A stretch of 35,080 nt of DNA from a virus, in IMG/VR virus record IMGVR_UViG_3300012954_000030, positions 1 through 35,080 of that record, one strand, 5' to 3'. The position numbers and the translations under genes are program-made. This document shows, one piece after another, positions 1-35,080 of the stretch. The notes under the pieces are model-generated. The model was not told the origin of the DNA. It saw nothing but the letters and a program-made list of their open reading frames with translations, and searched no databases. How positions within the stretch are numbered: the stretch's first letter is position 1; each line of letters begins with the position of its first letter.

Positions 1-495
1 ACACGTAACGGAATTGTGGTATATGATGCAAATGGAGTAATTCAAGTAACCACACAAAATGGTGCAGAACTTACAGTTGGACAAATTACAACTACTAGAA
101 GTGATCCGTTTAGATTTAGACCTAAATATAATACACTTAAAGTAGACAGTGATGCTATTAAAATAAGTGATCCTAATGATAATACAAGGTATATAAGTTC
201 AGTGGATAATATGCGAGATAATATCAGTGAAGTTGGTATTACAGAAGCAAGTTTCTTACCATTATGGATGGCAACTTCACAGGGTACTAATGTCCAACAA
301 TTAGGTTACGTTACTGCGGTGCCTTTATGCTATTGTAAGCCTGGTACAAGTCAGCAAATTCTGTTAAATATACAAAACAGCGGGTTTGATTTTAAGAATA
401 TTGACTTTGAAATTGACAGATATCTAATAGATAGCACTCAAAATAACAGCAATGAGCAGTATATCAAGTTCGGTAATTATAGATATAATGTTTAA
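1..495 (+). CDS. C-terminal part of a probable virion structural protein (5' partial)
   Basis: The reading frame is open from base 1 and stops at TAA 493-495, so the gene starts upstream of the window. A GTG at 16 exists but has no ribosome binding site, and the reading frame before it is uninterrupted. The visible 164 residues are rich in Asn, Thr, Asp and aromatic residues with no catalytic motif, as in beta-rich tail or fibre proteins. The next gene is a late, probably structural gene behind a GATAAATA box, which supports a virion role. No family is recognised; a structural role is inferred from composition and context only. Confidence 0.6.
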   Translation, partial: TRNGIVVYDANGVIQVTTQNGAELTVGQITTTRSDPFRFRPKYNTLKVDSDAIKISDPNDNTRYISSVDNMRDNISEVGITEASFLPLWMATSQGTNVQQLGYVTAVPLCYCKPGTSQQILLNIQNSGFDFKNIDFEIDRYLIDSTQNNSNEQYIKFGNYRYNV

Positions 496-499
496 TACA

Positions 500-507
500 G
501 ATAAATA
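500..507 (+). promoter_or_regulatory. T4-type late promoter box GATAAATA
   Basis: GATAAATA differs from the T4 late consensus TATAAATA at the first base only. Taking the box as -13 to -6, the predicted start is about 513, giving a 17-base leader with an AGAGAGGA-type ribosome binding site before the ATG at 530. The same box recurs upstream of other late-looking genes in the window. Confidence 0.65.
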
Positions 508-529
508 AGTACGTTAGAGAGGATAAACT

Positions 530-1093
530 ATGCCAAGTAATATAGATAATACAAGTATTGACGCAACGTTTCCGGTAGCAGGGCAGGACAACGATTCGCA
601 AGGTTTTAGAAATAATTTTAATACCATTAAAAACAACTTCACTGCGGCTAAAAACGAAATAGAAGATTTACAGACTAATACTGCAAAGTTAAACACTTCA
701 AACAACTTTCTTGGCAATGATCTAACAGGTGCTAACTTAATTGGTAATAGTGAAAAGCATTACGCAGGTGGTACAGTAGTTGCTCCACAAGATGTTAGTT
801 TTACTAATGGTAACTTCCAAACATTTACAATTGGTGGTAATATTACTTTAACTTTAAAAGATTGGCCTGCAACAGATAAACTAGGAAAGATTAGAGTACA
901 ACTCCTTGATACATTAGGAGACAGTACAGCAAGAACAGTAACTTGGGCAACTGAAGGTGGAACTATTAAAAAAGGTCCAGGTTTCCCAGATCCATTTGTT
1001 GTAAATAGCAACCAAGATCCTTTAGTAGTAGACTTTTGGACATTTGATGGCGGTACAACTGTTTACGCACAATACGTTGGTCAATTCTCGTAA
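530..1093 (+). CDS. Late virion structural protein, marine T4-like type
   Basis: This 187-residue protein begins with a polar segment containing AGQDNDSQGFRNNF (about residues 17-30), a stretch I remember from structural proteins of marine T4-like phages. It continues into an Asn-rich helical segment (30-60) and a Thr/Gly/Val-rich, probably beta-structured C-terminal half ending YAQYVGQFS. There is no catalytic motif. The ATG at 530 follows AGAGAGGA at good spacing and lies just downstream of a late promoter box, so late expression is likely. It probably belongs to the tail, fibre or baseplate. The precise role is unknown and the family recall was not checked by search. Confidence 0.65.
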   Translation: MPSNIDNTSIDATFPVAGQDNDSQGFRNNFNTIKNNFTAAKNEIEDLQTNTAKLNTSNNFLGNDLTGANLIGNSEKHYAGGTVVAPQDVSFTNGNFQTFTIGGNITLTLKDWPATDKLGKIRVQLLDTLGDSTARTVTWATEGGTIKKGPGFPDPFVVNSNQDPLVVDFWTFDGGTTVYAQYVGQFS

Positions 1094-1104
1094 GAGGATA
1101 AACC

Positions 1105-1329
1105 ATGGATCACCCATTAATTGATAATTTAACCGATCTCACCGACGAGCAACTTACAGATAAATCTGTTAAATTAACTAAAAAATTTTTCCAAACACGC
1201 AATCCCCAAGCACAAAGACAAATCCAGATTGTTTTAGATTCTATTAAATTAGAACAAAGAGACAGAATGGAGAAAAAACGGTTAAACAACCCTAATAAAG
1301 ATCTTGACAATTTAATCAACATCGACTAA
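1105..1329 (+). CDS. Small conserved hypothetical protein
   Basis: A 74-residue, charged, probably all-helical protein: an acidic N-terminal part with DNLTDLTDEQL, then a basic helix with RNPQAQRQIQ and REEKK-like residues, ending NLINID. AGAGGA lies 8 bases upstream of the ATG and the gene follows the structural gene by 11 bases, so it probably shares its late transcript. The -35 element of the next promoter lies inside its 3' end. No domain is recognised. Its size and charge would suit a small assembly or regulatory factor, but that is a guess. Confidence 0.6.
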   Translation: MDHPLIDNLTDLTDEQLTDKSVKLTKKFFQTRNPQAQRQIQIVLDSIKLEQRDRMEKKRLNNPNKDLDNLINID

Positions 1330-1332
1330 AAT
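1304..1332 (+). promoter_or_regulatory. Sigma70-type promoter, TTGACA-17-TAAAAT
   Basis: TTGACA at 1304-1309, a 17-base spacer, and TAAAAT at 1327-1332. The predicted start seven bases after the -10 is 1339, the A of the ATG of the next gene, so the message would be leaderless. The promoter overlaps the 3' end of the upstream gene. Confidence 0.6.
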
Positions 1333-1338
1333 AGTAGT

Positions 1339-1896
1339 ATGCTTATGAAAACAGATTCCTTAGGTGTTCCGCGATTCACCAATAAAGATTTATTAGATTT
1401 AATCTACACAGGCAATATTGATAAATGCCATGTTGTTCTTTGTGATCCATCTGATGATGTTGATAAGTTTAATCAATTCAGTGAAGAACAGGGTTTAGGA
1501 AAATTAACCAAATATGTTCCAATTGACGTAGATAAAACTACTTTTGATAATGCTTGTCAAAGCGAATGGTTCATGCCAGACAAATATAAGAATTTGGATA
1601 TTAATACACACATACTAACACGTTTAATGGAACACTTACAAAAAGATGATGTAGATGAAGTAACAAAAAGTAAAGAATGGAATAGAGCATTTGAAGAAAT
1701 ACAAGAATTTGAAAGACGCGATATGAAAAATTTGCTTAGATATATGGTGTATCTAGTAGACTTTATGCGTGAAAACAACATAGTTTGGGGTGTAGGACGT
1801 GGATCAAGTGTAGCAAGTTATGTCTTATACTTAATTGGAATACATAGAGTAAACTCAATCCAGTTTGACTTGGATTGGCGTGAGTTCTTGAGATAA
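1339..1896 (+). CDS. Stand-alone bacterial Pol III alpha (DnaE)-like module without the polymerase active site
   Basis: The last 60 residues of this 185-residue protein align by eye with the segment of bacterial DNA polymerase III alpha just before its catalytic aspartates: a YMVYLVDFM helix, then GVGRGSSVASYVLYLIGI (DnaE: GPGRGSGAGSLVAYAL), then FDLDWREFL (DnaE: FDLLFERFL). The protein stops exactly there, before the PD-x-D-x-D palm motif. The N-terminal 110 residues are not recognisable. It is therefore not a polymerase; it may be a reused nucleotide- or template-binding piece or a partner of host Pol III. It has its own early promoter with the ATG at the predicted +1. The similarity is clear; the function is unknown. 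Confidence 0.6.
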   Translation: MLMKTDSLGVPRFTNKDLLDLIYTGNIDKCHVVLCDPSDDVDKFNQFSEEQGLGKLTKYVPIDVDKTTFDNACQSEWFMPDKYKNLDINTHILTRLMEHLQKDDVDEVTKSKEWNRAFEEIQEFERRDMKNLLRYMVYLVDFMRENNIVWGVGRGSSVASYVLYLIGIHRVNSIQFDLDWREFLR

Positions 1897-1899
1897 ATA
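1892..1899 (+). promoter_or_regulatory. T4-type late promoter box GATAAATA
   Basis: The box overlaps the stop codon of the preceding gene. The predicted start is about 1905, with an ATAGGAGAA ribosome binding site and an ATG at 1922. Confidence 0.65.
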
Positions 1900-1921
1900 C
1901 GTACATAATAGGAGAACTAAA

Positions 1922-2332
1922 ATGGCAATGAAACAGACAGGTCGTAAAGTTTATAAAACTATGCAAGGTAAATCTTTAGACATGGATTTATTAAGACAAA
2001 AGAATGAACTTACACCAGCAGTTGGAAATGCTAGAGTTAATGCACGTGGCGACGAATTAGGTCCAGGTGGCAAAATTATTAAAAAGAGAGATGAAATCTT
2101 AGACGAGTACTACAGAGATAATCCTCAAGCCGCTCCTGACGAAAGTCCATCACGTGGTATTGAAACTCAACCAGAAGAAACAACTTCTACTCCAGAACCA
2201 GTTGTCGAAGCAAAAGAAGAAGTAGTTGAAACTTCTTTAGATGCAGAGATGAATGCTATAGATAAAGAAGCAGAAGAAACAGGTACTGAGTGGGTTGAAG
2301 ACGCTGACGGCAATTTTGTAAAGAAAAAATAA
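1922..2332 (+). CDS. Late conserved hypothetical protein with acidic C-terminal half
   Basis: The first 65 residues are basic and well ordered (KQTGRKVYKTMQGK, then ELGPGGKIIKKRDEIL). I remember a similar N-terminal block in marine T4-like phage proteins. The rest is a low-complexity Glu/Pro/Thr-rich tail, probably disordered, ending in a short GNFVKKK element. A good ribosome binding site (AGGAGAA) and a late promoter box precede it. A prohead scaffold or minor head role would fit the acidic composition and late promoter but is not shown. It lies four bases ahead of the co-chaperonin gene, so the two probably share a transcript. Confidence 0.55.
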   Translation: MAMKQTGRKVYKTMQGKSLDMDLLRQKNELTPAVGNARVNARGDELGPGGKIIKKRDEILDEYYRDNPQAAPDESPSRGIETQPEETTSTPEPVVEAKEEVVETSLDAEMNAIDKEAEETGTEWVEDADGNFVKKK

Positions 2333-2341
2333 GAGGTGAAT

Positions 2342-2731
2342 ATGTTAAACGCTCAAGCAATGGCGGGAGGTACACGACCTTCGATTAATATTGTTAAGGG
2401 TAGCCTAAGACCTTTAAAAAATCGTGTAATTGTTAAAGAAATGAACTTTGGTGAAATGAAAACCAAAGGTGGATTAATACTTCTATCAGATGATGGTAAA
2501 GATCACGGAATCAAACCACGTTGGTGTCAAGTAGTTGCTAAAGGCAAAGACAACAACGATGAGTATGAAGTAGGTGACTGGATTCTTGTTGAACATGGAC
2601 GTTGGAGCAGAGGCTACAATGTTAAATGGGACGATGAATCTGAACCTACTATGATGAGAACTGTAGAAGCAGAGAGTGTGCTTTTATGGACCAACGAGTA
2701 TCCAGACGAAGGATACATATCTGACAAATAG
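2342..2731 (+). CDS. GroES/T4 gp31-like co-chaperonin
   Basis: The 129-residue protein shows the Cpn10 pattern: an SLRPLKNRVIVKEM strand near residue 20, a GEMKTKGGLILLSDDG mobile-loop region, CQVVAKGKDN, then YEVGDWILVEHGRW and a C-terminal VEAESVLLW strand. It is longer than GroES (about 97) and close to T4 gp31 (111), with an N-terminal extension. T4 gp31 replaces GroES on host GroEL to fold the major capsid protein; the same role is inferred. ATG 2342 is preferred over the GTG at 2336 because the GAGGTG ribosome binding site overlaps the GTG. It is probably cotranscribed with the late gene before it. Confidence 0.75.
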   Translation: MLNAQAMAGGTRPSINIVKGSLRPLKNRVIVKEMNFGEMKTKGGLILLSDDGKDHGIKPRWCQVVAKGKDNNDEYEVGDWILVEHGRWSRGYNVKWDDESEPTMMRTVEAESVLLWTNEYPDEGYISDK

Positions 2732-2739
2732 AGGTAAAA

Positions 2740-3150
2740 TTGAAAAACATAGATTTACAAAAATATAAAGACTTCGTCAAAGAAGTCACTAGTAAAGAAT
2801 CAAACAGTACTATGGTTCTTAACAACAAACTAATTGACCTAGAAAAAGAATCAGGTGTAAATTTAGCATTACTGCTTACAGGCTCAATTGGTATCGCAAG
2901 TGAAGGAGGAGAGTTTAGTGAAATTGTTAAAAAATGTATCTTCCAAGGTAAACCTTTGGATGATGAAACTATATTTCATTGTAAACGAGAACTTGGTGAC
3001 ATTATGTGGTATTGGGTTAATTCTTGCCGTGCTCTTGGTTTGGACCCTAACGACGTAATTGCTGAAAACGTGAACAAATTAAAGTCACGTTATCCAGGTG
3101 GCGAGTTCGACGCTTACTATTCAGAAAACCGCAAAGAAAACGACCTTTAA
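2740..3150 (+). CDS. MazG-like nucleotide pyrophosphohydrolase
   Basis: The 136-residue protein has the all-alpha MazG metal site: E-x-x-E in EGGEFSE (residues 55-61), E-x-x-D in ELGDIMWY (84-87), then DPNDVIAENVNKLKSRYPGG. The family hydrolyses NTPs to NMP and pyrophosphate. Phage versions are proposed to adjust nucleotide or alarmone pools, or to remove damaged nucleotides. Translation starts at TTG 2740 behind a GAGGT ribosome binding site; no ATG gives the full domain. It sits between the co-chaperonin and an oxygenase in a run of metabolic genes that also contains thyX. Confidence 0.8.
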   Translation: MKNIDLQKYKDFVKEVTSKESNSTMVLNNKLIDLEKESGVNLALLLTGSIGIASEGGEFSEIVKKCIFQGKPLDDETIFHCKRELGDIMWYWVNSCRALGLDPNDVIAENVNKLKSRYPGGEFDAYYSENRKENDL

Positions 3151-3163
3151 CATACATATTAGT

Positions 3164-3778
3164 ATGAACTATAATGCAGACGACATCGTTGTTCTAGATG
3201 ATATTGTACCAAATTGGTTACATGAAGATGTGGTTAAAAACATTCCCCATACTCCAGTTACTTTTGGTCATAGAGGATTAGGTCCATATCAAGGACATCA
3301 ATTCTTTAGCAATCAATGGACACATGAACAAATAGAAAATGCTCCTTGGCAACTAAGAGCAGTATGGTCTGCGTTTGAAAGTCAAAAGAAAAAGATTAGT
3401 GAACGTGTCGGCGACATTGAATTAAATCAAATCCAAATTAATATTACAACTAAAAACTTAAATGGTGGACTACACGTAGATAGTACAGAAAATGTACCAG
3501 CATACACTATGGTATATTTGGTTCATGGTGATTCTGGAATGGATTTTTGGTCTGACAATCCAGACAATGGTGGAAAGATGTTTAAAGAAGTTCCATATAA
3601 GTCCGGACGTTGTATAGTTTTTCCTAGTAGATATATTCATAGAGGCTTACCCACAATAGAAATAGAACCAAGAATTAGTATTGGTTATGTTTTTAGTGGT
3701 GTAACGACACCTTTTGCTCGTTCTAGAAATATTATCATGCCAATATTTGAAGATGAACAAGCAAAAATAATTCAGTAA
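3164..3778 (+). CDS. 2-oxoglutarate/Fe(II)-dependent oxygenase
   Basis: A 204-residue protein with the iron-binding triad of the prolyl-4-hydroxylase-like superfamily: H-x-D in GGLHVDST (residues 104-106), distal His in RYIHRG (159), and a 2-oxoglutarate-binding Arg in EPRISIGYVF (170). These enzymes hydroxylate proteins or small molecules; the substrate cannot be read from sequence. The ATG at 3164 is preferred; an upstream in-frame start at 3098 would lie deep inside mazG. It is the first of three oxygenases in the window. The family is secure, the substrate unknown. Confidence 0.7.
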   Translation: MNYNADDIVVLDDIVPNWLHEDVVKNIPHTPVTFGHRGLGPYQGHQFFSNQWTHEQIENAPWQLRAVWSAFESQKKKISERVGDIELNQIQINITTKNLNGGLHVDSTENVPAYTMVYLVHGDSGMDFWSDNPDNGGKMFKEVPYKSGRCIVFPSRYIHRGLPTIEIEPRISIGYVFSGVTTPFARSRNIIMPIFEDEQAKIIQ

Positions 3779-3783
3779 TTTAC

Positions 3784-3812
3784 TTGACTTATTAACAAAA
3801 GTATTATATACT
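3784..3812 (+). promoter_or_regulatory. Sigma70-type promoter, TTGACT-17-TATACT
   Basis: TTGACT at 3784-3789, a 17-base spacer, TATACT at 3807-3812. The predicted start is about 3819, followed by AAGGAG and the ATG at 3833. It probably drives the run 3833-7581 that includes gp44, the ferredoxin and thyX. Confidence 0.65.
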
Positions 3813-3832
3813 TAAAATATTAAGGAGTGTAA

Positions 3833-3997
3833 ATGTATTTTCCACGTAAAAACACAGGTATTGGTACTGCTGGTGCAACAGGAATCGCACTAATGGTATT
3901 ACACATAACTGGTTATCTTACAGGTTGGGCATGGCCGATTCTTTATGTGATACTTATAGTAATGGGTATTGGTGAAGAACAGGAAAAACGTAAATGA
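3833..3997 (+). CDS. Small membrane protein
   Basis: A 54-residue ORF with an AAGGAG ribosome binding site 6 bases before the ATG and a sigma70-type promoter immediately upstream. A basic start (YFPRKN) is followed by a Gly/Ala-rich hydrophobic segment and a strong transmembrane stretch (WPILYVILIVMGI), ending in a charged EEQEKRK tail. One or two membrane passes are likely, with the tail probably in the cytoplasm. Its stop overlaps the next start (ATGA), which couples translation. Being first after an early promoter, it could act on the host membrane early in infection; no family is recognised. Confidence 0.6.
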   Translation: MYFPRKNTGIGTAGATGIALMVLHITGYLTGWAWPILYVILIVMGIGEEQEKRK

Positions 3998-4398
3998 TAG
4001 GAATTACGTTTTCATCGTTTGACTTATTTCATAGTGGTCATGTTGCTATGCTAAAAGAAGCAAAATCAAAATGTGATTACCTAATGGTTGGATTACAAAC
4101 AGATCCAACAATAGACAGACCAGAAAAAAATAAACCAATCCAAAGTGTATTTGAACGATATGTTCAATTAGAAGGTTGCAAATATATTGACGAAGTTATT
4201 CCTTATGCAACAGAACAAGATTTAATTGATATTTTATTAACTTATAAAGTTGATGTTCGTTTTATTGGCGAAGAATACCAAGGAAAAGAGTTCACTGGTA
4301 AGCAACTTTGTATTGACAAAGGCATTAATATACATTATAATAAAAGGCAACATTCATTTAGTACAAGTGGATTACGTAAAAGGATAAAGGAAGTATGA
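3994..4398 (+). CDS. Glycerol-3-phosphate cytidylyltransferase-like nucleotidyltransferase
   Basis: The 134-residue protein has the signature of the small cytidylyltransferase family (TagD-like): FDLFHSGH (residues 9-16, the H-x-G-H motif), RFIGEEYQGKEF, and a C-terminal STSGLRKRI (nucleotide-binding STS-x-x-RK). Such enzymes join CTP or ATP to a phosphorylated sugar, polyol or similar substrate. Length is normal for the family. It overlaps its neighbours by four bases on both sides. An epimerase gene at 29663 could belong to the same sugar pathway, but the substrate is not determined. Confidence 0.7.
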   Translation: MIGITFSSFDLFHSGHVAMLKEAKSKCDYLMVGLQTDPTIDRPEKNKPIQSVFERYVQLEGCKYIDEVIPYATEQDLIDILLTYKVDVRFIGEEYQGKEFTGKQLCIDKGINIHYNKRQHSFSTSGLRKRIKEV

Positions 4399-5309
4399 AA
4401 GAACTTTGGGTAGAAAAATATCGTCCTAAAACAGTGGACGGATATGTGTTTAGAGATGAACATCAACAAGCACAGGTAAAAAAGTGGATACAAGAAAAAA
4501 CTATTCCACATTTATTGTTTAGTGGTAATGCAGGTATTGGTAAGACAACACTTGCAAAACTGTTGTTCAATGAACTAGAAATAAATGATTTAGATATACT
4601 TGAAATAAACGCAAGTAGAACAAATAGTGTTGATGACGTAAGAGATAAAATTGTAAACTTTGTGCAAATGATTCCATTTGGAGAGTTTAAAGTTGTATTA
4701 CTTGATGAGGCAGATTATCTAAGTCCAAACGCACAGGCGGCACTACGTGGTGTTATGGAGGAGTATCATACTACTGCAAGATTTATTTTAACTTGTAACT
4801 ATCCTAATAGAATTATTCCTGCACTACATTCAAGATGTCAAGGTTTTCATATTGCAAAAATAGATCAAACAGAGTTTACTGCTAGAGTGGCAAAAATTCT
4901 AATTGATGAAGGTGTGCAACCTGATTTAGATATACTTGACACTTATGTAAAAGCAACATATCCTGATTTACGTAAATGTATCAATATGGTACAGATGAAT
5001 TCACAAGAAGGTAAACTACTTGCTCCTAATGAAAGTGATAAAGCAGAAGCAGATTGGAAACTTGATATGGTCGAACTGTTTAAAGCAGGTAAGATCAGTG
5101 AAGCAAGAAAACTTGTTTGTGGTAGAGCAAGAGCAGAAGAGATGGAAGAAGTTTATCGTTGGTTGTATGATAATATAGAATTGTTTGGTGATGAAGAAAA
5201 ACAAGACAAAGCAATAATGATTATTAAACAAGGACTAGTTGATCATACACTAGTCGTTGATCCTGAGATTAATTTAGCGGCAACATTAATTAAACTAGCA
5301 AGGTTGTAA
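4395..5309 (+). CDS. 44: Clamp-loader large subunit, T4 gp44-like
   Basis: A 304-residue AAA+ protein beginning [12 protein letters not shown], with Walker A GNAGIGKT (residues 44-51), Walker B VLLDEAD (about 100-106), a sensor 1 Asn in LTCNYPNRI and the SRC arginine-finger motif (146-148). These are the features of the gp44/RFC small-subunit family, and length is close to T4 gp44 (319). It would load the gp45 clamp (30436) for the gp43 polymerase (25746). In T4, gene 44 is followed by 62 (small subunit); here a ferredoxin gene overlaps its stop, and no gp62-like protein was recognised in the window. Confidence 0.9.
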
Positions 5310-5644
5310 TGACATATCTAGTTAATGAAAACTGTATTAAGTGTAAACACTTAGATTGTGTAGAAGTTTGCCCAGTCGACTGTTTTTATGAAGGCGAAAA
5401 TATGCTTGTTATTAATCCTGATGAATGTATTGACTGTGGCGTATGTGAACCTGAGTGTCCTGTTGATGCTATTATTCCAGATCACCAAGACGATGGCAAG
5501 TGGTTAGAGTTGAATAGTAAATACAGTAACACTTGGCCTAATATTGCAGTTAAGGATATTACTAAAATACCAGAAGATGCAGAAGAATACGCAGGTGTTG
5601 AAAATAAATTTGAAAAGTACTTTAGTGACAAACCAGGAGAATAA
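5309..5644 (+). CDS. fdxA: 7Fe ferredoxin, FdxA-like
   Basis: The 111-residue protein carries nine cysteines at 9, 12, 17, 21, 25, 40, 43, 46 and 50. This matches, one residue offset, the pattern of Azotobacter-type 7Fe ferredoxin I: C9, C17 and C50 would bind the [3Fe-4S] cluster, and C21, C40, C43 and C46 the [4Fe-4S] cluster. The long C-terminal tail ([19 protein letters not shown]) is as I remember it in alphaproteobacterial FdxA, suggesting acquisition from the host lineage. It is a soluble one-electron carrier, and all cluster ligands are intact. It overlaps the gp44 stop by one base (TAATG), so it is translationally coupled to the clamp loader. The electron acceptor is unknown. Confidence 0.85.
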
Positions 5645-5647
5645 TAG

Positions 5648-5998
5648 ATGAGACATGAAAAAGACGGAACTCCCAAACAAATGAGAGCCAGTCATATTCT
5701 ATTATCCTTTAGAGGTGCTAAAAACAGTACCCACGGAAGAGGTATTGGTGAAGCAATGGCAGAGGGTGAAAGAATAACTAATGAATTAAAACAAGGTGGA
5801 GTAAGTTTCGAGCAAATGGCAAGAGAAAATAGTGCTTGTCCAAGCGGAAAACGTAACGGTGGCGACTTAGGTTGGTTTGCTCCAGAGGACATGGTAATAG
5901 AATTTTCTAGTGCCTGTGCTAAAATACCAAAAGGAGAACTTGGTCCACACCCAGTAGTATCTCCATTCGGAGTACACGTTATATGGCGAACAGGTTAA
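5648..5998 (+). CDS. Parvulin-type peptidyl-prolyl cis-trans isomerase
   Basis: The 116-residue protein is a single rotamase domain: ASHILLSF near residue 14, a helix with FEQMARENSACPSGKRNGGDLGWF in the middle, then EFSSACAKIPKGELGPHPVVSPFGVHVIWRTG. These are the standard parvulin/PpiC landmarks. There is no signal peptide or chaperone arm, so it should act in the cytoplasm as a proline isomerase assisting folding. It follows the ferredoxin by three bases. Together with the GroES-like, DnaJ, deformylase and ClpA-like genes it adds to a large protein-folding set in this window. Confidence 0.8.
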   Translation: MRHEKDGTPKQMRASHILLSFRGAKNSTHGRGIGEAMAEGERITNELKQGGVSFEQMARENSACPSGKRNGGDLGWFAPEDMVIEFSSACAKIPKGELGPHPVVSPFGVHVIWRTG

Positions 5999-6195
5999 GC
6001 GAGAATTTCCCGCAAATAAAAAATAAATTTAAAGATTGGCCAGGAGACTTTGGTCGTATTAAAATATTAGAAGACGAAATTCGCTATGCGAAATCCCAAC
6101 TACAAGAGCATGACACAGGACATATCTATACTGCTATTAGTTGGTTGGAACACAGACTGAATATGTTGAAAGGAATTGAAGATGACGACAGTTAA
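5983..6195 (+). CDS. Small hypothetical protein
   Basis: A 70-residue, probably helical protein with a KFKDWPGDFGRIKILEDEI segment followed by a second helix (SAISWLEHRLNML-like). It starts 16 bases inside the parvulin gene and ends inside the beginning of thyX, as expected for a coupled operon gene. No catalytic motif or membrane segment is visible and no family is recognised. I think similar short proteins occur in other marine T4-like phages, but this was not checked. Confidence 0.55.
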   Translation: MANRLSENFPQIKNKFKDWPGDFGRIKILEDEIRYAKSQLQEHDTGHIYTAISWLEHRLNMLKGIEDDDS

Positions 6196-6838
6196 ATTAG
6201 TAAGTTTTAGTCAAGCACCAGAAGGTTGGGACGGATATGATTGTCAAGAACTAATTGCCTACTGTGCTAGGGTAAGTAATCCTGCTAATCAAATGAATAG
6301 CGAAACAAGTGAAAAACTTATTAAGTATCTGATTAAACATCAACATTGGTCGCCTTTAGAGATGGTTAATGCTTGTTTAGAAATTAATACTACACGCGAT
6401 ATTGCACATCAAATTGTAAGGCATAGAAGTTTTAGTTTCCAAGAATTTAGTCAACGTTATGCAGATCCAGAGGATCAAGGCGATTTATTTGAATATAGTG
6501 AGGCAAGACTTCAAGATACAAAAAATAGACAAAATTCAATTGAAGTAGATGATCAAAAATTACAAAGAGAATGGGAATGGGCACAGATGCGTATTGCCAA
6601 TCTTGCAAAAAAAGAGTATGACTGGGCAATTAAAAAAGGTATTGCTAAAGAACTTGCTCGTAAAGTTTTGCCAGAAGGTTTAACAAAGACAAGATTATAT
6701 ATGAACGGTACACTTCGTAGTTGGGTACACTACATTGAACTACGCGGTGCCAACGGAACACAAAAGGAACACATGGAAATTGCTCATGCCTGTGCTGAAG
6801 TAATTGCAGACGTATTTCCATTAATGAAAAGTTTATGA
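6182..6838 (+). CDS. thyX: Flavin-dependent thymidylate synthase ThyX
   Basis: ThyX makes dTMP from dUMP using FAD and methylene-tetrahydrofolate. The signature RHR-x7-S-x-R is present as RHRSFSFQEFSQR (about residues 80-92), with ARVSNP and HQHWSPLEM before it and the C-terminal GTLRSWVHYIELR before a HACAEVIADVFP helix. At 218 residues the length is normal. ATG 6182 is preferred over TTG 6176 because AAAGGA lies at good spacing. SAR11-type hosts also use ThyX, so a host origin is plausible. It supplies thymidylate for replication of an AT-rich genome. Confidence 0.9.
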   Translation: MTTVKLVSFSQAPEGWDGYDCQELIAYCARVSNPANQMNSETSEKLIKYLIKHQHWSPLEMVNACLEINTTRDIAHQIVRHRSFSFQEFSQRYADPEDQGDLFEYSEARLQDTKNRQNSIEVDDQKLQREWEWAQMRIANLAKKEYDWAIKKGIAKELARKVLPEGLTKTRLYMNGTLRSWVHYIELRGANGTQKEHMEIAHACAEVIADVFPLMKSL

Positions 6839-7581
6839 AAAACCCAGAACCAGTAATATTTTTTGAAACAGAAAATTGGGCCGTAAGGAAACACGCACCT
6901 ATTAAATCTGCTAAAGAATTTTTACCTAAGGAATGGTTGGAGATTCCTACATATAACGAAAAAGCAGATAAGCCTATTGACGGCAAAAAATCTGTTCGTG
7001 CTTGTCCTGGTATAGGTGACTATATGCAAATGGGATATGTCATTCCTGCTTGGTGTGATATGGACATAATGCCTAGTGAAGATGGACAATATGTTGAGAC
7101 ACGTTATTCAGACCCAGATTATAATGGTGCATATCACCCTGCAGATCAAGTAGGTAATAGTTTTGTTAAAAAGTTTGGTGTAAGGACTGCGGTTAAATTA
7201 GACTGTCCATGGAAAATATGGAGTAAACCAGGTTGGAGCCTATTATATCAACCAATGTGGTTCCATCAAGAAAAGAACTGGGAAGCAATACCAGGTGTTA
7301 TTGATCATGACTTAGGTGCTTTGATAAGTCCTATTAACATAATGTTGAAAAAAACAGAGTTGACCCATATCAAAATGGGTGAACCTATATGCCAAGTTAT
7401 TCCTATCAAGAGAGAAACAGTAGTTGCACGTACTGGTGCACTATCTGAAACTGCCGTGAATAGACACAATGCAATTATTAAACAATTAAAAATTGTTTTT
7501 GCAGGTTGGTCTAAATGGCAACACGCAAAGAAGACCTATATCGTAGATAAAAACGATACAGATCTTCCAGGTGATAATTAA
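6835..7581 (+). CDS. Conserved hypothetical protein
   Basis: A 248-residue soluble protein with many aromatic residues and a pattern of short conserved-looking blocks: VRACPGIGDYMQMGYVIP, then CPWKIWSKPGWSLLYQPMWF, then GEPICQVIPIKRE. The Trp/Pro-rich middle suggests a compact beta fold. I have an impression of similar proteins in marine phages but cannot name a family. It overlaps thyX by four bases. Its stop codon lies in the same TTAA as the stop of the convergent phoH gene, so transcription meets here. Confidence 0.55.
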   Translation: MKNPEPVIFFETENWAVRKHAPIKSAKEFLPKEWLEIPTYNEKADKPIDGKKSVRACPGIGDYMQMGYVIPAWCDMDIMPSEDGQYVETRYSDPDYNGAYHPADQVGNSFVKKFGVRTAVKLDCPWKIWSKPGWSLLYQPMWFHQEKNWEAIPGVIDHDLGALISPINIMLKKTELTHIKMGEPICQVIPIKRETVVARTGALSETAVNRHNAIIKQLKIVFAGWSKWQHAKKTYIVDKNDTDLPGDN

Positions 7582-8288
7582 TCGTCTCCGTATATCTCTA
7601 AAACTTCTTGTACTGCTTGATGTCTTTCGATATCGTTATGACTAAATCTGACTATGTCAATGTGCTTGGTTGCGTGATATGAATCTAATTGCTTTATAAA
7701 ATCTAGCAGACCGTTGTTTTTCATTCTATCTGCTTGATGCAAATCTCCAGTTACTACCATCTGCGATCTTTCTCCAATTCTTGTTAGTAACATTTTCATT
7801 TGACTTGCTGTTGCGTTTTGCATTTCATCTGCAACAATAAATGCTTTCTTAAAAGTTCGACCACGCATATAACTTAAAGGTGCAATTTCTACTACACCAT
7901 CATAAATCATATTTTCAATTTCTTTTTTATTAAAATACTCCGTAAATACATCGAATATTGGGCGGGTCCAAGGTGCCATCTTGTCTTCCATTGACCCAGG
8001 TAAGAAACCTAAGTCTTCGTCAACACTAACGGCTGGTCTTGTTACGATAATTTTGTCAACATTACCTTCCTTAAACTCCTTAATAGCCACCTGTACTGCT
8101 ATAAGTGTTTTACCGGTTCCTGCAGGACCTATTCCAAAAACTATGTTTTTGCTCGTGTCTAACAGTTTTAGCATATATGTTTCTTGGGATTTGTTTCTAG
8201 GAAGTATGTTGACGTGTTTATTTGCTTGTTTAAAACTAATAACATTGTTATTAGAGTAATGTTGCCTTTTGGCTTTTTTTGCACCCAT
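7578..8288 (-). CDS. phoH: PhoH-like ATPase
   Basis: The 236-residue protein has Walker A GPAGTGKT (residues 54-61), TRPAVSVDEDLGFLPG, the PhoH-typical PLSYMRGRTF, Walker B IVADE (151-155) and a sensor-like VVTGD. PhoH proteins are ATPases related to superfamily 1 helicases; the cellular role is unsettled, with links to RNA and phosphate starvation. The gene is common in marine phages. It is the only - strand gene here, with an excellent AAGGAGGA ribosome binding site read from 8300 to 8292. Its stop shares a TTAA with the convergent gene. Independent transcription is expected. Confidence 0.9.
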   Translation of the reverse strand: MGAKKAKRQHYSNNNVISFKQANKHVNILPRNKSQETYMLKLLDTSKNIVFGIGPAGTGKTLIAVQVAIKEFKEGNVDKIIVTRPAVSVDEDLGFLPGSMEDKMAPWTRPIFDVFTEYFNKKEIENMIYDGVVEIAPLSYMRGRTFKKAFIVADEMQNATASQMKMLLTRIGERSQMVVTGDLHQADRMKNNGLLDFIKQLDSYHATKHIDIVRFSHNDIERHQAVQEVLEIYGDD

Positions 8289-8312
8289 TAAGTCCTCCTT
8301 TATGAGTTAATC

Positions 8313-8340
8313 ACTATAGACTGCAAATATGTGTCGTAAA
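8313..8340 (-). promoter_or_regulatory. phoH: Possible phoH promoter, TTTACG-16-TATAGT
   Basis: On the - strand TTTACG (8340-8335) is followed after 16 bases by TATAGT (8318-8313). The predicted start near 8306 would give a short leader with the AAGGAGGA site. Both boxes are imperfect, so this is a weak call. Confidence 0.25.
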
Positions 8341-8418
8341 CACACAATCGCAAGTGTCTACAAAAATATTTACCATGGAAAGCCAAAGACAAAACTACAT
8401 ACATATGGATTAATCTCT

Positions 8419-8426
8419 GATAAATA
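8419..8426 (+). promoter_or_regulatory. T4-type late promoter box GATAAATA
   Basis: The box lies in the 162-base divergent gap between phoH and the gene at 8451. The predicted start is about 8432; the ATG follows 19 bases later behind CAGGTGAA. Apart from this box, the phoH leader and the possible phoH promoter, I see nothing in 8289-8450. Confidence 0.65.
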
Positions 8427-8450
8427 AGTGTATAAAGAACAGGTGAACAA

Positions 8451-8966
8451 ATGCACGACGTTTTAAACATAGTAAAAAACATAGAAAGCATATATGAAAG
8501 CGATACTGCCCTAGCAGTATTAAAGGACTTTGAACGAGTCTTAGATGAATTAGACATATATGTATATGAAAACTGGGCAGATGGTGAATTAGTATCAGGA
8601 CCTAATATAGAAAGACATTGGGTTTGTGCTGAATTTATGTGGCCAAGAGATAGAATGCCTGATCCTAGAGGCGGTAAAAGATTATTAGATTATGACTGCC
8701 AAGTATCCTATGAAAAAACAACCATTGTTAAACCAAGACAAATTAAAGACCCAGATGATATACGTCCTGGCACTAAAAAAGGCAAATTAGATAGACAACC
8801 TATATGGGTAGTTAAAATTAAAATGCCTAAAGATTTAATCATAAACATTTATAGTGGTTACGCAGAACAATTAGATTTCACAAAAGAACCTGCAACTGCA
8901 AGTACACAACCAGCAGTAGATAATGTACCTCAAGAAGCAGAAGCAAGTGCTGAAGGAACAGTATAA
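8451..8966 (+). CDS. Late conserved hypothetical protein
   Basis: A 171-residue soluble protein. The body contains KDFERVLDELDIYVYENW, GELVSGPNIERHW, FMWPRDRMPDPRGG and PIWVVKIKMPKDL; the last 25 residues are an Ala/Glu/Pro-rich tail. I remember proteins with the same ELVSGP, MPDPRGG and P-W-V-KI-MP blocks in marine T4-like phages, always without a function. It is the first gene after a late promoter and overlaps the next gene by one base (TAATG), so the pair probably works together in virion assembly. No enzyme motif is visible. Confidence 0.6.
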   Translation: MHDVLNIVKNIESIYESDTALAVLKDFERVLDELDIYVYENWADGELVSGPNIERHWVCAEFMWPRDRMPDPRGGKRLLDYDCQVSYEKTTIVKPRQIKDPDDIRPGTKKGKLDRQPIWVVKIKMPKDLIINIYSGYAEQLDFTKEPATASTQPAVDNVPQEAEASAEGTV

Positions 8967-9679
8967 TGGGATTACAAGCAAACGATTTAAAAGATTTAGT
9001 ATATAGAATTTTTGAAGTAGATTCTTACAAGTCCAAAATGGGCGAAGATAAAGATATTGTTGTATTAAGTTTCAGTTGTATGACTGAAGCAAGTGCAAGA
9101 GATTTAGAAAACTTTATTGAAAAAGGTTATCCACACGTATTAGATGCAGATGTGTCAAGTGGTGAACAATCAGACGGAACATATAAAGTATTTGTTGAAC
9201 TAGAACGAATGAAAGATGTTCCAAAACAGATATTTGAAATAGTTGACGGAGTAAAACTTTTAACAGGTATTCCAGAAATGAAATTTAGATACTACAAGAG
9301 TTTCAAATCTATGCCAGCAGAAGAAGGCATACTAGGTGAAACTATTCCTTTAGATAAAGAATCTTATGAAATAAAAGTTAACGAAAATCCTATGGAAAAC
9401 TATAAGCATTTCTTTAATAGAAGTTACGTAGACAGCATAGATGTTATTAACGAAACACTAATTTTCCAAAAAAAATGGGCAGAGCCTATTAAATTTGAAA
9501 TATTAGATTTTGGAACTAAAGAAGAAATTGGTAAAACGATTAAAGAATCTTACAACTCGAATTCCTTTGCTGAAGTAATCTTCCTCACTAAATATATTGG
9601 AGACTATGACATTCACAAGTATGGTGAGAAGTTTCTAATAGATGAAAAAGATCACACACTTGTATTAAAACGACAGTAA
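8966..9679 (+). CDS. Late conserved hypothetical protein
   Basis: A 237-residue acidic protein with a clear N-terminal block (LKDLVYRIFEVDSYKSKMGE, then DIVVLSFSCM) followed by NFIEKGYPHVLDADVSSGE and KVFVELERMKD, and a less ordered C-terminal half. A similar VYR-FEVDSY-SKMGED block is one I recall from marine T4-like phages. It is translationally coupled to the preceding gene (one-base overlap). The late promoter upstream suggests a role in particle assembly or structure, but no domain is recognised. Confidence 0.6.
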   Translation: MGLQANDLKDLVYRIFEVDSYKSKMGEDKDIVVLSFSCMTEASARDLENFIEKGYPHVLDADVSSGEQSDGTYKVFVELERMKDVPKQIFEIVDGVKLLTGIPEMKFRYYKSFKSMPAEEGILGETIPLDKESYEIKVNENPMENYKHFFNRSYVDSIDVINETLIFQKKWAEPIKFEILDFGTKEEIGKTIKESYNSNSFAEVIFLTKYIGDYDIHKYGEKFLIDEKDHTLVLKRQ

Positions 9680-9689
9680 GGATTAAATT

Positions 9690-10154
9690 ATGCGATTATC
9701 GAAAAATTTTACGTTGACTGAATATACAAAAAGTCAAACAGCACTTAGACAGGGTATAGACAATACTCCTGGTGATGAGCATTTAGAAGCGGCAAAGACA
9801 CTATTTGAAAAAGTGGTGCAACCAGTTAGAGATAACTTTGGACCAACAGTGATTAATTCAGGATACAGAGGACCTGATCTAAACAAAGCAGTAGGCGGTA
9901 GTGCAACTAGCCAACATTGTAAAGGTCAAGCAGTAGATATTGAAGTTCCTGGTGTAGCAAACTACGATGTAGCAGAATGGATCAAAGATAATTTAGACTT
10001 CGATCAAGTAATTTTAGAATTTTACACTCCAGGTATTCCAGATTCAGGTTGGGTTCATGTGTCATATAACAACACAGGCGAGCAACGAAAGTCTGTATTA
10101 ACAGCAATGAAAGAAAATGGAAAAACAGTATACAAACACGGACTTATCGCATAG
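9690..10154 (+). CDS. M15-type zinc peptidase, probable endolysin
   Basis: The 154-residue protein has the Peptidase M15A layout: NFTLTEYTKSQTA at the start, INSGYRGPDLN, then the zinc motif S-x-H-x-x-G-x-A-x-D as SQHCKGQAVDIE (about residues 71-82), and WVHVSY with the last His ligand. Phage members cut peptidoglycan cross-links (D-Ala-D-Ala carboxypeptidase or L-Ala-D-Glu endopeptidase type). There is no signal peptide, so release would need a holin. Several membrane proteins and spanin-like genes follow directly, supporting an endolysin role. The exact bond cut is not determined. Confidence 0.75.
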   Translation: MRLSKNFTLTEYTKSQTALRQGIDNTPGDEHLEAAKTLFEKVVQPVRDNFGPTVINSGYRGPDLNKAVGGSATSQHCKGQAVDIEVPGVANYDVAEWIKDNLDFDQVILEFYTPGIPDSGWVHVSYNNTGEQRKSVLTAMKENGKTVYKHGLIA

Positions 10155-10260
10155 TTGTCAAAACTGTGGTCATGAAAAACATGACGGCCCACTATGGAAA
10201 GAATTTACAGATGGTGATGGCAAAGTCATAATGATAGAAGTTTGTAAACAAGGAAGATAA
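10117..10260 (+). CDS. Small zinc-ribbon-like protein overlapping the endolysin
   Basis: A 47-residue ORF in another frame starts at ATG 10117, 38 bases inside the endolysin gene, and ends at TAA 10258-10260, one base into the next ATG. Cysteines occur in SCQNCGHEKHDGPLW and near the end (VCKQGR), giving Cys-x-x-Cys-Gly-His plus a third Cys, a possible partial metal site. It fills an otherwise unexplained 105-base gap, and the chain of overlaps supports it. I recall short Cys-rich proteins with a C-x-x-C-x-H start and G-PL-K in marine phages. A start inside the endolysin is the weakest part of the call. Confidence 0.5.
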   Translation: MEKQYTNTDLSHSCQNCGHEKHDGPLWKEFTDGDGKVIMIEVCKQGR

Positions 10261-10475
10261 TGGAAAAAGTAGTTAAAGCAATAGCAGAACATTTAGACGT
10301 TGATCCATCTAAAGTTGTACCAACAGCACATTTAATAGATGACTTAGGTGCTGACGACTTTGATATTGTCGAAATGACCATTGCAATACAAAATGCAACA
10401 GGCAAAACTATTTCAAGTGAAGACGAAGCCAACGTAAAAACAGTTGGCGACTTTATTAAACTGGTAGAAGCATAA
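10260..10475 (+). CDS. Acyl carrier protein-like protein lacking the phosphopantetheine serine
   Basis: The 71-residue acidic protein follows the ACP pattern: VVKAIAEHLDVDPSKV, then LIDDLGADDFDIVEMTIAIQ, ISSEDEANVKTVGDFIKLVE. In ACPs the cofactor is attached to Ser in D-S-L; here the position is Asp (D32-D33-F34). So the fold is probably kept, but the protein cannot carry a normal 4'-phosphopantetheine arm there. It might imitate host holo-ACP, bind ACP partners or serve another purpose. It is coupled by one-base overlaps to its neighbours in the late block with lysis genes. The ACP similarity is strong by eye; the function is inference. Confidence 0.65.
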   Translation: MEKVVKAIAEHLDVDPSKVVPTAHLIDDLGADDFDIVEMTIAIQNATGKTISSEDEANVKTVGDFIKLVEA

Positions 10476-10960
10476 TGTTTAGTTCTATTAAAATAGCGAT
10501 GGTTTTAATTTTGTTGGCAGGTGCCGGCGGTGGCTTTATGTATGTTAAAAACTTACAAAAGAATCTTGCTATCAGTGAGGCCAATAATGCTAAACTAGAG
10601 CAAAGTGTTGAAAGTCAAAAAGCAGTAATTACTCAAATTAAAGCAGACTTTGAAGCAATGACTAAAATAAAAGCAGAAATAGAAAAACAAAACCAAATTC
10701 TTAAAGCAGAGTACCAGGCTTTAGATAAAAAGTTTAATAAAATAAACGGAAAAGGCGAAGTACGTGATATTGGCGATCTCGCAACAAAGAGGCCTGAGTC
10801 CGTAGAGAAGATAATTAATAAAGGAAGTGCCAATGCAATGAGATGTAGCGAAATTGCTATGGGCAGTCCATTAACAGAGAAAGAGAAAAATGCAACTAAG
10901 AAGTCTGAAATCAATTCTGAGTGTCCTAGTATTGCTAACCCTAACTACGTTCCTTACTAG
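10475..10960 (+). CDS. Inner-membrane spanin-like protein (Rz-type)
   Basis: The 161-residue protein has one N-terminal transmembrane helix (about residues 5-24, IAMVLILLAGAGGGFMYV), then a long charged coiled coil (28-95, QKNLAISEANN through EYQALDKKF), then a Cys-containing C-terminal region. This is the architecture of an i-spanin (Rz). A lipoprotein gene begins in a different frame inside its last 71 bases, the classic overlapped Rz/Rz1 arrangement. Together they would fuse inner and outer membranes at lysis. Sequence alone gives the topology; the spanin function is inferred from architecture and position after the endolysin. Confidence 0.6.
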   Translation: MFSSIKIAMVLILLAGAGGGFMYVKNLQKNLAISEANNAKLEQSVESQKAVITQIKADFEAMTKIKAEIEKQNQILKAEYQALDKKFNKINGKGEVRDIGDLATKRPESVEKIINKGSANAMRCSEIAMGSPLTEKEKNATKKSEINSECPSIANPNYVPY

Positions 10961-11279
10961 TTGTGGGACAGCAGTTAAGCAATTAGACATCTTTACTACA
11001 GAAGTTGAACGAGAACCTCTTGCTCTTCCTGAGCCGTTAACTCCTAAACTTGAAGAAATCAAGTGGACAATAATTACATCTGATAATGCAGATGAAGTAT
11101 TTGAAAAATTAAAAGCAGGAGGCGTAGATCCTGTATTGTTTGGTCTTACCGATGATGGCTACGAAGCACTAGCAAAAAACTTTGCACAGATACGTGCTTA
11201 TATGCTACAACAAGACGAAATAATTAAATCATACAAAGAATACTACGAGTCAGACGCAAATACCAATAAGAAAAAGTAA
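10890..11279 (+). CDS. Outer-membrane lipoprotein, candidate o-spanin
   Basis: A 129-residue protein with a lipoprotein signal peptide: basic MQLRSLK, a hydrophobic core, then the lipobox LTSC with lipidated Cys at about residue 25. The mature part contains WTIITSDNADEVFEKLKAGGVDPVLFGLTDDGYEALA and QQDEIIKSYKEYYE, blocks I recall from small T4-like phage proteins next to lysis genes. It overlaps the i-spanin-like gene by 71 bases in the +1 frame, which supports an Rz1-like role, although it is longer than typical Rz1. The next gene is a second lipoprotein, so which of the two is the o-spanin is open. Confidence 0.6.
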   Translation: MQLRSLKSILSVLVLLTLTTFLTSCGTAVKQLDIFTTEVEREPLALPEPLTPKLEEIKWTIITSDNADEVFEKLKAGGVDPVLFGLTDDGYEALAKNFAQIRAYMLQQDEIIKSYKEYYESDANTNKKK

Positions 11280-11449
11280 TGCAAATAACTGTGATTCTCG
11301 CAGTTTTACTAATACTAACAGGTTGTACTAGTAAAACAGAGTGCCGCCTAGACCCTGGCGTAGATGTACAGGTAGAATCACCGTCAAAAGACACCAAAGT
11401 CGACGATATTAAAGTATCTCCTAAAGCAAACTTATCCTGCAATTTCTAA
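11279..11449 (+). CDS. Small lipoprotein, alternative o-spanin candidate
   Basis: A 56-residue ORF starting at ATG 11279, overlapping the previous stop by one base (TAATG). It has a short lipoprotein signal (ITVILAVLLILTGC, lipidated Cys16) and a polar mature part of 41 residues with Asp, Lys and Pro and two further cysteines. Its size is like that of small o-spanins. Tight coupling to the preceding spanin-like genes makes a lysis role likely, but it could be an immunity or exclusion lipoprotein instead. Confidence 0.6.
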   Translation: MQITVILAVLLILTGCTSKTECRLDPGVDVQVESPSKDTKVDDIKVSPKANLSCNF

Positions 11450-11458
11450 ATATACTAC

Positions 11459-11466
11459 GATAAATA
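11459..11466 (+). promoter_or_regulatory. T4-type late promoter box GATAAATA
   Basis: It lies 10 bases after the small lipoprotein gene. The predicted start is about 11472, followed by an AGAGAGAAG ribosome binding site and the ATG at 11488. It probably drives 11488-12658. Confidence 0.65.
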
Positions 11467-11487
11467 CATATACAAAGAGAGAAGTAT

Positions 11488-11772
11488 ATGTGGGAAATGA
11501 TTGAAAGAATGGCATCTGATAGACTGTGGATCTACACAGCCTTGGCAGGGTCATTGTTTGGAGCCGCTTTCTTGTTCTGGTTTAAAGATACTAGAATGGC
11601 AATGTGGGCAGTACGCAAGTTTGATAGTTTTTTAGAATATCTAGCAATACGTTGGGGTTGGACTTGGGTACAAAATGATCCTAATGCTTGGCGAACAAAA
11701 TATCCCTACGTTACGAAAAAGATTGACGAGTTAGAATCTCGTATTAAGAAACTAGAAGGGAAAAAGAAGTAA
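11488..11772 (+). CDS. Small membrane protein with C-terminal coiled coil
   Basis: A 94-residue protein with one transmembrane helix (about residues 14-33, IYTALAGSLFGAAFLFWF), a Trp-rich amphipathic segment (WGWTWVQNDPNAW) and a short coiled coil (IDELESRIKKLEGKKK). It follows a late promoter and two lipoproteins and is adjacent to other small membrane genes. It could be part of lysis (holin or antiholin) or a membrane-docking factor for assembly. No family is recognised. It abuts the next gene directly. Confidence 0.55.
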   Translation: MWEMIERMASDRLWIYTALAGSLFGAAFLFWFKDTRMAMWAVRKFDSFLEYLAIRWGWTWVQNDPNAWRTKYPYVTKKIDELESRIKKLEGKKK

Positions 11773-12204
11773 ATGTTTGACCAACTAGGAATGGAACTGA
11801 CAGATATTTTAGCCCCATGGATTGCAATACTAATATCCATTTCGGCGGCATTTTGGTTTAAGGATTTTGCAGTAAACTTAATGAGTGGATTAAAGTTAAA
11901 ATTTAATCCTGCCTTTAATGAAGGTGATCATATTATACTAGACGACTGCGATGCAATAATTGTTAAGATTGGTTTACGTGAAAGTGTGTTTGGTGTGTAC
12001 AGTGATAAAGGTTATGTTTGGAGATACATACCCAATGATAGAATTAAATTCCATAAACTAGAAAAAATTATAAACAAGAACCTTCACTTAGATAGTGAAG
12101 CAGAAAAGGGACGCAGAATTCAGGCAATGATTGATAAGGCACAAACAGAAGCAATAAATAAAAATAAAGAAGATATTACAAATTTAAAGAAGGGGAATAA
12201 GTAA
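11773..12204 (+). CDS. Membrane protein with MscS-like beta domain
   Basis: The 143-residue protein has a transmembrane helix (about residues 13-32), a linker helix (FAVNLMSGLKLKF), then a block reminiscent of the MscS beta domain: FNEGDHIILDDCDAIIVKIGLRES, a short turn, GYVWRYIPNDRIKF. A charged helix with basic C-terminus follows. MscS proteins are tension-gated channels with three transmembrane helices; this one has only one and is much shorter, so it is a minimal version or a protein that pairs with host MscS. The resemblance was judged by eye and is moderate. Its place in the late membrane block suggests a role near lysis. Confidence 0.45.
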   Translation: MFDQLGMELTDILAPWIAILISISAAFWFKDFAVNLMSGLKLKFNPAFNEGDHIILDDCDAIIVKIGLRESVFGVYSDKGYVWRYIPNDRIKFHKLEKIINKNLHLDSEAEKGRRIQAMIDKAQTEAINKNKEDITNLKKGNK

Positions 12205-12311
12205 TGGATTGTAAGTGTGAAAATTGTAAATGCGATTGCCACTGTGGGTCAAGTTGCGAAAAATGTCCTAACGATGTTTGTAATTCTTGCAAATGCGAAC
12301 ATTGTAAATAG
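12204..12311 (+). CDS. Metallothionein-like Cys-rich miniprotein
   Basis: A 35-residue ORF from ATG 12204 (overlapping the previous stop as TAATG) to TAG 12309-12311. Twelve residues are Cys (3, 5, 8, 10, 12, 14, 18, 21, 26, 29, 31, 34) and two are His, in C-x-C and C-x-x-C spacing with Lys, Asp and Glu between. AAGGGG lies at ribosome binding distance. This is metallothionein-like composition, suggesting a thiolate metal cluster (Zn, Cu or Cd), although it is not similar to bacterial SmtA that I can see. A structural zinc-cluster or redox role is an alternative. Coupling to neighbours supports expression. Confidence 0.55.
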   Translation: MDCKCENCKCDCHCGSSCEKCPNDVCNSCKCEHCK

Positions 12312-12313
12312 TT

Positions 12314-12658
12314 ATGAGTATAAAAGACATGATAACGCCTGAGGGCAAAGGACCAAAGAAAGTGGCAGACGTAAGTAAAAAAGTAAATGTAGAGTTAGAA
12401 GTTGATACTTCTGTTAAGGACTTAGGTCCTAATCCATATGCTAAACTAATTCATTTAGCACGAGCAGTAGATAGTTGGAGAATTTTTCCACGTATCTTTA
12501 TTACAACGTATATCTATTTGTTATACAAAGTTGTAATTTGGTACATGGCTATTCCAACTCCAACAATGGAACAATCAGGTTTGGTTTCTATTGTAGTTGG
12601 TGCTGGTGCGGCATGGTTTGGATTATATACGGGTTCTAGTAAAAAATCAGACAAATAG
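12314..12658 (+). CDS. Two-helix membrane protein, holin candidate
   Basis: The 114-residue protein has a soluble N-terminal 45 residues, then two hydrophobic helices: FPRIFITTYIYLLYKVVIWYM (about 57-77) and SGLVSIVVGAGAAWFGLYTGS (about 88-108), with a short Pro-rich turn between and a basic end (SSKKSDK). Two helices, small size and a charged tail fit a class II holin-like protein, and it lies with the endolysin and spanin-like genes. I recall similar GAGAAWFGLY proteins in marine phages but not a proven function. The holin role is inferred. Confidence 0.55.
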   Translation: MSIKDMITPEGKGPKKVADVSKKVNVELEVDTSVKDLGPNPYAKLIHLARAVDSWRIFPRIFITTYIYLLYKVVIWYMAIPTPTMEQSGLVSIVVGAGAAWFGLYTGSSKKSDK

Positions 12659-12661
12659 TAT

Positions 12662-12690
12662 TTGACTTTCGTTTGAAATAAGTATATAAT
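12662..12690 (+). promoter_or_regulatory. Strong sigma70-type promoter, TTGACT-17-TATAAT
   Basis: TTGACT at 12662-12667, a 17-base spacer, and a perfect TATAAT at 12685-12690. The predicted start, seven bases past the -10, is 12697, the A of the dnaJ ATG, and there is no ribosome binding site. It should drive dnaJ-def-clpA-16283. Confidence 0.75.
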
Positions 12691-12696
12691 ACTACT

Positions 12697-13548
12697 ATGG
12701 ATTATTACGATATTTTAGGCGTAGGCCGAAACGCATCATCAAAAGAAATCAAAACTGCTTTTCGTAAAAAAGCGGCAGAGCATCACCCTGACAAAGGTGG
12801 TGACGACTCAAAATTCAAACAAGTTAACGAAGCATACCAAACTTTATCTGATCAAGAAAAAAGATCCATGTATGATCAGTTTGGTACTAGTGATCCACAA
12901 CAAGCAGGATTTAGACAACAAGGACAACAGTTTCATTTTAATATGGGTGGCGCAGGCTTTGAAGAAGTTTTTAGTTCTTTTTTTGGTGACGGGTTTGGAA
13001 GAAGACAACCTATGCGTAACCAAGATATTACAATAGCCGCTGATATTGATTTAGAAGACATTGTAAACGGTAAAGAGTTTATTGCTACATTTAGATTAAG
13101 CAGTGGTAAAGAGCAAACAGTGAATATAACACTACCTCCAGGTGTAAGACCAGGTGATAAAATACGTTATGGCGGAATGGGTAGTGATCAAATACCAAAT
13201 AGGCCACGTGGTGATTTATATGTATTAGTAAGAGTCAAGAACCACCATCGCTTTAAATTAGATGGGATAAATTTATATATAGATCAAAACATAAACGTTT
13301 TCGATCTTGTACTAGGCACAAATATTTTGATACAAACTATTCATAATAGAAGTATTAAATTAACTGTTCCTCCTGGTACTAATTCAGGCACAACTTTTAG
13401 TGTTCACGGACAGGGTCTTCCTGATAGAAGAAGTGGACAAACAGGCAATTTATTTGTAACTGTAAAGGCAATTACTCCAAAAATTGTAGATGAAAATATT
13501 TTAAACAAAATAAGAAAGATAAAGAATGAAACTGGTAACATATCCTAA
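12697..13548 (+). CDS. dnaJ: DnaJ/CbpA-type J-domain co-chaperone
   Basis: The 283-residue protein starts with a full J domain (YYDILGVGRNASSKEIK, HPD at residues 30-32, NEAYQTLSDQEKR), a Gly/Phe-rich linker (about 70-105), then the two C-terminal substrate-binding domains (LPPGVRPGDKIRYGGMG, then VPPGTNSGTTFSVHGQGLP). The zinc-finger region of DnaJ is absent, so it is CbpA-like (type II). The HPD motif means it can stimulate a DnaK ATPase, presumably the host's, since no DnaK is in the window. It ends 23 bases inside def. The ATG lies exactly at the predicted transcription start, so translation may be leaderless. Confidence 0.9.
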   Translation: MDYYDILGVGRNASSKEIKTAFRKKAAEHHPDKGGDDSKFKQVNEAYQTLSDQEKRSMYDQFGTSDPQQAGFRQQGQQFHFNMGGAGFEEVFSSFFGDGFGRRQPMRNQDITIAADIDLEDIVNGKEFIATFRLSSGKEQTVNITLPPGVRPGDKIRYGGMGSDQIPNRPRGDLYVLVRVKNHHRFKLDGINLYIDQNINVFDLVLGTNILIQTIHNRSIKLTVPPGTNSGTTFSVHGQGLPDRRSGQTGNLFVTVKAITPKIVDENILNKIRKIKNETGNIS

Positions 13549-14044
13549 TAGTTGGTTAGAAAAAAAGGTAAATCCTTTTGATTTCGAAAAGCATGATGCC
13601 AAAGAAGTTGAAAAAGAAATGATAGAAATTATGGACAAGCACCAAGGTGTAGGTCTTGCCGCTAACCAAGTTGCTTTTGAAGGTCAAATCTTTGTAATGA
13701 AGCCTGAAGGATTAAAAGGATATGAAGACAATAAAAGTTTTGCAGTTATTAATCCAAAGATCGTAAAAGTAACTGAAGAAACTATTATAGGAGAAGAAGG
13801 GTGTTTAAGTTTTCCATTACTATACTTAAAGGTAAAAAGACCTTACGGTTTGGTAGTAGAATGTCTTGACTCTAACGCAAAAGAGTGTACACTAGAACTT
13901 GTAGGATGGAATGCTAGAATCTTTGGTCACGAGTATGATCATCTTTACGGAATAAATTTTATAGATAGAGTATCTAAATTAAAACTTGATATGGCAAAAA
14001 AGAAACAACAAAAGTTGATTAAAAGATTTACGGAGAAAAATTAA
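13526..14044 (+). CDS. def: Peptide deformylase
   Basis: All three family motifs are present in this 172-residue protein: GVGLAANQ (41-48), EGCLSFP (91-97, metal-binding Cys) and HEYDH (135-139, two metal His and the catalytic Glu). It removes the formyl group from new N-terminal methionines. Length is normal for bacterial enzymes and the C-terminus is Lys-rich. It overlaps dnaJ by 23 bases and touches clpA (TAATG), so the three are coupled. Phage deformylases in cyanophages are known; here it sits in a proteostasis operon rather than with photosynthesis genes. Confidence 0.92.
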   Translation: MKLVTYPNSWLEKKVNPFDFEKHDAKEVEKEMIEIMDKHQGVGLAANQVAFEGQIFVMKPEGLKGYEDNKSFAVINPKIVKVTEETIIGEEGCLSFPLLYLKVKRPYGLVVECLDSNAKECTLELVGWNARIFGHEYDHLYGINFIDRVSKLKLDMAKKKQQKLIKRFTEKN

Positions 14045-16293
14045 TGGTTGAACCCAGTGAAAGTTTACAAGGTGTATTTGATAAAGCAATTGATACTGCT
14101 AAAAAGTTAAATCACGACTATGTAACAATTGAGCATTTACTGTTTAGTATGCTTTGTGATGAAACATTCGCAAATGTAGTAAGTGGTTCGGGTGCTGATC
14201 CAGAATTTATAAAAAAGAACGTAGAAAATTATCTCAAAGTAAAATGTGATGATATAATCCGTACTGACAAAAGCAAAAAGTTTAAGCCTAAGAAAACACA
14301 GGCAGTAGAACGTGTGTTAAACAGAGCATTTACACAGGTTTTATTCAGTGGTAGAAATTTAATTGAAATACAAGACGTATTTTTAAGTATGTTCAGTGAA
14401 AAGAAAAGTTGGGCATTATATTATATCAACGAAGCAAAAATTGATAAAGAAAGATTCCAAGATTACATACATAGCGAAGTTGAAACTTCATTTGAAGATG
14501 AAGAAATGGCTGGCATGGCTCAACGAGCATTACGTTCATATACAACTAATCTAAACGCAGAAGTTGAAACAGGAAAAATTGATCCTGTAATAGGTAGAGT
14601 TGAGGAACTAGAAAGTATTGCCCTTGCACTTGGACGTAGAAGTAAGAATAATGTATTACTTGTAGGTGATCCAGGAGTAGGTAAAACTGCTATCGCTGAA
14701 GGACTTGCATGGAATATTGTTAATGGTGCAGTACCAGAATTCTTAAAAGATTATAGTGTATACAACTTAGATATAGGATCTATGTTAGCAGGGTCTAAGT
14801 ATAGAGGTGACTTTGAAGAACGTTTTAAACTTGTAATGGCAGGATTAAAGAAGCGAGGTAACACTATTGTATTCATAGATGAAGCACATATGATAAGTGG
14901 TGCAGGTGCTGGCGGCGGATCAAACAGTAATGATCTTGCTAATATGCTCAAACCTATCCTTACAAAAGGCAATATTAAAGTTGTAGCAAGTACTACGTGG
15001 GAAGAATATAGAAAATATTTTGAAAAAGACCGTGCTTTAATGAGAAGATTTGCTAGAGTTACAATAGATGAACCTAGTAAAGAGATTACAAGACAAATTT
15101 TAATGGGAATTAAAAAATACTACGAGCAGTTCCATAGTGTTAACATCACTGAGGAGGCTGTAGATGCTTCAATCAAATTAAGTGTCAAATATCAGTCTGA
15201 CAAAAAATTGCCTGATAAAGCAATTGACTTAATTGATTGTGCCTGTGCAAGATTTAAATTGAAAAAAGTTAAAGGTGACAAAGAAGTTACTGAGGACAGC
15301 ATTCAGTTTGAACTTGCAAAGGCGGTGCAAATGCCTGTAGAACAGATTGCTGAAACTGAAACAAGCAATTTAGCAAACTTAGAAAAGAACTTGAAAGCAG
15401 AAGTTTACGGACAAGACGAATGTATTGATGCTATTACAGATAAAATACACGTTTCACAAGCAGGACTTAAAGAAGAAAACAAACCTGTTGGTTCTTTTGT
15501 GTTTATGGGTCCAACTGGTGTTGGTAAAACTGAAACTGCTAGACAACTTGCAAGTAATTTAGGTGTAAAACTAGTAAGATTTGATATGAGTGAATATCAA
15601 GAGAAGCATTCTGTTGCTAAACTTATTGGCTCACCTCCAGGTTATGTAGGTTTTGAAGAAAATGCAGGACTATTAATTACTAAATTACAAGAAGCACCTA
15701 ATTGTGTATTGTTATTAGATGAAATAGAAAAAGCACACCCTGATGTTTCTAGTTTATTACTACAAATCATGGACAATGGTTTTGTTACAGGGTCTAATGG
15801 TAAACAGGCAGATTGTAGAAATATTGTTTTGATCATGACTACTAACTTAGGTTCACAAGAAGCAGAACAAAATAACATAGGGTTTGGTGGCACTATGGAA
15901 AAAGAATACGAAGACAAAGAACTTAAAAAGTTTTTTCCACCAGAATTTAGAAATAGACTTGACGGTATAATGACATTTGGTAAACTAGATAAGAATACAA
16001 TGCTTAAAATTGTAGGTAAGTTCTTAGTGATACTTAAAGATATGCTTAAAGAAAAAGATGTGTCAGTTACTATTACCGATGAAGCAATAGATCAATTAGT
16101 TGAGCAAGGTTTTGATAGCAAAATGGGTGCTAGACCTTTACAACGTATTATTGATAAAGAACTAAAAACTCCACTATCTAAAATGTTGCTATTTGGAAAC
16201 CTTAAAGACGGCGGCGTATTAAATATAGACTATAAAGATGAAAAGTATATATTAAATACTGAGGTTAAGGAAAAAATAGCAGATGAAGTTTGA
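14044..16293 (+). CDS. clpA: ClpA-like double AAA+ unfoldase with an IGF loop
   Basis: The 749-residue protein has a Clp N domain (about 1-140), AAA+ domain 1 with Walker A GDPGVGKT (208-215) and Walker B VFIDEAH (275-282), then AAA+ domain 2 with Walker A GPTGVGKT (489-496), Walker B LLLDEIEKAHP (556-566) and a C-terminal GARPLQRII helix. ClpB's long middle coiled coil is absent, and length matches ClpA (758). A loop in domain 2 carries Ile-Gly-Phe (612-614), where ClpA has its ClpP-docking IGL. It therefore should dock on host ClpP and feed it chosen substrates; no ClpP or ClpS is in the window. It belongs to the dnaJ operon. Confidence 0.88.
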   Translation: MVEPSESLQGVFDKAIDTAKKLNHDYVTIEHLLFSMLCDETFANVVSGSGADPEFIKKNVENYLKVKCDDIIRTDKSKKFKPKKTQAVERVLNRAFTQVLFSGRNLIEIQDVFLSMFSEKKSWALYYINEAKIDKERFQDYIHSEVETSFEDEEMAGMAQRALRSYTTNLNAEVETGKIDPVIGRVEELESIALALGRRSKNNVLLVGDPGVGKTAIAEGLAWNIVNGAVPEFLKDYSVYNLDIGSMLAGSKYRGDFEERFKLVMAGLKKRGNTIVFIDEAHMISGAGAGGGSNSNDLANMLKPILTKGNIKVVASTTWEEYRKYFEKDRALMRRFARVTIDEPSKEITRQILMGIKKYYEQFHSVNITEEAVDASIKLSVKYQSDKKLPDKAIDLIDCACARFKLKKVKGDKEVTEDSIQFELAKAVQMPVEQIAETETSNLANLEKNLKAEVYGQDECIDAITDKIHVSQAGLKEENKPVGSFVFMGPTGVGKTETARQLASNLGVKLVRFDMSEYQEKHSVAKLIGSPPGYVGFEENAGLLITKLQEAPNCVLLLDEIEKAHPDVSSLLLQIMDNGFVTGSNGKQADCRNIVLIMTTNLGSQEAEQNNIGFGGTMEKEYEDKELKKFFPPEFRNRLDGIMTFGKLDKNTMLKIVGKFLVILKDMLKEKDVSVTITDEAIDQLVEQGFDSKMGARPLQRIIDKELKTPLSKMLLFGNLKDGGVLNIDYKDEKYILNTEVKEKIADEV

Positions 16294-16951
16294 TACTACA
16301 TATAAACTATTCTACGACAAATACAAGTATAAACTACTTGTAAAGAATACCGTAGCCTTCATTTTTAGAAACAAAAGATTAGATTATTCAAAAACTAGAA
16401 TTGACGAGATTCTAACAAATGAAAAAGAAGAAGGACAGTATGTATTCAAGTACGGACCACGTATTAGATTTGCTCAGTCAAGACCTGTTCCTGTAAATGA
16501 CGCAGAGGATTTGACTATCATACAAACTACACTAGAACGTGGTGAAGATTTTATGGTAAGATGCGAAAGTATTTGGTTATCTGTGTTCTCTAATAATAAA
16601 GATTGGCTACGTAGATTTGGTAAGAAATTAAATGCTGAAACTATATTCTTTGCTCCACCTGATAATATAGACATAGACAAAAATACTATTATACGTAAAA
16701 GATCCTGGCCTTGGTCTATAAGGATTACATTACAAGGTAAAGGAGATCCTGCACTTGCAGATTGGTTAGTAGCAAACAAAGATAAAGCAAAGGCAGGAGA
16801 TGCTCTGATACGAGATTTAAAACGTGGTTTTGACCTTAAAGGCCGTTATATATGGGTTAAAAATGAAGGTGCAGTTACTATGATTAGTTTATTTTTAGAC
16901 AAAGGACTGCTTAGACAAGACAAAGTAGTATACGTAGAAACAGATAAATAG
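16283..16951 (+). CDS. Conserved hypothetical protein, last gene of the dnaJ-clpA operon
   Basis: A 222-residue basic, soluble protein that starts 11 bases inside the clpA-like gene, so it is translationally coupled to it. It contains EGQYVFKYGPRIRFAQSRPVP, WLSVFSNNKDWLRRFGKKL, RKRSWPWSIRITLQGKGDP and a C-terminal strand-rich part with GAVTMISLFL. No catalytic motif or membrane segment is visible and no family is recognised. Being coupled to the unfoldase, it could be an adaptor that delivers substrates, but this is speculation from position alone. The last codons contain a late promoter box for the next gene. Confidence 0.55.
   Translation: MKFDTTYKLFYDKYKYKLLVKNTVAFIFRNKRLDYSKTRIDEILTNEKEEGQYVFKYGPRIRFAQSRPVPVNDAEDLTIIQTTLERGEDFMVRCESIWLSVFSNNKDWLRRFGKKLNAETIFFAPPDNIDIDKNTIIRKRSWPWSIRITLQGKGDPALADWLVANKDKAKAGDALIRDLKRGFDLKGRYIWVKNEGAVTMISLFLDKGLLRQDKVVYVETDK
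16943..16950 (+). promoter_or_regulatory. T4-type late promoter box GATAAATA with ATG at +1
   Basis: The box overlaps the last codons of the preceding gene. With the box at -13 to -6, +1 is 16956, exactly the A of the next ATG, and no ribosome binding site lies between. The transcript would be leaderless unless the in-frame ATG at 16980 is the true start. Confidence 0.6.
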
Positions 16952-16955
16952 TTGT

Positions 16956-17309
16956 ATGTCCAGCAATAGTACAATAATAATGAGTCAACAAACTCACCCA
17001 GGTGATAGCACAATTCAAACTGTCACTGGTGACAAATATAAAGGTGACGGATACTACGGTAGAGCCGATGGTTTCCACACGGTGCAGTATAATCTTACAG
17101 GATTTTTAGGCACAATTAAAATGCAAGGTACACTTGCAATTGACCCAGCAAGTACTGACTGGTTTGATATAACAGGCACAGATCATACACATGGTTCATC
17201 TGTAGATGGCACTATTTTTAAGAACTTTACAGGTAACTTTGTATGGGTAAGAGCAATAGTAAGTAACTGGACAGATGGCTCTGTGCAGAGTGTATTATTA
17301 AACCACTAG
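16956..17309 (+). CDS. Late beta-rich structural-type protein
   Basis: A 117-residue protein rich in Gly, Thr, Asp and aromatics: THPGDSTIQTVTGDKYKGDGYYGRADGFHTVQYN appears in pieces along residues 13-46, followed by GFLGTIKMQGTLAIDP and FVWVRAIVSNW. The pattern is a beta sandwich of the sort seen in phage decoration or fibre proteins, and I recall HTVQY-LTGF-GTIKMQ in marine T4-like phages. It starts at ATG 16956, the +1 of a late promoter; a second in-frame ATG lies at 16980. Virion component is inferred. Confidence 0.6.
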   Translation: MSSNSTIIMSQQTHPGDSTIQTVTGDKYKGDGYYGRADGFHTVQYNLTGFLGTIKMQGTLAIDPASTDWFDITGTDHTHGSSVDGTIFKNFTGNFVWVRAIVSNWTDGSVQSVLLNH

Positions 17310-17317
17310 GAGGATTT

Positions 17318-17590
17318 ATGAAGAACTTTATAAGCATAGTATTTGAAAACAAAGATGCTCCTGAAGTAGATGAATATCTTATTGATACAGTACTAGAATC
17401 AGCAGAACCTGGGTTATTAGAAGACTTAACAGATTATGAATCATACGAAACAGAAGGCGATAAAACAGTCGTTACAGTAGGATTACATAAAGCATTAAGC
17501 GAAGATGAATCCAGCGAAGTAGCAAATTTACTAGCAAATAAACTGTTTGATCAGGGTTATAGCAACTTCGATATAGAAATCAGCATATAG
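17318..17590 (+). CDS. Small acidic hypothetical protein
   Basis: A 90-residue acidic protein with an alternating strand-helix pattern (FISIVFENKDAPEVDEYLID, then KTVVTVGLHKALSEDESSEVANLLANKLFDQGY and a final FDIEISI strand), consistent with a ferredoxin-like alpha/beta fold. A strong AGGAGG ribosome binding site precedes the ATG. No family is recognised. It lies 8 bases after a probable structural gene, so it is likely late. Confidence 0.55.
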   Translation: MKNFISIVFENKDAPEVDEYLIDTVLESAEPGLLEDLTDYESYETEGDKTVVTVGLHKALSEDESSEVANLLANKLFDQGYSNFDIEISI

Positions 17591-17598
17591 CATATATT

Positions 17599-17606
17599 GA
17601 TAAATA
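17599..17606 (+). promoter_or_regulatory. T4-type late promoter box GATAAATA
   Basis: The predicted start is about 17612, with a TGAGGTAA ribosome binding site and the ATG at 17638. It probably drives the 17638-21070 run. Confidence 0.65.
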
Positions 17607-17637
17607 CTTGTAATACGTATTATGAGGTAATATTGCT

Positions 17638-18012
17638 ATGACTAAATCTTTTAAAGACTATCTAGGTGAAATACAAGAAAGGGATTTATACCCTGAAGAA
17701 ACCTATGAAGGTAATGACTTTTATTATGCTTACGGTGATATGTACTTCAACGATGACGAGATTGTTGACGAAGCGGAGTACAGAGGACGTAAAGTAAAAC
17801 TTGGCAAACCTATGCAAGGTGACGTCAAGAAGTTCAAAGTATACGTTAGAGATCCTAAAACAAAGAACATTAAAAAAGTAAATTTTGGTGATCCTAATAT
17901 GAGAATTAAAAAATCTAATCCAGCACGTAGAAAAAGTTTCCGTGCTAGACATAATTGTGATAATCCAGGACCAAGAACTAAAGCAAGATATTGGAGTTGT
18001 CGTAAATGGTAA
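17638..18012 (+). CDS. Late protein with basic Cys-containing C-terminal domain and possible capsid-targeting N-terminus
   Basis: The 124-residue protein begins SFKDYLGEIQE (residues 4-14), which resembles the T4 internal-protein targeting peptide (TYQEFIAE) and contains L-x-E and I-x-E sites. An acidic segment (15-45) follows, then a basic domain with VYVRDPKTKNIKKVNFGD and RKSFRARHNCDNPGPRTKARYWSCRKW at the C-terminus (in pieces). I recall that basic domain as widespread in marine T4-like phages. The C-terminal basic, Cys-containing part could bind DNA or metal. Late promoter upstream; overlaps the next gene by 7 bases. Internal head protein is an inference. Confidence 0.6.
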   Translation: MTKSFKDYLGEIQERDLYPEETYEGNDFYYAYGDMYFNDDEIVDEAEYRGRKVKLGKPMQGDVKKFKVYVRDPKTKNIKKVNFGDPNMRIKKSNPARRKSFRARHNCDNPGPRTKARYWSCRKW

Positions 18013-18344
18013 AAATAAATGAATTCCATGATAGCGAACAGGACGACAATAAACTAAATTTTAGTATTGTTCACGATTTGCATACACATATGAAAAACGA
18101 TCCTATGTTTTATAGGAAACAATATTACCCAACTATGTGTGGTTGTCAAGACAAATTGCAAAAAGGTGAATCTATAGGCCCAGAAGATTTAATGGATATG
18201 ATTAACAAAGGTGTTAAGCATTATTGCAACAAATACGATTTACCTAAACGTCCAGATGATTTACTAGCACAAGAAGAAGTTTTATCTTTAGCAGAAAAAA
18301 TCTATGGAGAAGAAATGGAGTCGATGAGAAAAGGTGATTACTAA
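18006..18344 (+). CDS. Late conserved hypothetical protein
   Basis: A 112-residue helical protein with FYRKQYYPTMCGCQDKLQKGE, GPEDLMDMINKGVKHYCNKYDLPKRPDDLL and EEVLSLAEKIYGEEM. I recall a similar FYRK-YYP-M-C-QD pattern in marine T4-like phage proteins of unknown function. It has cysteines in CGC and HYC that might bind metal or form a bridge. It overlaps the gene before by 7 bases and touches the nucleotidyltransferase start (TAATG). No enzyme motif is visible. Confidence 0.6.
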   Translation: MVKINEFHDSEQDDNKLNFSIVHDLHTHMKNDPMFYRKQYYPTMCGCQDKLQKGESIGPEDLMDMINKGVKHYCNKYDLPKRPDDLLAQEEVLSLAEKIYGEEMESMRKGDY

Positions 18345-19381
18345 TGCTTCTAAGACATCTAACAGAGAATCAGAAGTCGGCTGTATTTGCATTCGGAAGA
18401 CTTAATCCTCCAACAATAGGACACAAGAAACTAGTAGATAAAATTAAATCTATTCCTGGTGATCATTTTCTATTTTTAAGTCATACACAAAAACCAGCAA
18501 CAGATCCTTTAACACATCAACAAAAAGTTTCATTCGCACAAAAAAGTTTTGGTGCAGATATTACCATAGGTAGTGATGGTGTAAGAACTATCATTGATGC
18601 TATGAAAAAATTAGAAAGTTTAGGTTATACAAAAATTGTATATGTAGCAGGAAGTGATAGAGTAAAAAGTTTTGACGAATTATTAAAAAAGTATAACGGT
18701 GTTGAATATAATTTTGACATTATTGAAATAGTAAATGCTGGAGAAAGAGATCCTGACGCCGAAGGTGCAGAAGGAATGAGTGCAAGTAAAATGCGTTACC
18801 ATGCAAACAAAGGTGAGTTTGATGAATTCAAAGACGGTGTTGCAGGTGATGAAAAATTAGCAAAAGATATGTACGATGCAGTACGTTCAGGTATGGGCAT
18901 AAGTGAACAAGACTTAGATGAATTAATTGTAAAACAGCAAAAGCCTAAACTAGATGTGCTTAATAATATTTCAAGCAGAAAAGACAATGAACCTTTTCCT
19001 TTAAGTTGGAATGCTAATCCAGATGAGATTACAGTAGGTGGTAAAATTTTTATTGCACCTGATCAAGCAAATAGATTTTTACGTTTTTATGATGGACAAG
19101 AAAAAGAAAATCAAGAACTAATGCAAAAGGCATTAAGAAGTGCAAAAACAACTGCTAACTTATTTAAAAACTTAGGTATTAAGTTTGATTGGAAACAAGA
19201 TGAAAACTTTGCTGATGGTAAAAATCCTGGAGACAAAGGTAGTTTAAAAGCAAAAGTAAAAGGCAAAGTAACATTATCAAAAGCAAAGAAATTAAAATCT
19301 AAAAAGAACGCAACACCCAGAGATAAACAATTAGCAAATTGGTTTATTAATATGCACAAAGGCAAAAAGAAGAAAAAATGA
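18344..19381 (+). CDS. HIGH-superfamily nucleotidyltransferase with Lys-rich C-terminus
   Basis: The N-terminal about 160 residues are a Rossmann-like nucleotidyltransferase: FGRLNPPTIGHKKLV (17-31; TIGH is the H-x-G-H-type motif), YVAGSDRVKSF, then SASKMR (146-151). This resembles NMN adenylyltransferases and related enzymes that use ATP. The remaining 185 residues are not recognised and become very basic, ending GKKKKK. The start LLRHLTEN has an L-T-E site like a capsid-targeting peptide. Late expression and this tail are unusual for a metabolic enzyme and suggest a virion-associated one; the substrate is unknown. Confidence 0.65.
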   Translation: MLLRHLTENQKSAVFAFGRLNPPTIGHKKLVDKIKSIPGDHFLFLSHTQKPATDPLTHQQKVSFAQKSFGADITIGSDGVRTIIDAMKKLESLGYTKIVYVAGSDRVKSFDELLKKYNGVEYNFDIIEIVNAGERDPDAEGAEGMSASKMRYHANKGEFDEFKDGVAGDEKLAKDMYDAVRSGMGISEQDLDELIVKQQKPKLDVLNNISSRKDNEPFPLSWNANPDEITVGGKIFIAPDQANRFLRFYDGQEKENQELMQKALRSAKTTANLFKNLGIKFDWKQDENFADGKNPGDKGSLKAKVKGKVTLSKAKKLKSKKNATPRDKQLANWFINMHKGKKKKK

Positions 19382-19500
19382 GAGCAAGAGAGTTTATAAA
19401 GGAAAAATGGAGCAACAAGTATAAGAAAAGTATTAACTGCTCTAATCCTAAAGGATTTTCACAAAAGGCTCATTGTGCAGGTAGAAAGAAAAAGAAGTAA
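19378..19500 (+). CDS. Basic 40-residue miniprotein
   Basis: A 40-residue ORF from ATG 19378 (overlapping the previous stop, ATGA) to TAA 19498-19500, which in turn overlaps the next ATG. It starts RAREFIKEKW, with an EFIKE site close to the T4 targeting peptide (EFIAE), and continues KSINCSNPKGFSQKAHCAGRKKKK. I recall the CSNPKGFSQKAHC block, with its two Cys, from marine T4-like phage proteins. Almost every fourth residue is Lys. It is probably a DNA-associated or internal head protein; function unproven. Confidence 0.6.
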   Translation: MRAREFIKEKWSNKYKKSINCSNPKGFSQKAHCAGRKKKK

Positions 19501-19718
19501 TGGACATAGATACATTAAAAAAATTAGCAGGTATTAATGAGTTTCAAGGATACACTGAATACAAAATAGATGAAAATCCTAGCATTACTGCAACTGCACT
19601 AAAACAAAAAGAAAGAGATATGGGTATTAAGCCAGGAGACAAAGACTGGTTTAAACTTTGGTTTTCAAAACCTTACATGACAGGGCAAGTTCAATTTAGA
19701 GGGCGTAAAAAGAAATGA
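19500..19718 (+). CDS. Small basic hypothetical protein
   Basis: A 72-residue protein starting DIDTLKKLAGINEFQGY (an I-N-E site at 12-14) and ending MTGQVQFRGRKKK. The middle holds LKQKERDMGIKPGDKDWFKLWFSKPYM. It overlaps both neighbours (TAATG before, ATGA after), so it is translated in the same coupled run. The Lys-rich end matches the two genes before it. No domain is recognised. Confidence 0.55.
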   Translation: MDIDTLKKLAGINEFQGYTEYKIDENPSITATALKQKERDMGIKPGDKDWFKLWFSKPYMTGQVQFRGRKKK

Positions 19719-21070
19719 GATTCAAAGAGATTTCAGAAGGAGTAGGATTAGTCGTTCCTGGTGTAAACACAACACCAGATGTAGGTCCTAATGAAATCAA
19801 AAAGCAGGCCGCTAAACTTGGATTAAAGGTTGACAAAAACGGTGTACCAGTGTATACTATGCATAAAAAGGCTCACAAAAATAGTGATCCTAATAAATTA
19901 TTTAATTTAGGTATGGCAGAGTCAAAAACAGATGAATGGAAAATAATGCCCCAAACAATTAAGCCTATGGGTTTAATACATAAGCCGGGCAAAGGTCCTA
20001 ACAACAGATTTGATTTTAAAAACAAAGGTAATAATAAAGCAAACGAAGTAACTGCAAAAGAACTATCTAGTGCAAGTGAAATATACGTAGACATGGACGG
20101 AGTATTAGTTGATTTCTTTGGTCCTTGGACAAAACTTTTAGGTGTAAGTAATTGGCGTGAAATTAAAGACATAAATGCCGCACTACAAAAAATCAGAGAT
20201 ACAGAAGATTTTTGGATTAAATTACCAAAGGCACCTAATGCAGATAAGTTACTTGGAATAATAAAAGATATTAAAGGCGATTATACAATATTAAGTGCTC
20301 CATTGGCAGACGATCCTAGAGTAGAACCTAGCAAACGTGAATGGGCAGAAAAAAATCTTACTTCTTTTCCTCCAAAGGAAATTATCATAAACTCAAACAA
20401 GGCAAAATATGCCACTCAACCAGATGGCACACCTAATATATTGATTGATGACTTTGGAACTAATATAGCCAAGTGGGAAGCGGCAGGCGGTGTTGGATTC
20501 AAACACAAGGACCACAAATTTGAAAGGACTGCTATGAATTTGAAAAAATATTTTGAGAAGCCTGCAAATGAACGTGAACTTTCTAAAGGTGAAGAAAAGG
20601 AAAAAGAACGTATTGTAAAAGGTATGAAAAAAGCAACTAAAGATTTCAAAAGCCGTTATGGTGACGATTATAAGGCGGTTATGTATGCTACTGCTACAAA
20701 ACTAGCAAAAGAAGGCTACGACCTAACAGCAGACGGATATGAGCATTTAAACCACCATCCTTTGACACAGGGTAAAGCACCTCCACAAGTAAAAGAGAAT
20801 GATTTAAATGAATTTGTTGAAAAAGAAGGTACCATACATATTGGAATTTTAAGACCTGTACAAAGACACAGAAGTTGGGATAAGTTAGCAAAGCAGATTG
20901 AAAGAGTTACAGAAGGTAATTATGCACCGCTTACAATAGACAAACTAGGCTTTATTGTTAATGGTCATCACAGATACGATGTGCTTAAAATGATGGGCGA
21001 AACACAGGTAAAAGTAAGACTTATGAAGGGTACTTTAAAAGAAATATTAAAGTTAATGCAGGATAAATAG
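19715..21070 (+). CDS. Fusion of HAD-like phosphatase, marine-phage module and ParB/sulfiredoxin-like domain
   Basis: Read in order, this 451-residue protein has a start MRFKEISEG (I-S-E site, targeting-like), a small KKQAAKLGLKVDKNGVPV module (29-46), a HAD-type domain with YVDMDGVLVDFF (124-135, nucleophile D126) and ILIDDFGTNIAKW (242-254, acidic motif IV), a basic KDFKSRYGDDYKAVMYATATKLAKEG module (309-334, in pieces), and a C-terminal ParB/sulfiredoxin-like domain with ILRPVQRHRSWDKLAKQI and VNGHHRYDVLKMMG (415-428). HAD enzymes remove phosphates, here perhaps from nucleotides. ParB-like folds can be nucleases, CTPases or kinases. The combination is unusual; the substrates are unknown. 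Confidence 0.6.
   Translation: MRFKEISEGVGLVVPGVNTTPDVGPNEIKKQAAKLGLKVDKNGVPVYTMHKKAHKNSDPNKLFNLGMAESKTDEWKIMPQTIKPMGLIHKPGKGPNNRFDFKNKGNNKANEVTAKELSSASEIYVDMDGVLVDFFGPWTKLLGVSNWREIKDINAALQKIRDTEDFWIKLPKAPNADKLLGIIKDIKGDYTILSAPLADDPRVEPSKREWAEKNLTSFPPKEIIINSNKAKYATQPDGTPNILIDDFGTNIAKWEAAGGVGFKHKDHKFERTAMNLKKYFEKPANERELSKGEEKEKERIVKGMKKATKDFKSRYGDDYKAVMYATATKLAKEGYDLTADGYEHLNHHPLTQGKAPPQVKENDLNEFVEKEGTIHIGILRPVQRHRSWDKLAKQIERVTEGNYAPLTIDKLGFIVNGHHRYDVLKMMGETQVKVRLMKGTLKEILKLMQDK
21062..21069 (+). promoter_or_regulatory. T4-type late promoter box GATAAATA with ATG at +1
   Basis: The box sits at the end of the HAD/ParB-like gene. The expected +1 is 21075, the A of the next ATG, so the message would be leaderless. 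The spacing is identical to that at 16943-16956. Confidence 0.6.
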
Positions 21071-21074
21071 TACT

Positions 21075-21266
21075 ATGCGTTTAAGAGAACTTACAAGTGT
21101 TAGAGAAACTGCTACACCAGGTGCAACTGTGGCTGGTAATATTGCTACTGTGGCAAATCCACATATTGCAAACAGCAAAAAGAAGCCTAAAAAGCAGAAA
21201 CCAACTGATAATGCACTAGATATGAAAGATGTCTCTTTATTTGGTGCGCCGATGAAAAGAACATAA
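21075..21266 (+). CDS. Small basic hypothetical protein
   Basis: A 63-residue protein with an N-terminal peptide RLRELTSVRET resembling those of neighbouring late genes, then an Ala/Thr/Gly segment (GATVAGNIATVANPHIA), a Lys/Pro-rich stretch (KKKPKKQKPT) and NALDMKDVSLFGAPMKRT. It has no membrane segment or catalytic motif. I recall the AGNIATV-NPH and NALDMK-VSLF blocks in marine T4-like phages. It starts at the predicted +1 of a late promoter. Confidence 0.55.
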   Translation: MRLRELTSVRETATPGATVAGNIATVANPHIANSKKKPKKQKPTDNALDMKDVSLFGAPMKRT

Positions 21267-21269
21267 ATA
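21262..21269 (+). promoter_or_regulatory. Late promoter-like box CATAAATA
   Basis: CATAAATA lies at the end of the small basic gene. The predicted start is about 21275, followed by AAGGAAGTG and the ATG at 21289. It is one base further from the GATAAATA form seen elsewhere. Confidence 0.5.
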
Positions 21270-21288
21270 CTAGTAAGGAAGTGATAAA

Positions 21289-21726
21289 ATGAGCAAAGAA
21301 GAAAAACAAAAACTTAGAGAAGGTTTAGCAGATATGGCTCAAAAAGTAGAGTCAGATCACGAAGTGCAAATGGCTAGATCAGATCTTTACAAGACTGCAA
21401 AATATTCAATCAAGTTACACGAGATGCTTAAAAATGTATCTGAAGCAGAAGGCTTAGATGGCTGGGTAGCGGCTAAGATTACTAAAGCGGCAGACTACTT
21501 AGGTTCAGTTTATCATCACTTAGACTATCAAATGAAGTACGAAGAAGCAAGTATCGGCGAAGGTAAAAAGAAAGACCAAGACGGTGATGGCGATATTGAT
21601 TCAGATGATTACATGAAAGCAAAAGATAAAGCAATCAAAAAAGCAATGAACAAAAAAGACGAATCAGTGTTTGTTGCATACAAAAATACACTAGCATCAC
21701 AATTATCTAAAAAACTAGGAGAGTAA
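21289..21726 (+). CDS. Late conserved protein with an EF-hand-like calcium loop
   Basis: The 145-residue protein is mostly helical: HEVQMARSDLYKTAKYSIKLHEML, then WVAAKITKAADYLGSVYHHLDYQM, a pattern I recall from marine T4-like phages. Residues 96-107 read DQDGDGDIDSDD, a canonical EF-hand or dockerin-type calcium loop (D-x-D-G-D-G-x-I-D), followed by a basic helix (KAKDKAIKKAM). Calcium binding is therefore likely and could stabilise the particle in sea water. The ATG has an AAGGAAG site. The start also contains an L-R-E site (9-11). Confidence 0.6.
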   Translation: MSKEEKQKLREGLADMAQKVESDHEVQMARSDLYKTAKYSIKLHEMLKNVSEAEGLDGWVAAKITKAADYLGSVYHHLDYQMKYEEASIGEGKKKDQDGDGDIDSDDYMKAKDKAIKKAMNKKDESVFVAYKNTLASQLSKKLGE

Positions 21727-21727
21727 G

Positions 21728-22555
21728 TTGAAACTTGAGGACTTAACAGAAGAGTTCGAAGGAATCAATGAAGCACCCCCAGGCGGTTGGCTCAATACCA
21801 AAGCGATTGCAGGTAAGGCCGATCAAGCAGTACGTACTGGAGCAGTAGGTAACTTCCTAGGTAAATTAAACAAAGCAGTAAATAAAAAGTTTTCCAGAGG
21901 CAGTGATATGAACGTGCCTGATGCCGGTATTAAAGACAAAGAAACAGATGATTATATTCAAGGCAAACAACCCGCAACAGCAAAGCCAAATGCTAAAGCA
22001 TCTGCTAAAGCATCTGCACCTAAAGTAGGAACTGTTAAACCAACAGTGGCTAAAGAGCCACCAGTAAACAGTCCAGACAAATTAAAAGTAGGCAGTGGTT
22101 TTAATAGTAAAGGTGTAGTATACACTTGGACAGGTACAGACTGGAAATCAACAGATGGAAAAACAACACTCAAACCAAATGATGGGTGGAATAAATTTAA
22201 AAACGCTCAGTCAAAAGGACAAGCATTTTTAGGTGATAGTTATAATCCATATTTTGATCCAAGTATTGCAGAGGCACCTCCAGCGCCAGGAATGGATCAA
22301 GCACCAGCAAAACCAGATCCAAAAGTTACACAACAGGTTGCTCAAAAGGCAACTGCGTTAAAAGGTGTAATGGGTGGTAAAGGCAGTGGTGCAATGGTGG
22401 CAAAAGGACTTGATAAAGTTGCCGCAGGAGAAACACTACCACCAAATATTATCAAAGCAATAGCCCCGTATGCTCAGGGCATCCAAGCAATACTTTCAAA
22501 TCCTCAACTAATGACCAAGTTCAAACAGTTGATGAAACAAGCACAATCTCAATAA
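21728..22555 (+). CDS. Late protein with low-complexity linker and targeting-like N-terminus
   Basis: This 275-residue protein starts at TTG 21728 behind AGGAG (from 21718). It begins KLEDLTEEFEGINEAPPGG, with L-T-E (6-8) and I-N-E (13-15) sites. A Lys/Ala/Pro-rich low-complexity linker (KPNAKASAKASAPK) spans about 85-110, followed by a short beta block (GVVYTWTGTDWKSTDGK), an Asp/Pro region, and a helical C-terminus (KGLDKVAAGETLPPNI, MTKFKQLMKQAQ). No family is recognised. Composition and context suggest a structural or internal head protein. Confidence 0.55.
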   Translation: MKLEDLTEEFEGINEAPPGGWLNTKAIAGKADQAVRTGAVGNFLGKLNKAVNKKFSRGSDMNVPDAGIKDKETDDYIQGKQPATAKPNAKASAKASAPKVGTVKPTVAKEPPVNSPDKLKVGSGFNSKGVVYTWTGTDWKSTDGKTTLKPNDGWNKFKNAQSKGQAFLGDSYNPYFDPSIAEAPPAPGMDQAPAKPDPKVTQQVAQKATALKGVMGGKGSGAMVAKGLDKVAAGETLPPNIIKAIAPYAQGIQAILSNPQLMTKFKQLMKQAQSQ

Positions 22556-22559
22556 ATAA

Positions 22560-22567
22560 AATAAATA
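22560..22567 (+). promoter_or_regulatory. Late promoter-like box AATAAATA (tandem)
   Basis: AATAAATA occurs at 22551-22558 and again at 22560-22567, the second with a predicted start near 22573. A GAGGAG site precedes the ATG at 22595. The first base of the box again differs from TATAAATA. Confidence 0.45.
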
Positions 22568-22594
22568 CTATTATTAATTAAACCGAGGAGTACT

Positions 22595-23248
22595 ATGGCT
22601 TTTCTAGTGCATAACCTACCGCCAATTGAAGTATATGTAAAGAAAGAATACTTATACGATTTGCAAAAAGGTCATGGGGAACTTACTCCTGGTATATGGA
22701 TTAGTATAAGAAGCATACAAGGTAAAGCACTTTACTTCGAAACATTACTCACAGAATATGGAGCACTATTTGATAAACTACCAATCAGTGCTTTTGTGTG
22801 GAAAACAGATTACAATCCTGAAGATCAACTTTCGTTAGATACATTACAGATATGGGATTGCTTTGATTACGATATCACAGTAATTAAAAAACCAATGTTA
22901 TGTGATTGTGAATTCTTTGGCAAAGATAAGAAAATGCACAAGGGTGAATATATGTTTACTCTTGATACTTGCCATAGAGATAACAACACAATAGATACTA
23001 ACTTTTCAGAACACGATCCTGAACACAAATCCTTTAACGTAATTAAATTAGACAATGGTCAATTCGCGGCTCAACCTAACAATAGAGTTATTTGGACTGA
23101 TCAAAGTTTAATCCCTGAGAAACGTTTGATGCCAGACTTTAAAGTTTGTTCACAAAACTATACAGTCGAAAACACTCCTAAATGGTCAGTAGGTCATACT
23201 GACGAATGGCAATACAAAACAAAGGACGAGGAAAGTGGATCCAGTTAA
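22595..23248 (+). CDS. Late conserved hypothetical protein
   Basis: A 217-residue protein with well ordered blocks: VYVKKEYLYDLQKGHGELTPGIWISI, ALYFETLLTEYGALFDKLPISAFVW, GEYMFTLDTCHRD and NGQFAAQPNNRVIW (all within residues 12-165). I recall the KEYLYDL, GIW-S--SIQG-ALYFET and QPNNR blocks from T4-like marine phages. No catalytic pattern is visible. It has a GAGGAG ribosome binding site and a late-type box upstream. The role is unknown; likely in late morphogenesis. Confidence 0.6.
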   Translation: MAFLVHNLPPIEVYVKKEYLYDLQKGHGELTPGIWISIRSIQGKALYFETLLTEYGALFDKLPISAFVWKTDYNPEDQLSLDTLQIWDCFDYDITVIKKPMLCDCEFFGKDKKMHKGEYMFTLDTCHRDNNTIDTNFSEHDPEHKSFNVIKLDNGQFAAQPNNRVIWTDQSLIPEKRLMPDFKVCSQNYTVENTPKWSVGHTDEWQYKTKDEESGSS

Positions 23249-23426
23249 ACGCAAAGAAGCATATAGACTTTTTTGGATTGTAAAAGGACATTTTAACGCC
23301 ACAGAATCTTGTATATTAGGTTGCTATGATAGTTATTTAAAACGTGTATGGTCAAATGAAGAAGCATACATATATGAAGAAGGTTTTGAGGAGGCCTATG
23401 CAAAAGTAAATGGCAACGATATATGA
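23235..23426 (+). CDS. Small hypothetical protein
   Basis: A 63-residue protein starting at GTG 23235 with GAGGA upstream, overlapping the end of the preceding gene by 14 bases and the next gene by 17. It is rich in aromatic and charged residues (AYRLFWIVKGHFNATESC, YLKRVWSNEEAYIYEEGFEEAY) and probably helical. Cysteines occur in SCILGC. No family is recognised; the call rests on the coupled overlaps and the start signal. Confidence 0.5.
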   Translation: MDPVKRKEAYRLFWIVKGHFNATESCILGCYDSYLKRVWSNEEAYIYEEGFEEAYAKVNGNDI

Positions 23427-24021
23427 CGATACAGAAGAAGACATTTATTGGCAGAACGCAGACCCTGACGAACTTTGGATATACGACAAATTAATTTTAT
23501 CACGTAAACTAGGATATACCTGTGGTCCAGCAGGTATAGATGTACCTAAACCAAACTTTTATATTGTTAAACCTTGTGTCAATGTACTAGGACTTGGACT
23601 TGGTGCTAAAAAAGTTACACTTGAAAAATACACAATGCATTTACCACACGGAAGTTTTTGGTGTGAATGGTTTGAGGGTAGACACTTGTCTGTAGATTAT
23701 AGATATGGTGAGCAGTGGTTGTGTGTAGAAGGATTTAAAAAGAAAAGTACTTTAATTAAATGGGACAAATGGGTAAAGACAGATGATGTTGTACCTTTGC
23801 CAAAAGTTTTAGAACAGTTCAAGAACAAACCAATTATCAACTGCGAGTTTATTGGTGGGAAATTAATTGAAGCACATTTTAGATCCAATCCAGACTTTCC
23901 GGACAATAGAAAAGAATTTATTCCTGTGTGGGAAGGACAAGATAAAAATCCTCCTAAAGGTTACCAATACATAGATTATCCAGATGTCCATGGACGTATA
24001 GGTGCTTTTATTAAATACTAG
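23410..24021 (+). CDS. Conserved hypothetical protein, weakly ATP-grasp-like
   Basis: A 203-residue soluble protein with DDTEEDIYWQNADPDELWIYDKLILSRKLGYTCGPAGIDVP (in parts) at the start, then SFWCEWFEGRHLSVDYRYGEQW and, near 145-160, INCEFIGGKLIEAHFRSNPDFP. The last block resembles ATP-grasp domains where an E-x-N or EAH-R pair binds Mg-ATP, but I could not find the rest of the fold, so this is only a hint. It overlaps the gene before it by 17 bases and ends two bases before the oxygenase gene. Confidence 0.5.
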   Translation: MATIYDDTEEDIYWQNADPDELWIYDKLILSRKLGYTCGPAGIDVPKPNFYIVKPCVNVLGLGLGAKKVTLEKYTMHLPHGSFWCEWFEGRHLSVDYRYGEQWLCVEGFKKKSTLIKWDKWVKTDDVVPLPKVLEQFKNKPIINCEFIGGKLIEAHFRSNPDFPDNRKEFIPVWEGQDKNPPKGYQYIDYPDVHGRIGAFIKY

Positions 24022-24022
24022 C

Positions 24023-24559
24023 ATGGACCCCCACGTACAGCATTTACAATTTTTGGAAACAGCAGAAGTGTTTACAGGAATGTATCCTGATGCAGAAGTT
24101 GTCAGACCAGTTCTTACAAGTAAGATAAAAGAACAAGGTGATCAGCAATATAGAAAAACAAATGTAAAAGCAGATATGACTAAATGGACAATGCAAAACG
24201 ATGTTGAGTTCAAAAAAATTATAGACTTTGCTATTGAGTTGATTACAAATGGATCTAATCCATTACCGCAAGGTGAATTTTTTGCAACTGATTGTTGGGG
24301 TGCAGTTTATAGACAAGGTGAAGAAACTTTACCACACGCACATCATCCTGCTACATGGAGTTTTGTTTATTATGTAGATGCTAGTCCATTTTGTGCACCT
24401 TTGGTATTTCCTACTGCCGAAAGAGCAATTAAACCAGAAACAGGTTTAATTATTATTTTTCCAGGTTGGGTAAGTCATAGTGTGCCAAAACAAGAAATTG
24501 ATAAAGAAAGAATTATTGTAAGTGGGAATATTGCAATTAAAAGACCACAAGCAACTTGA
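24023..24559 (+). CDS. 2-oxoglutarate/Fe(II)-dependent oxygenase (H-x-H type)
   Basis: A 178-residue protein of the putative 2OG-Fe oxygenase family common in marine phages: CWGAVYRQGEETLPHAHHPATWSFVYYVD (about 91-119, iron pair H105 and H107), FPGWVSHSV (distal His 152) and KERIIVSGNI (Arg 163, 2-oxoglutarate). The usual H-x-D is H-x-H, typical of this phage family as I remember it. The ATG at 24023 follows the previous stop by one base; an in-frame start at 24002 would lie inside the preceding gene. Substrate unknown. Confidence 0.65.
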   Translation: MDPHVQHLQFLETAEVFTGMYPDAEVVRPVLTSKIKEQGDQQYRKTNVKADMTKWTMQNDVEFKKIIDFAIELITNGSNPLPQGEFFATDCWGAVYRQGEETLPHAHHPATWSFVYYVDASPFCAPLVFPTAERAIKPETGLIIIFPGWVSHSVPKQEIDKERIIVSGNIAIKRPQAT

Positions 24560-24584
24560 CACAAAGAGAATTATAGTATATAAT
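24556..24584 (+). promoter_or_regulatory. Strong sigma70-type promoter, TTGACA-17-TATAAT
   Basis: A perfect consensus: TTGACA at 24556-24561, a 17-base spacer, TATAAT at 24579-24584. The predicted start is about 24591, with TTAGGAGAA and the ATG at 24609. The -35 overlaps the end of the oxygenase gene. It probably drives the DsbA-like gene and the run to the polymerase. Confidence 0.75.
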
Positions 24585-24608
24585 ACAAACACTAATTAGG
24601 AGAAAACA

Positions 24609-24869
24609 ATGAGCGATAGAGTATATGGAGCCGAAGAGAAAGCAAAACTTGAACGTCTCGTAAATGAAGGCGTAACAGTTATGCAAGAAGTTGAAGACCT
24701 TAGCATGGGTCTTAAAGATACTGTAAAAGCAGTAGCAGAAGAACTAAACATCAAACCAGCATTGATTAACAAAGCGATCAAAGTTGCACACAAAGGTGAC
24801 TGGGGCAAAGTTTCAAGTGATTTTGAAGATTTAGAAACACTAGTTGTTACAGTCGGCAAGGACAAGTAA
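24609..24869 (+). CDS. dsbA: DsbA-like DNA-binding protein (T4 late-transcription type)
   Basis: The 86-residue acidic, helical protein resembles T4 DsbA (89 residues), a double-stranded DNA-binding protein linked to late transcription, and cyanophage counterparts: KLERLVNEGVTVMQEVEDLSMGLKDTVKAVAEELNIKPALINKAIKVAHKG in order along residues 13-63. The ATG has a good AGGAG site and the gene is the first after a perfect sigma70 promoter, consistent with high early expression. The identity is from remembered pattern and size; an unrelated small helical protein remains possible. It is not the thiol oxidoreductase of the same name. Confidence 0.55.
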   Translation: MSDRVYGAEEKAKLERLVNEGVTVMQEVEDLSMGLKDTVKAVAEELNIKPALINKAIKVAHKGDWGKVSSDFEDLETLVVTVGKDK

Positions 24870-24872
24870 GTT

Positions 24873-25148
24873 TTGAACGCGGTAATTAATTTTTGGAAAA
24901 TAAGTTATAACACAGATCCAATAGCATTTTACTTTGAAATGGTTAGTGCAATAGCAGTAATCATAGGAAGTGCTATTCTAACCTGGACAGTCTTATTACC
25001 ACGACCTGATATTTTTATCCCATTTTATTGGATAGGTAGTGTAGCAGGATTTATAGGAGCATGGCGTAGAAATAGTGCTTGGATTGTTGTACTTACCGCG
25101 TGGTTCATTACTATGAACACAATAGCACTTTGGAGATTGTTTGGATGA
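24873..25148 (+). CDS. Small membrane protein, about three transmembrane helices
   Basis: The 91-residue protein starts at TTG 24873 and has hydrophobic helices at about 20-40 (MVSAIAVIIGSAILTWTVLL), 47-63 (IFIPFYWIGSVAGFIGAW) and 68-88 (AWIVVLTAWFITMNTIALW). It has no signal peptide and no family is recognised. The weak point is the start, since no ATG gives the first helix; AAGTAAG may serve as ribosome binding site. It overlaps the next gene by four bases. Confidence 0.5.
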   Translation: MNAVINFWKISYNTDPIAFYFEMVSAIAVIIGSAILTWTVLLPRPDIFIPFYWIGSVAGFIGAWRRNSAWIVVLTAWFITMNTIALWRLFG

Positions 25149-25456
25149 TTTATATGGTTGACATAGACGGAACTATATGTTATACTGAAGGTAATAATTA
25201 TGAAGATAGTCGACCAATACAAGACCGTATTGATCACTTTAATAAGTTATATGAAGAAGGCAACGAAATACATTATTGGACAGCCAGAGGAGCAAAGTCA
25301 GGCACAGACTGGCAAGGTTTTACAAAGGCACAATTACTCAGTTGGGGAGTTAAGTTTACTACCCTTAAATTAGGCAAACCACATTACGATATATGGATAG
25401 ATGATAAGGCACAAAATGACAAAGAATATTTTAGAAACAAAAGGTACACAGGCTAA
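25145..25456 (+). CDS. HAD-superfamily hydrolase-like protein
   Basis: The 103-residue protein has the HAD motifs: DIDGTI near the start (residues 6-11, nucleophile Asp), the WTARG motif (about 45-49) and IDDKA (86-90). This is the small polynucleotide-kinase-phosphatase or sugar-phosphatase-like subgroup; length is short but complete. The ATG at 25145 overlaps the preceding stop; a longer in-frame start at 25079 lies inside the membrane gene. It could act on phosphorylated nucleotides or sugars. A TTGACA-17-TATACT string inside the gene is probably chance. Confidence 0.65.
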   Translation: MIYMVDIDGTICYTEGNNYEDSRPIQDRIDHFNKLYEEGNEIHYWTARGAKSGTDWQGFTKAQLLSWGVKFTTLKLGKPHYDIWIDDKAQNDKEYFRNKRYTG

Positions 25457-25676
25457 ACCATATCAAGGATTAGCATGGTTGTTTACCGCTACACTAATAG
25501 GAGCGGCAACAATGGCGGCATTTAACTTATACCCTTGGTATAGTTATGCATTTACTGTTTCCAACTTGGGTTGGGTATTAGTAGGTTATCTTTGGAAAGA
25601 AAAGTCCTTGATTGTTTTAAACGCAGGACTTACAATAATTTATATTATTGGTCTAGTCAGTGACTGGATTTATTAG
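25416..25676 (+). CDS. Small membrane protein
   Basis: The 86-residue protein begins in another frame inside the HAD-like gene (41-base overlap). Hydrophobic helices lie at about 15-33 (GLAWLFTATLIGAATMAAF), 40-56 (SYAFTVSNLGWVLVGYL) and 63-82 (LIVLNAGLTIIYIIGLVSDW). The ATG at 25416 is chosen; another in-frame ATG at 25401 exists. It resembles the membrane gene at 24873 in size and hydrophobic pattern, perhaps as a diverged pair, but no family is recognised. Confidence 0.5.
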   Translation: MTKNILETKGTQAKPYQGLAWLFTATLIGAATMAAFNLYPWYSYAFTVSNLGWVLVGYLWKEKSLIVLNAGLTIIYIIGLVSDWIY

Positions 25677-25745
25677 AGCAAGGTACAGTCGGCCACAAGC
25701 GACAGTTTGGTATTTGTCAGCCTCAAATGACATACAGGAGAAAAA

Positions 25746-28415
25746 ATGAGTTACGTAGATGCAATTTTTGATCGAGACCAAGACATTATTAGAGTCGTTG
25801 AACGTAAAGATGGCAAAAGAAGTTATCAAGAATTTCCAATAAAATATACATTCTATTATAAAGATCCTAAAGGTAAACACAAAAGCATCTTTGGTGATCC
25901 GCTTACAAGAATAGTTGCAAGAAATACAAAACAATTTAGAAAAGAACTTGCTATTAACAAAGGCAAGGACTTATTTGAAAGTGATGTCAATCCAATATTT
26001 CAATGTTTAAGTGAAAACTACTTAAACGTAGATGCTCCTAAACTTAATGTAGCATTTTTTGATATTGAGACAGACTTTGATCCAGAACGTGGATTTGCTG
26101 ATCCAAGCGATCCGTTTATGCCAATTACTGCAATCACTGTACACTTACAATGGTTAGACGCACTTGTTACGTTTGCTATGCCTCCTAAAGGACTTACTAT
26201 GGAAGAAGCAAAAGAACAAGTAGCAGAGTTTGATAACACATATCTATATGACAATGAAGGAGATATGTTACAAGCATTTTTAGACAGTATTCAAGATGCA
26301 GATATTTTAAGTGGTTGGAACAGTGAAGGTTATGATATTCCTTATACTGTGAATCGTGTTGCTAGAGTATTAAGTAAAGATGATACAAGACGTTTTTGTT
26401 TATGGAAACAACTGCCTAAGAAAAGAGAATTTGAAAGATATGGTCGTAAGAGTGAAACTTATGATCTAGTTGGTCGTGTACACTTAGATAGTTTAGAACT
26501 GTATAGGAAATACACATATGAAGAAAGACACACTTATAGACTTGATGCTATTGGTGAAATGGAAGTTGGTGAAAATAAAACAGTTTATGAAGGTACATTA
26601 GATCAACTTTATAACAATGACTTTAAAAAGTTCATTGAATATAATAGACAAGACGTTGCACTACTTGATAAACTTGATAAGAAACTAAAGTTTATTGATT
26701 TAAGTAATGAACTTGCACACGCCAATACTGTGTTGCTACAAACTACTATGGGTGCTGTCGCAGTTACAGAACAAGCAATTATCAATGAAGCACATCATAG
26801 AGGACTACAAGTTCCTAATAGAGTACACAGAGAGCCAGGTAGTGATCCGGCGGCAGGTGCTTATGTGGCGTTTCCTAAAAAAGGTGTACATAAGTGGATA
26901 GGTTCAATGGACTTGAATTCACTATATCCATCTGTTATTAGAGCATTGAATATGGATCCGGCAACTATTGTTGGACAACTAAGGCCAACTGATACACAGG
27001 CATTCATTGAAGATCAAATGACATTACAGAAAAAGTCATTTGCAGGTGCTTGGGAAGGTAAGTTTGGTACACTAGAATATGAAGCAGTAATGGAGAAACG
27101 TAAAGATGTTGACATTACTATTGATTGGGAGAATGGTGATGCACAGGTTTATAGTGCCGCAGAAGTTCATAAAATTATTTTTGATAGCAACAATCCTTGG
27201 ATGCTTACTGCTAATGGAACCATACTTACAAATGAGTTTGATGGAGTTATACCTGGACTACTAAAACGTTGGTATTCAGAACGTAAAGAATTGCAGGCTA
27301 TGAAAAAGAAAGCCATTGAAGCAGGTAATAAAATCGAGATTGCGTTTTGGGATAAAAGACAACTTGTTAAAAAGATTAACCTAAATAGTTTATATGGTGC
27401 AATTCTAAATCCAGGATGTAGATTCTTTGACCCACGTATTGGACAATCTACTACACTTACTGGTAGACAAATTGCAAAACATATGGCGGCAAAAGTAAAT
27501 GAAGTTATTACAGGTACATATGATCACGTAGGTAAGAGTGTGATATATGGTGATACAGACTCTGTGTATTTTAGTGCATTTCCTATACTAAAGGCAGACA
27601 TAAACAACGGCAATATTCCTTGGACAAAAGATAGTGTTATTAAGTTGTATGATCAAGTATGTGGAGAAGCAAACAAATCTTTTGAAGACTTTATGATGAA
27701 AGCATTTCATTGTCCAAAGAGCAGATCAGATGTTATTGCGGCAGGTAGAGAAATTGTTGCAGAAACAGGATTGTATATTACAAAGAAAAGATATGCCGCA
27801 CTAATTTATGATGAAGAAGGTGAACGTAAAGACGTTGAAGGTAAGCCAGGTAAAGTAAAAGCAATGGGTCTTGATCTTAAACGTTCTGATACTCCTGTGT
27901 TTATGCAAGAGTTTTTAAGTGAACTTTTGATGATGGTGTTGCAAGAAAAAACTGAAAAAGAAATATTAAATCGTATTACAGAATTTAGGACAGAATTCAA
28001 ACTAAGGCCAGGTTATGAAAAAGGCTCACCTAAACGTGCAAATAAAATTGGCGAGTATTTAAGAAAAGAACAACGTGATGGTAAGACTAATATGCCTGGA
28101 CACGTTAGAGCAAGTATCAATTGGAATAATTTAAAACGTATGAACGGTGACAAATACAGTCAAGAAATTGTTGACGGTATGAAAGTTATTGTTTGTAAAC
28201 TTAAACAGAATCCATTAGGTTATACTAGTGTTGCTTATCCAACAGATGAACTACGTATTCCTGATTGGTTTAAAGAACTTCCATTTGATGATGATGCAAT
28301 GGAAAGTACTATTATTGATAATAAACTAGACAACTTAATTGGTGTGCTAGAATATGATATTAATAGTACACAACAAAAAAATACTTTTAATAACCTATTT
28401 GACTTTGGGGAGTAA
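25746..28415 (+). CDS. 43: Family B DNA polymerase, T4 gp43-like
   Basis: The 889-residue protein (T4: 898) is intact. Exonuclease motifs: FDIETD near residue 101, GWNSEGYDIPY near 190 and YNRQDVALL near 300. Polymerase motifs: MDLNSLYPSVIRALNMDP (motif A, about 388), KINLNSLYGAIL (motif B, about 543) and YGDTDSVYF (motif C, about 601). A CAGGAG site precedes the ATG. It replicates the phage genome with the gp45 clamp and gp44 clamp loader. No intein, intron or split is seen, unlike some related phage polymerases. gp45 lies 2 kb downstream and gp44 21 kb upstream, so the T4 gene cluster is scattered. Confidence 0.97.
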   Translation: MSYVDAIFDRDQDIIRVVERKDGKRSYQEFPIKYTFYYKDPKGKHKSIFGDPLTRIVARNTKQFRKELAINKGKDLFESDVNPIFQCLSENYLNVDAPKLNVAFFDIETDFDPERGFADPSDPFMPITAITVHLQWLDALVTFAMPPKGLTMEEAKEQVAEFDNTYLYDNEGDMLQAFLDSIQDADILSGWNSEGYDIPYTVNRVARVLSKDDTRRFCLWKQLPKKREFERYGRKSETYDLVGRVHLDSLELYRKYTYEERHTYRLDAIGEMEVGENKTVYEGTLDQLYNNDFKKFIEYNRQDVALLDKLDKKLKFIDLSNELAHANTVLLQTTMGAVAVTEQAIINEAHHRGLQVPNRVHREPGSDPAAGAYVAFPKKGVHKWIGSMDLNSLYPSVIRALNMDPATIVGQLRPTDTQAFIEDQMTLQKKSFAGAWEGKFGTLEYEAVMEKRKDVDITIDWENGDAQVYSAAEVHKIIFDSNNPWMLTANGTILTNEFDGVIPGLLKRWYSERKELQAMKKKAIEAGNKIEIAFWDKRQLVKKINLNSLYGAILNPGCRFFDPRIGQSTTLTGRQIAKHMAAKVNEVITGTYDHVGKSVIYGDTDSVYFSAFPILKADINNGNIPWTKDSVIKLYDQVCGEANKSFEDFMMKAFHCPKSRSDVIAAGREIVAETGLYITKKRYAALIYDEEGERKDVEGKPGKVKAMGLDLKRSDTPVFMQEFLSELLMMVLQEKTEKEILNRITEFRTEFKLRPGYEKGSPKRANKIGEYLRKEQRDGKTNMPGHVRASINWNNLKRMNGDKYSQEIVDGMKVIVCKLKQNPLGYTSVAYPTDELRIPDWFKELPFDDDAMESTIIDNKLDNLIGVLEYDINSTQQKNTFNNLFDFGE

Positions 28416-28416
28416 T

Positions 28417-28551
28417 ATGAAACTTAAAAAAGAAAGAAATAAACTTGAAAGAAAACTAGATGAGTACAATCATACTATGGAACTAATTAGAACTATTGTA
28501 CCTATTGCAGTTTTAGTTTTACAAGTAATAATTTTAATGAAGTTGGTGTAA
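28417..28551 (+). CDS. Small membrane-anchored protein
   Basis: A 44-residue protein: a strongly basic N-terminal helix (KLKKERNKLERKLDEYN), a short linker, then a transmembrane helix (TIVPIAVLVLQVIILMKLV) reaching the C-terminus. GGGGAG lies 5-10 bases before the ATG. It sits one base after the polymerase stop, so it is coupled to it. It might anchor something to the membrane or form pairs through its coiled coil; no family is recognised. Confidence 0.5.
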   Translation: MKLKKERNKLERKLDEYNHTMELIRTIVPIAVLVLQVIILMKLV

Positions 28552-28552
28552 T

Positions 28553-29092
28553 ATGGCAACACATGGAATGATAGACTTAGAAACACTTGGAGTTAATCCT
28601 GAGTGTGCTATCCTTACAATAGGAGCAATAAAGTTTGATCCTTATAAAGAAGAAGAACCACATTCAGGTCTTTATCTAAGAGTAGATGTTGATGAACAAA
28701 CTGCTATGGGTAGAGAAGTAGATGAAAACACTTTAGAATGGTGGGGTAGACAAGAACCACACATTAGGGAAGAAGCACTAGGTGATCATGACAGAGTAAG
28801 TGTTGATGAACTTACTAAAACATTAAACAAGTGGTGCGTTGGTTTAGATGAACTTTGGTGCCAAGGTCCTTTGTTTGATTATGCTATCTTACAAAATTTA
28901 TACAAGCAACTAGGCAAACCAGCACCGTGGAACTATTGGCAGATACGTGATAGTAGAACTGTGTTTAGTATGATGCCAAGTGATCCACGAAAAGCAATAC
29001 AAGAAGATGCTCACAATGCCTTGGCAGATTGTTATTACCAAGCAAAGTGTATACAGTCTACTTTTAATCATTTTGGAGTAAAGAAAAGATGA
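28553..29092 (+). CDS. dexA: DexA-like 3'-5' exonuclease (DEDD type)
   Basis: The 179-residue protein has the RNase T/DexA layout: IDLETLG (D8 and E10 metal ligands), a LFDYAILQNLYK helix with Asp, and HNALADCYYQA with the last His and Asp. T4 DexA is exonuclease A, 227 residues. This is a short version resembling the DnaQ-like phage exonucleases. It probably degrades or trims host DNA, or proof-reads. It overlaps the next gene by four bases, forming a repair run with the MBD4-like glycosylase. Confidence 0.7.
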   Translation: MATHGMIDLETLGVNPECAILTIGAIKFDPYKEEEPHSGLYLRVDVDEQTAMGREVDENTLEWWGRQEPHIREEALGDHDRVSVDELTKTLNKWCVGLDELWCQGPLFDYAILQNLYKQLGKPAPWNYWQIRDSRTVFSMMPSDPRKAIQEDAHNALADCYYQAKCIQSTFNHFGVKKR

Positions 29093-29280
29093 GATATCAA
29101 GCAGAAACTTGCAAACTTGTAAAAGGAAAAGATACTATACAATTTGTTATAAAAGAAGAAACTGCTCATATCACTTACTATTATGTATATAATGATTTCA
29201 AAGAAGAATTAACTTGTAGTGTAAATGATGCTAACGATAGATTTGAAAATGCAATAAAGGCAGGATATAAAAAGAAATGA
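29089..29280 (+). CDS. Small hypothetical protein
   Basis: A 63-residue protein with a strand-rich centre (DTIQFVIKEETAHITYYYVYND) and a helical basic end (NDRFENAIKAGYKKK). It overlaps dexA by four bases and the glycosylase by four. No family is recognised; its neighbours suggest a DNA metabolism role but nothing in the sequence shows it. Confidence 0.5.
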   Translation: MRYQAETCKLVKGKDTIQFVIKEETAHITYYYVYNDFKEELTCSVNDANDRFENAIKAGYKKK

Positions 29281-29666
29281 AAGATCATCTAATGGTACAA
29301 CAACAAGTAGATAATGTATGGCAACATATGGTTGGTGTTATTTGCCTTAACTTAACTAATCGTAAACAAGTTAAAGCAGTACTGCCTAAGTTCTTTGCTA
29401 AATGGCCTACACACAATGCCTTACTTCATGCAACTAAGAATCAAATAGAAGAAGTAATTGCTCCATTAGGTATGCGTAAAGTAAGAGCAGAAAGATTGTA
29501 TCGAATGAGTGAACAGTTTGGTGATTGGGATGGAGAAGATGCTACAGAACTATATGGCATAGGCAAGTATGGTTCCGACAGTTACGAGTTATTTTACAAA
29601 AAACGTATTCCTAACAATGTAGGTGATCACGAATTACAAAGATACATTAGAGAAGAATTTGCATGA
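29277..29666 (+). CDS. MBD4-like HhH-GPD DNA glycosylase
   Basis: The 129-residue protein matches the glycosylase domain of MBD4 by eye: VICLNLTNRKQVKAVLPKFFAKWPTH (MBD4 has [22 protein letters not shown]), PLGMRKVRAERLYRMSEQF, the helix-hairpin-helix LYGIGKYGSDSYELF (about 92-107), and GDHELQRY, where MBD4 has its catalytic Asp in EDHKLNKY (D117 here). MBD4 removes T or U from mismatches with G. In this phage it could repair deaminated cytosine, or act on host or modified DNA. It is compact and lacks any methyl-CpG-binding domain. The family call is strong; the true substrate is unknown. Confidence 0.7.
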   Translation: MKDHLMVQQQVDNVWQHMVGVICLNLTNRKQVKAVLPKFFAKWPTHNALLHATKNQIEEVIAPLGMRKVRAERLYRMSEQFGDWDGEDATELYGIGKYGSDSYELFYKKRIPNNVGDHELQRYIREEFA

Positions 29667-30421
29667 AAATATTAGTTACAGGTAGTAAAGGATTTGTAGG
29701 CAGTGAACTAGTAAAACATTTACTAGGGCATCAAATTTATACTATTGATAAAAGTGCCGGACAAGATTTACTTACTTGTGATTTAAACTATGAAGTTGAT
29801 GCAGTAATTCATTTAGCGGCAAGTAGTGGAATTAGACCAAGTCTAGTTGATCCAGATGCTTATTGGCGAAACAATGTATTAGCAACCAAAAGATTATTTG
29901 AGCATTTTAAAAATACAAAAATATTATATGCTAGTTCGAGTACTGCAAAAGAACCTGATAGAAATCCTTATGCACTTTCAAAATATACAGTTGAACGCAT
30001 GGCGCCAGAAGGTAGCATAGGATTGCGTTTTTGCACTATATACAATGACAGTCAGCAAAGGCCCAATATGTTTATACCTCGTTTATTTAGAAAAGACATT
30101 TCATTTATTAACACAAACCATAAAAGAGACTTTATCCATATAAGTGATGTTTGTGAAGCAATTAAATTTTTATTAACACAACAAGTTTCAGGAGTATTTG
30201 ATATTGGAACAGGTATCAGTACACCTTTAAAAGAGATTACCGACTTTTTCAACATAAAGGTTGAAGAACGAATTGGTGATGAACACGAAAGGTTAGATAA
30301 TATTGCTGACATTTCGAAATTACGAGATTTAGGTTGGGAACCAAAAGTAAAACTTTTTGAATACCTTAAACAAAAAAGAGACTTGACTTTTCCACAAAAC
30401 CTAAATATAATAAACAATTAA
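29663..30421 (+). CDS. NAD-dependent epimerase/dehydratase (extended SDR)
   Basis: A 252-residue protein with the Rossmann motif TGSKGFVGS (6-14), the SDR active site as YALSKY (Tyr103 and Lys107), a Ser triad residue in SSST, and the C-terminal DFIHISDVCEAI and GTGISTPLKEI signature of sugar-nucleotide epimerases. Such enzymes change sugar groups on nucleotide sugars, often for glycans. Together with the cytidylyltransferase at 3994 it could modify phage or host surface glycans. Its length is on the short side. It overlaps the glycosylase gene by four bases. Confidence 0.75.
   Translation: MKILVTGSKGFVGSELVKHLLGHQIYTIDKSAGQDLLTCDLNYEVDAVIHLAASSGIRPSLVDPDAYWRNNVLATKRLFEHFKNTKILYASSSTAKEPDRNPYALSKYTVERMAPEGSIGLRFCTIYNDSQQRPNMFIPRLFRKDISFINTNHKRDFIHISDVCEAIKFLLTQQVSGVFDIGTGISTPLKEITDFFNIKVEERIGDEHERLDNIADISKLRDLGWEPKVKLFEYLKQKRDLTFPQNLNIINN
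30383..30411 (+). promoter_or_regulatory. Strong sigma70-type promoter, TTGACT-17-TATAAT
   Basis: TTGACT at 30383-30388, a 17-base spacer, and TATAAT at 30406-30411. The predicted start is about 30418, then an ACAGGAGAA site before the ATG at 30436. It lies inside the end of the epimerase gene and would drive the sliding clamp. Confidence 0.75.
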
Positions 30422-30435
30422 CAGGAGAAAACCCA

Positions 30436-31167
30436 ATGAAGGACATTTTACAAGATATTGTTGCTCATACACATTCCTTAGGTTTCTTGAATCTAGTGAA
30501 AGTTACAAGTGACGATCAAGCAACAGGTATCGAAAGTATGGCAGAAGATAGAAGTGTTATCTTAACTGCGAATACAAATAGCAACGTTACAGAATTTAAC
30601 GGTGTGTTTGGTATGCCTAACTTAGACAAGTTAGCATTACACTTAAAGAATCCAGAGTATCAAAAGAATGCAAAGATTTCTGTAGAACAACAGGAAAGGA
30701 ACGGAGAAACAGTTCCTACACATATTCACTTTGAAAACGAAGGCGGTGACTTTAAAAATGATTATCGCTTTATGAACAAAGCAATTATTGAAGAAAAACT
30801 TAAGAGTGTTAAGTTTAAAGGCGCAAGTTGGGAAGTAGAATTTGAGCCAAGTGTTGCTAGTATCAATAGAATGAAATTACAAAGTGCGGCACATACAGAG
30901 GAAACTGTGTTTAATGTTAAAACAGACAACGGTAACCTTGTGTTTGCATTTGGTGATCAAAGCACACACGCAGGTGAGTTTATTTTTCAACCATCAGTAG
31001 GTGGTGAACTAAAACACACTTGGAGTTGGCCAGTAACACAGGTTCAAGCAATACTTGGACTTGATGGTAAAATTAATATGAAGATCTCAGATCAAGGTGC
31101 GATGCAAATTAGTGTAGATAGCGGACTTGCTAACTATGATTACATTTTGCCAGCACAATCTAAATAG
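30436..31167 (+). CDS. 45: Sliding clamp, T4 gp45-like
   Basis: The 243-residue acidic protein fits gp45 (T4: 228) in size and layout: an N-terminal helix with FLNLVKV, SVILTANTNSNVTEFNGVFGMPNLDKLALHL, and a C-terminal part ending GLANYDYILPAQ, an aromatic end typical of gp45-type clamps as I recall. It encircles DNA, tethers gp43 and, in T4, activates late transcription with gp33 and gp55. It is the first gene after a strong promoter, so high expression is likely. The call relies on pattern and length, not on a catalytic motif. Confidence 0.8.
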   Translation: MKDILQDIVAHTHSLGFLNLVKVTSDDQATGIESMAEDRSVILTANTNSNVTEFNGVFGMPNLDKLALHLKNPEYQKNAKISVEQQERNGETVPTHIHFENEGGDFKNDYRFMNKAIIEEKLKSVKFKGASWEVEFEPSVASINRMKLQSAAHTEETVFNVKTDNGNLVFAFGDQSTHAGEFIFQPSVGGELKHTWSWPVTQVQAILGLDGKINMKISDQGAMQISVDSGLANYDYILPAQSK

Positions 31168-31174
31168 GAGTTGT

Positions 31175-31375
31175 ATGACGAGTGTTGATGAAAGAGACAG
31201 TGATGCTACTTGGGAAAATGAACAAAGTATGGTTACAATTCCCCTAAAGGAGTATGACAAACTTCGTGAAAGACAAAAGTATATTACTGATAGAGATATG
31301 ATTGCAGTGATAGACAAAATCGAAGAACTTGTAAGAGCACTAAGAAAACACATTGTAAGGACGGAACTAGATTGA
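31175..31375 (+). CDS. Small hypothetical protein with coiled coil
   Basis: A 66-residue acidic protein starting at ATG 31175, eight bases after the clamp stop, with TAGGAG before it. The C-terminal 40 residues (LKEYDKLRERQKYI, IDKIEELVRALRKHI) look like a helical coiled coil. An in-frame start at 31127 inside the clamp gene is rejected. No family is recognised. It overlaps the next gene start by four bases. Confidence 0.5.
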   Translation: MTSVDERDSDATWENEQSMVTIPLKEYDKLRERQKYITDRDMIAVIDKIEELVRALRKHIVRTELD

Positions 31376-32919
31376 ATACTAACCTAACACAAGAGCAAAA
31401 AGACTACGCAATTTTTCTTCCAGCGATTAGCGGATTCTTTGCAACCTTCATTGGTAAGCAACGTAGAGAAGAATATGTAGAAAAGTCACGAATACCATCT
31501 AACTTTCCAAATGAAGTAGAAAGCATGAACTGGCTAAATCCTAGCAAGAGTATGTTTGAATACAAATGGAGTTTGTACTCGGCAGGACACGCCGACTTAG
31601 ATGTTAATAAAGATGTTTCTAAAGAACTAATGGTACGTGATCGTGATAGACAAAACTCTTGGTTGTTAGGTGATTCAGGTGGTTTCCAAATAGGTAAGGG
31701 TGTATGGGAAGGTGACTGGAAAGATCCTAATTGCCCTAAAGCAAAAAAGAAACGTGAACAAGTTTTAACTTGGATGGACGCATACATGGATTATGGTATG
31801 ATACTTGATATTCCGGCTTGGGTATCTCGTTCTCCTGCGGGTGTAAAAGCAACAGGTATTAGTACATATCAAGAAGCAGTAGCGGCCACTAGAATAAACA
31901 ATGATTACTTTATGAAAAATCGTAATGGTAATTGTAAGTTCTTAAATGTATTACAAGGTGAAAATCATGCTGACGCAGAAGATTGGTATCAGCAAATGAA
32001 AGACTACTGTGATCCTAAAAAATATACAGATCACTTTAATGGTTGGAGTATGGGTGGACAGAATATGTGTGATATTCATCTTGCTCTTAAACGTCTTGTT
32101 GCATTACGTTTTGATGGATTACTTGAAAAAGGTAAACATGACTTTATGCACTTCTTAGGTACAAGTAAACTAGAGTGGGCAACACTTCTTACAGATGTAC
32201 AAAGAGCAGTAAGAAAATATCACAATGAAAACTTTACAATTACATTTGATTGTGCAAGTCCTTTCTTGGCAACTGCAAATGGTCAAGTATATTGTGAACT
32301 AGAAACAAAAGACAGAACCAAATGGGTTTACAGAATGGTGCCTAGTATTGATGACAAGGCACTTGCAACGGATACAACACCTTTTGCTGATGCTTTTGTT
32401 AGAGAAGGCAAACATTCAAGTTTCTTAGATAGTCCTATTACTAAAGGACTTAATGCTAAAGATGTTTGTATATATGCACCAGGTGACCTAAATAAAATAG
32501 GTAAAGAAGGTAAAACAAGTTGGGATAGTTTTAGTTATGCAATACAAATGGGACACAATGTTTGGATGCACATCAACGCCGTCCAAGAAGCAAATAGACA
32601 ATACGACAATGGAATCATTCCGTCAATGCTTGTGGAAGAGCGGTTTGACAGGTTATTTTTCCGTGATGTTGTGGAGGCAATATTCGCAACTGACAACAGA
32701 GACGAAGCGAATGCAGTAATAGAAGAATTTTCAAGATTCTGGATGTCAATTATTGGCACTAGAGGAGCAACAGGTAAACGAACTATTAATGCAAGTACGC
32801 AGTTCGCAAACCTATTCGAGGAAACTTCAGACTCTGCTACAAAAACAGAACCTGCAGAGGAGTTTACTGAAGAAGAAAACAATAAACTGGAGGAACTAGA
32901 AAATGGCCCACAAATCTAA
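31372..32919 (+). CDS. Transglycosylase of the TGT/DpdA family, possible DNA 7-deazaguanine insertion enzyme
   Basis: The 515-residue protein shows the core TGT motifs: LGDSGGFQ (100-106; TGT has TDSGGFQ), LNVLQGE (191-197; TGT VQGG), WSMGGQ (225-230; TGT GGLAVGE), HFLGTSK (260-266) and FDCASPFLATANG (292-304; TGT FDC-x-P-TR-AR-G, with the nucleophile Asp 293). I see no C-x-C-x-x-C zinc site of bacterial TGT, which points towards a divergent relative such as DpdA. DpdA enzymes swap guanine in DNA for preQ0-type bases, protecting phage DNA from restriction. Start is TTG 31372 with AAGGA upstream. No 7-deazaguanine synthesis genes are in the window, so the base would come from the host or elsewhere. 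Family likely; DNA activity inferred. Confidence 0.65.
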   Translation: MNTNLTQEQKDYAIFLPAISGFFATFIGKQRREEYVEKSRIPSNFPNEVESMNWLNPSKSMFEYKWSLYSAGHADLDVNKDVSKELMVRDRDRQNSWLLGDSGGFQIGKGVWEGDWKDPNCPKAKKKREQVLTWMDAYMDYGMILDIPAWVSRSPAGVKATGISTYQEAVAATRINNDYFMKNRNGNCKFLNVLQGENHADAEDWYQQMKDYCDPKKYTDHFNGWSMGGQNMCDIHLALKRLVALRFDGLLEKGKHDFMHFLGTSKLEWATLLTDVQRAVRKYHNENFTITFDCASPFLATANGQVYCELETKDRTKWVYRMVPSIDDKALATDTTPFADAFVREGKHSSFLDSPITKGLNAKDVCIYAPGDLNKIGKEGKTSWDSFSYAIQMGHNVWMHINAVQEANRQYDNGIIPSMLVEERFDRLFFRDVVEAIFATDNRDEANAVIEEFSRFWMSIIGTRGATGKRTINASTQFANLFEETSDSATKTEPAEEFTEEENNKLEELENGPQI

Positions 32920-33106
32920 AAAGTTAGGCACATTGGAAAAAGAGTTCACTTACTATCATAAAAAAGTTGAACAAATGGAAAAAGAACGTAGGCAAGATAG
33001 ATCATGGACAGGCAAAGAAATATTACAAAGGCATAAGAAAATTAAACTAGCGATAAAAGATGCAATCGAAGATGTTAAAAAAACCTTGGGACTCAATAGA
33101 TCCTAA
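32903..33106 (+). CDS. Small helical basic protein
   Basis: A 67-residue Lys/Arg/Glu-rich protein, likely two helices: KLGTLEKEFTYYHKKVEQMEKER and ILQRHKKIKLAIKDAIEDVKK. The layout, with L-x-K-x-KL-x-x-KD-x-I in the second helix, resembles DUF465/YdcH-like proteins, but only weakly. It starts 17 bases inside the transglycosylase gene and overlaps the following oxygenase gene by 35 bases, so all three are coupled. Function unknown. Confidence 0.5.
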   Translation: MAHKSKKLGTLEKEFTYYHKKVEQMEKERRQDRSWTGKEILQRHKKIKLAIKDAIEDVKKTLGLNRS

Positions 33107-33704
33107 CGAAGTAGGAATGGAGACTACTCCATTATTTACTACTCCGTTTTCGCGGGAGAATCTAACTATTAACAATAATAGTTTGATGAAGTATGCCTAC
33201 AAAAAAGCAGGTCCAAACAATCAAAGCAGTCACTTAAATTTACATGACAAAGAACTTTCGGATTTACTTGAAGCAGTAAACTTACATTGTAAGAAGTTAA
33301 CAATGCTTTGGGGTTTAGTAGAAGATTGTGAAATAAAAGTTAATCAAGCATGGTTAAATGTAACACGACCTTTAGAACATCCACAGAACATTAATGAAAC
33401 TCATATGCACCCAAGACACTTTACAGCCTGTGTATATTATATTAAAGCAGATCAAAACTGTGGCGATTTGGTTTTATTTCCACCAGCACAGACTACTGAA
33501 TATGCTTTACCGCCAAAACTAGTTGGTATGGGTAATGAATTTAATGGTACAAGATATACTGTGACACCAAAAGAAGGAATGCTTATTAGTTTTCCTGGGT
33601 GGATAAATCATCAAGTAAAAGATAACTTTAGCAATAATGATAGAATTAGTATTGCTTTTAATTGCGATTTGTCAGGATCTGCTCTTGACAATCCAACACT
33701 ATGA
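33072..33704 (+). CDS. 2-oxoglutarate/Fe(II)-dependent oxygenase (H-x-H type)
   Basis: A phage-type 2OG oxygenase like the one at 24023: VNQAWLNVTRPLEHP, then NETHMHPRHFTACVYYIK (iron pair in H-M-H), GDLVLFPPA, GMLISFPGWINHQV (distal His) and NDRISIAFNCDL (2-oxoglutarate Arg). The start is uncertain: ATG 33060, 33072 and 33117 are in frame, none with a strong ribosome binding site; 33072 is chosen as a compromise. The domain begins near TTPLFTTPFSREN. Position after the transglycosylase hints at nucleic acid or nucleotide modification; substrate unknown. Confidence 0.6.
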   Translation: MLKKPWDSIDPNEVGMETTPLFTTPFSRENLTINNNSLMKYAYKKAGPNNQSSHLNLHDKELSDLLEAVNLHCKKLTMLWGLVEDCEIKVNQAWLNVTRPLEHPQNINETHMHPRHFTACVYYIKADQNCGDLVLFPPAQTTEYALPPKLVGMGNEFNGTRYTVTPKEGMLISFPGWINHQVKDNFSNNDRISIAFNCDLSGSALDNPTL

Positions 33705-33713
33705 GGTTAATAT
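33685..33713 (+). promoter_or_regulatory. Sigma70-type promoter, TTGACA-17-TAATAT
   Basis: TTGACA at 33685-33690, a 17-base spacer, TAATAT at 33708-33713. The predicted +1 is 33720, exactly the A of the next ATG. A TATAAT at 33711-33716 with a 20-base spacer is an alternative. GAGGT at 33704-33708 could act as a ribosome binding site on longer messages. Confidence 0.6.
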
Positions 33714-33719
33714 AATAAT

Positions 33720-34238
33720 ATGAAAAGAGATTATGCATCAGGTGTAGACGAAAATGTAGTTTATTTCACAGGGTTTGAAGTAGAAAGAACTCCTGCATAT
33801 GACATGGACACATTGTTTGTTGTAGGTTGTAGACCTTTAGAAGAAGTTATTGCCAAAGCAGAAGAAACACACGTAGATCATATCTATCTAGGTGCTAACC
33901 AAAGTTTTGTTCCTAAAGAAGATTGGGAAGAACTAGTTTATGGTTTATTGGATAAGAAGTATATGGTTACTTTAGATTATGATGTAAAATATCATGATTG
34001 GGTGCTAGAAAATGGATTCAATGAAAGACAGAACTTTATAAGTCAAATAAGCATTAAGTTGCCTTATATAAATCAATTAAACTATAATGCTTGTATCAAA
34101 ATTGATGATACAGACTTTAAATTTTCCAATCCAGGTGTATGGGTACATCAAATACACGACTTATTGGAACGTAAGAAATTCACAAGTTGGAGTGAATATG
34201 AGGAAGATAATCCGGTTGACAACGGAGGCAAAAGGTAG
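33720..34238 (+). CDS. Conserved hypothetical protein, marine T4-like type
   Basis: A 172-residue protein with KRDYASGVDENVVYFTGFEVERTPAYD, then LFVVGCRPLEEV, HIYLGANQSF, VTLDYDVKYHDWVLENGF, ISIKLPYI and NPGVWVHQIHDLLER (in order). I recall the same order of blocks in a conserved protein of marine T4-like phages of unknown function. The alternating strand-helix pattern suggests an alpha/beta enzyme-like fold, but no catalytic motif is sure. The ATG lies at the predicted +1 of its promoter. Confidence 0.6.
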   Translation: MKRDYASGVDENVVYFTGFEVERTPAYDMDTLFVVGCRPLEEVIAKAEETHVDHIYLGANQSFVPKEDWEELVYGLLDKKYMVTLDYDVKYHDWVLENGFNERQNFISQISIKLPYINQLNYNACIKIDDTDFKFSNPGVWVHQIHDLLERKKFTSWSEYEEDNPVDNGGKR

Positions 34239-34244
34239 TATATT
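34216..34244 (+). promoter_or_regulatory. Sigma70-type promoter, TTGACA-17-TATATT
   Basis: TTGACA at 34216-34221, a 17-base spacer, TATATT at 34239-34244, which directly touches the ATG at 34245. A start at about 34251 would lie inside the gene, so the message would begin after that ATG; the next in-frame ATG is at 34305. On a longer message AAAGG at 34231-34235 would serve the first ATG. Confidence 0.5.
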
Positions 34245-34685
34245 ATGAGTATAACTGATAGATTAATACAAGAACAGTTTGAAAAAGACAGAAAAGATAA
34301 AACTATGAATACAGCAAAAAGAATGATTTGGGTTACTTTTAGAAAAGAAGGTATCCATAAATATCCGGCGGCATTAGATGATCCTAATCTAGCAACTGGT
34401 GATGAGTATGATGTGTCGTTTTTAGGTTATCCACACAGACACATCTTTCACTTTAAAGTCGCTATTTCTGTAACACACAATGACAGAGATATCGAGTTTA
34501 TACAATTCAAGAGATGGTTAGAAAAACTTTATGAGGAGAAGACACTTGAATTAGATTATAAAAGTTGTGAAATGATGAGTGATGATTTGTACAATCAAAT
34601 CAACACAAAATATCCTGGAAGAGAAGTTCATATAGATGTGTCCGAAGACGGAGAGAACGGTGCACATATTGAATACTACAAATAG
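34245..34685 (+). CDS. Conserved hypothetical protein, marine T4-like type
   Basis: A 146-residue protein: KRMIWVTFRKEGIHKYPAAL, DVSFLGYPHRHIFHFKVAISV, IEFIQFKRWLEKLY and LELDYKSCEMMSDDL, then EVHIDVSEDGENGAHIEYY. A similar order of blocks is what I remember from marine T4-like phages, without a function. The PHRHIFHFKV strand and the DGENGAHIEYY end faintly recall QueD/PTPS enzymes, which have an H-x-H metal site. This would interest the transglycosylase story, but the match is weak. If the promoter at 34216 is used, translation may start at 34305. Confidence 0.55.
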   Translation: MSITDRLIQEQFEKDRKDKTMNTAKRMIWVTFRKEGIHKYPAALDDPNLATGDEYDVSFLGYPHRHIFHFKVAISVTHNDRDIEFIQFKRWLEKLYEEKTLELDYKSCEMMSDDLYNQINTKYPGREVHIDVSEDGENGAHIEYYK

Positions 34686-34698
34686 AAGGAACCAGAAA

Positions 34699-34902
34699 AT
34701 GAAGACCTACTGGGAAGAGCATCCAGAGATCGTAAAGATTTTCGACGATCTTGATTCTTACCGCTATTTTTGTCAAACGTATGGTTTTACGTTTGATGAA
34801 AAAGATTTGTATAATACTAAATCTAAGATTTGGCAATTATACTTAGATCCTTCCAAACTGCGTAAGCCAAGAAGGTTTGGAAACAAAAGGAGAATGCATT
34901 GA
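34699..34902 (+). CDS. Small hypothetical protein
   Basis: A 67-residue protein with EEHPEIVKIFDDLDSYRYFCQTYGFTFDEKDLYN and a basic C-terminus (LRKPRRFGNKRRMH). The ATG at 34699 follows an AGAAGGAACC site; a longer in-frame start at 34636 lies inside the previous gene. Its basic tail could bind nucleic acid. No family is recognised. Its stop overlaps the next start. Confidence 0.5.
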   Translation: MKTYWEEHPEIVKIFDDLDSYRYFCQTYGFTFDEKDLYNTKSKIWQLYLDPSKLRKPRRFGNKRRMH

Positions 34903-35080
34903 CCATTTATATCGTTGACATTGAAGCAGTAGATACACGTTACACAAAGCAATGGAAAGATTATCTTCCAAAGCAATTAAAACGTGCAACTAACTCTAAT
35001 GTCGAAGTTATAAGTGGAGGAGAGACGCCTCAGGCTACTACGCCTGGGGCATTTCTTAACTTTGGTGGGACAAATGTTTA
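34899..35080 (+). CDS. Conserved hypothetical protein, N-terminal part (3' partial)
   Basis: Translation starts at TTG 34899 behind AAGGAG and overlaps the preceding stop by four bases; the frame is open to the last base, so only 60 residues are seen. They include IYIVDIEAVDTRYTKQWKDYLP, VEVISGGETPQATTPGAF and LNFGGTNV. I recall a conserved marine T4-like phage protein with this start, sometimes called glycosyltransferase-like, but cannot confirm this from the fragment. A GC-rich hairpin sits inside it. Confidence 0.6.
   Translation, partial: MTIYIVDIEAVDTRYTKQWKDYLPKQLKRATNSNVEVISGGETPQATTPGAFLNFGGTNV
35027..35050 (+). other. GC-rich hairpin inside coding sequence
   Basis: GCCTCAGGC (35027-35035) can pair with GCCTGGGGC (35042-35050) across a TACTAC loop, with one T-G wobble. 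It is the most GC-rich inverted repeat I noticed and lies within the TPQATTPG codons of the last gene. There is no T-run after it, so it is not an obvious terminator. Confidence 0.5.

Follow-up and report, generated by a model that had tools for sequence, protein, structure and literature searches.

A conserved twelve-cysteine microprotein encoded within a phage lysis cassette

The window is the whole stretch of DNA analyzed here, 35,080 nucleotides of a virus (positions 1 to 35,080 of IMG/VR record IMGVR_UViG_3300012954_000030). It carries a lysis cassette in the order M15 endolysin, sister microprotein, acyl carrier protein, inner-membrane spanin, outer-membrane spanin, lipoprotein, TM94, TM143, 12-Cys gene, TM114 and DnaJ. 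The features are as follows.

9690–10154, plus strand: Peptidase M15_3 endolysin candidate (PF08291, 8.7e-20)
10117–10260, plus strand: second Cys/His microprotein (sister family) with a reduced C-terminal knuckle (CQNCGHEKHDGPL...IEVCKQGR), assigned from an HMM match, alignment, hhalign homology and an AF2-predicted beta-hairpin
10260–10475, plus strand: acyl carrier protein within the cassette (PF00550, 9.1e-8; phrog_5934)
10475–10960, plus strand: inner-membrane spanin, Rz-like (phrog_739, 4.8e-15)
10890–11279, plus strand: outer-membrane spanin lipoprotein, Rz1-like, overlapping (phrog_812, 4.9e-9)
11488–11772, plus strand: TM94, a one-TM cassette protein, present in 26 of the 130 Cys loci listed
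11773–12204, plus strand: TM143, a membrane protein with weak similarity to the MscS beta-domain (PF00924, E 0.0048, below the cut-off)
12190–12195, plus strand: AAGGGG, a Shine-Dalgarno-like site 8 nt upstream of the microprotein ATG
12204–12311, plus strand: 12-Cys microprotein gene (main family), conserved in IMG/VR, family dN/dS 0.12
12314–12658, plus strand: TM114, a membrane protein, holin-like by inspection and a putative holin (phrog_10198, 8.7e-25)
12697–13548, plus strand: DnaJ-like protein that marks the conserved downstream edge of the cassette (PF01556/PF00226; synteny)

The acyl carrier protein gene lies between the endolysin and the spanins, and one is also found in 12 of 86 related cassettes.

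The gene at 12204–12311 encodes a protein of 35 residues, MDCKCENCKCDCHCGSSCEKCPNDVCNSCKCEHCK, with cysteines at positions 3, 5, 8, 10, 12, 14, 18, 21, 26, 29, 31 and 34 and histidines at 13 and 33. Cysteine makes up 34% of the residues. Of the 11 Cys-Cys intervals, nine are CxC or CxxC; in the remaining pair, 3 and 4 residues separate the cysteines. The gene starts in the sequence TAATG, where the stop codon of the 11773–12204 gene shares one base with the ATG. The open reading frame, the AAGGGG site, the one-base overlap and the 12 Cys and 2 His given in the preliminary description are all borne out, and so is its claim that metal ligands dominate the sequence. The Shine-Dalgarno-like motif precedes 96 of 112 starts in the family, compared with 228 of 2482 (9%) random ATGs. 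In a first-order Markov simulation of 300 windows modelled on the 34.8% GC of the present one, 294 had no open reading frame of 25–60 residues with at least 25% Cys, and the remaining six gave 7 or 8 Cys. Since nothing comparable arose in these simulated windows, the open reading frame is not a product of chance.

The gene is absent from 46 syntenic loci. The gap between TM143 and TM114 is 109 nt in the window and at most 65 nt in the other loci that have both genes adjacent; in the window the 12-Cys gene is therefore cleanly inserted as a single gene.

The 12-Cys protein and its relatives gave no match in Pfam, PHROGs or NCBIfam. Four related proteins were found in loci retrieved through the flanking genes, and a degenerate DNA pattern run over IMG/VR identified at least 120 stretches. 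After a profile search there were at least 130 matches (one window duplicate and four genome-bin contigs included), nearly all on IMG/VR contigs, representing at least 117 distinct proteins, at least 88 of them at less than 80% similarity. The family core reads C-x2-C-x-[C/H]-x2-H-C-x(3-5)-C-x2-C-x-ND[VI]-C-x2-C-x-C. Seven columns of the alignment are invariant and four nearly so, all of them Cys, His, Asn or Asp, the conservation of ND being partly imposed by the search pattern, which fixed the C-terminal half. The window form and some relatives have an extra N-terminal CxC and a C-terminal C-x2-C, giving 12 Cys. Other members, with about 9 Cys, end in a longer conserved tail (DIPDSFTxENT, TDARSWxGYLK or WQDSGVE). 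That these tails might be modules common to other proteins was considered and rejected, as they are almost confined to the main family. A second scan, anchored on CxxCGHxCHC only, revealed among the matches listed many more subfamilies that differ strongly in their middle part, suggesting that what the superfamily conserves is a pair of Cys/His knuckles.

The family evolves under purifying selection; the bootstrap range of the dN/dS of 0.12 is 0.09–0.17, from 36 independent pairs compared over the half of the sequence that lies outside the first search pattern. The ratio is 0.016 at Cys and His codons and 0.26 elsewhere. Between the window and locus L118 there are 11.5 synonymous changes over 14.7 sites and 16.5 nonsynonymous changes over 90.3 sites. 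That the Cys pattern should recur in related genomes had been set as a check on this gene, and more than 100 distinct relatives keep it; it is near certain that the 12-Cys protein is a real, conserved phage microprotein that falls below annotation cut-offs, as was first suggested.

In all of 50 virus records the gene is single-copy. When the degenerate DNA pattern was applied to bacterial and archaeal genomes totalling 257 Gb, ten matches came up, of which four are real, all on contigs of binned environmental assemblies, and six were discarded as chance frames. Among 385 genomes belonging to the same class as the Rhodobacteraceae bin, the profile picked out no carrier of the family besides this bin, which was known before. 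The main family is rare in cellular genomes.

When the 35-mer and two of its relatives were compared with cultured phages by tblastn, no convincing match emerged, although low-complexity masking may hide matches. A whole-record profile search of cultured phages identified HTVC008M (E 4e-5) and, weakly, Mosig; no match was found in T4, KVP40, P-SSM2, S-PM2, Syn9, P-HM1, Phosso, Atu_ph07, RaK2 and others. The proteins concerned, HTVC008M gp49 (YP_007517915.1) and Mosig_00110 (QOI69074.1), both annotated as hypothetical proteins of cultured Pelagibacter phages, belong to a sister group. Relatives in pelagiphages, which the preliminary description had proposed to look for, are thus present as sister members. 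The window itself had been taken as pelagiphage DNA, for which the comparisons give no support: its DNA polymerase (25746–28415, plus strand) is closest to those of the jumbo phages Sinorhizobium Phosso (51%) and Agrobacterium Atu_ph07 (44%), which suggests that the window is a fragment of a large phage. The window also carries a bacterial-type ferredoxin (Fer4 + DUF3470; 5309–5644, plus strand) and, at 31372–32919 on the plus strand, a 515-residue protein that by eye resembles a tRNA-guanine transglycosylase or DpdA and has no Pfam match.

A profile of gp49-like proteins located the sister microprotein of the window, MEKQYTNTDLSHSCQNCGHEKHDGPLWKEFTDGDGKVIMIEVCKQGR (coding positions 10117–10257), whose gene shares 38 nt with that of the M15 endolysin. 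Sister relatives occur in 86 other synteny loci, in lysis cassettes and often beside the endolysin. The gene stays adjacent to the endolysin across conserved cassettes though the endolysin type varies, being GH108 or GH19 elsewhere and M15 in the window. The sister proteins form a series from full CxNCGHxxHC...VCxxCRCxxC forms to reduced CxNCGRxHEG...VVCxxPRY forms, with about 4–8 ligands. Comparison of the sister and main family profiles gave an hhalign probability of 96% (E 2e-9), a score of the kind that Cys-rich alignments inflate; judged from these profiles, the two families are homologous and share a common ancestry. AlphaFold predicts in the sister protein a beta-hairpin between the two Cys knuckles (strands 26–31 and 37–43, pLDDT above 90 in the hairpin and 89–96 over the core), a modelled layout that is zinc-ribbon-like.

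The AF2 model of the main-family protein (pLDDT 83) has no regular secondary structure and no hairpin. Foldseek found no significant match in the PDB (none at E ≤ 0.001) for either the main or the sister model. Against viral models it found one protein of 45 residues (TM 0.7, E 0.008), plausibly Mosig_00110. With 44 aligned members, neither PF02069 nor any other Pfam family matched at E ≤ 0.1, in a search where HMMER bias filters can weaken Cys-rich matches, and the 12-Cys protein alone matched no Pfam family at E ≤ 10. Profile and single-sequence searches of the PDB found no metallothionein up to E 10. Curated zinc-ribbon families gave no significant match, only scattered weak ones below threshold. 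The protein has the small size and the high Cys content in CxC and CxxC spacing (12 Cys in 35 residues) by which metallothioneins are recognized, and to this extent the earlier label of metallothionein-like is apt. Membership in a metallothionein family is not supported by the sequence comparisons: Pfam, PHROG, NCBIfam and the PDB returned no metallothionein, and the hairpin modelled in the sister family speaks for a folded zinc ribbon over a metal store. Literature searches found neither a phage metallothionein nor a description of a matching family.

The gene is encoded with endolysin, spanin and membrane protein genes in the window and in other contigs. Within one type of cassette it occupies three slots: TM94-Cys-TM143 in L118 and L476, where the endolysin is a GH19 enzyme; TM94-Cys-TM114 in L171, where the Cys-rich gene begins at the TM94 stop and is followed by TM114; and TM143-Cys-TM114 in the window. 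A 128-residue open reading frame in L273 is a TM94 homologue with the Cys-rich domain fused at its C terminus, the sole fusion seen. Main-family loci lie near genes for T4-type lysozyme (26 loci), GH19 (18), GH108 (6), class-3 lipase (10) and spanin (8); in about half, no recognised lysis gene lies closer than 2.5 kb, and the other neighbours include gp43. The main-family gene is less than 2 kb from a PF00959 or PF00182 endolysin in 16 of 24 record-endolysin pairs against 2.4 expected, and in 5 of 11 against 1.0 expected (P 0.002) when one record per context is counted; as contexts were grouped by hand and neighbour genes are partly co-inherited, these statistics are support rather than proof. 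The association with lysis first proposed for the gene is strengthened by this proximity to endolysin, spanin and lysis-cassette membrane protein genes in several unrelated contexts, and by the TM94 fusion. Zinc supply to the M15 endolysin was rejected as a general rule, most of the neighbouring endolysins being GH19, GH108 or T4-type lysozymes.

Metal binding by the 12-Cys protein is likely from its sequence, and the metal would most likely be zinc. Because of the ligand pattern, the frozen Cys and His codons and the zinc-ribbon-like sister, we favor a microprotein folded by metal. It would probably be expressed late in infection and fold around Zn(II) into a compact pair of Cys/His knuckles, with about two sites in the conserved core and probably more in the 12-Cys form. 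It could then bind other proteins of the lysis module where the inner membrane faces the cytosol, contacting the one-TM protein TM94 or the neighbouring holin or endolysin proteins and tuning when or where the lysis proteins act. The gene context and the TM94 fusion lead us to infer a lysis role, against which stands that the lysis function of TM94 and TM114 is itself putative. We put at about even the chance that zinc stabilises the microprotein and that it acts at the inner membrane together with lysis proteins, with TM94, a holin or an endolysin as partner.

The Cys content of 34%, the CxC and CxxC spacing, ligand codons that are nearly frozen while others drift, and a main-family model without regular secondary structure would also suit a metallothionein-like metal or redox buffer. 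A fold-poor Zn/Cu-thiolate cluster would take up metal freed from host proteins or quench oxidants late, the position among lysis genes merely ensuring late expression. We consider this rather unlikely. In many relatives there are only about 9 Cys and the tails are longer, the hairpin zinc ribbon predicted for the sister family has about 4–8 ligands, and no metallothionein model or PDB sequence is similar. The conserved non-ligand residues, the single copy per record, the tails and the TM94 fusion fit one specific partner protein better than bulk metal storage.

We likewise hold it fairly improbable that the protein is a zinc-finger regulator or anti-host 'moron' with no role in lysis, which would act late by binding RNA, DNA or a host protein and ride in insertion-tolerant sites, lysis cassettes among them. 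The clean single-gene insertion in the window, the varied contexts, including PAAR-gp25-gp6 and gp43 neighbours, and the family-specific C-terminal tails (DIPDSFTxENT, WQDSGVE), which suggest a protein target, are consistent with such a passenger; recurrent proximity to several unrelated endolysin types and the fusion to TM94 are not expected of a random one. Returning to a lysis partner, a bolder form of it seems doubtful to us: that an undescribed large superfamily of phage zinc microproteins exerts metal- or redox-gated control of lysis, the knuckles sensing zinc or the thiol state as the cell dies, and timing lysis through contact with a cassette membrane protein.

At eight main-family loci (L243, L245, L246, L270, L290, L301, L323 and L336) the gene neighbours gp25-gp6, and at several of these a PAAR protein is encoded immediately before it. 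The sister genes of HTVC008M and Mosig occupy the matching place, just upstream of PAAR-like and gp25-gp6 genes. A virion or tail-tip component, or a chaperone for the metal-binding PAAR spike, with the lysis-cassette copies as paralogous uses, would account for these loci; it is very improbable overall, the window and most main-family loci being outside baseplate operons. That the open reading frame is spurious, as its mere 35 codons and its absence from the 46 syntenic loci might suggest, is contradicted by the conservation, dN/dS, Shine-Dalgarno sites and simulation and has practically no chance of being right.

The family is present in many uncultured phages yet missing from Pfam, PHROGs and NCBIfam, its members lying below annotation length limits and subject to low-complexity filters. 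It raises the question of whether abundant environmental phages control cell lysis through tiny metal proteins. Experiments are feasible, since two cultured pelagiphages carry sister genes (HTVC008M gp49 and Mosig_00110).

The bacterial metallothioneins SmtA and BmtA (PF02069) resemble the 12-Cys protein in being small and Cys-rich, with CxC and CxxC spacing and few His. They differ from it in Cys order and show no detectable sequence similarity to it; the 12-Cys protein is instead related, on profile evidence, to a zinc-ribbon-like family. Zinc-ribbon and rubredoxin-knuckle modules (the rubredoxin-like domain of rubrerythrin, Zn_ribbon_Nudix, bL32) are like the sister family with its two Cys knuckles and predicted beta-hairpin, and several give weak sub-threshold matches, whereas the main family lacks the hairpin, has 9–12 Cys and matches none of these families significantly.

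HTVC008M gp49 and Mosig_00110, of 40–45 residues and related by profile, share the CxNCGHxxHC N-terminal knuckle and a VC/CC-x2-C-x-C C-terminal knuckle. In them a longer inter-knuckle loop replaces CxxCxND, the cysteines are fewer and the genes are located in a baseplate operon.

Phage lysis accessory proteins, such as antiholins and the T4 RI/RIII-type regulators, are small and are encoded with, or act on, holin, endolysin or spanin genes. To our knowledge none of them is a Cys-rich metal protein. The 12-Cys protein, whose lysis function is putative, differs from them in being Cys-rich and probably metal-binding, and has in common with them its small size and the company of lysis genes.

Follow-up and report, generated by a model that had tools for sequence, protein, structure and literature searches.

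Candidate head-targeting tags on a cassette of late genes, two of them enzyme-like, in a marine bacteriophage

The cassette and its predicted tags

The window, the whole stretch of DNA that we analysed, is 35,080 nt from a marine virus of bacteria, and this work focuses on nine of its genes, on the + strand at 17638-22555 (Table 1). A first-pass annotation had claimed that several genes here begin with a short peptide ending in L/I-x-E, like those that direct T4 internal proteins into the prohead. The peptides it named in 17638, 18344, 19378, 19715 and 21728 are all there, as are the weaker forms in 19500 (GINE), 21075 and 21289 (KLRE). Gene 18006 (KINE) fits too, which brings the number to nine. 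The 40-aa product of 19378 fell below the 50-aa cut-off of our first ORF list and was examined separately.

Table 1. Genes and promoter-like boxes of the cassette, with predicted tags
Position	Strand	Feature	N-terminus or tag	Predicted cut
17600..17606	+	ATAAATA, T4-late-promoter-like box, 38 nt upstream of 17638, the first tagged gene
17638..18012	+	tagged Cys-containing small protein, 124 aa	MTKSFKDYLGE	after E11 (base 17670)
18006..18344	+	112-aa protein	MVKINEFHD; weakest tag
18344..19381	+	adenylyl/cytidylyltransferase-like enzyme, 345 aa	MLLRHLTE	after E8 (base 18367)
19378..19500	+	40-aa Lys/Cys-rich protein	MRAREFIKE	after E9 (base 19404)
19500..19718	+	72-aa protein	KKLAGINE at 7-14, ambiguous; Glu at 14
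19715..21070	+	HAD 5'(3')-deoxyribonucleotidase-like with C-terminal ParB-like domain, 451 aa	MRFKEISE	after E8 (base 19738)
21075..21266	+	63-aa protein, resembles predicted mature gp23 N-terminus of relatives	MRLRELTSVRE then TATPGATVAGNIATVANPH
21263..21269	+	ATAAATA, late-promoter-like box, 26 nt upstream of 21289
21289..21726	+	145-aa protein, acidic DQDGDGDIDSDD stretch	KLREG	after E11 (base 21321)
21728..22555	+	275-aa protein, TTG start	MKLEDLTE	after E8 (base 21751)

The product of 17638 matches phrog_7595 (E 4.8e-12) and is the sole cassette protein to fit the strict T4-type pattern, which recurs in 6 of its 16 non-redundant relatives (MTKTFKDFLTE and MKNFKEYLSE, for example). Seven relatives in this family fail the tag count, at least four of them (L010, L011, L012, L017) being starts that lie inside longer or fused proteins. 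Among non-redundant N-termini the tag is found in 4/5 for 21728, a protein without a match in Pfam, PHROGs or the phage records, in 13/19 for 21289, whose relatives read MREKDLKEGLAD and MKYKQIKEGLGD, and in 9/16 for 19500, where the LAGI stretch may belong to the domain rather than to the tag. The [LI]xE site occurs in 6 of 7 for 19378 and in 18 of 32 for 18006, only 5 of the 32 having the Glu at residues 6-16. In 21075 it is present only as L-R-E at residues 3-5.

The promoter-like boxes resemble TATAAATA, the T4 late promoter. On the + strand, 10 of the 12 ATAAATA sites are 12-43 nt upstream of a gene start, and on the - strand none; the total count equals the shuffle mean (12.2).

Enrichment of the tag in the window and its relatives

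All nine cassette genes have [LI]xE within residues 2-16, against 6 of the 53 other genes of the window (Fisher p = 2.5e-7), a loose count that is inflated since L-R-E at residues 3-5 satisfies it alone. When the Glu is required at 6-16 gene 21075 drops out and the comparison becomes 8/9 against 6/53 (p = 7.2e-6). Both p-values are optimistic because the first-pass annotation picked this interval for showing the pattern. When genes are instead called mechanically and the window is compared with 5000 shuffles, its densest nine-gene stretch begins at 17638 (7 hits, p = 0.0046). The cassette is also the densest stretch in the related contigs G021 (p = 0.0064) and G013 (p = 0.017), and by the same mechanical calls and shuffles it is not in G006 and G023 (p = 0.34 and 0.47).

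The relatives agree. Among non-redundant N-termini the cassette families have [LI]xE in 82/131 and the 16 other window families in 11/112; with the Glu at 6-16 the figures are 64/131 against 11/112. A forced-start version of the count gives 67/100 against 15/221; we prefer the non-redundant one. Both versions drop members that align only beyond query residue 25 and members lacking a start near the expected one, within 15 residues (forced-start) or 8 (non-redundant). The non-redundant count also leaves out near-duplicates (sharing more than 17 of their first 25 residues), opposite-strand ORFs, non-ATG starts and families left with under 3 members.

The short tag, M.{0,2}[LIVF][RKT][EQDH][LI], begins 15 of 67 cassette-region ORFs in five contigs and 10 of 795 elsewhere (p = 8.5e-12). 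One of the 15 (MDDIKQLQKL, G006) looks like a chance match. Genes on these contigs were called on 20-kb pieces, which cuts those crossing a boundary; the portal of G023 is one, and its tail shows as an 89-aa gene.

Could these sites have arisen by chance, or be nothing more than usual N-terminal residues? One [LI]xE by itself is weak evidence: 10 of 36 T4 genes in two stretches outside the head module carry one. Plain [LI]xE is likewise found in 20 of 167 proteins undetected in the virion of cyanophage S-CREM2, and phage HTVC008M has no enrichment. The evidence is the conservation and clustering of the tags, not single sites. Against chance stand the two contrasts with the Glu at 6-16 and the alignments of the two enzyme families, where E8 is kept in 27/27 relatives of 19715 and 34/38 of 18344. 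We regard chance as very improbable for the cassette overall; it is disfavoured for 17638, 18344, 19378, 19715, 21289 and 21728 and possible for 18006 and 19500.

Two enzyme-like proteins behind one short tag

The first-pass annotation placed a nucleotidyltransferase in the cassette, and the profile match (phrog_3041, E 1.6e-54), fold and conserved motif of 18344 bear this out. Foldseek finds NMNAT and PPAT (best E 1.2e-5), with several subfamilies fitting about equally; Pfam at E 0.1 and a sequence search of the PDB both gave nothing. The motif reads NPPTIGH, with G26 and H27 invariant in 38 sequences, and fits (T/H)xGH, the active-site motif of HIGH-superfamily nucleotidyltransferases. By sequence and predicted fold, then, 18344 is identified as a member of that superfamily (NMNAT/PPAT/cytidylyltransferase-like). 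Its aligned N-termini read MFLRELFE by column, with L or I at position 6 in 37/38.

The fusion of a HAD and a ParB-like domain that it proposed is likewise supported, by 19715. The protein matches phrog_2643 (E 1.7e-21) and, in Foldseek, deoxyribonucleotidases; NT5C is below the Pfam cut-off (E 0.0016). D126, D128 and G129 of its DxDG motif are invariant in 27 sequences, and residues 389-439 match the ParB-like phrog_620 (E 3.9e-7). The N-terminal columns read MRLRQLYE, with L or I at position 6 in 24/27, and in the non-redundant count of this family the tag is in only 6/12. One short tag, MxLR[EQ][LI]xE, is thus common to two families of different fold, and its codons vary while the peptide stays the same. 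In the AlphaFold models residues 1-10 of 18344 have a mean pLDDT of 58 (low confidence) and residues 1-20 of 19715 are below 50, which would favour reading these peptides as cargo tags.

Polyvalent proteins and the ParB-like domains of P1 DdrB (PMC5512222) are like 19715 in joining an effector-like domain to a ParB-like one in phage late-gene settings. They have 2 to 15 domains, whereas in 19715 two are annotated and the N-terminus carries a T4-like head address.

Comparison with T4 head proteins

In T4 both IPII and IPIII begin MKTYQEFIAE, Alt begins MELITE, gp67 MEGLIE, gp68 MLLIPE, gp21 MNEPQLLIE and gp22 MLKEQLIAE. The cassette tags do resemble these propeptides, as the first-pass annotation held, with 17638 having the full layout. 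According to PMC9026906, targeting in T4 is carried by residues at about 4 and 7, which are aromatic in IPIII. Aromatics at these places are present in 17638 only and absent from 18344, 19715, 21728 and 21289. The claim of a T4-type pattern therefore stands in full for 17638, while 18344, 19715 and the others bear a different short tag.

Two T4 systems are useful models. IPII and IPIII share with the window the order of aromatics followed by I/L-x-E, a layout matched by part of the 17638 family (6 of 16) and the cyanophage nucleotidyltransferase; they differ in having no annotated enzyme activity, whereas the window's candidate cargo includes enzymes and most of its tags are short and lack aromatics. 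Alt is comparable to 18344 and 19715: it is an enzyme carried in the head (according to its record note) behind a very short N-terminal L/I-x-E peptide. Alt is an ADP-ribosyltransferase, whereas the window groups more than one enzyme, nucleotidyltransferase-like and nucleotidase-like, in a single block.

Virion proteomes of cultured phages

The first-pass annotation also thought the system not previously recognised, and here we disagree: virion association of the nucleotidyltransferase and its possible entry into the cell are already in print (PMC3037559, PMC9602691 and PMC10665884). By published mass spectrometry its orthologues are virion proteins in cyanophages S-SM1, S-CREM2, S-SCSM1 and S-SZBM1. 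All three virion-detected orthologues whose sequence we examined have T4-type tags, and of 14 cultured phages examined, 8 have an enzyme with the strict pattern. These cyanophage proteins (T4-GC190 cytidylyltransferase/NMNAT) have a domain homologous to 18344, which itself bears the short tag; the matches span only residues 11-218 of 345 in the three sequences compared.

In S-CREM2 the strict pattern, which was drawn up after inspecting this phage, is found in 6/28 virion proteins that are not in the annotated structural set, 0/24 structural ones and 2/167 undetected ones (p = 1.2e-4). It is not enriched overall in S-SCSM1 (1/48 against 2/234). A weight matrix made from the tags of the window group was rejected as a predictor of virion proteins (p = 0.90 in S-CREM2; a weak p = 0.06 in S-SCSM1), and because it did not carry over we treat the short tag and the T4-type tag as two forms.

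Several other candidates were set aside. HTVC008M and Melnitz looked like clear cases under a looser motif allowing V, M and F; plain [LI]xE gives 4/18 against 5/25 in the former and 7/17 against 4/21 (p = 0.13) in the latter. The shared modules DGDGDIDS, YATATK and YWSC gave too few hits to serve as a second packaging signal. S-CBWM1, described in PMC10665884 as a non-T4 cyanomyovirus with a virion NMNAT, has no tag on that protein. The nucleotidyltransferase of S-PM2 is fused behind another domain and has no tag, and PMC3037559 gives it as not detected in the virion. As a natural negative control this is only suggestive, because the older proteome may be less sensitive.

One could argue that the enzymes act only late in the infected cell, that their detection in virions is carry-over, and that the motif does something else, such as helping translation start or folding. 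The authors of two of the proteome papers raise carry-over themselves (PMC10665884 and PMC9602691), and late-promoter-like boxes do precede the cassette. We nevertheless consider this quite unlikely, since the peptide is kept where its codons differ, proteins of different fold have it in common, and orthologues of the nucleotidyltransferase are reported in the virions of several phages.

Head genes and likeness to head proteins

None of gp21, gp23 or the portal was found in the window, which is a fragment. The 16 contigs of close relatives that were tested gave neither gp21 nor gp23, and no Terminase_6C or T4-type portal was found in 20 contigs. These null searches do work, because the same families were matched in other relatives. 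Of 14 further contigs, 12 gave no hits to gp21 or gp23, two of these being 146 and 157 kb long, and G021 and G023 have both along with the portal. G022 lacks gp21 and gp23, perhaps because its portal is only 1.6 kb from the contig end; G024 has none of the three. The prohead protease of the window phage is therefore unseen.

In relatives and in cultured marine phages, gp23 is predicted to be cut after [LI]xE where A or T follows: KYLAE/AAT, KWLNE/TAT, FLAE/APT, LLTE/APT and FLSE/AAP. A signature of 21075 matched 26 distinct segments of its own kind together with gp23 of G023 and G021 (loci shorter than 60 kb). One of the ten short-tag ORFs outside the cassette regions, MILRELFYFD in G021, adjoins the portal, the position of T4 gene 67, and its relative in G023, MILREFFYFD, likewise comes after the portal.

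These likenesses raise another alternative, in which the tagged proteins are parts of the prohead core or head lining that are targeted, cut and act in head assembly and are not delivered effectors. The G021 gene in the gp67 position starts with the same tag, 21075 resembles mature gp23, and a number of the products are small and either basic or acidic. The catalytic residues point the other way: G18, N21 and H27 of 18344 are kept in all 38 aligned relatives and D126 and D128 of 19715 in 27, which counts against this alternative because a purely structural role would not require it. We think a head-assembly role unlikely, if slightly less so than carry-over.

A proposed route into the head

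We believe the cassette probably encodes cargo of the phage head that is targeted by its tags, cut by a gp21-type protease and available for ejection with the DNA. Prohead targeting and cleavage of the tagged proteins are likely in the window phage, and their delivery into the host is plausible. The short and probably flexible N-terminal peptide would bind the prohead core during assembly, and a gp21-type protease would then cut after L/I-x-E, so that the mature protein is set free within the capsid. As cargo we count the NMNAT/PPAT-like nucleotidyltransferase, the protein that joins deoxyribonucleotidase-like and ParB-like domains, and small proteins that are basic or contain Cys. They would then be available for ejection with the DNA, as are T4 Alt and the internal proteins, and in the host cell might act on NAD or nucleotide metabolism or nick DNA.

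A wider reading is more tentative, and we would put it at slightly less than an even bet. Marine T4-like phages may have a portable cargo address in two or more forms, MKxFxxFLxE of the T4 type and MxLREL[FY]E, which is specific to one lineage and also begins a gene beside the portal. Through it a varying set of enzymes would be loaded into the head and delivered, and 21075 would copy the N-terminus predicted for the mature capsid protein. This set would take in the nucleotidyltransferase and the deoxyribonucleotidase-ParB protein and, in S-CREM2, a SAM hydrolase, an APH-like kinase and a Cas9-like protein as well.

Among the open-licence matches listed, no title or abstract joins targeting peptides to marine T4-like phages, and we found no paper there that links the nucleotidyltransferase to a targeting peptide. 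PMC9026906 contains both terms, 'cyanophage' in its reference list alone.

The nucleotidyltransferase is widespread, with relatives in 525 of 50,697 phage records (duplicates included), most of them named as cyanophages. PMC3037559 counts it among the cyanophage core proteins. A tag that predicts which phage proteins are borne in the head would make hypothetical late genes candidate injected effectors, and predictions based on it can be checked on phages already in culture.

The window and its relatives

We read the window, a virus record of 35,080 bases, as a T4-related myovirus from its ORFs, which include DNA polymerase, sliding clamp, clamp loader, ThyX, PhoH, Clp and a ferredoxin-like gene matching phrog_3704. 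Relatives of several of these genes in close contigs match cultured T4-like phages. Of the 50,697 phage records searched, none is a near DNA match to bases 10,000-30,000; the IMG/VR contigs include close relatives. From 501 to 22561, 10 of the 12 + strand ATAAATA boxes sit 12-43 nt 5' of gene starts; the - strand of the window has none, and the total count equals the shuffle mean.

A tag at the start of the cassette genes

The first-pass annotation listed peptides ending in L/I-x-E at the start of several late genes, and all of them are found in the sequence. Enrichment over other genes is there as well. [LI]xE falls within residues 2-16 in 9/9 cassette genes versus 6/53 other window genes (p = 2.5e-7), a loose test already passed by L-R-E at residues 3-5 alone. 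When Glu is required at 6-16 the counts are 8/9 and 6/53 (p = 7.2e-6). Both p-values are optimistic because the interval was picked for showing the pattern. When mechanically called genes are shuffled for comparison, the cassette comes out as the densest nine-gene stretch in the window (p = 0.0046) and in two relatives' contigs, G021 (p = 0.0064) and G013 (p = 0.017); it is not the densest in G006 (p = 0.34) or G023 (p = 0.47). Plain [LI]xE is not rare in T4, occurring in 10/36 genes outside the head module in the stretches read. The tag pattern of the cassette is real.

G006 also holds a second gene group with tag-like starts (MKLKELRKPL, MKIKEIFKG, MRFDEIKIVTE), which includes a relative of the cyanophage T4-GC71 protein.

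Cassette genes, with tag counts among the non-redundant N-termini of each family, and other loci discussed in the text
Feature	Position	[LI]xE at 2-16	Glu at 6-16
17638	from 17638, +	9/16	8/16
18006	from 18006, +	18/32	5/32
18344, nucleotidyltransferase (345 aa)	from 18344, +	11/11	8/11
19378	from 19378, +	6/7	6/7
19500	from 19500, +	9/16	9/16
19715, HAD + ParB-like (451 aa)	from 19715, +	6/12	6/12
21075	21075-21266, +	6/13	5/13
21289	from 21289, +	13/19	13/19
21728	from 21728, +	4/5	4/5
Whole cassette	17638-22555, +	82/131	64/131
Sixteen other window families		11/112	11/112
G006, second gene group	L077:7509-14820 (about 107.5-114.8 kb)		
S-CREM2 gp12	L059:7704-10313		
S-SCSM1 gp93	L065:2827-3036		
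S-PM2 fusion	L290:286-2061, L057:23026-24805		
Melnitz RimK-like	L056:82-1131		

The table draws its orthologues from 115 contig loci. The motif shows more clearly than in these family counts when a selection of fuller-length members is aligned: L or I stands at position 6 in 37/38 nucleotidyltransferases and 24/27 HAD-type proteins, and E at position 8 in 34/38 and 27/27. The most frequent tag residues are nearly alike (MFLRELFE for 18344, MRLRQLYE for 19715) though the two folds differ, and the tag codons vary between genes and between relatives. AlphaFold gives residues 1-20 of 19715 a pLDDT < 50 and residues 1-10 of 18344 a mean of 58, low predicted confidence as expected for a flexible extension.

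The domain assignments proposed for both enzymes are supported. Profile and fold place 18344 among the NMNAT/PPAT-type nucleotidyltransferases, with no Pfam match and no PDB sequence match, and 19715 joins a deoxyribonucleotidase-like HAD domain to a ParB-like domain.

Two forms of the tag

The suggested likeness to T4 internal-protein propeptides is borne out by 17638, whose MTKSFKDYLGE has the layout of MKTYQEFIAE, the N-terminus of IPII and IPIII. The layout occurs in 6/16 non-redundant members of its family (e.g. MTKTFKDFLTE, MKNFKEYLSE) and in no other cassette gene. A short form, MxLR[EQ][LI]xE, is found on 18344 and 19715. The T4 controls display both forms, their other N-termini being MELITE (Alt), MEGLIE (gp67), MLLIPE (gp68), MNEPQLLIE (gp21) and MLKEQLIAE (gp22). 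PMC9026906 describes targeting of IPIII as depending mainly on residues 4 and 7, and processing on residues 8 and 10. A matrix trained on the window tags does not transfer to cultured phage S-CREM2 and transfers only weakly to S-SCSM1.

Virion proteins of cultured phages

Table 3 of PMC10665884 gives 52 proteins for the S-CREM2 virion. A strict pattern, [FYL]xx[FY][LIMF]xE, fixed after sight of that list, occurs in the first 40 residues of 6/28 virion proteins outside the annotated structural set, 0/24 structural and 2/167 undetected proteins (p = 1.2e-4). The six are a SAM hydrolase (MKDFDSFLEE), a Cas9-like protein (RFASFMAE, residues 18-25), an APH-like kinase (MKRFDAFLTE), a cytidylyltransferase (MKNFSSFLTE) and two hypothetical proteins (MKDLHSFLTE, MQTFSMFFSE). 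Plain [LI]xE at 2-16 gives 8/28 versus 20/167 undetected (p = 0.027), with 5/24 structural. The Cas9-like protein, gp12, ends in KTFRDFLN.

The strict pattern is not enriched in S-SCSM1 (1/48 virion versus 2/234, p = 0.43); [LI]xE gives 12/48 versus 34/234 (p = 0.06). The sole strict match in that virion is the nucleotidyltransferase, MKSFLQFLKE. Virion-flagged genes 89-93, 95 and 97 are flanked by the helicase and mazG genes on one side and by the primase gene on the other; gp93, 69 aa, carries a tag-like KKKRTFKEFLEYIE at its C-terminus. The S-SZBM1 virion list includes a cytidylyltransferase (Table 1 of PMC9146016) whose N-terminus, MRFRQFIIE, is a strict match. Some virion proteins of the nucleotidyltransferase block lack a tag in S-SCSM1 and S-SZBM1, among them proteins 136 and 139 of the latter.

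Across nine further records the nucleotidyltransferase has the strict pattern in Syn33, Syn19, P-RSM4, S-RIM8 and S-H68 and, in our reading of the sequences, putative near forms in S-BM3 and DLP6; S-H9-1 and S-PM2 have neither. The total is 8/14 cultured phages, with HTVC008M and Melnitz among the non-fitting. The tag is not enriched in HTVC008M, nor significantly in Melnitz, and the S-CBWM1 NMNAT has none. According to PMC3037559, citidylyltransferase T4-GC190 was detected in the virion of S-SM1 and not in that of S-PM2. In S-PM2 the nucleotidyltransferase is fused C-terminal to the T4-GC71 protein and the junction carries no tag; an older record divides the stretch differently. Outside the cassette, a RimK-like ATP-grasp protein of Melnitz starts MTQKFSQFITEEPKE, a strict match.

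A probable link to the prohead

We found no gp21 (prohead protease), gp23 (capsid protein) or portal in the window. Sixteen close-relative contigs yielded neither gp21 nor gp23, and 20 yielded neither portal nor terminase. The head module therefore probably escaped capture. Two of 14 further relatives' contigs, G021 (267,783 bases) and G023 (145,741 bases), have gp21, gp23 and portal; the remaining 12 lack gp21 and gp23, among them G022 (156,563 bases), with a portal near the contig's end, and G024 (146,380 bases), also without portal.

In G021 the portal is followed by genes of 81, 200 and 319 aa, the last of which we read as core-like, and then by the protease, a 367-aa scaffold-like gene and gp23. 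The 81-aa gene holds the position of T4 gene 67 and starts MILRELFYFD, nearly matching the first seven residues of the G021 nucleotidyltransferase (MLLRELF) and 21075 relative (MLIRELF). Its G023 counterpart, MILREFFYFD, is likewise 3' of the portal. Over five contigs a more specific tag, M.{0,2}[LIVF][RKT][EQDH][LI], starts 15/67 cassette-region ORFs versus 10/795 elsewhere (p = 8.5e-12), a test whose counts include non-independent members of the same family and whose pattern was derived from two of the families.

About 15 residues of 21075 resemble the predicted mature N-terminus of the relatives' gp23. The predicted gp23 cut sites, KYLAE/AATAGASSAGNVAT and KWLNE/TATAGSTSAGNVAT, are echoed in 21075 as VRE/TATPGATVAGNIAT. 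In loci < 60 kb, a gp23-like signature, composed after the resemblance had been seen, finds 26 distinct 21075-type segments, gp23 of G023 and G021, and nothing else. Some of these segments are embedded in longer proteins of relatives.

Conclusions

The claim that such a system was not previously recognised is not supported as worded, since entry of the nucleotidyltransferase into the cell has been suggested in PMC9602691 and PMC10665884, both of which caution about carry-over in virion preparations. As far as searches show, what is new in the literature is a targeting-type tag on a widespread marine enzyme, a second tag form shared with a gene adjoining the portal, and the gp23-like segment of 21075. 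Judged by their sequences, the cassette tags fit a putative address for head cargo with predicted prohead cleavage. The pattern extends a known T4 principle; PMC9026906 states that T4-like phages may be able to package various proteins by means of targeting sequences. If delivered early, 18344 and 19715 could shift the pools of NAD or of nucleotides, and nicking or degradation of DNA would be a further possible effect.
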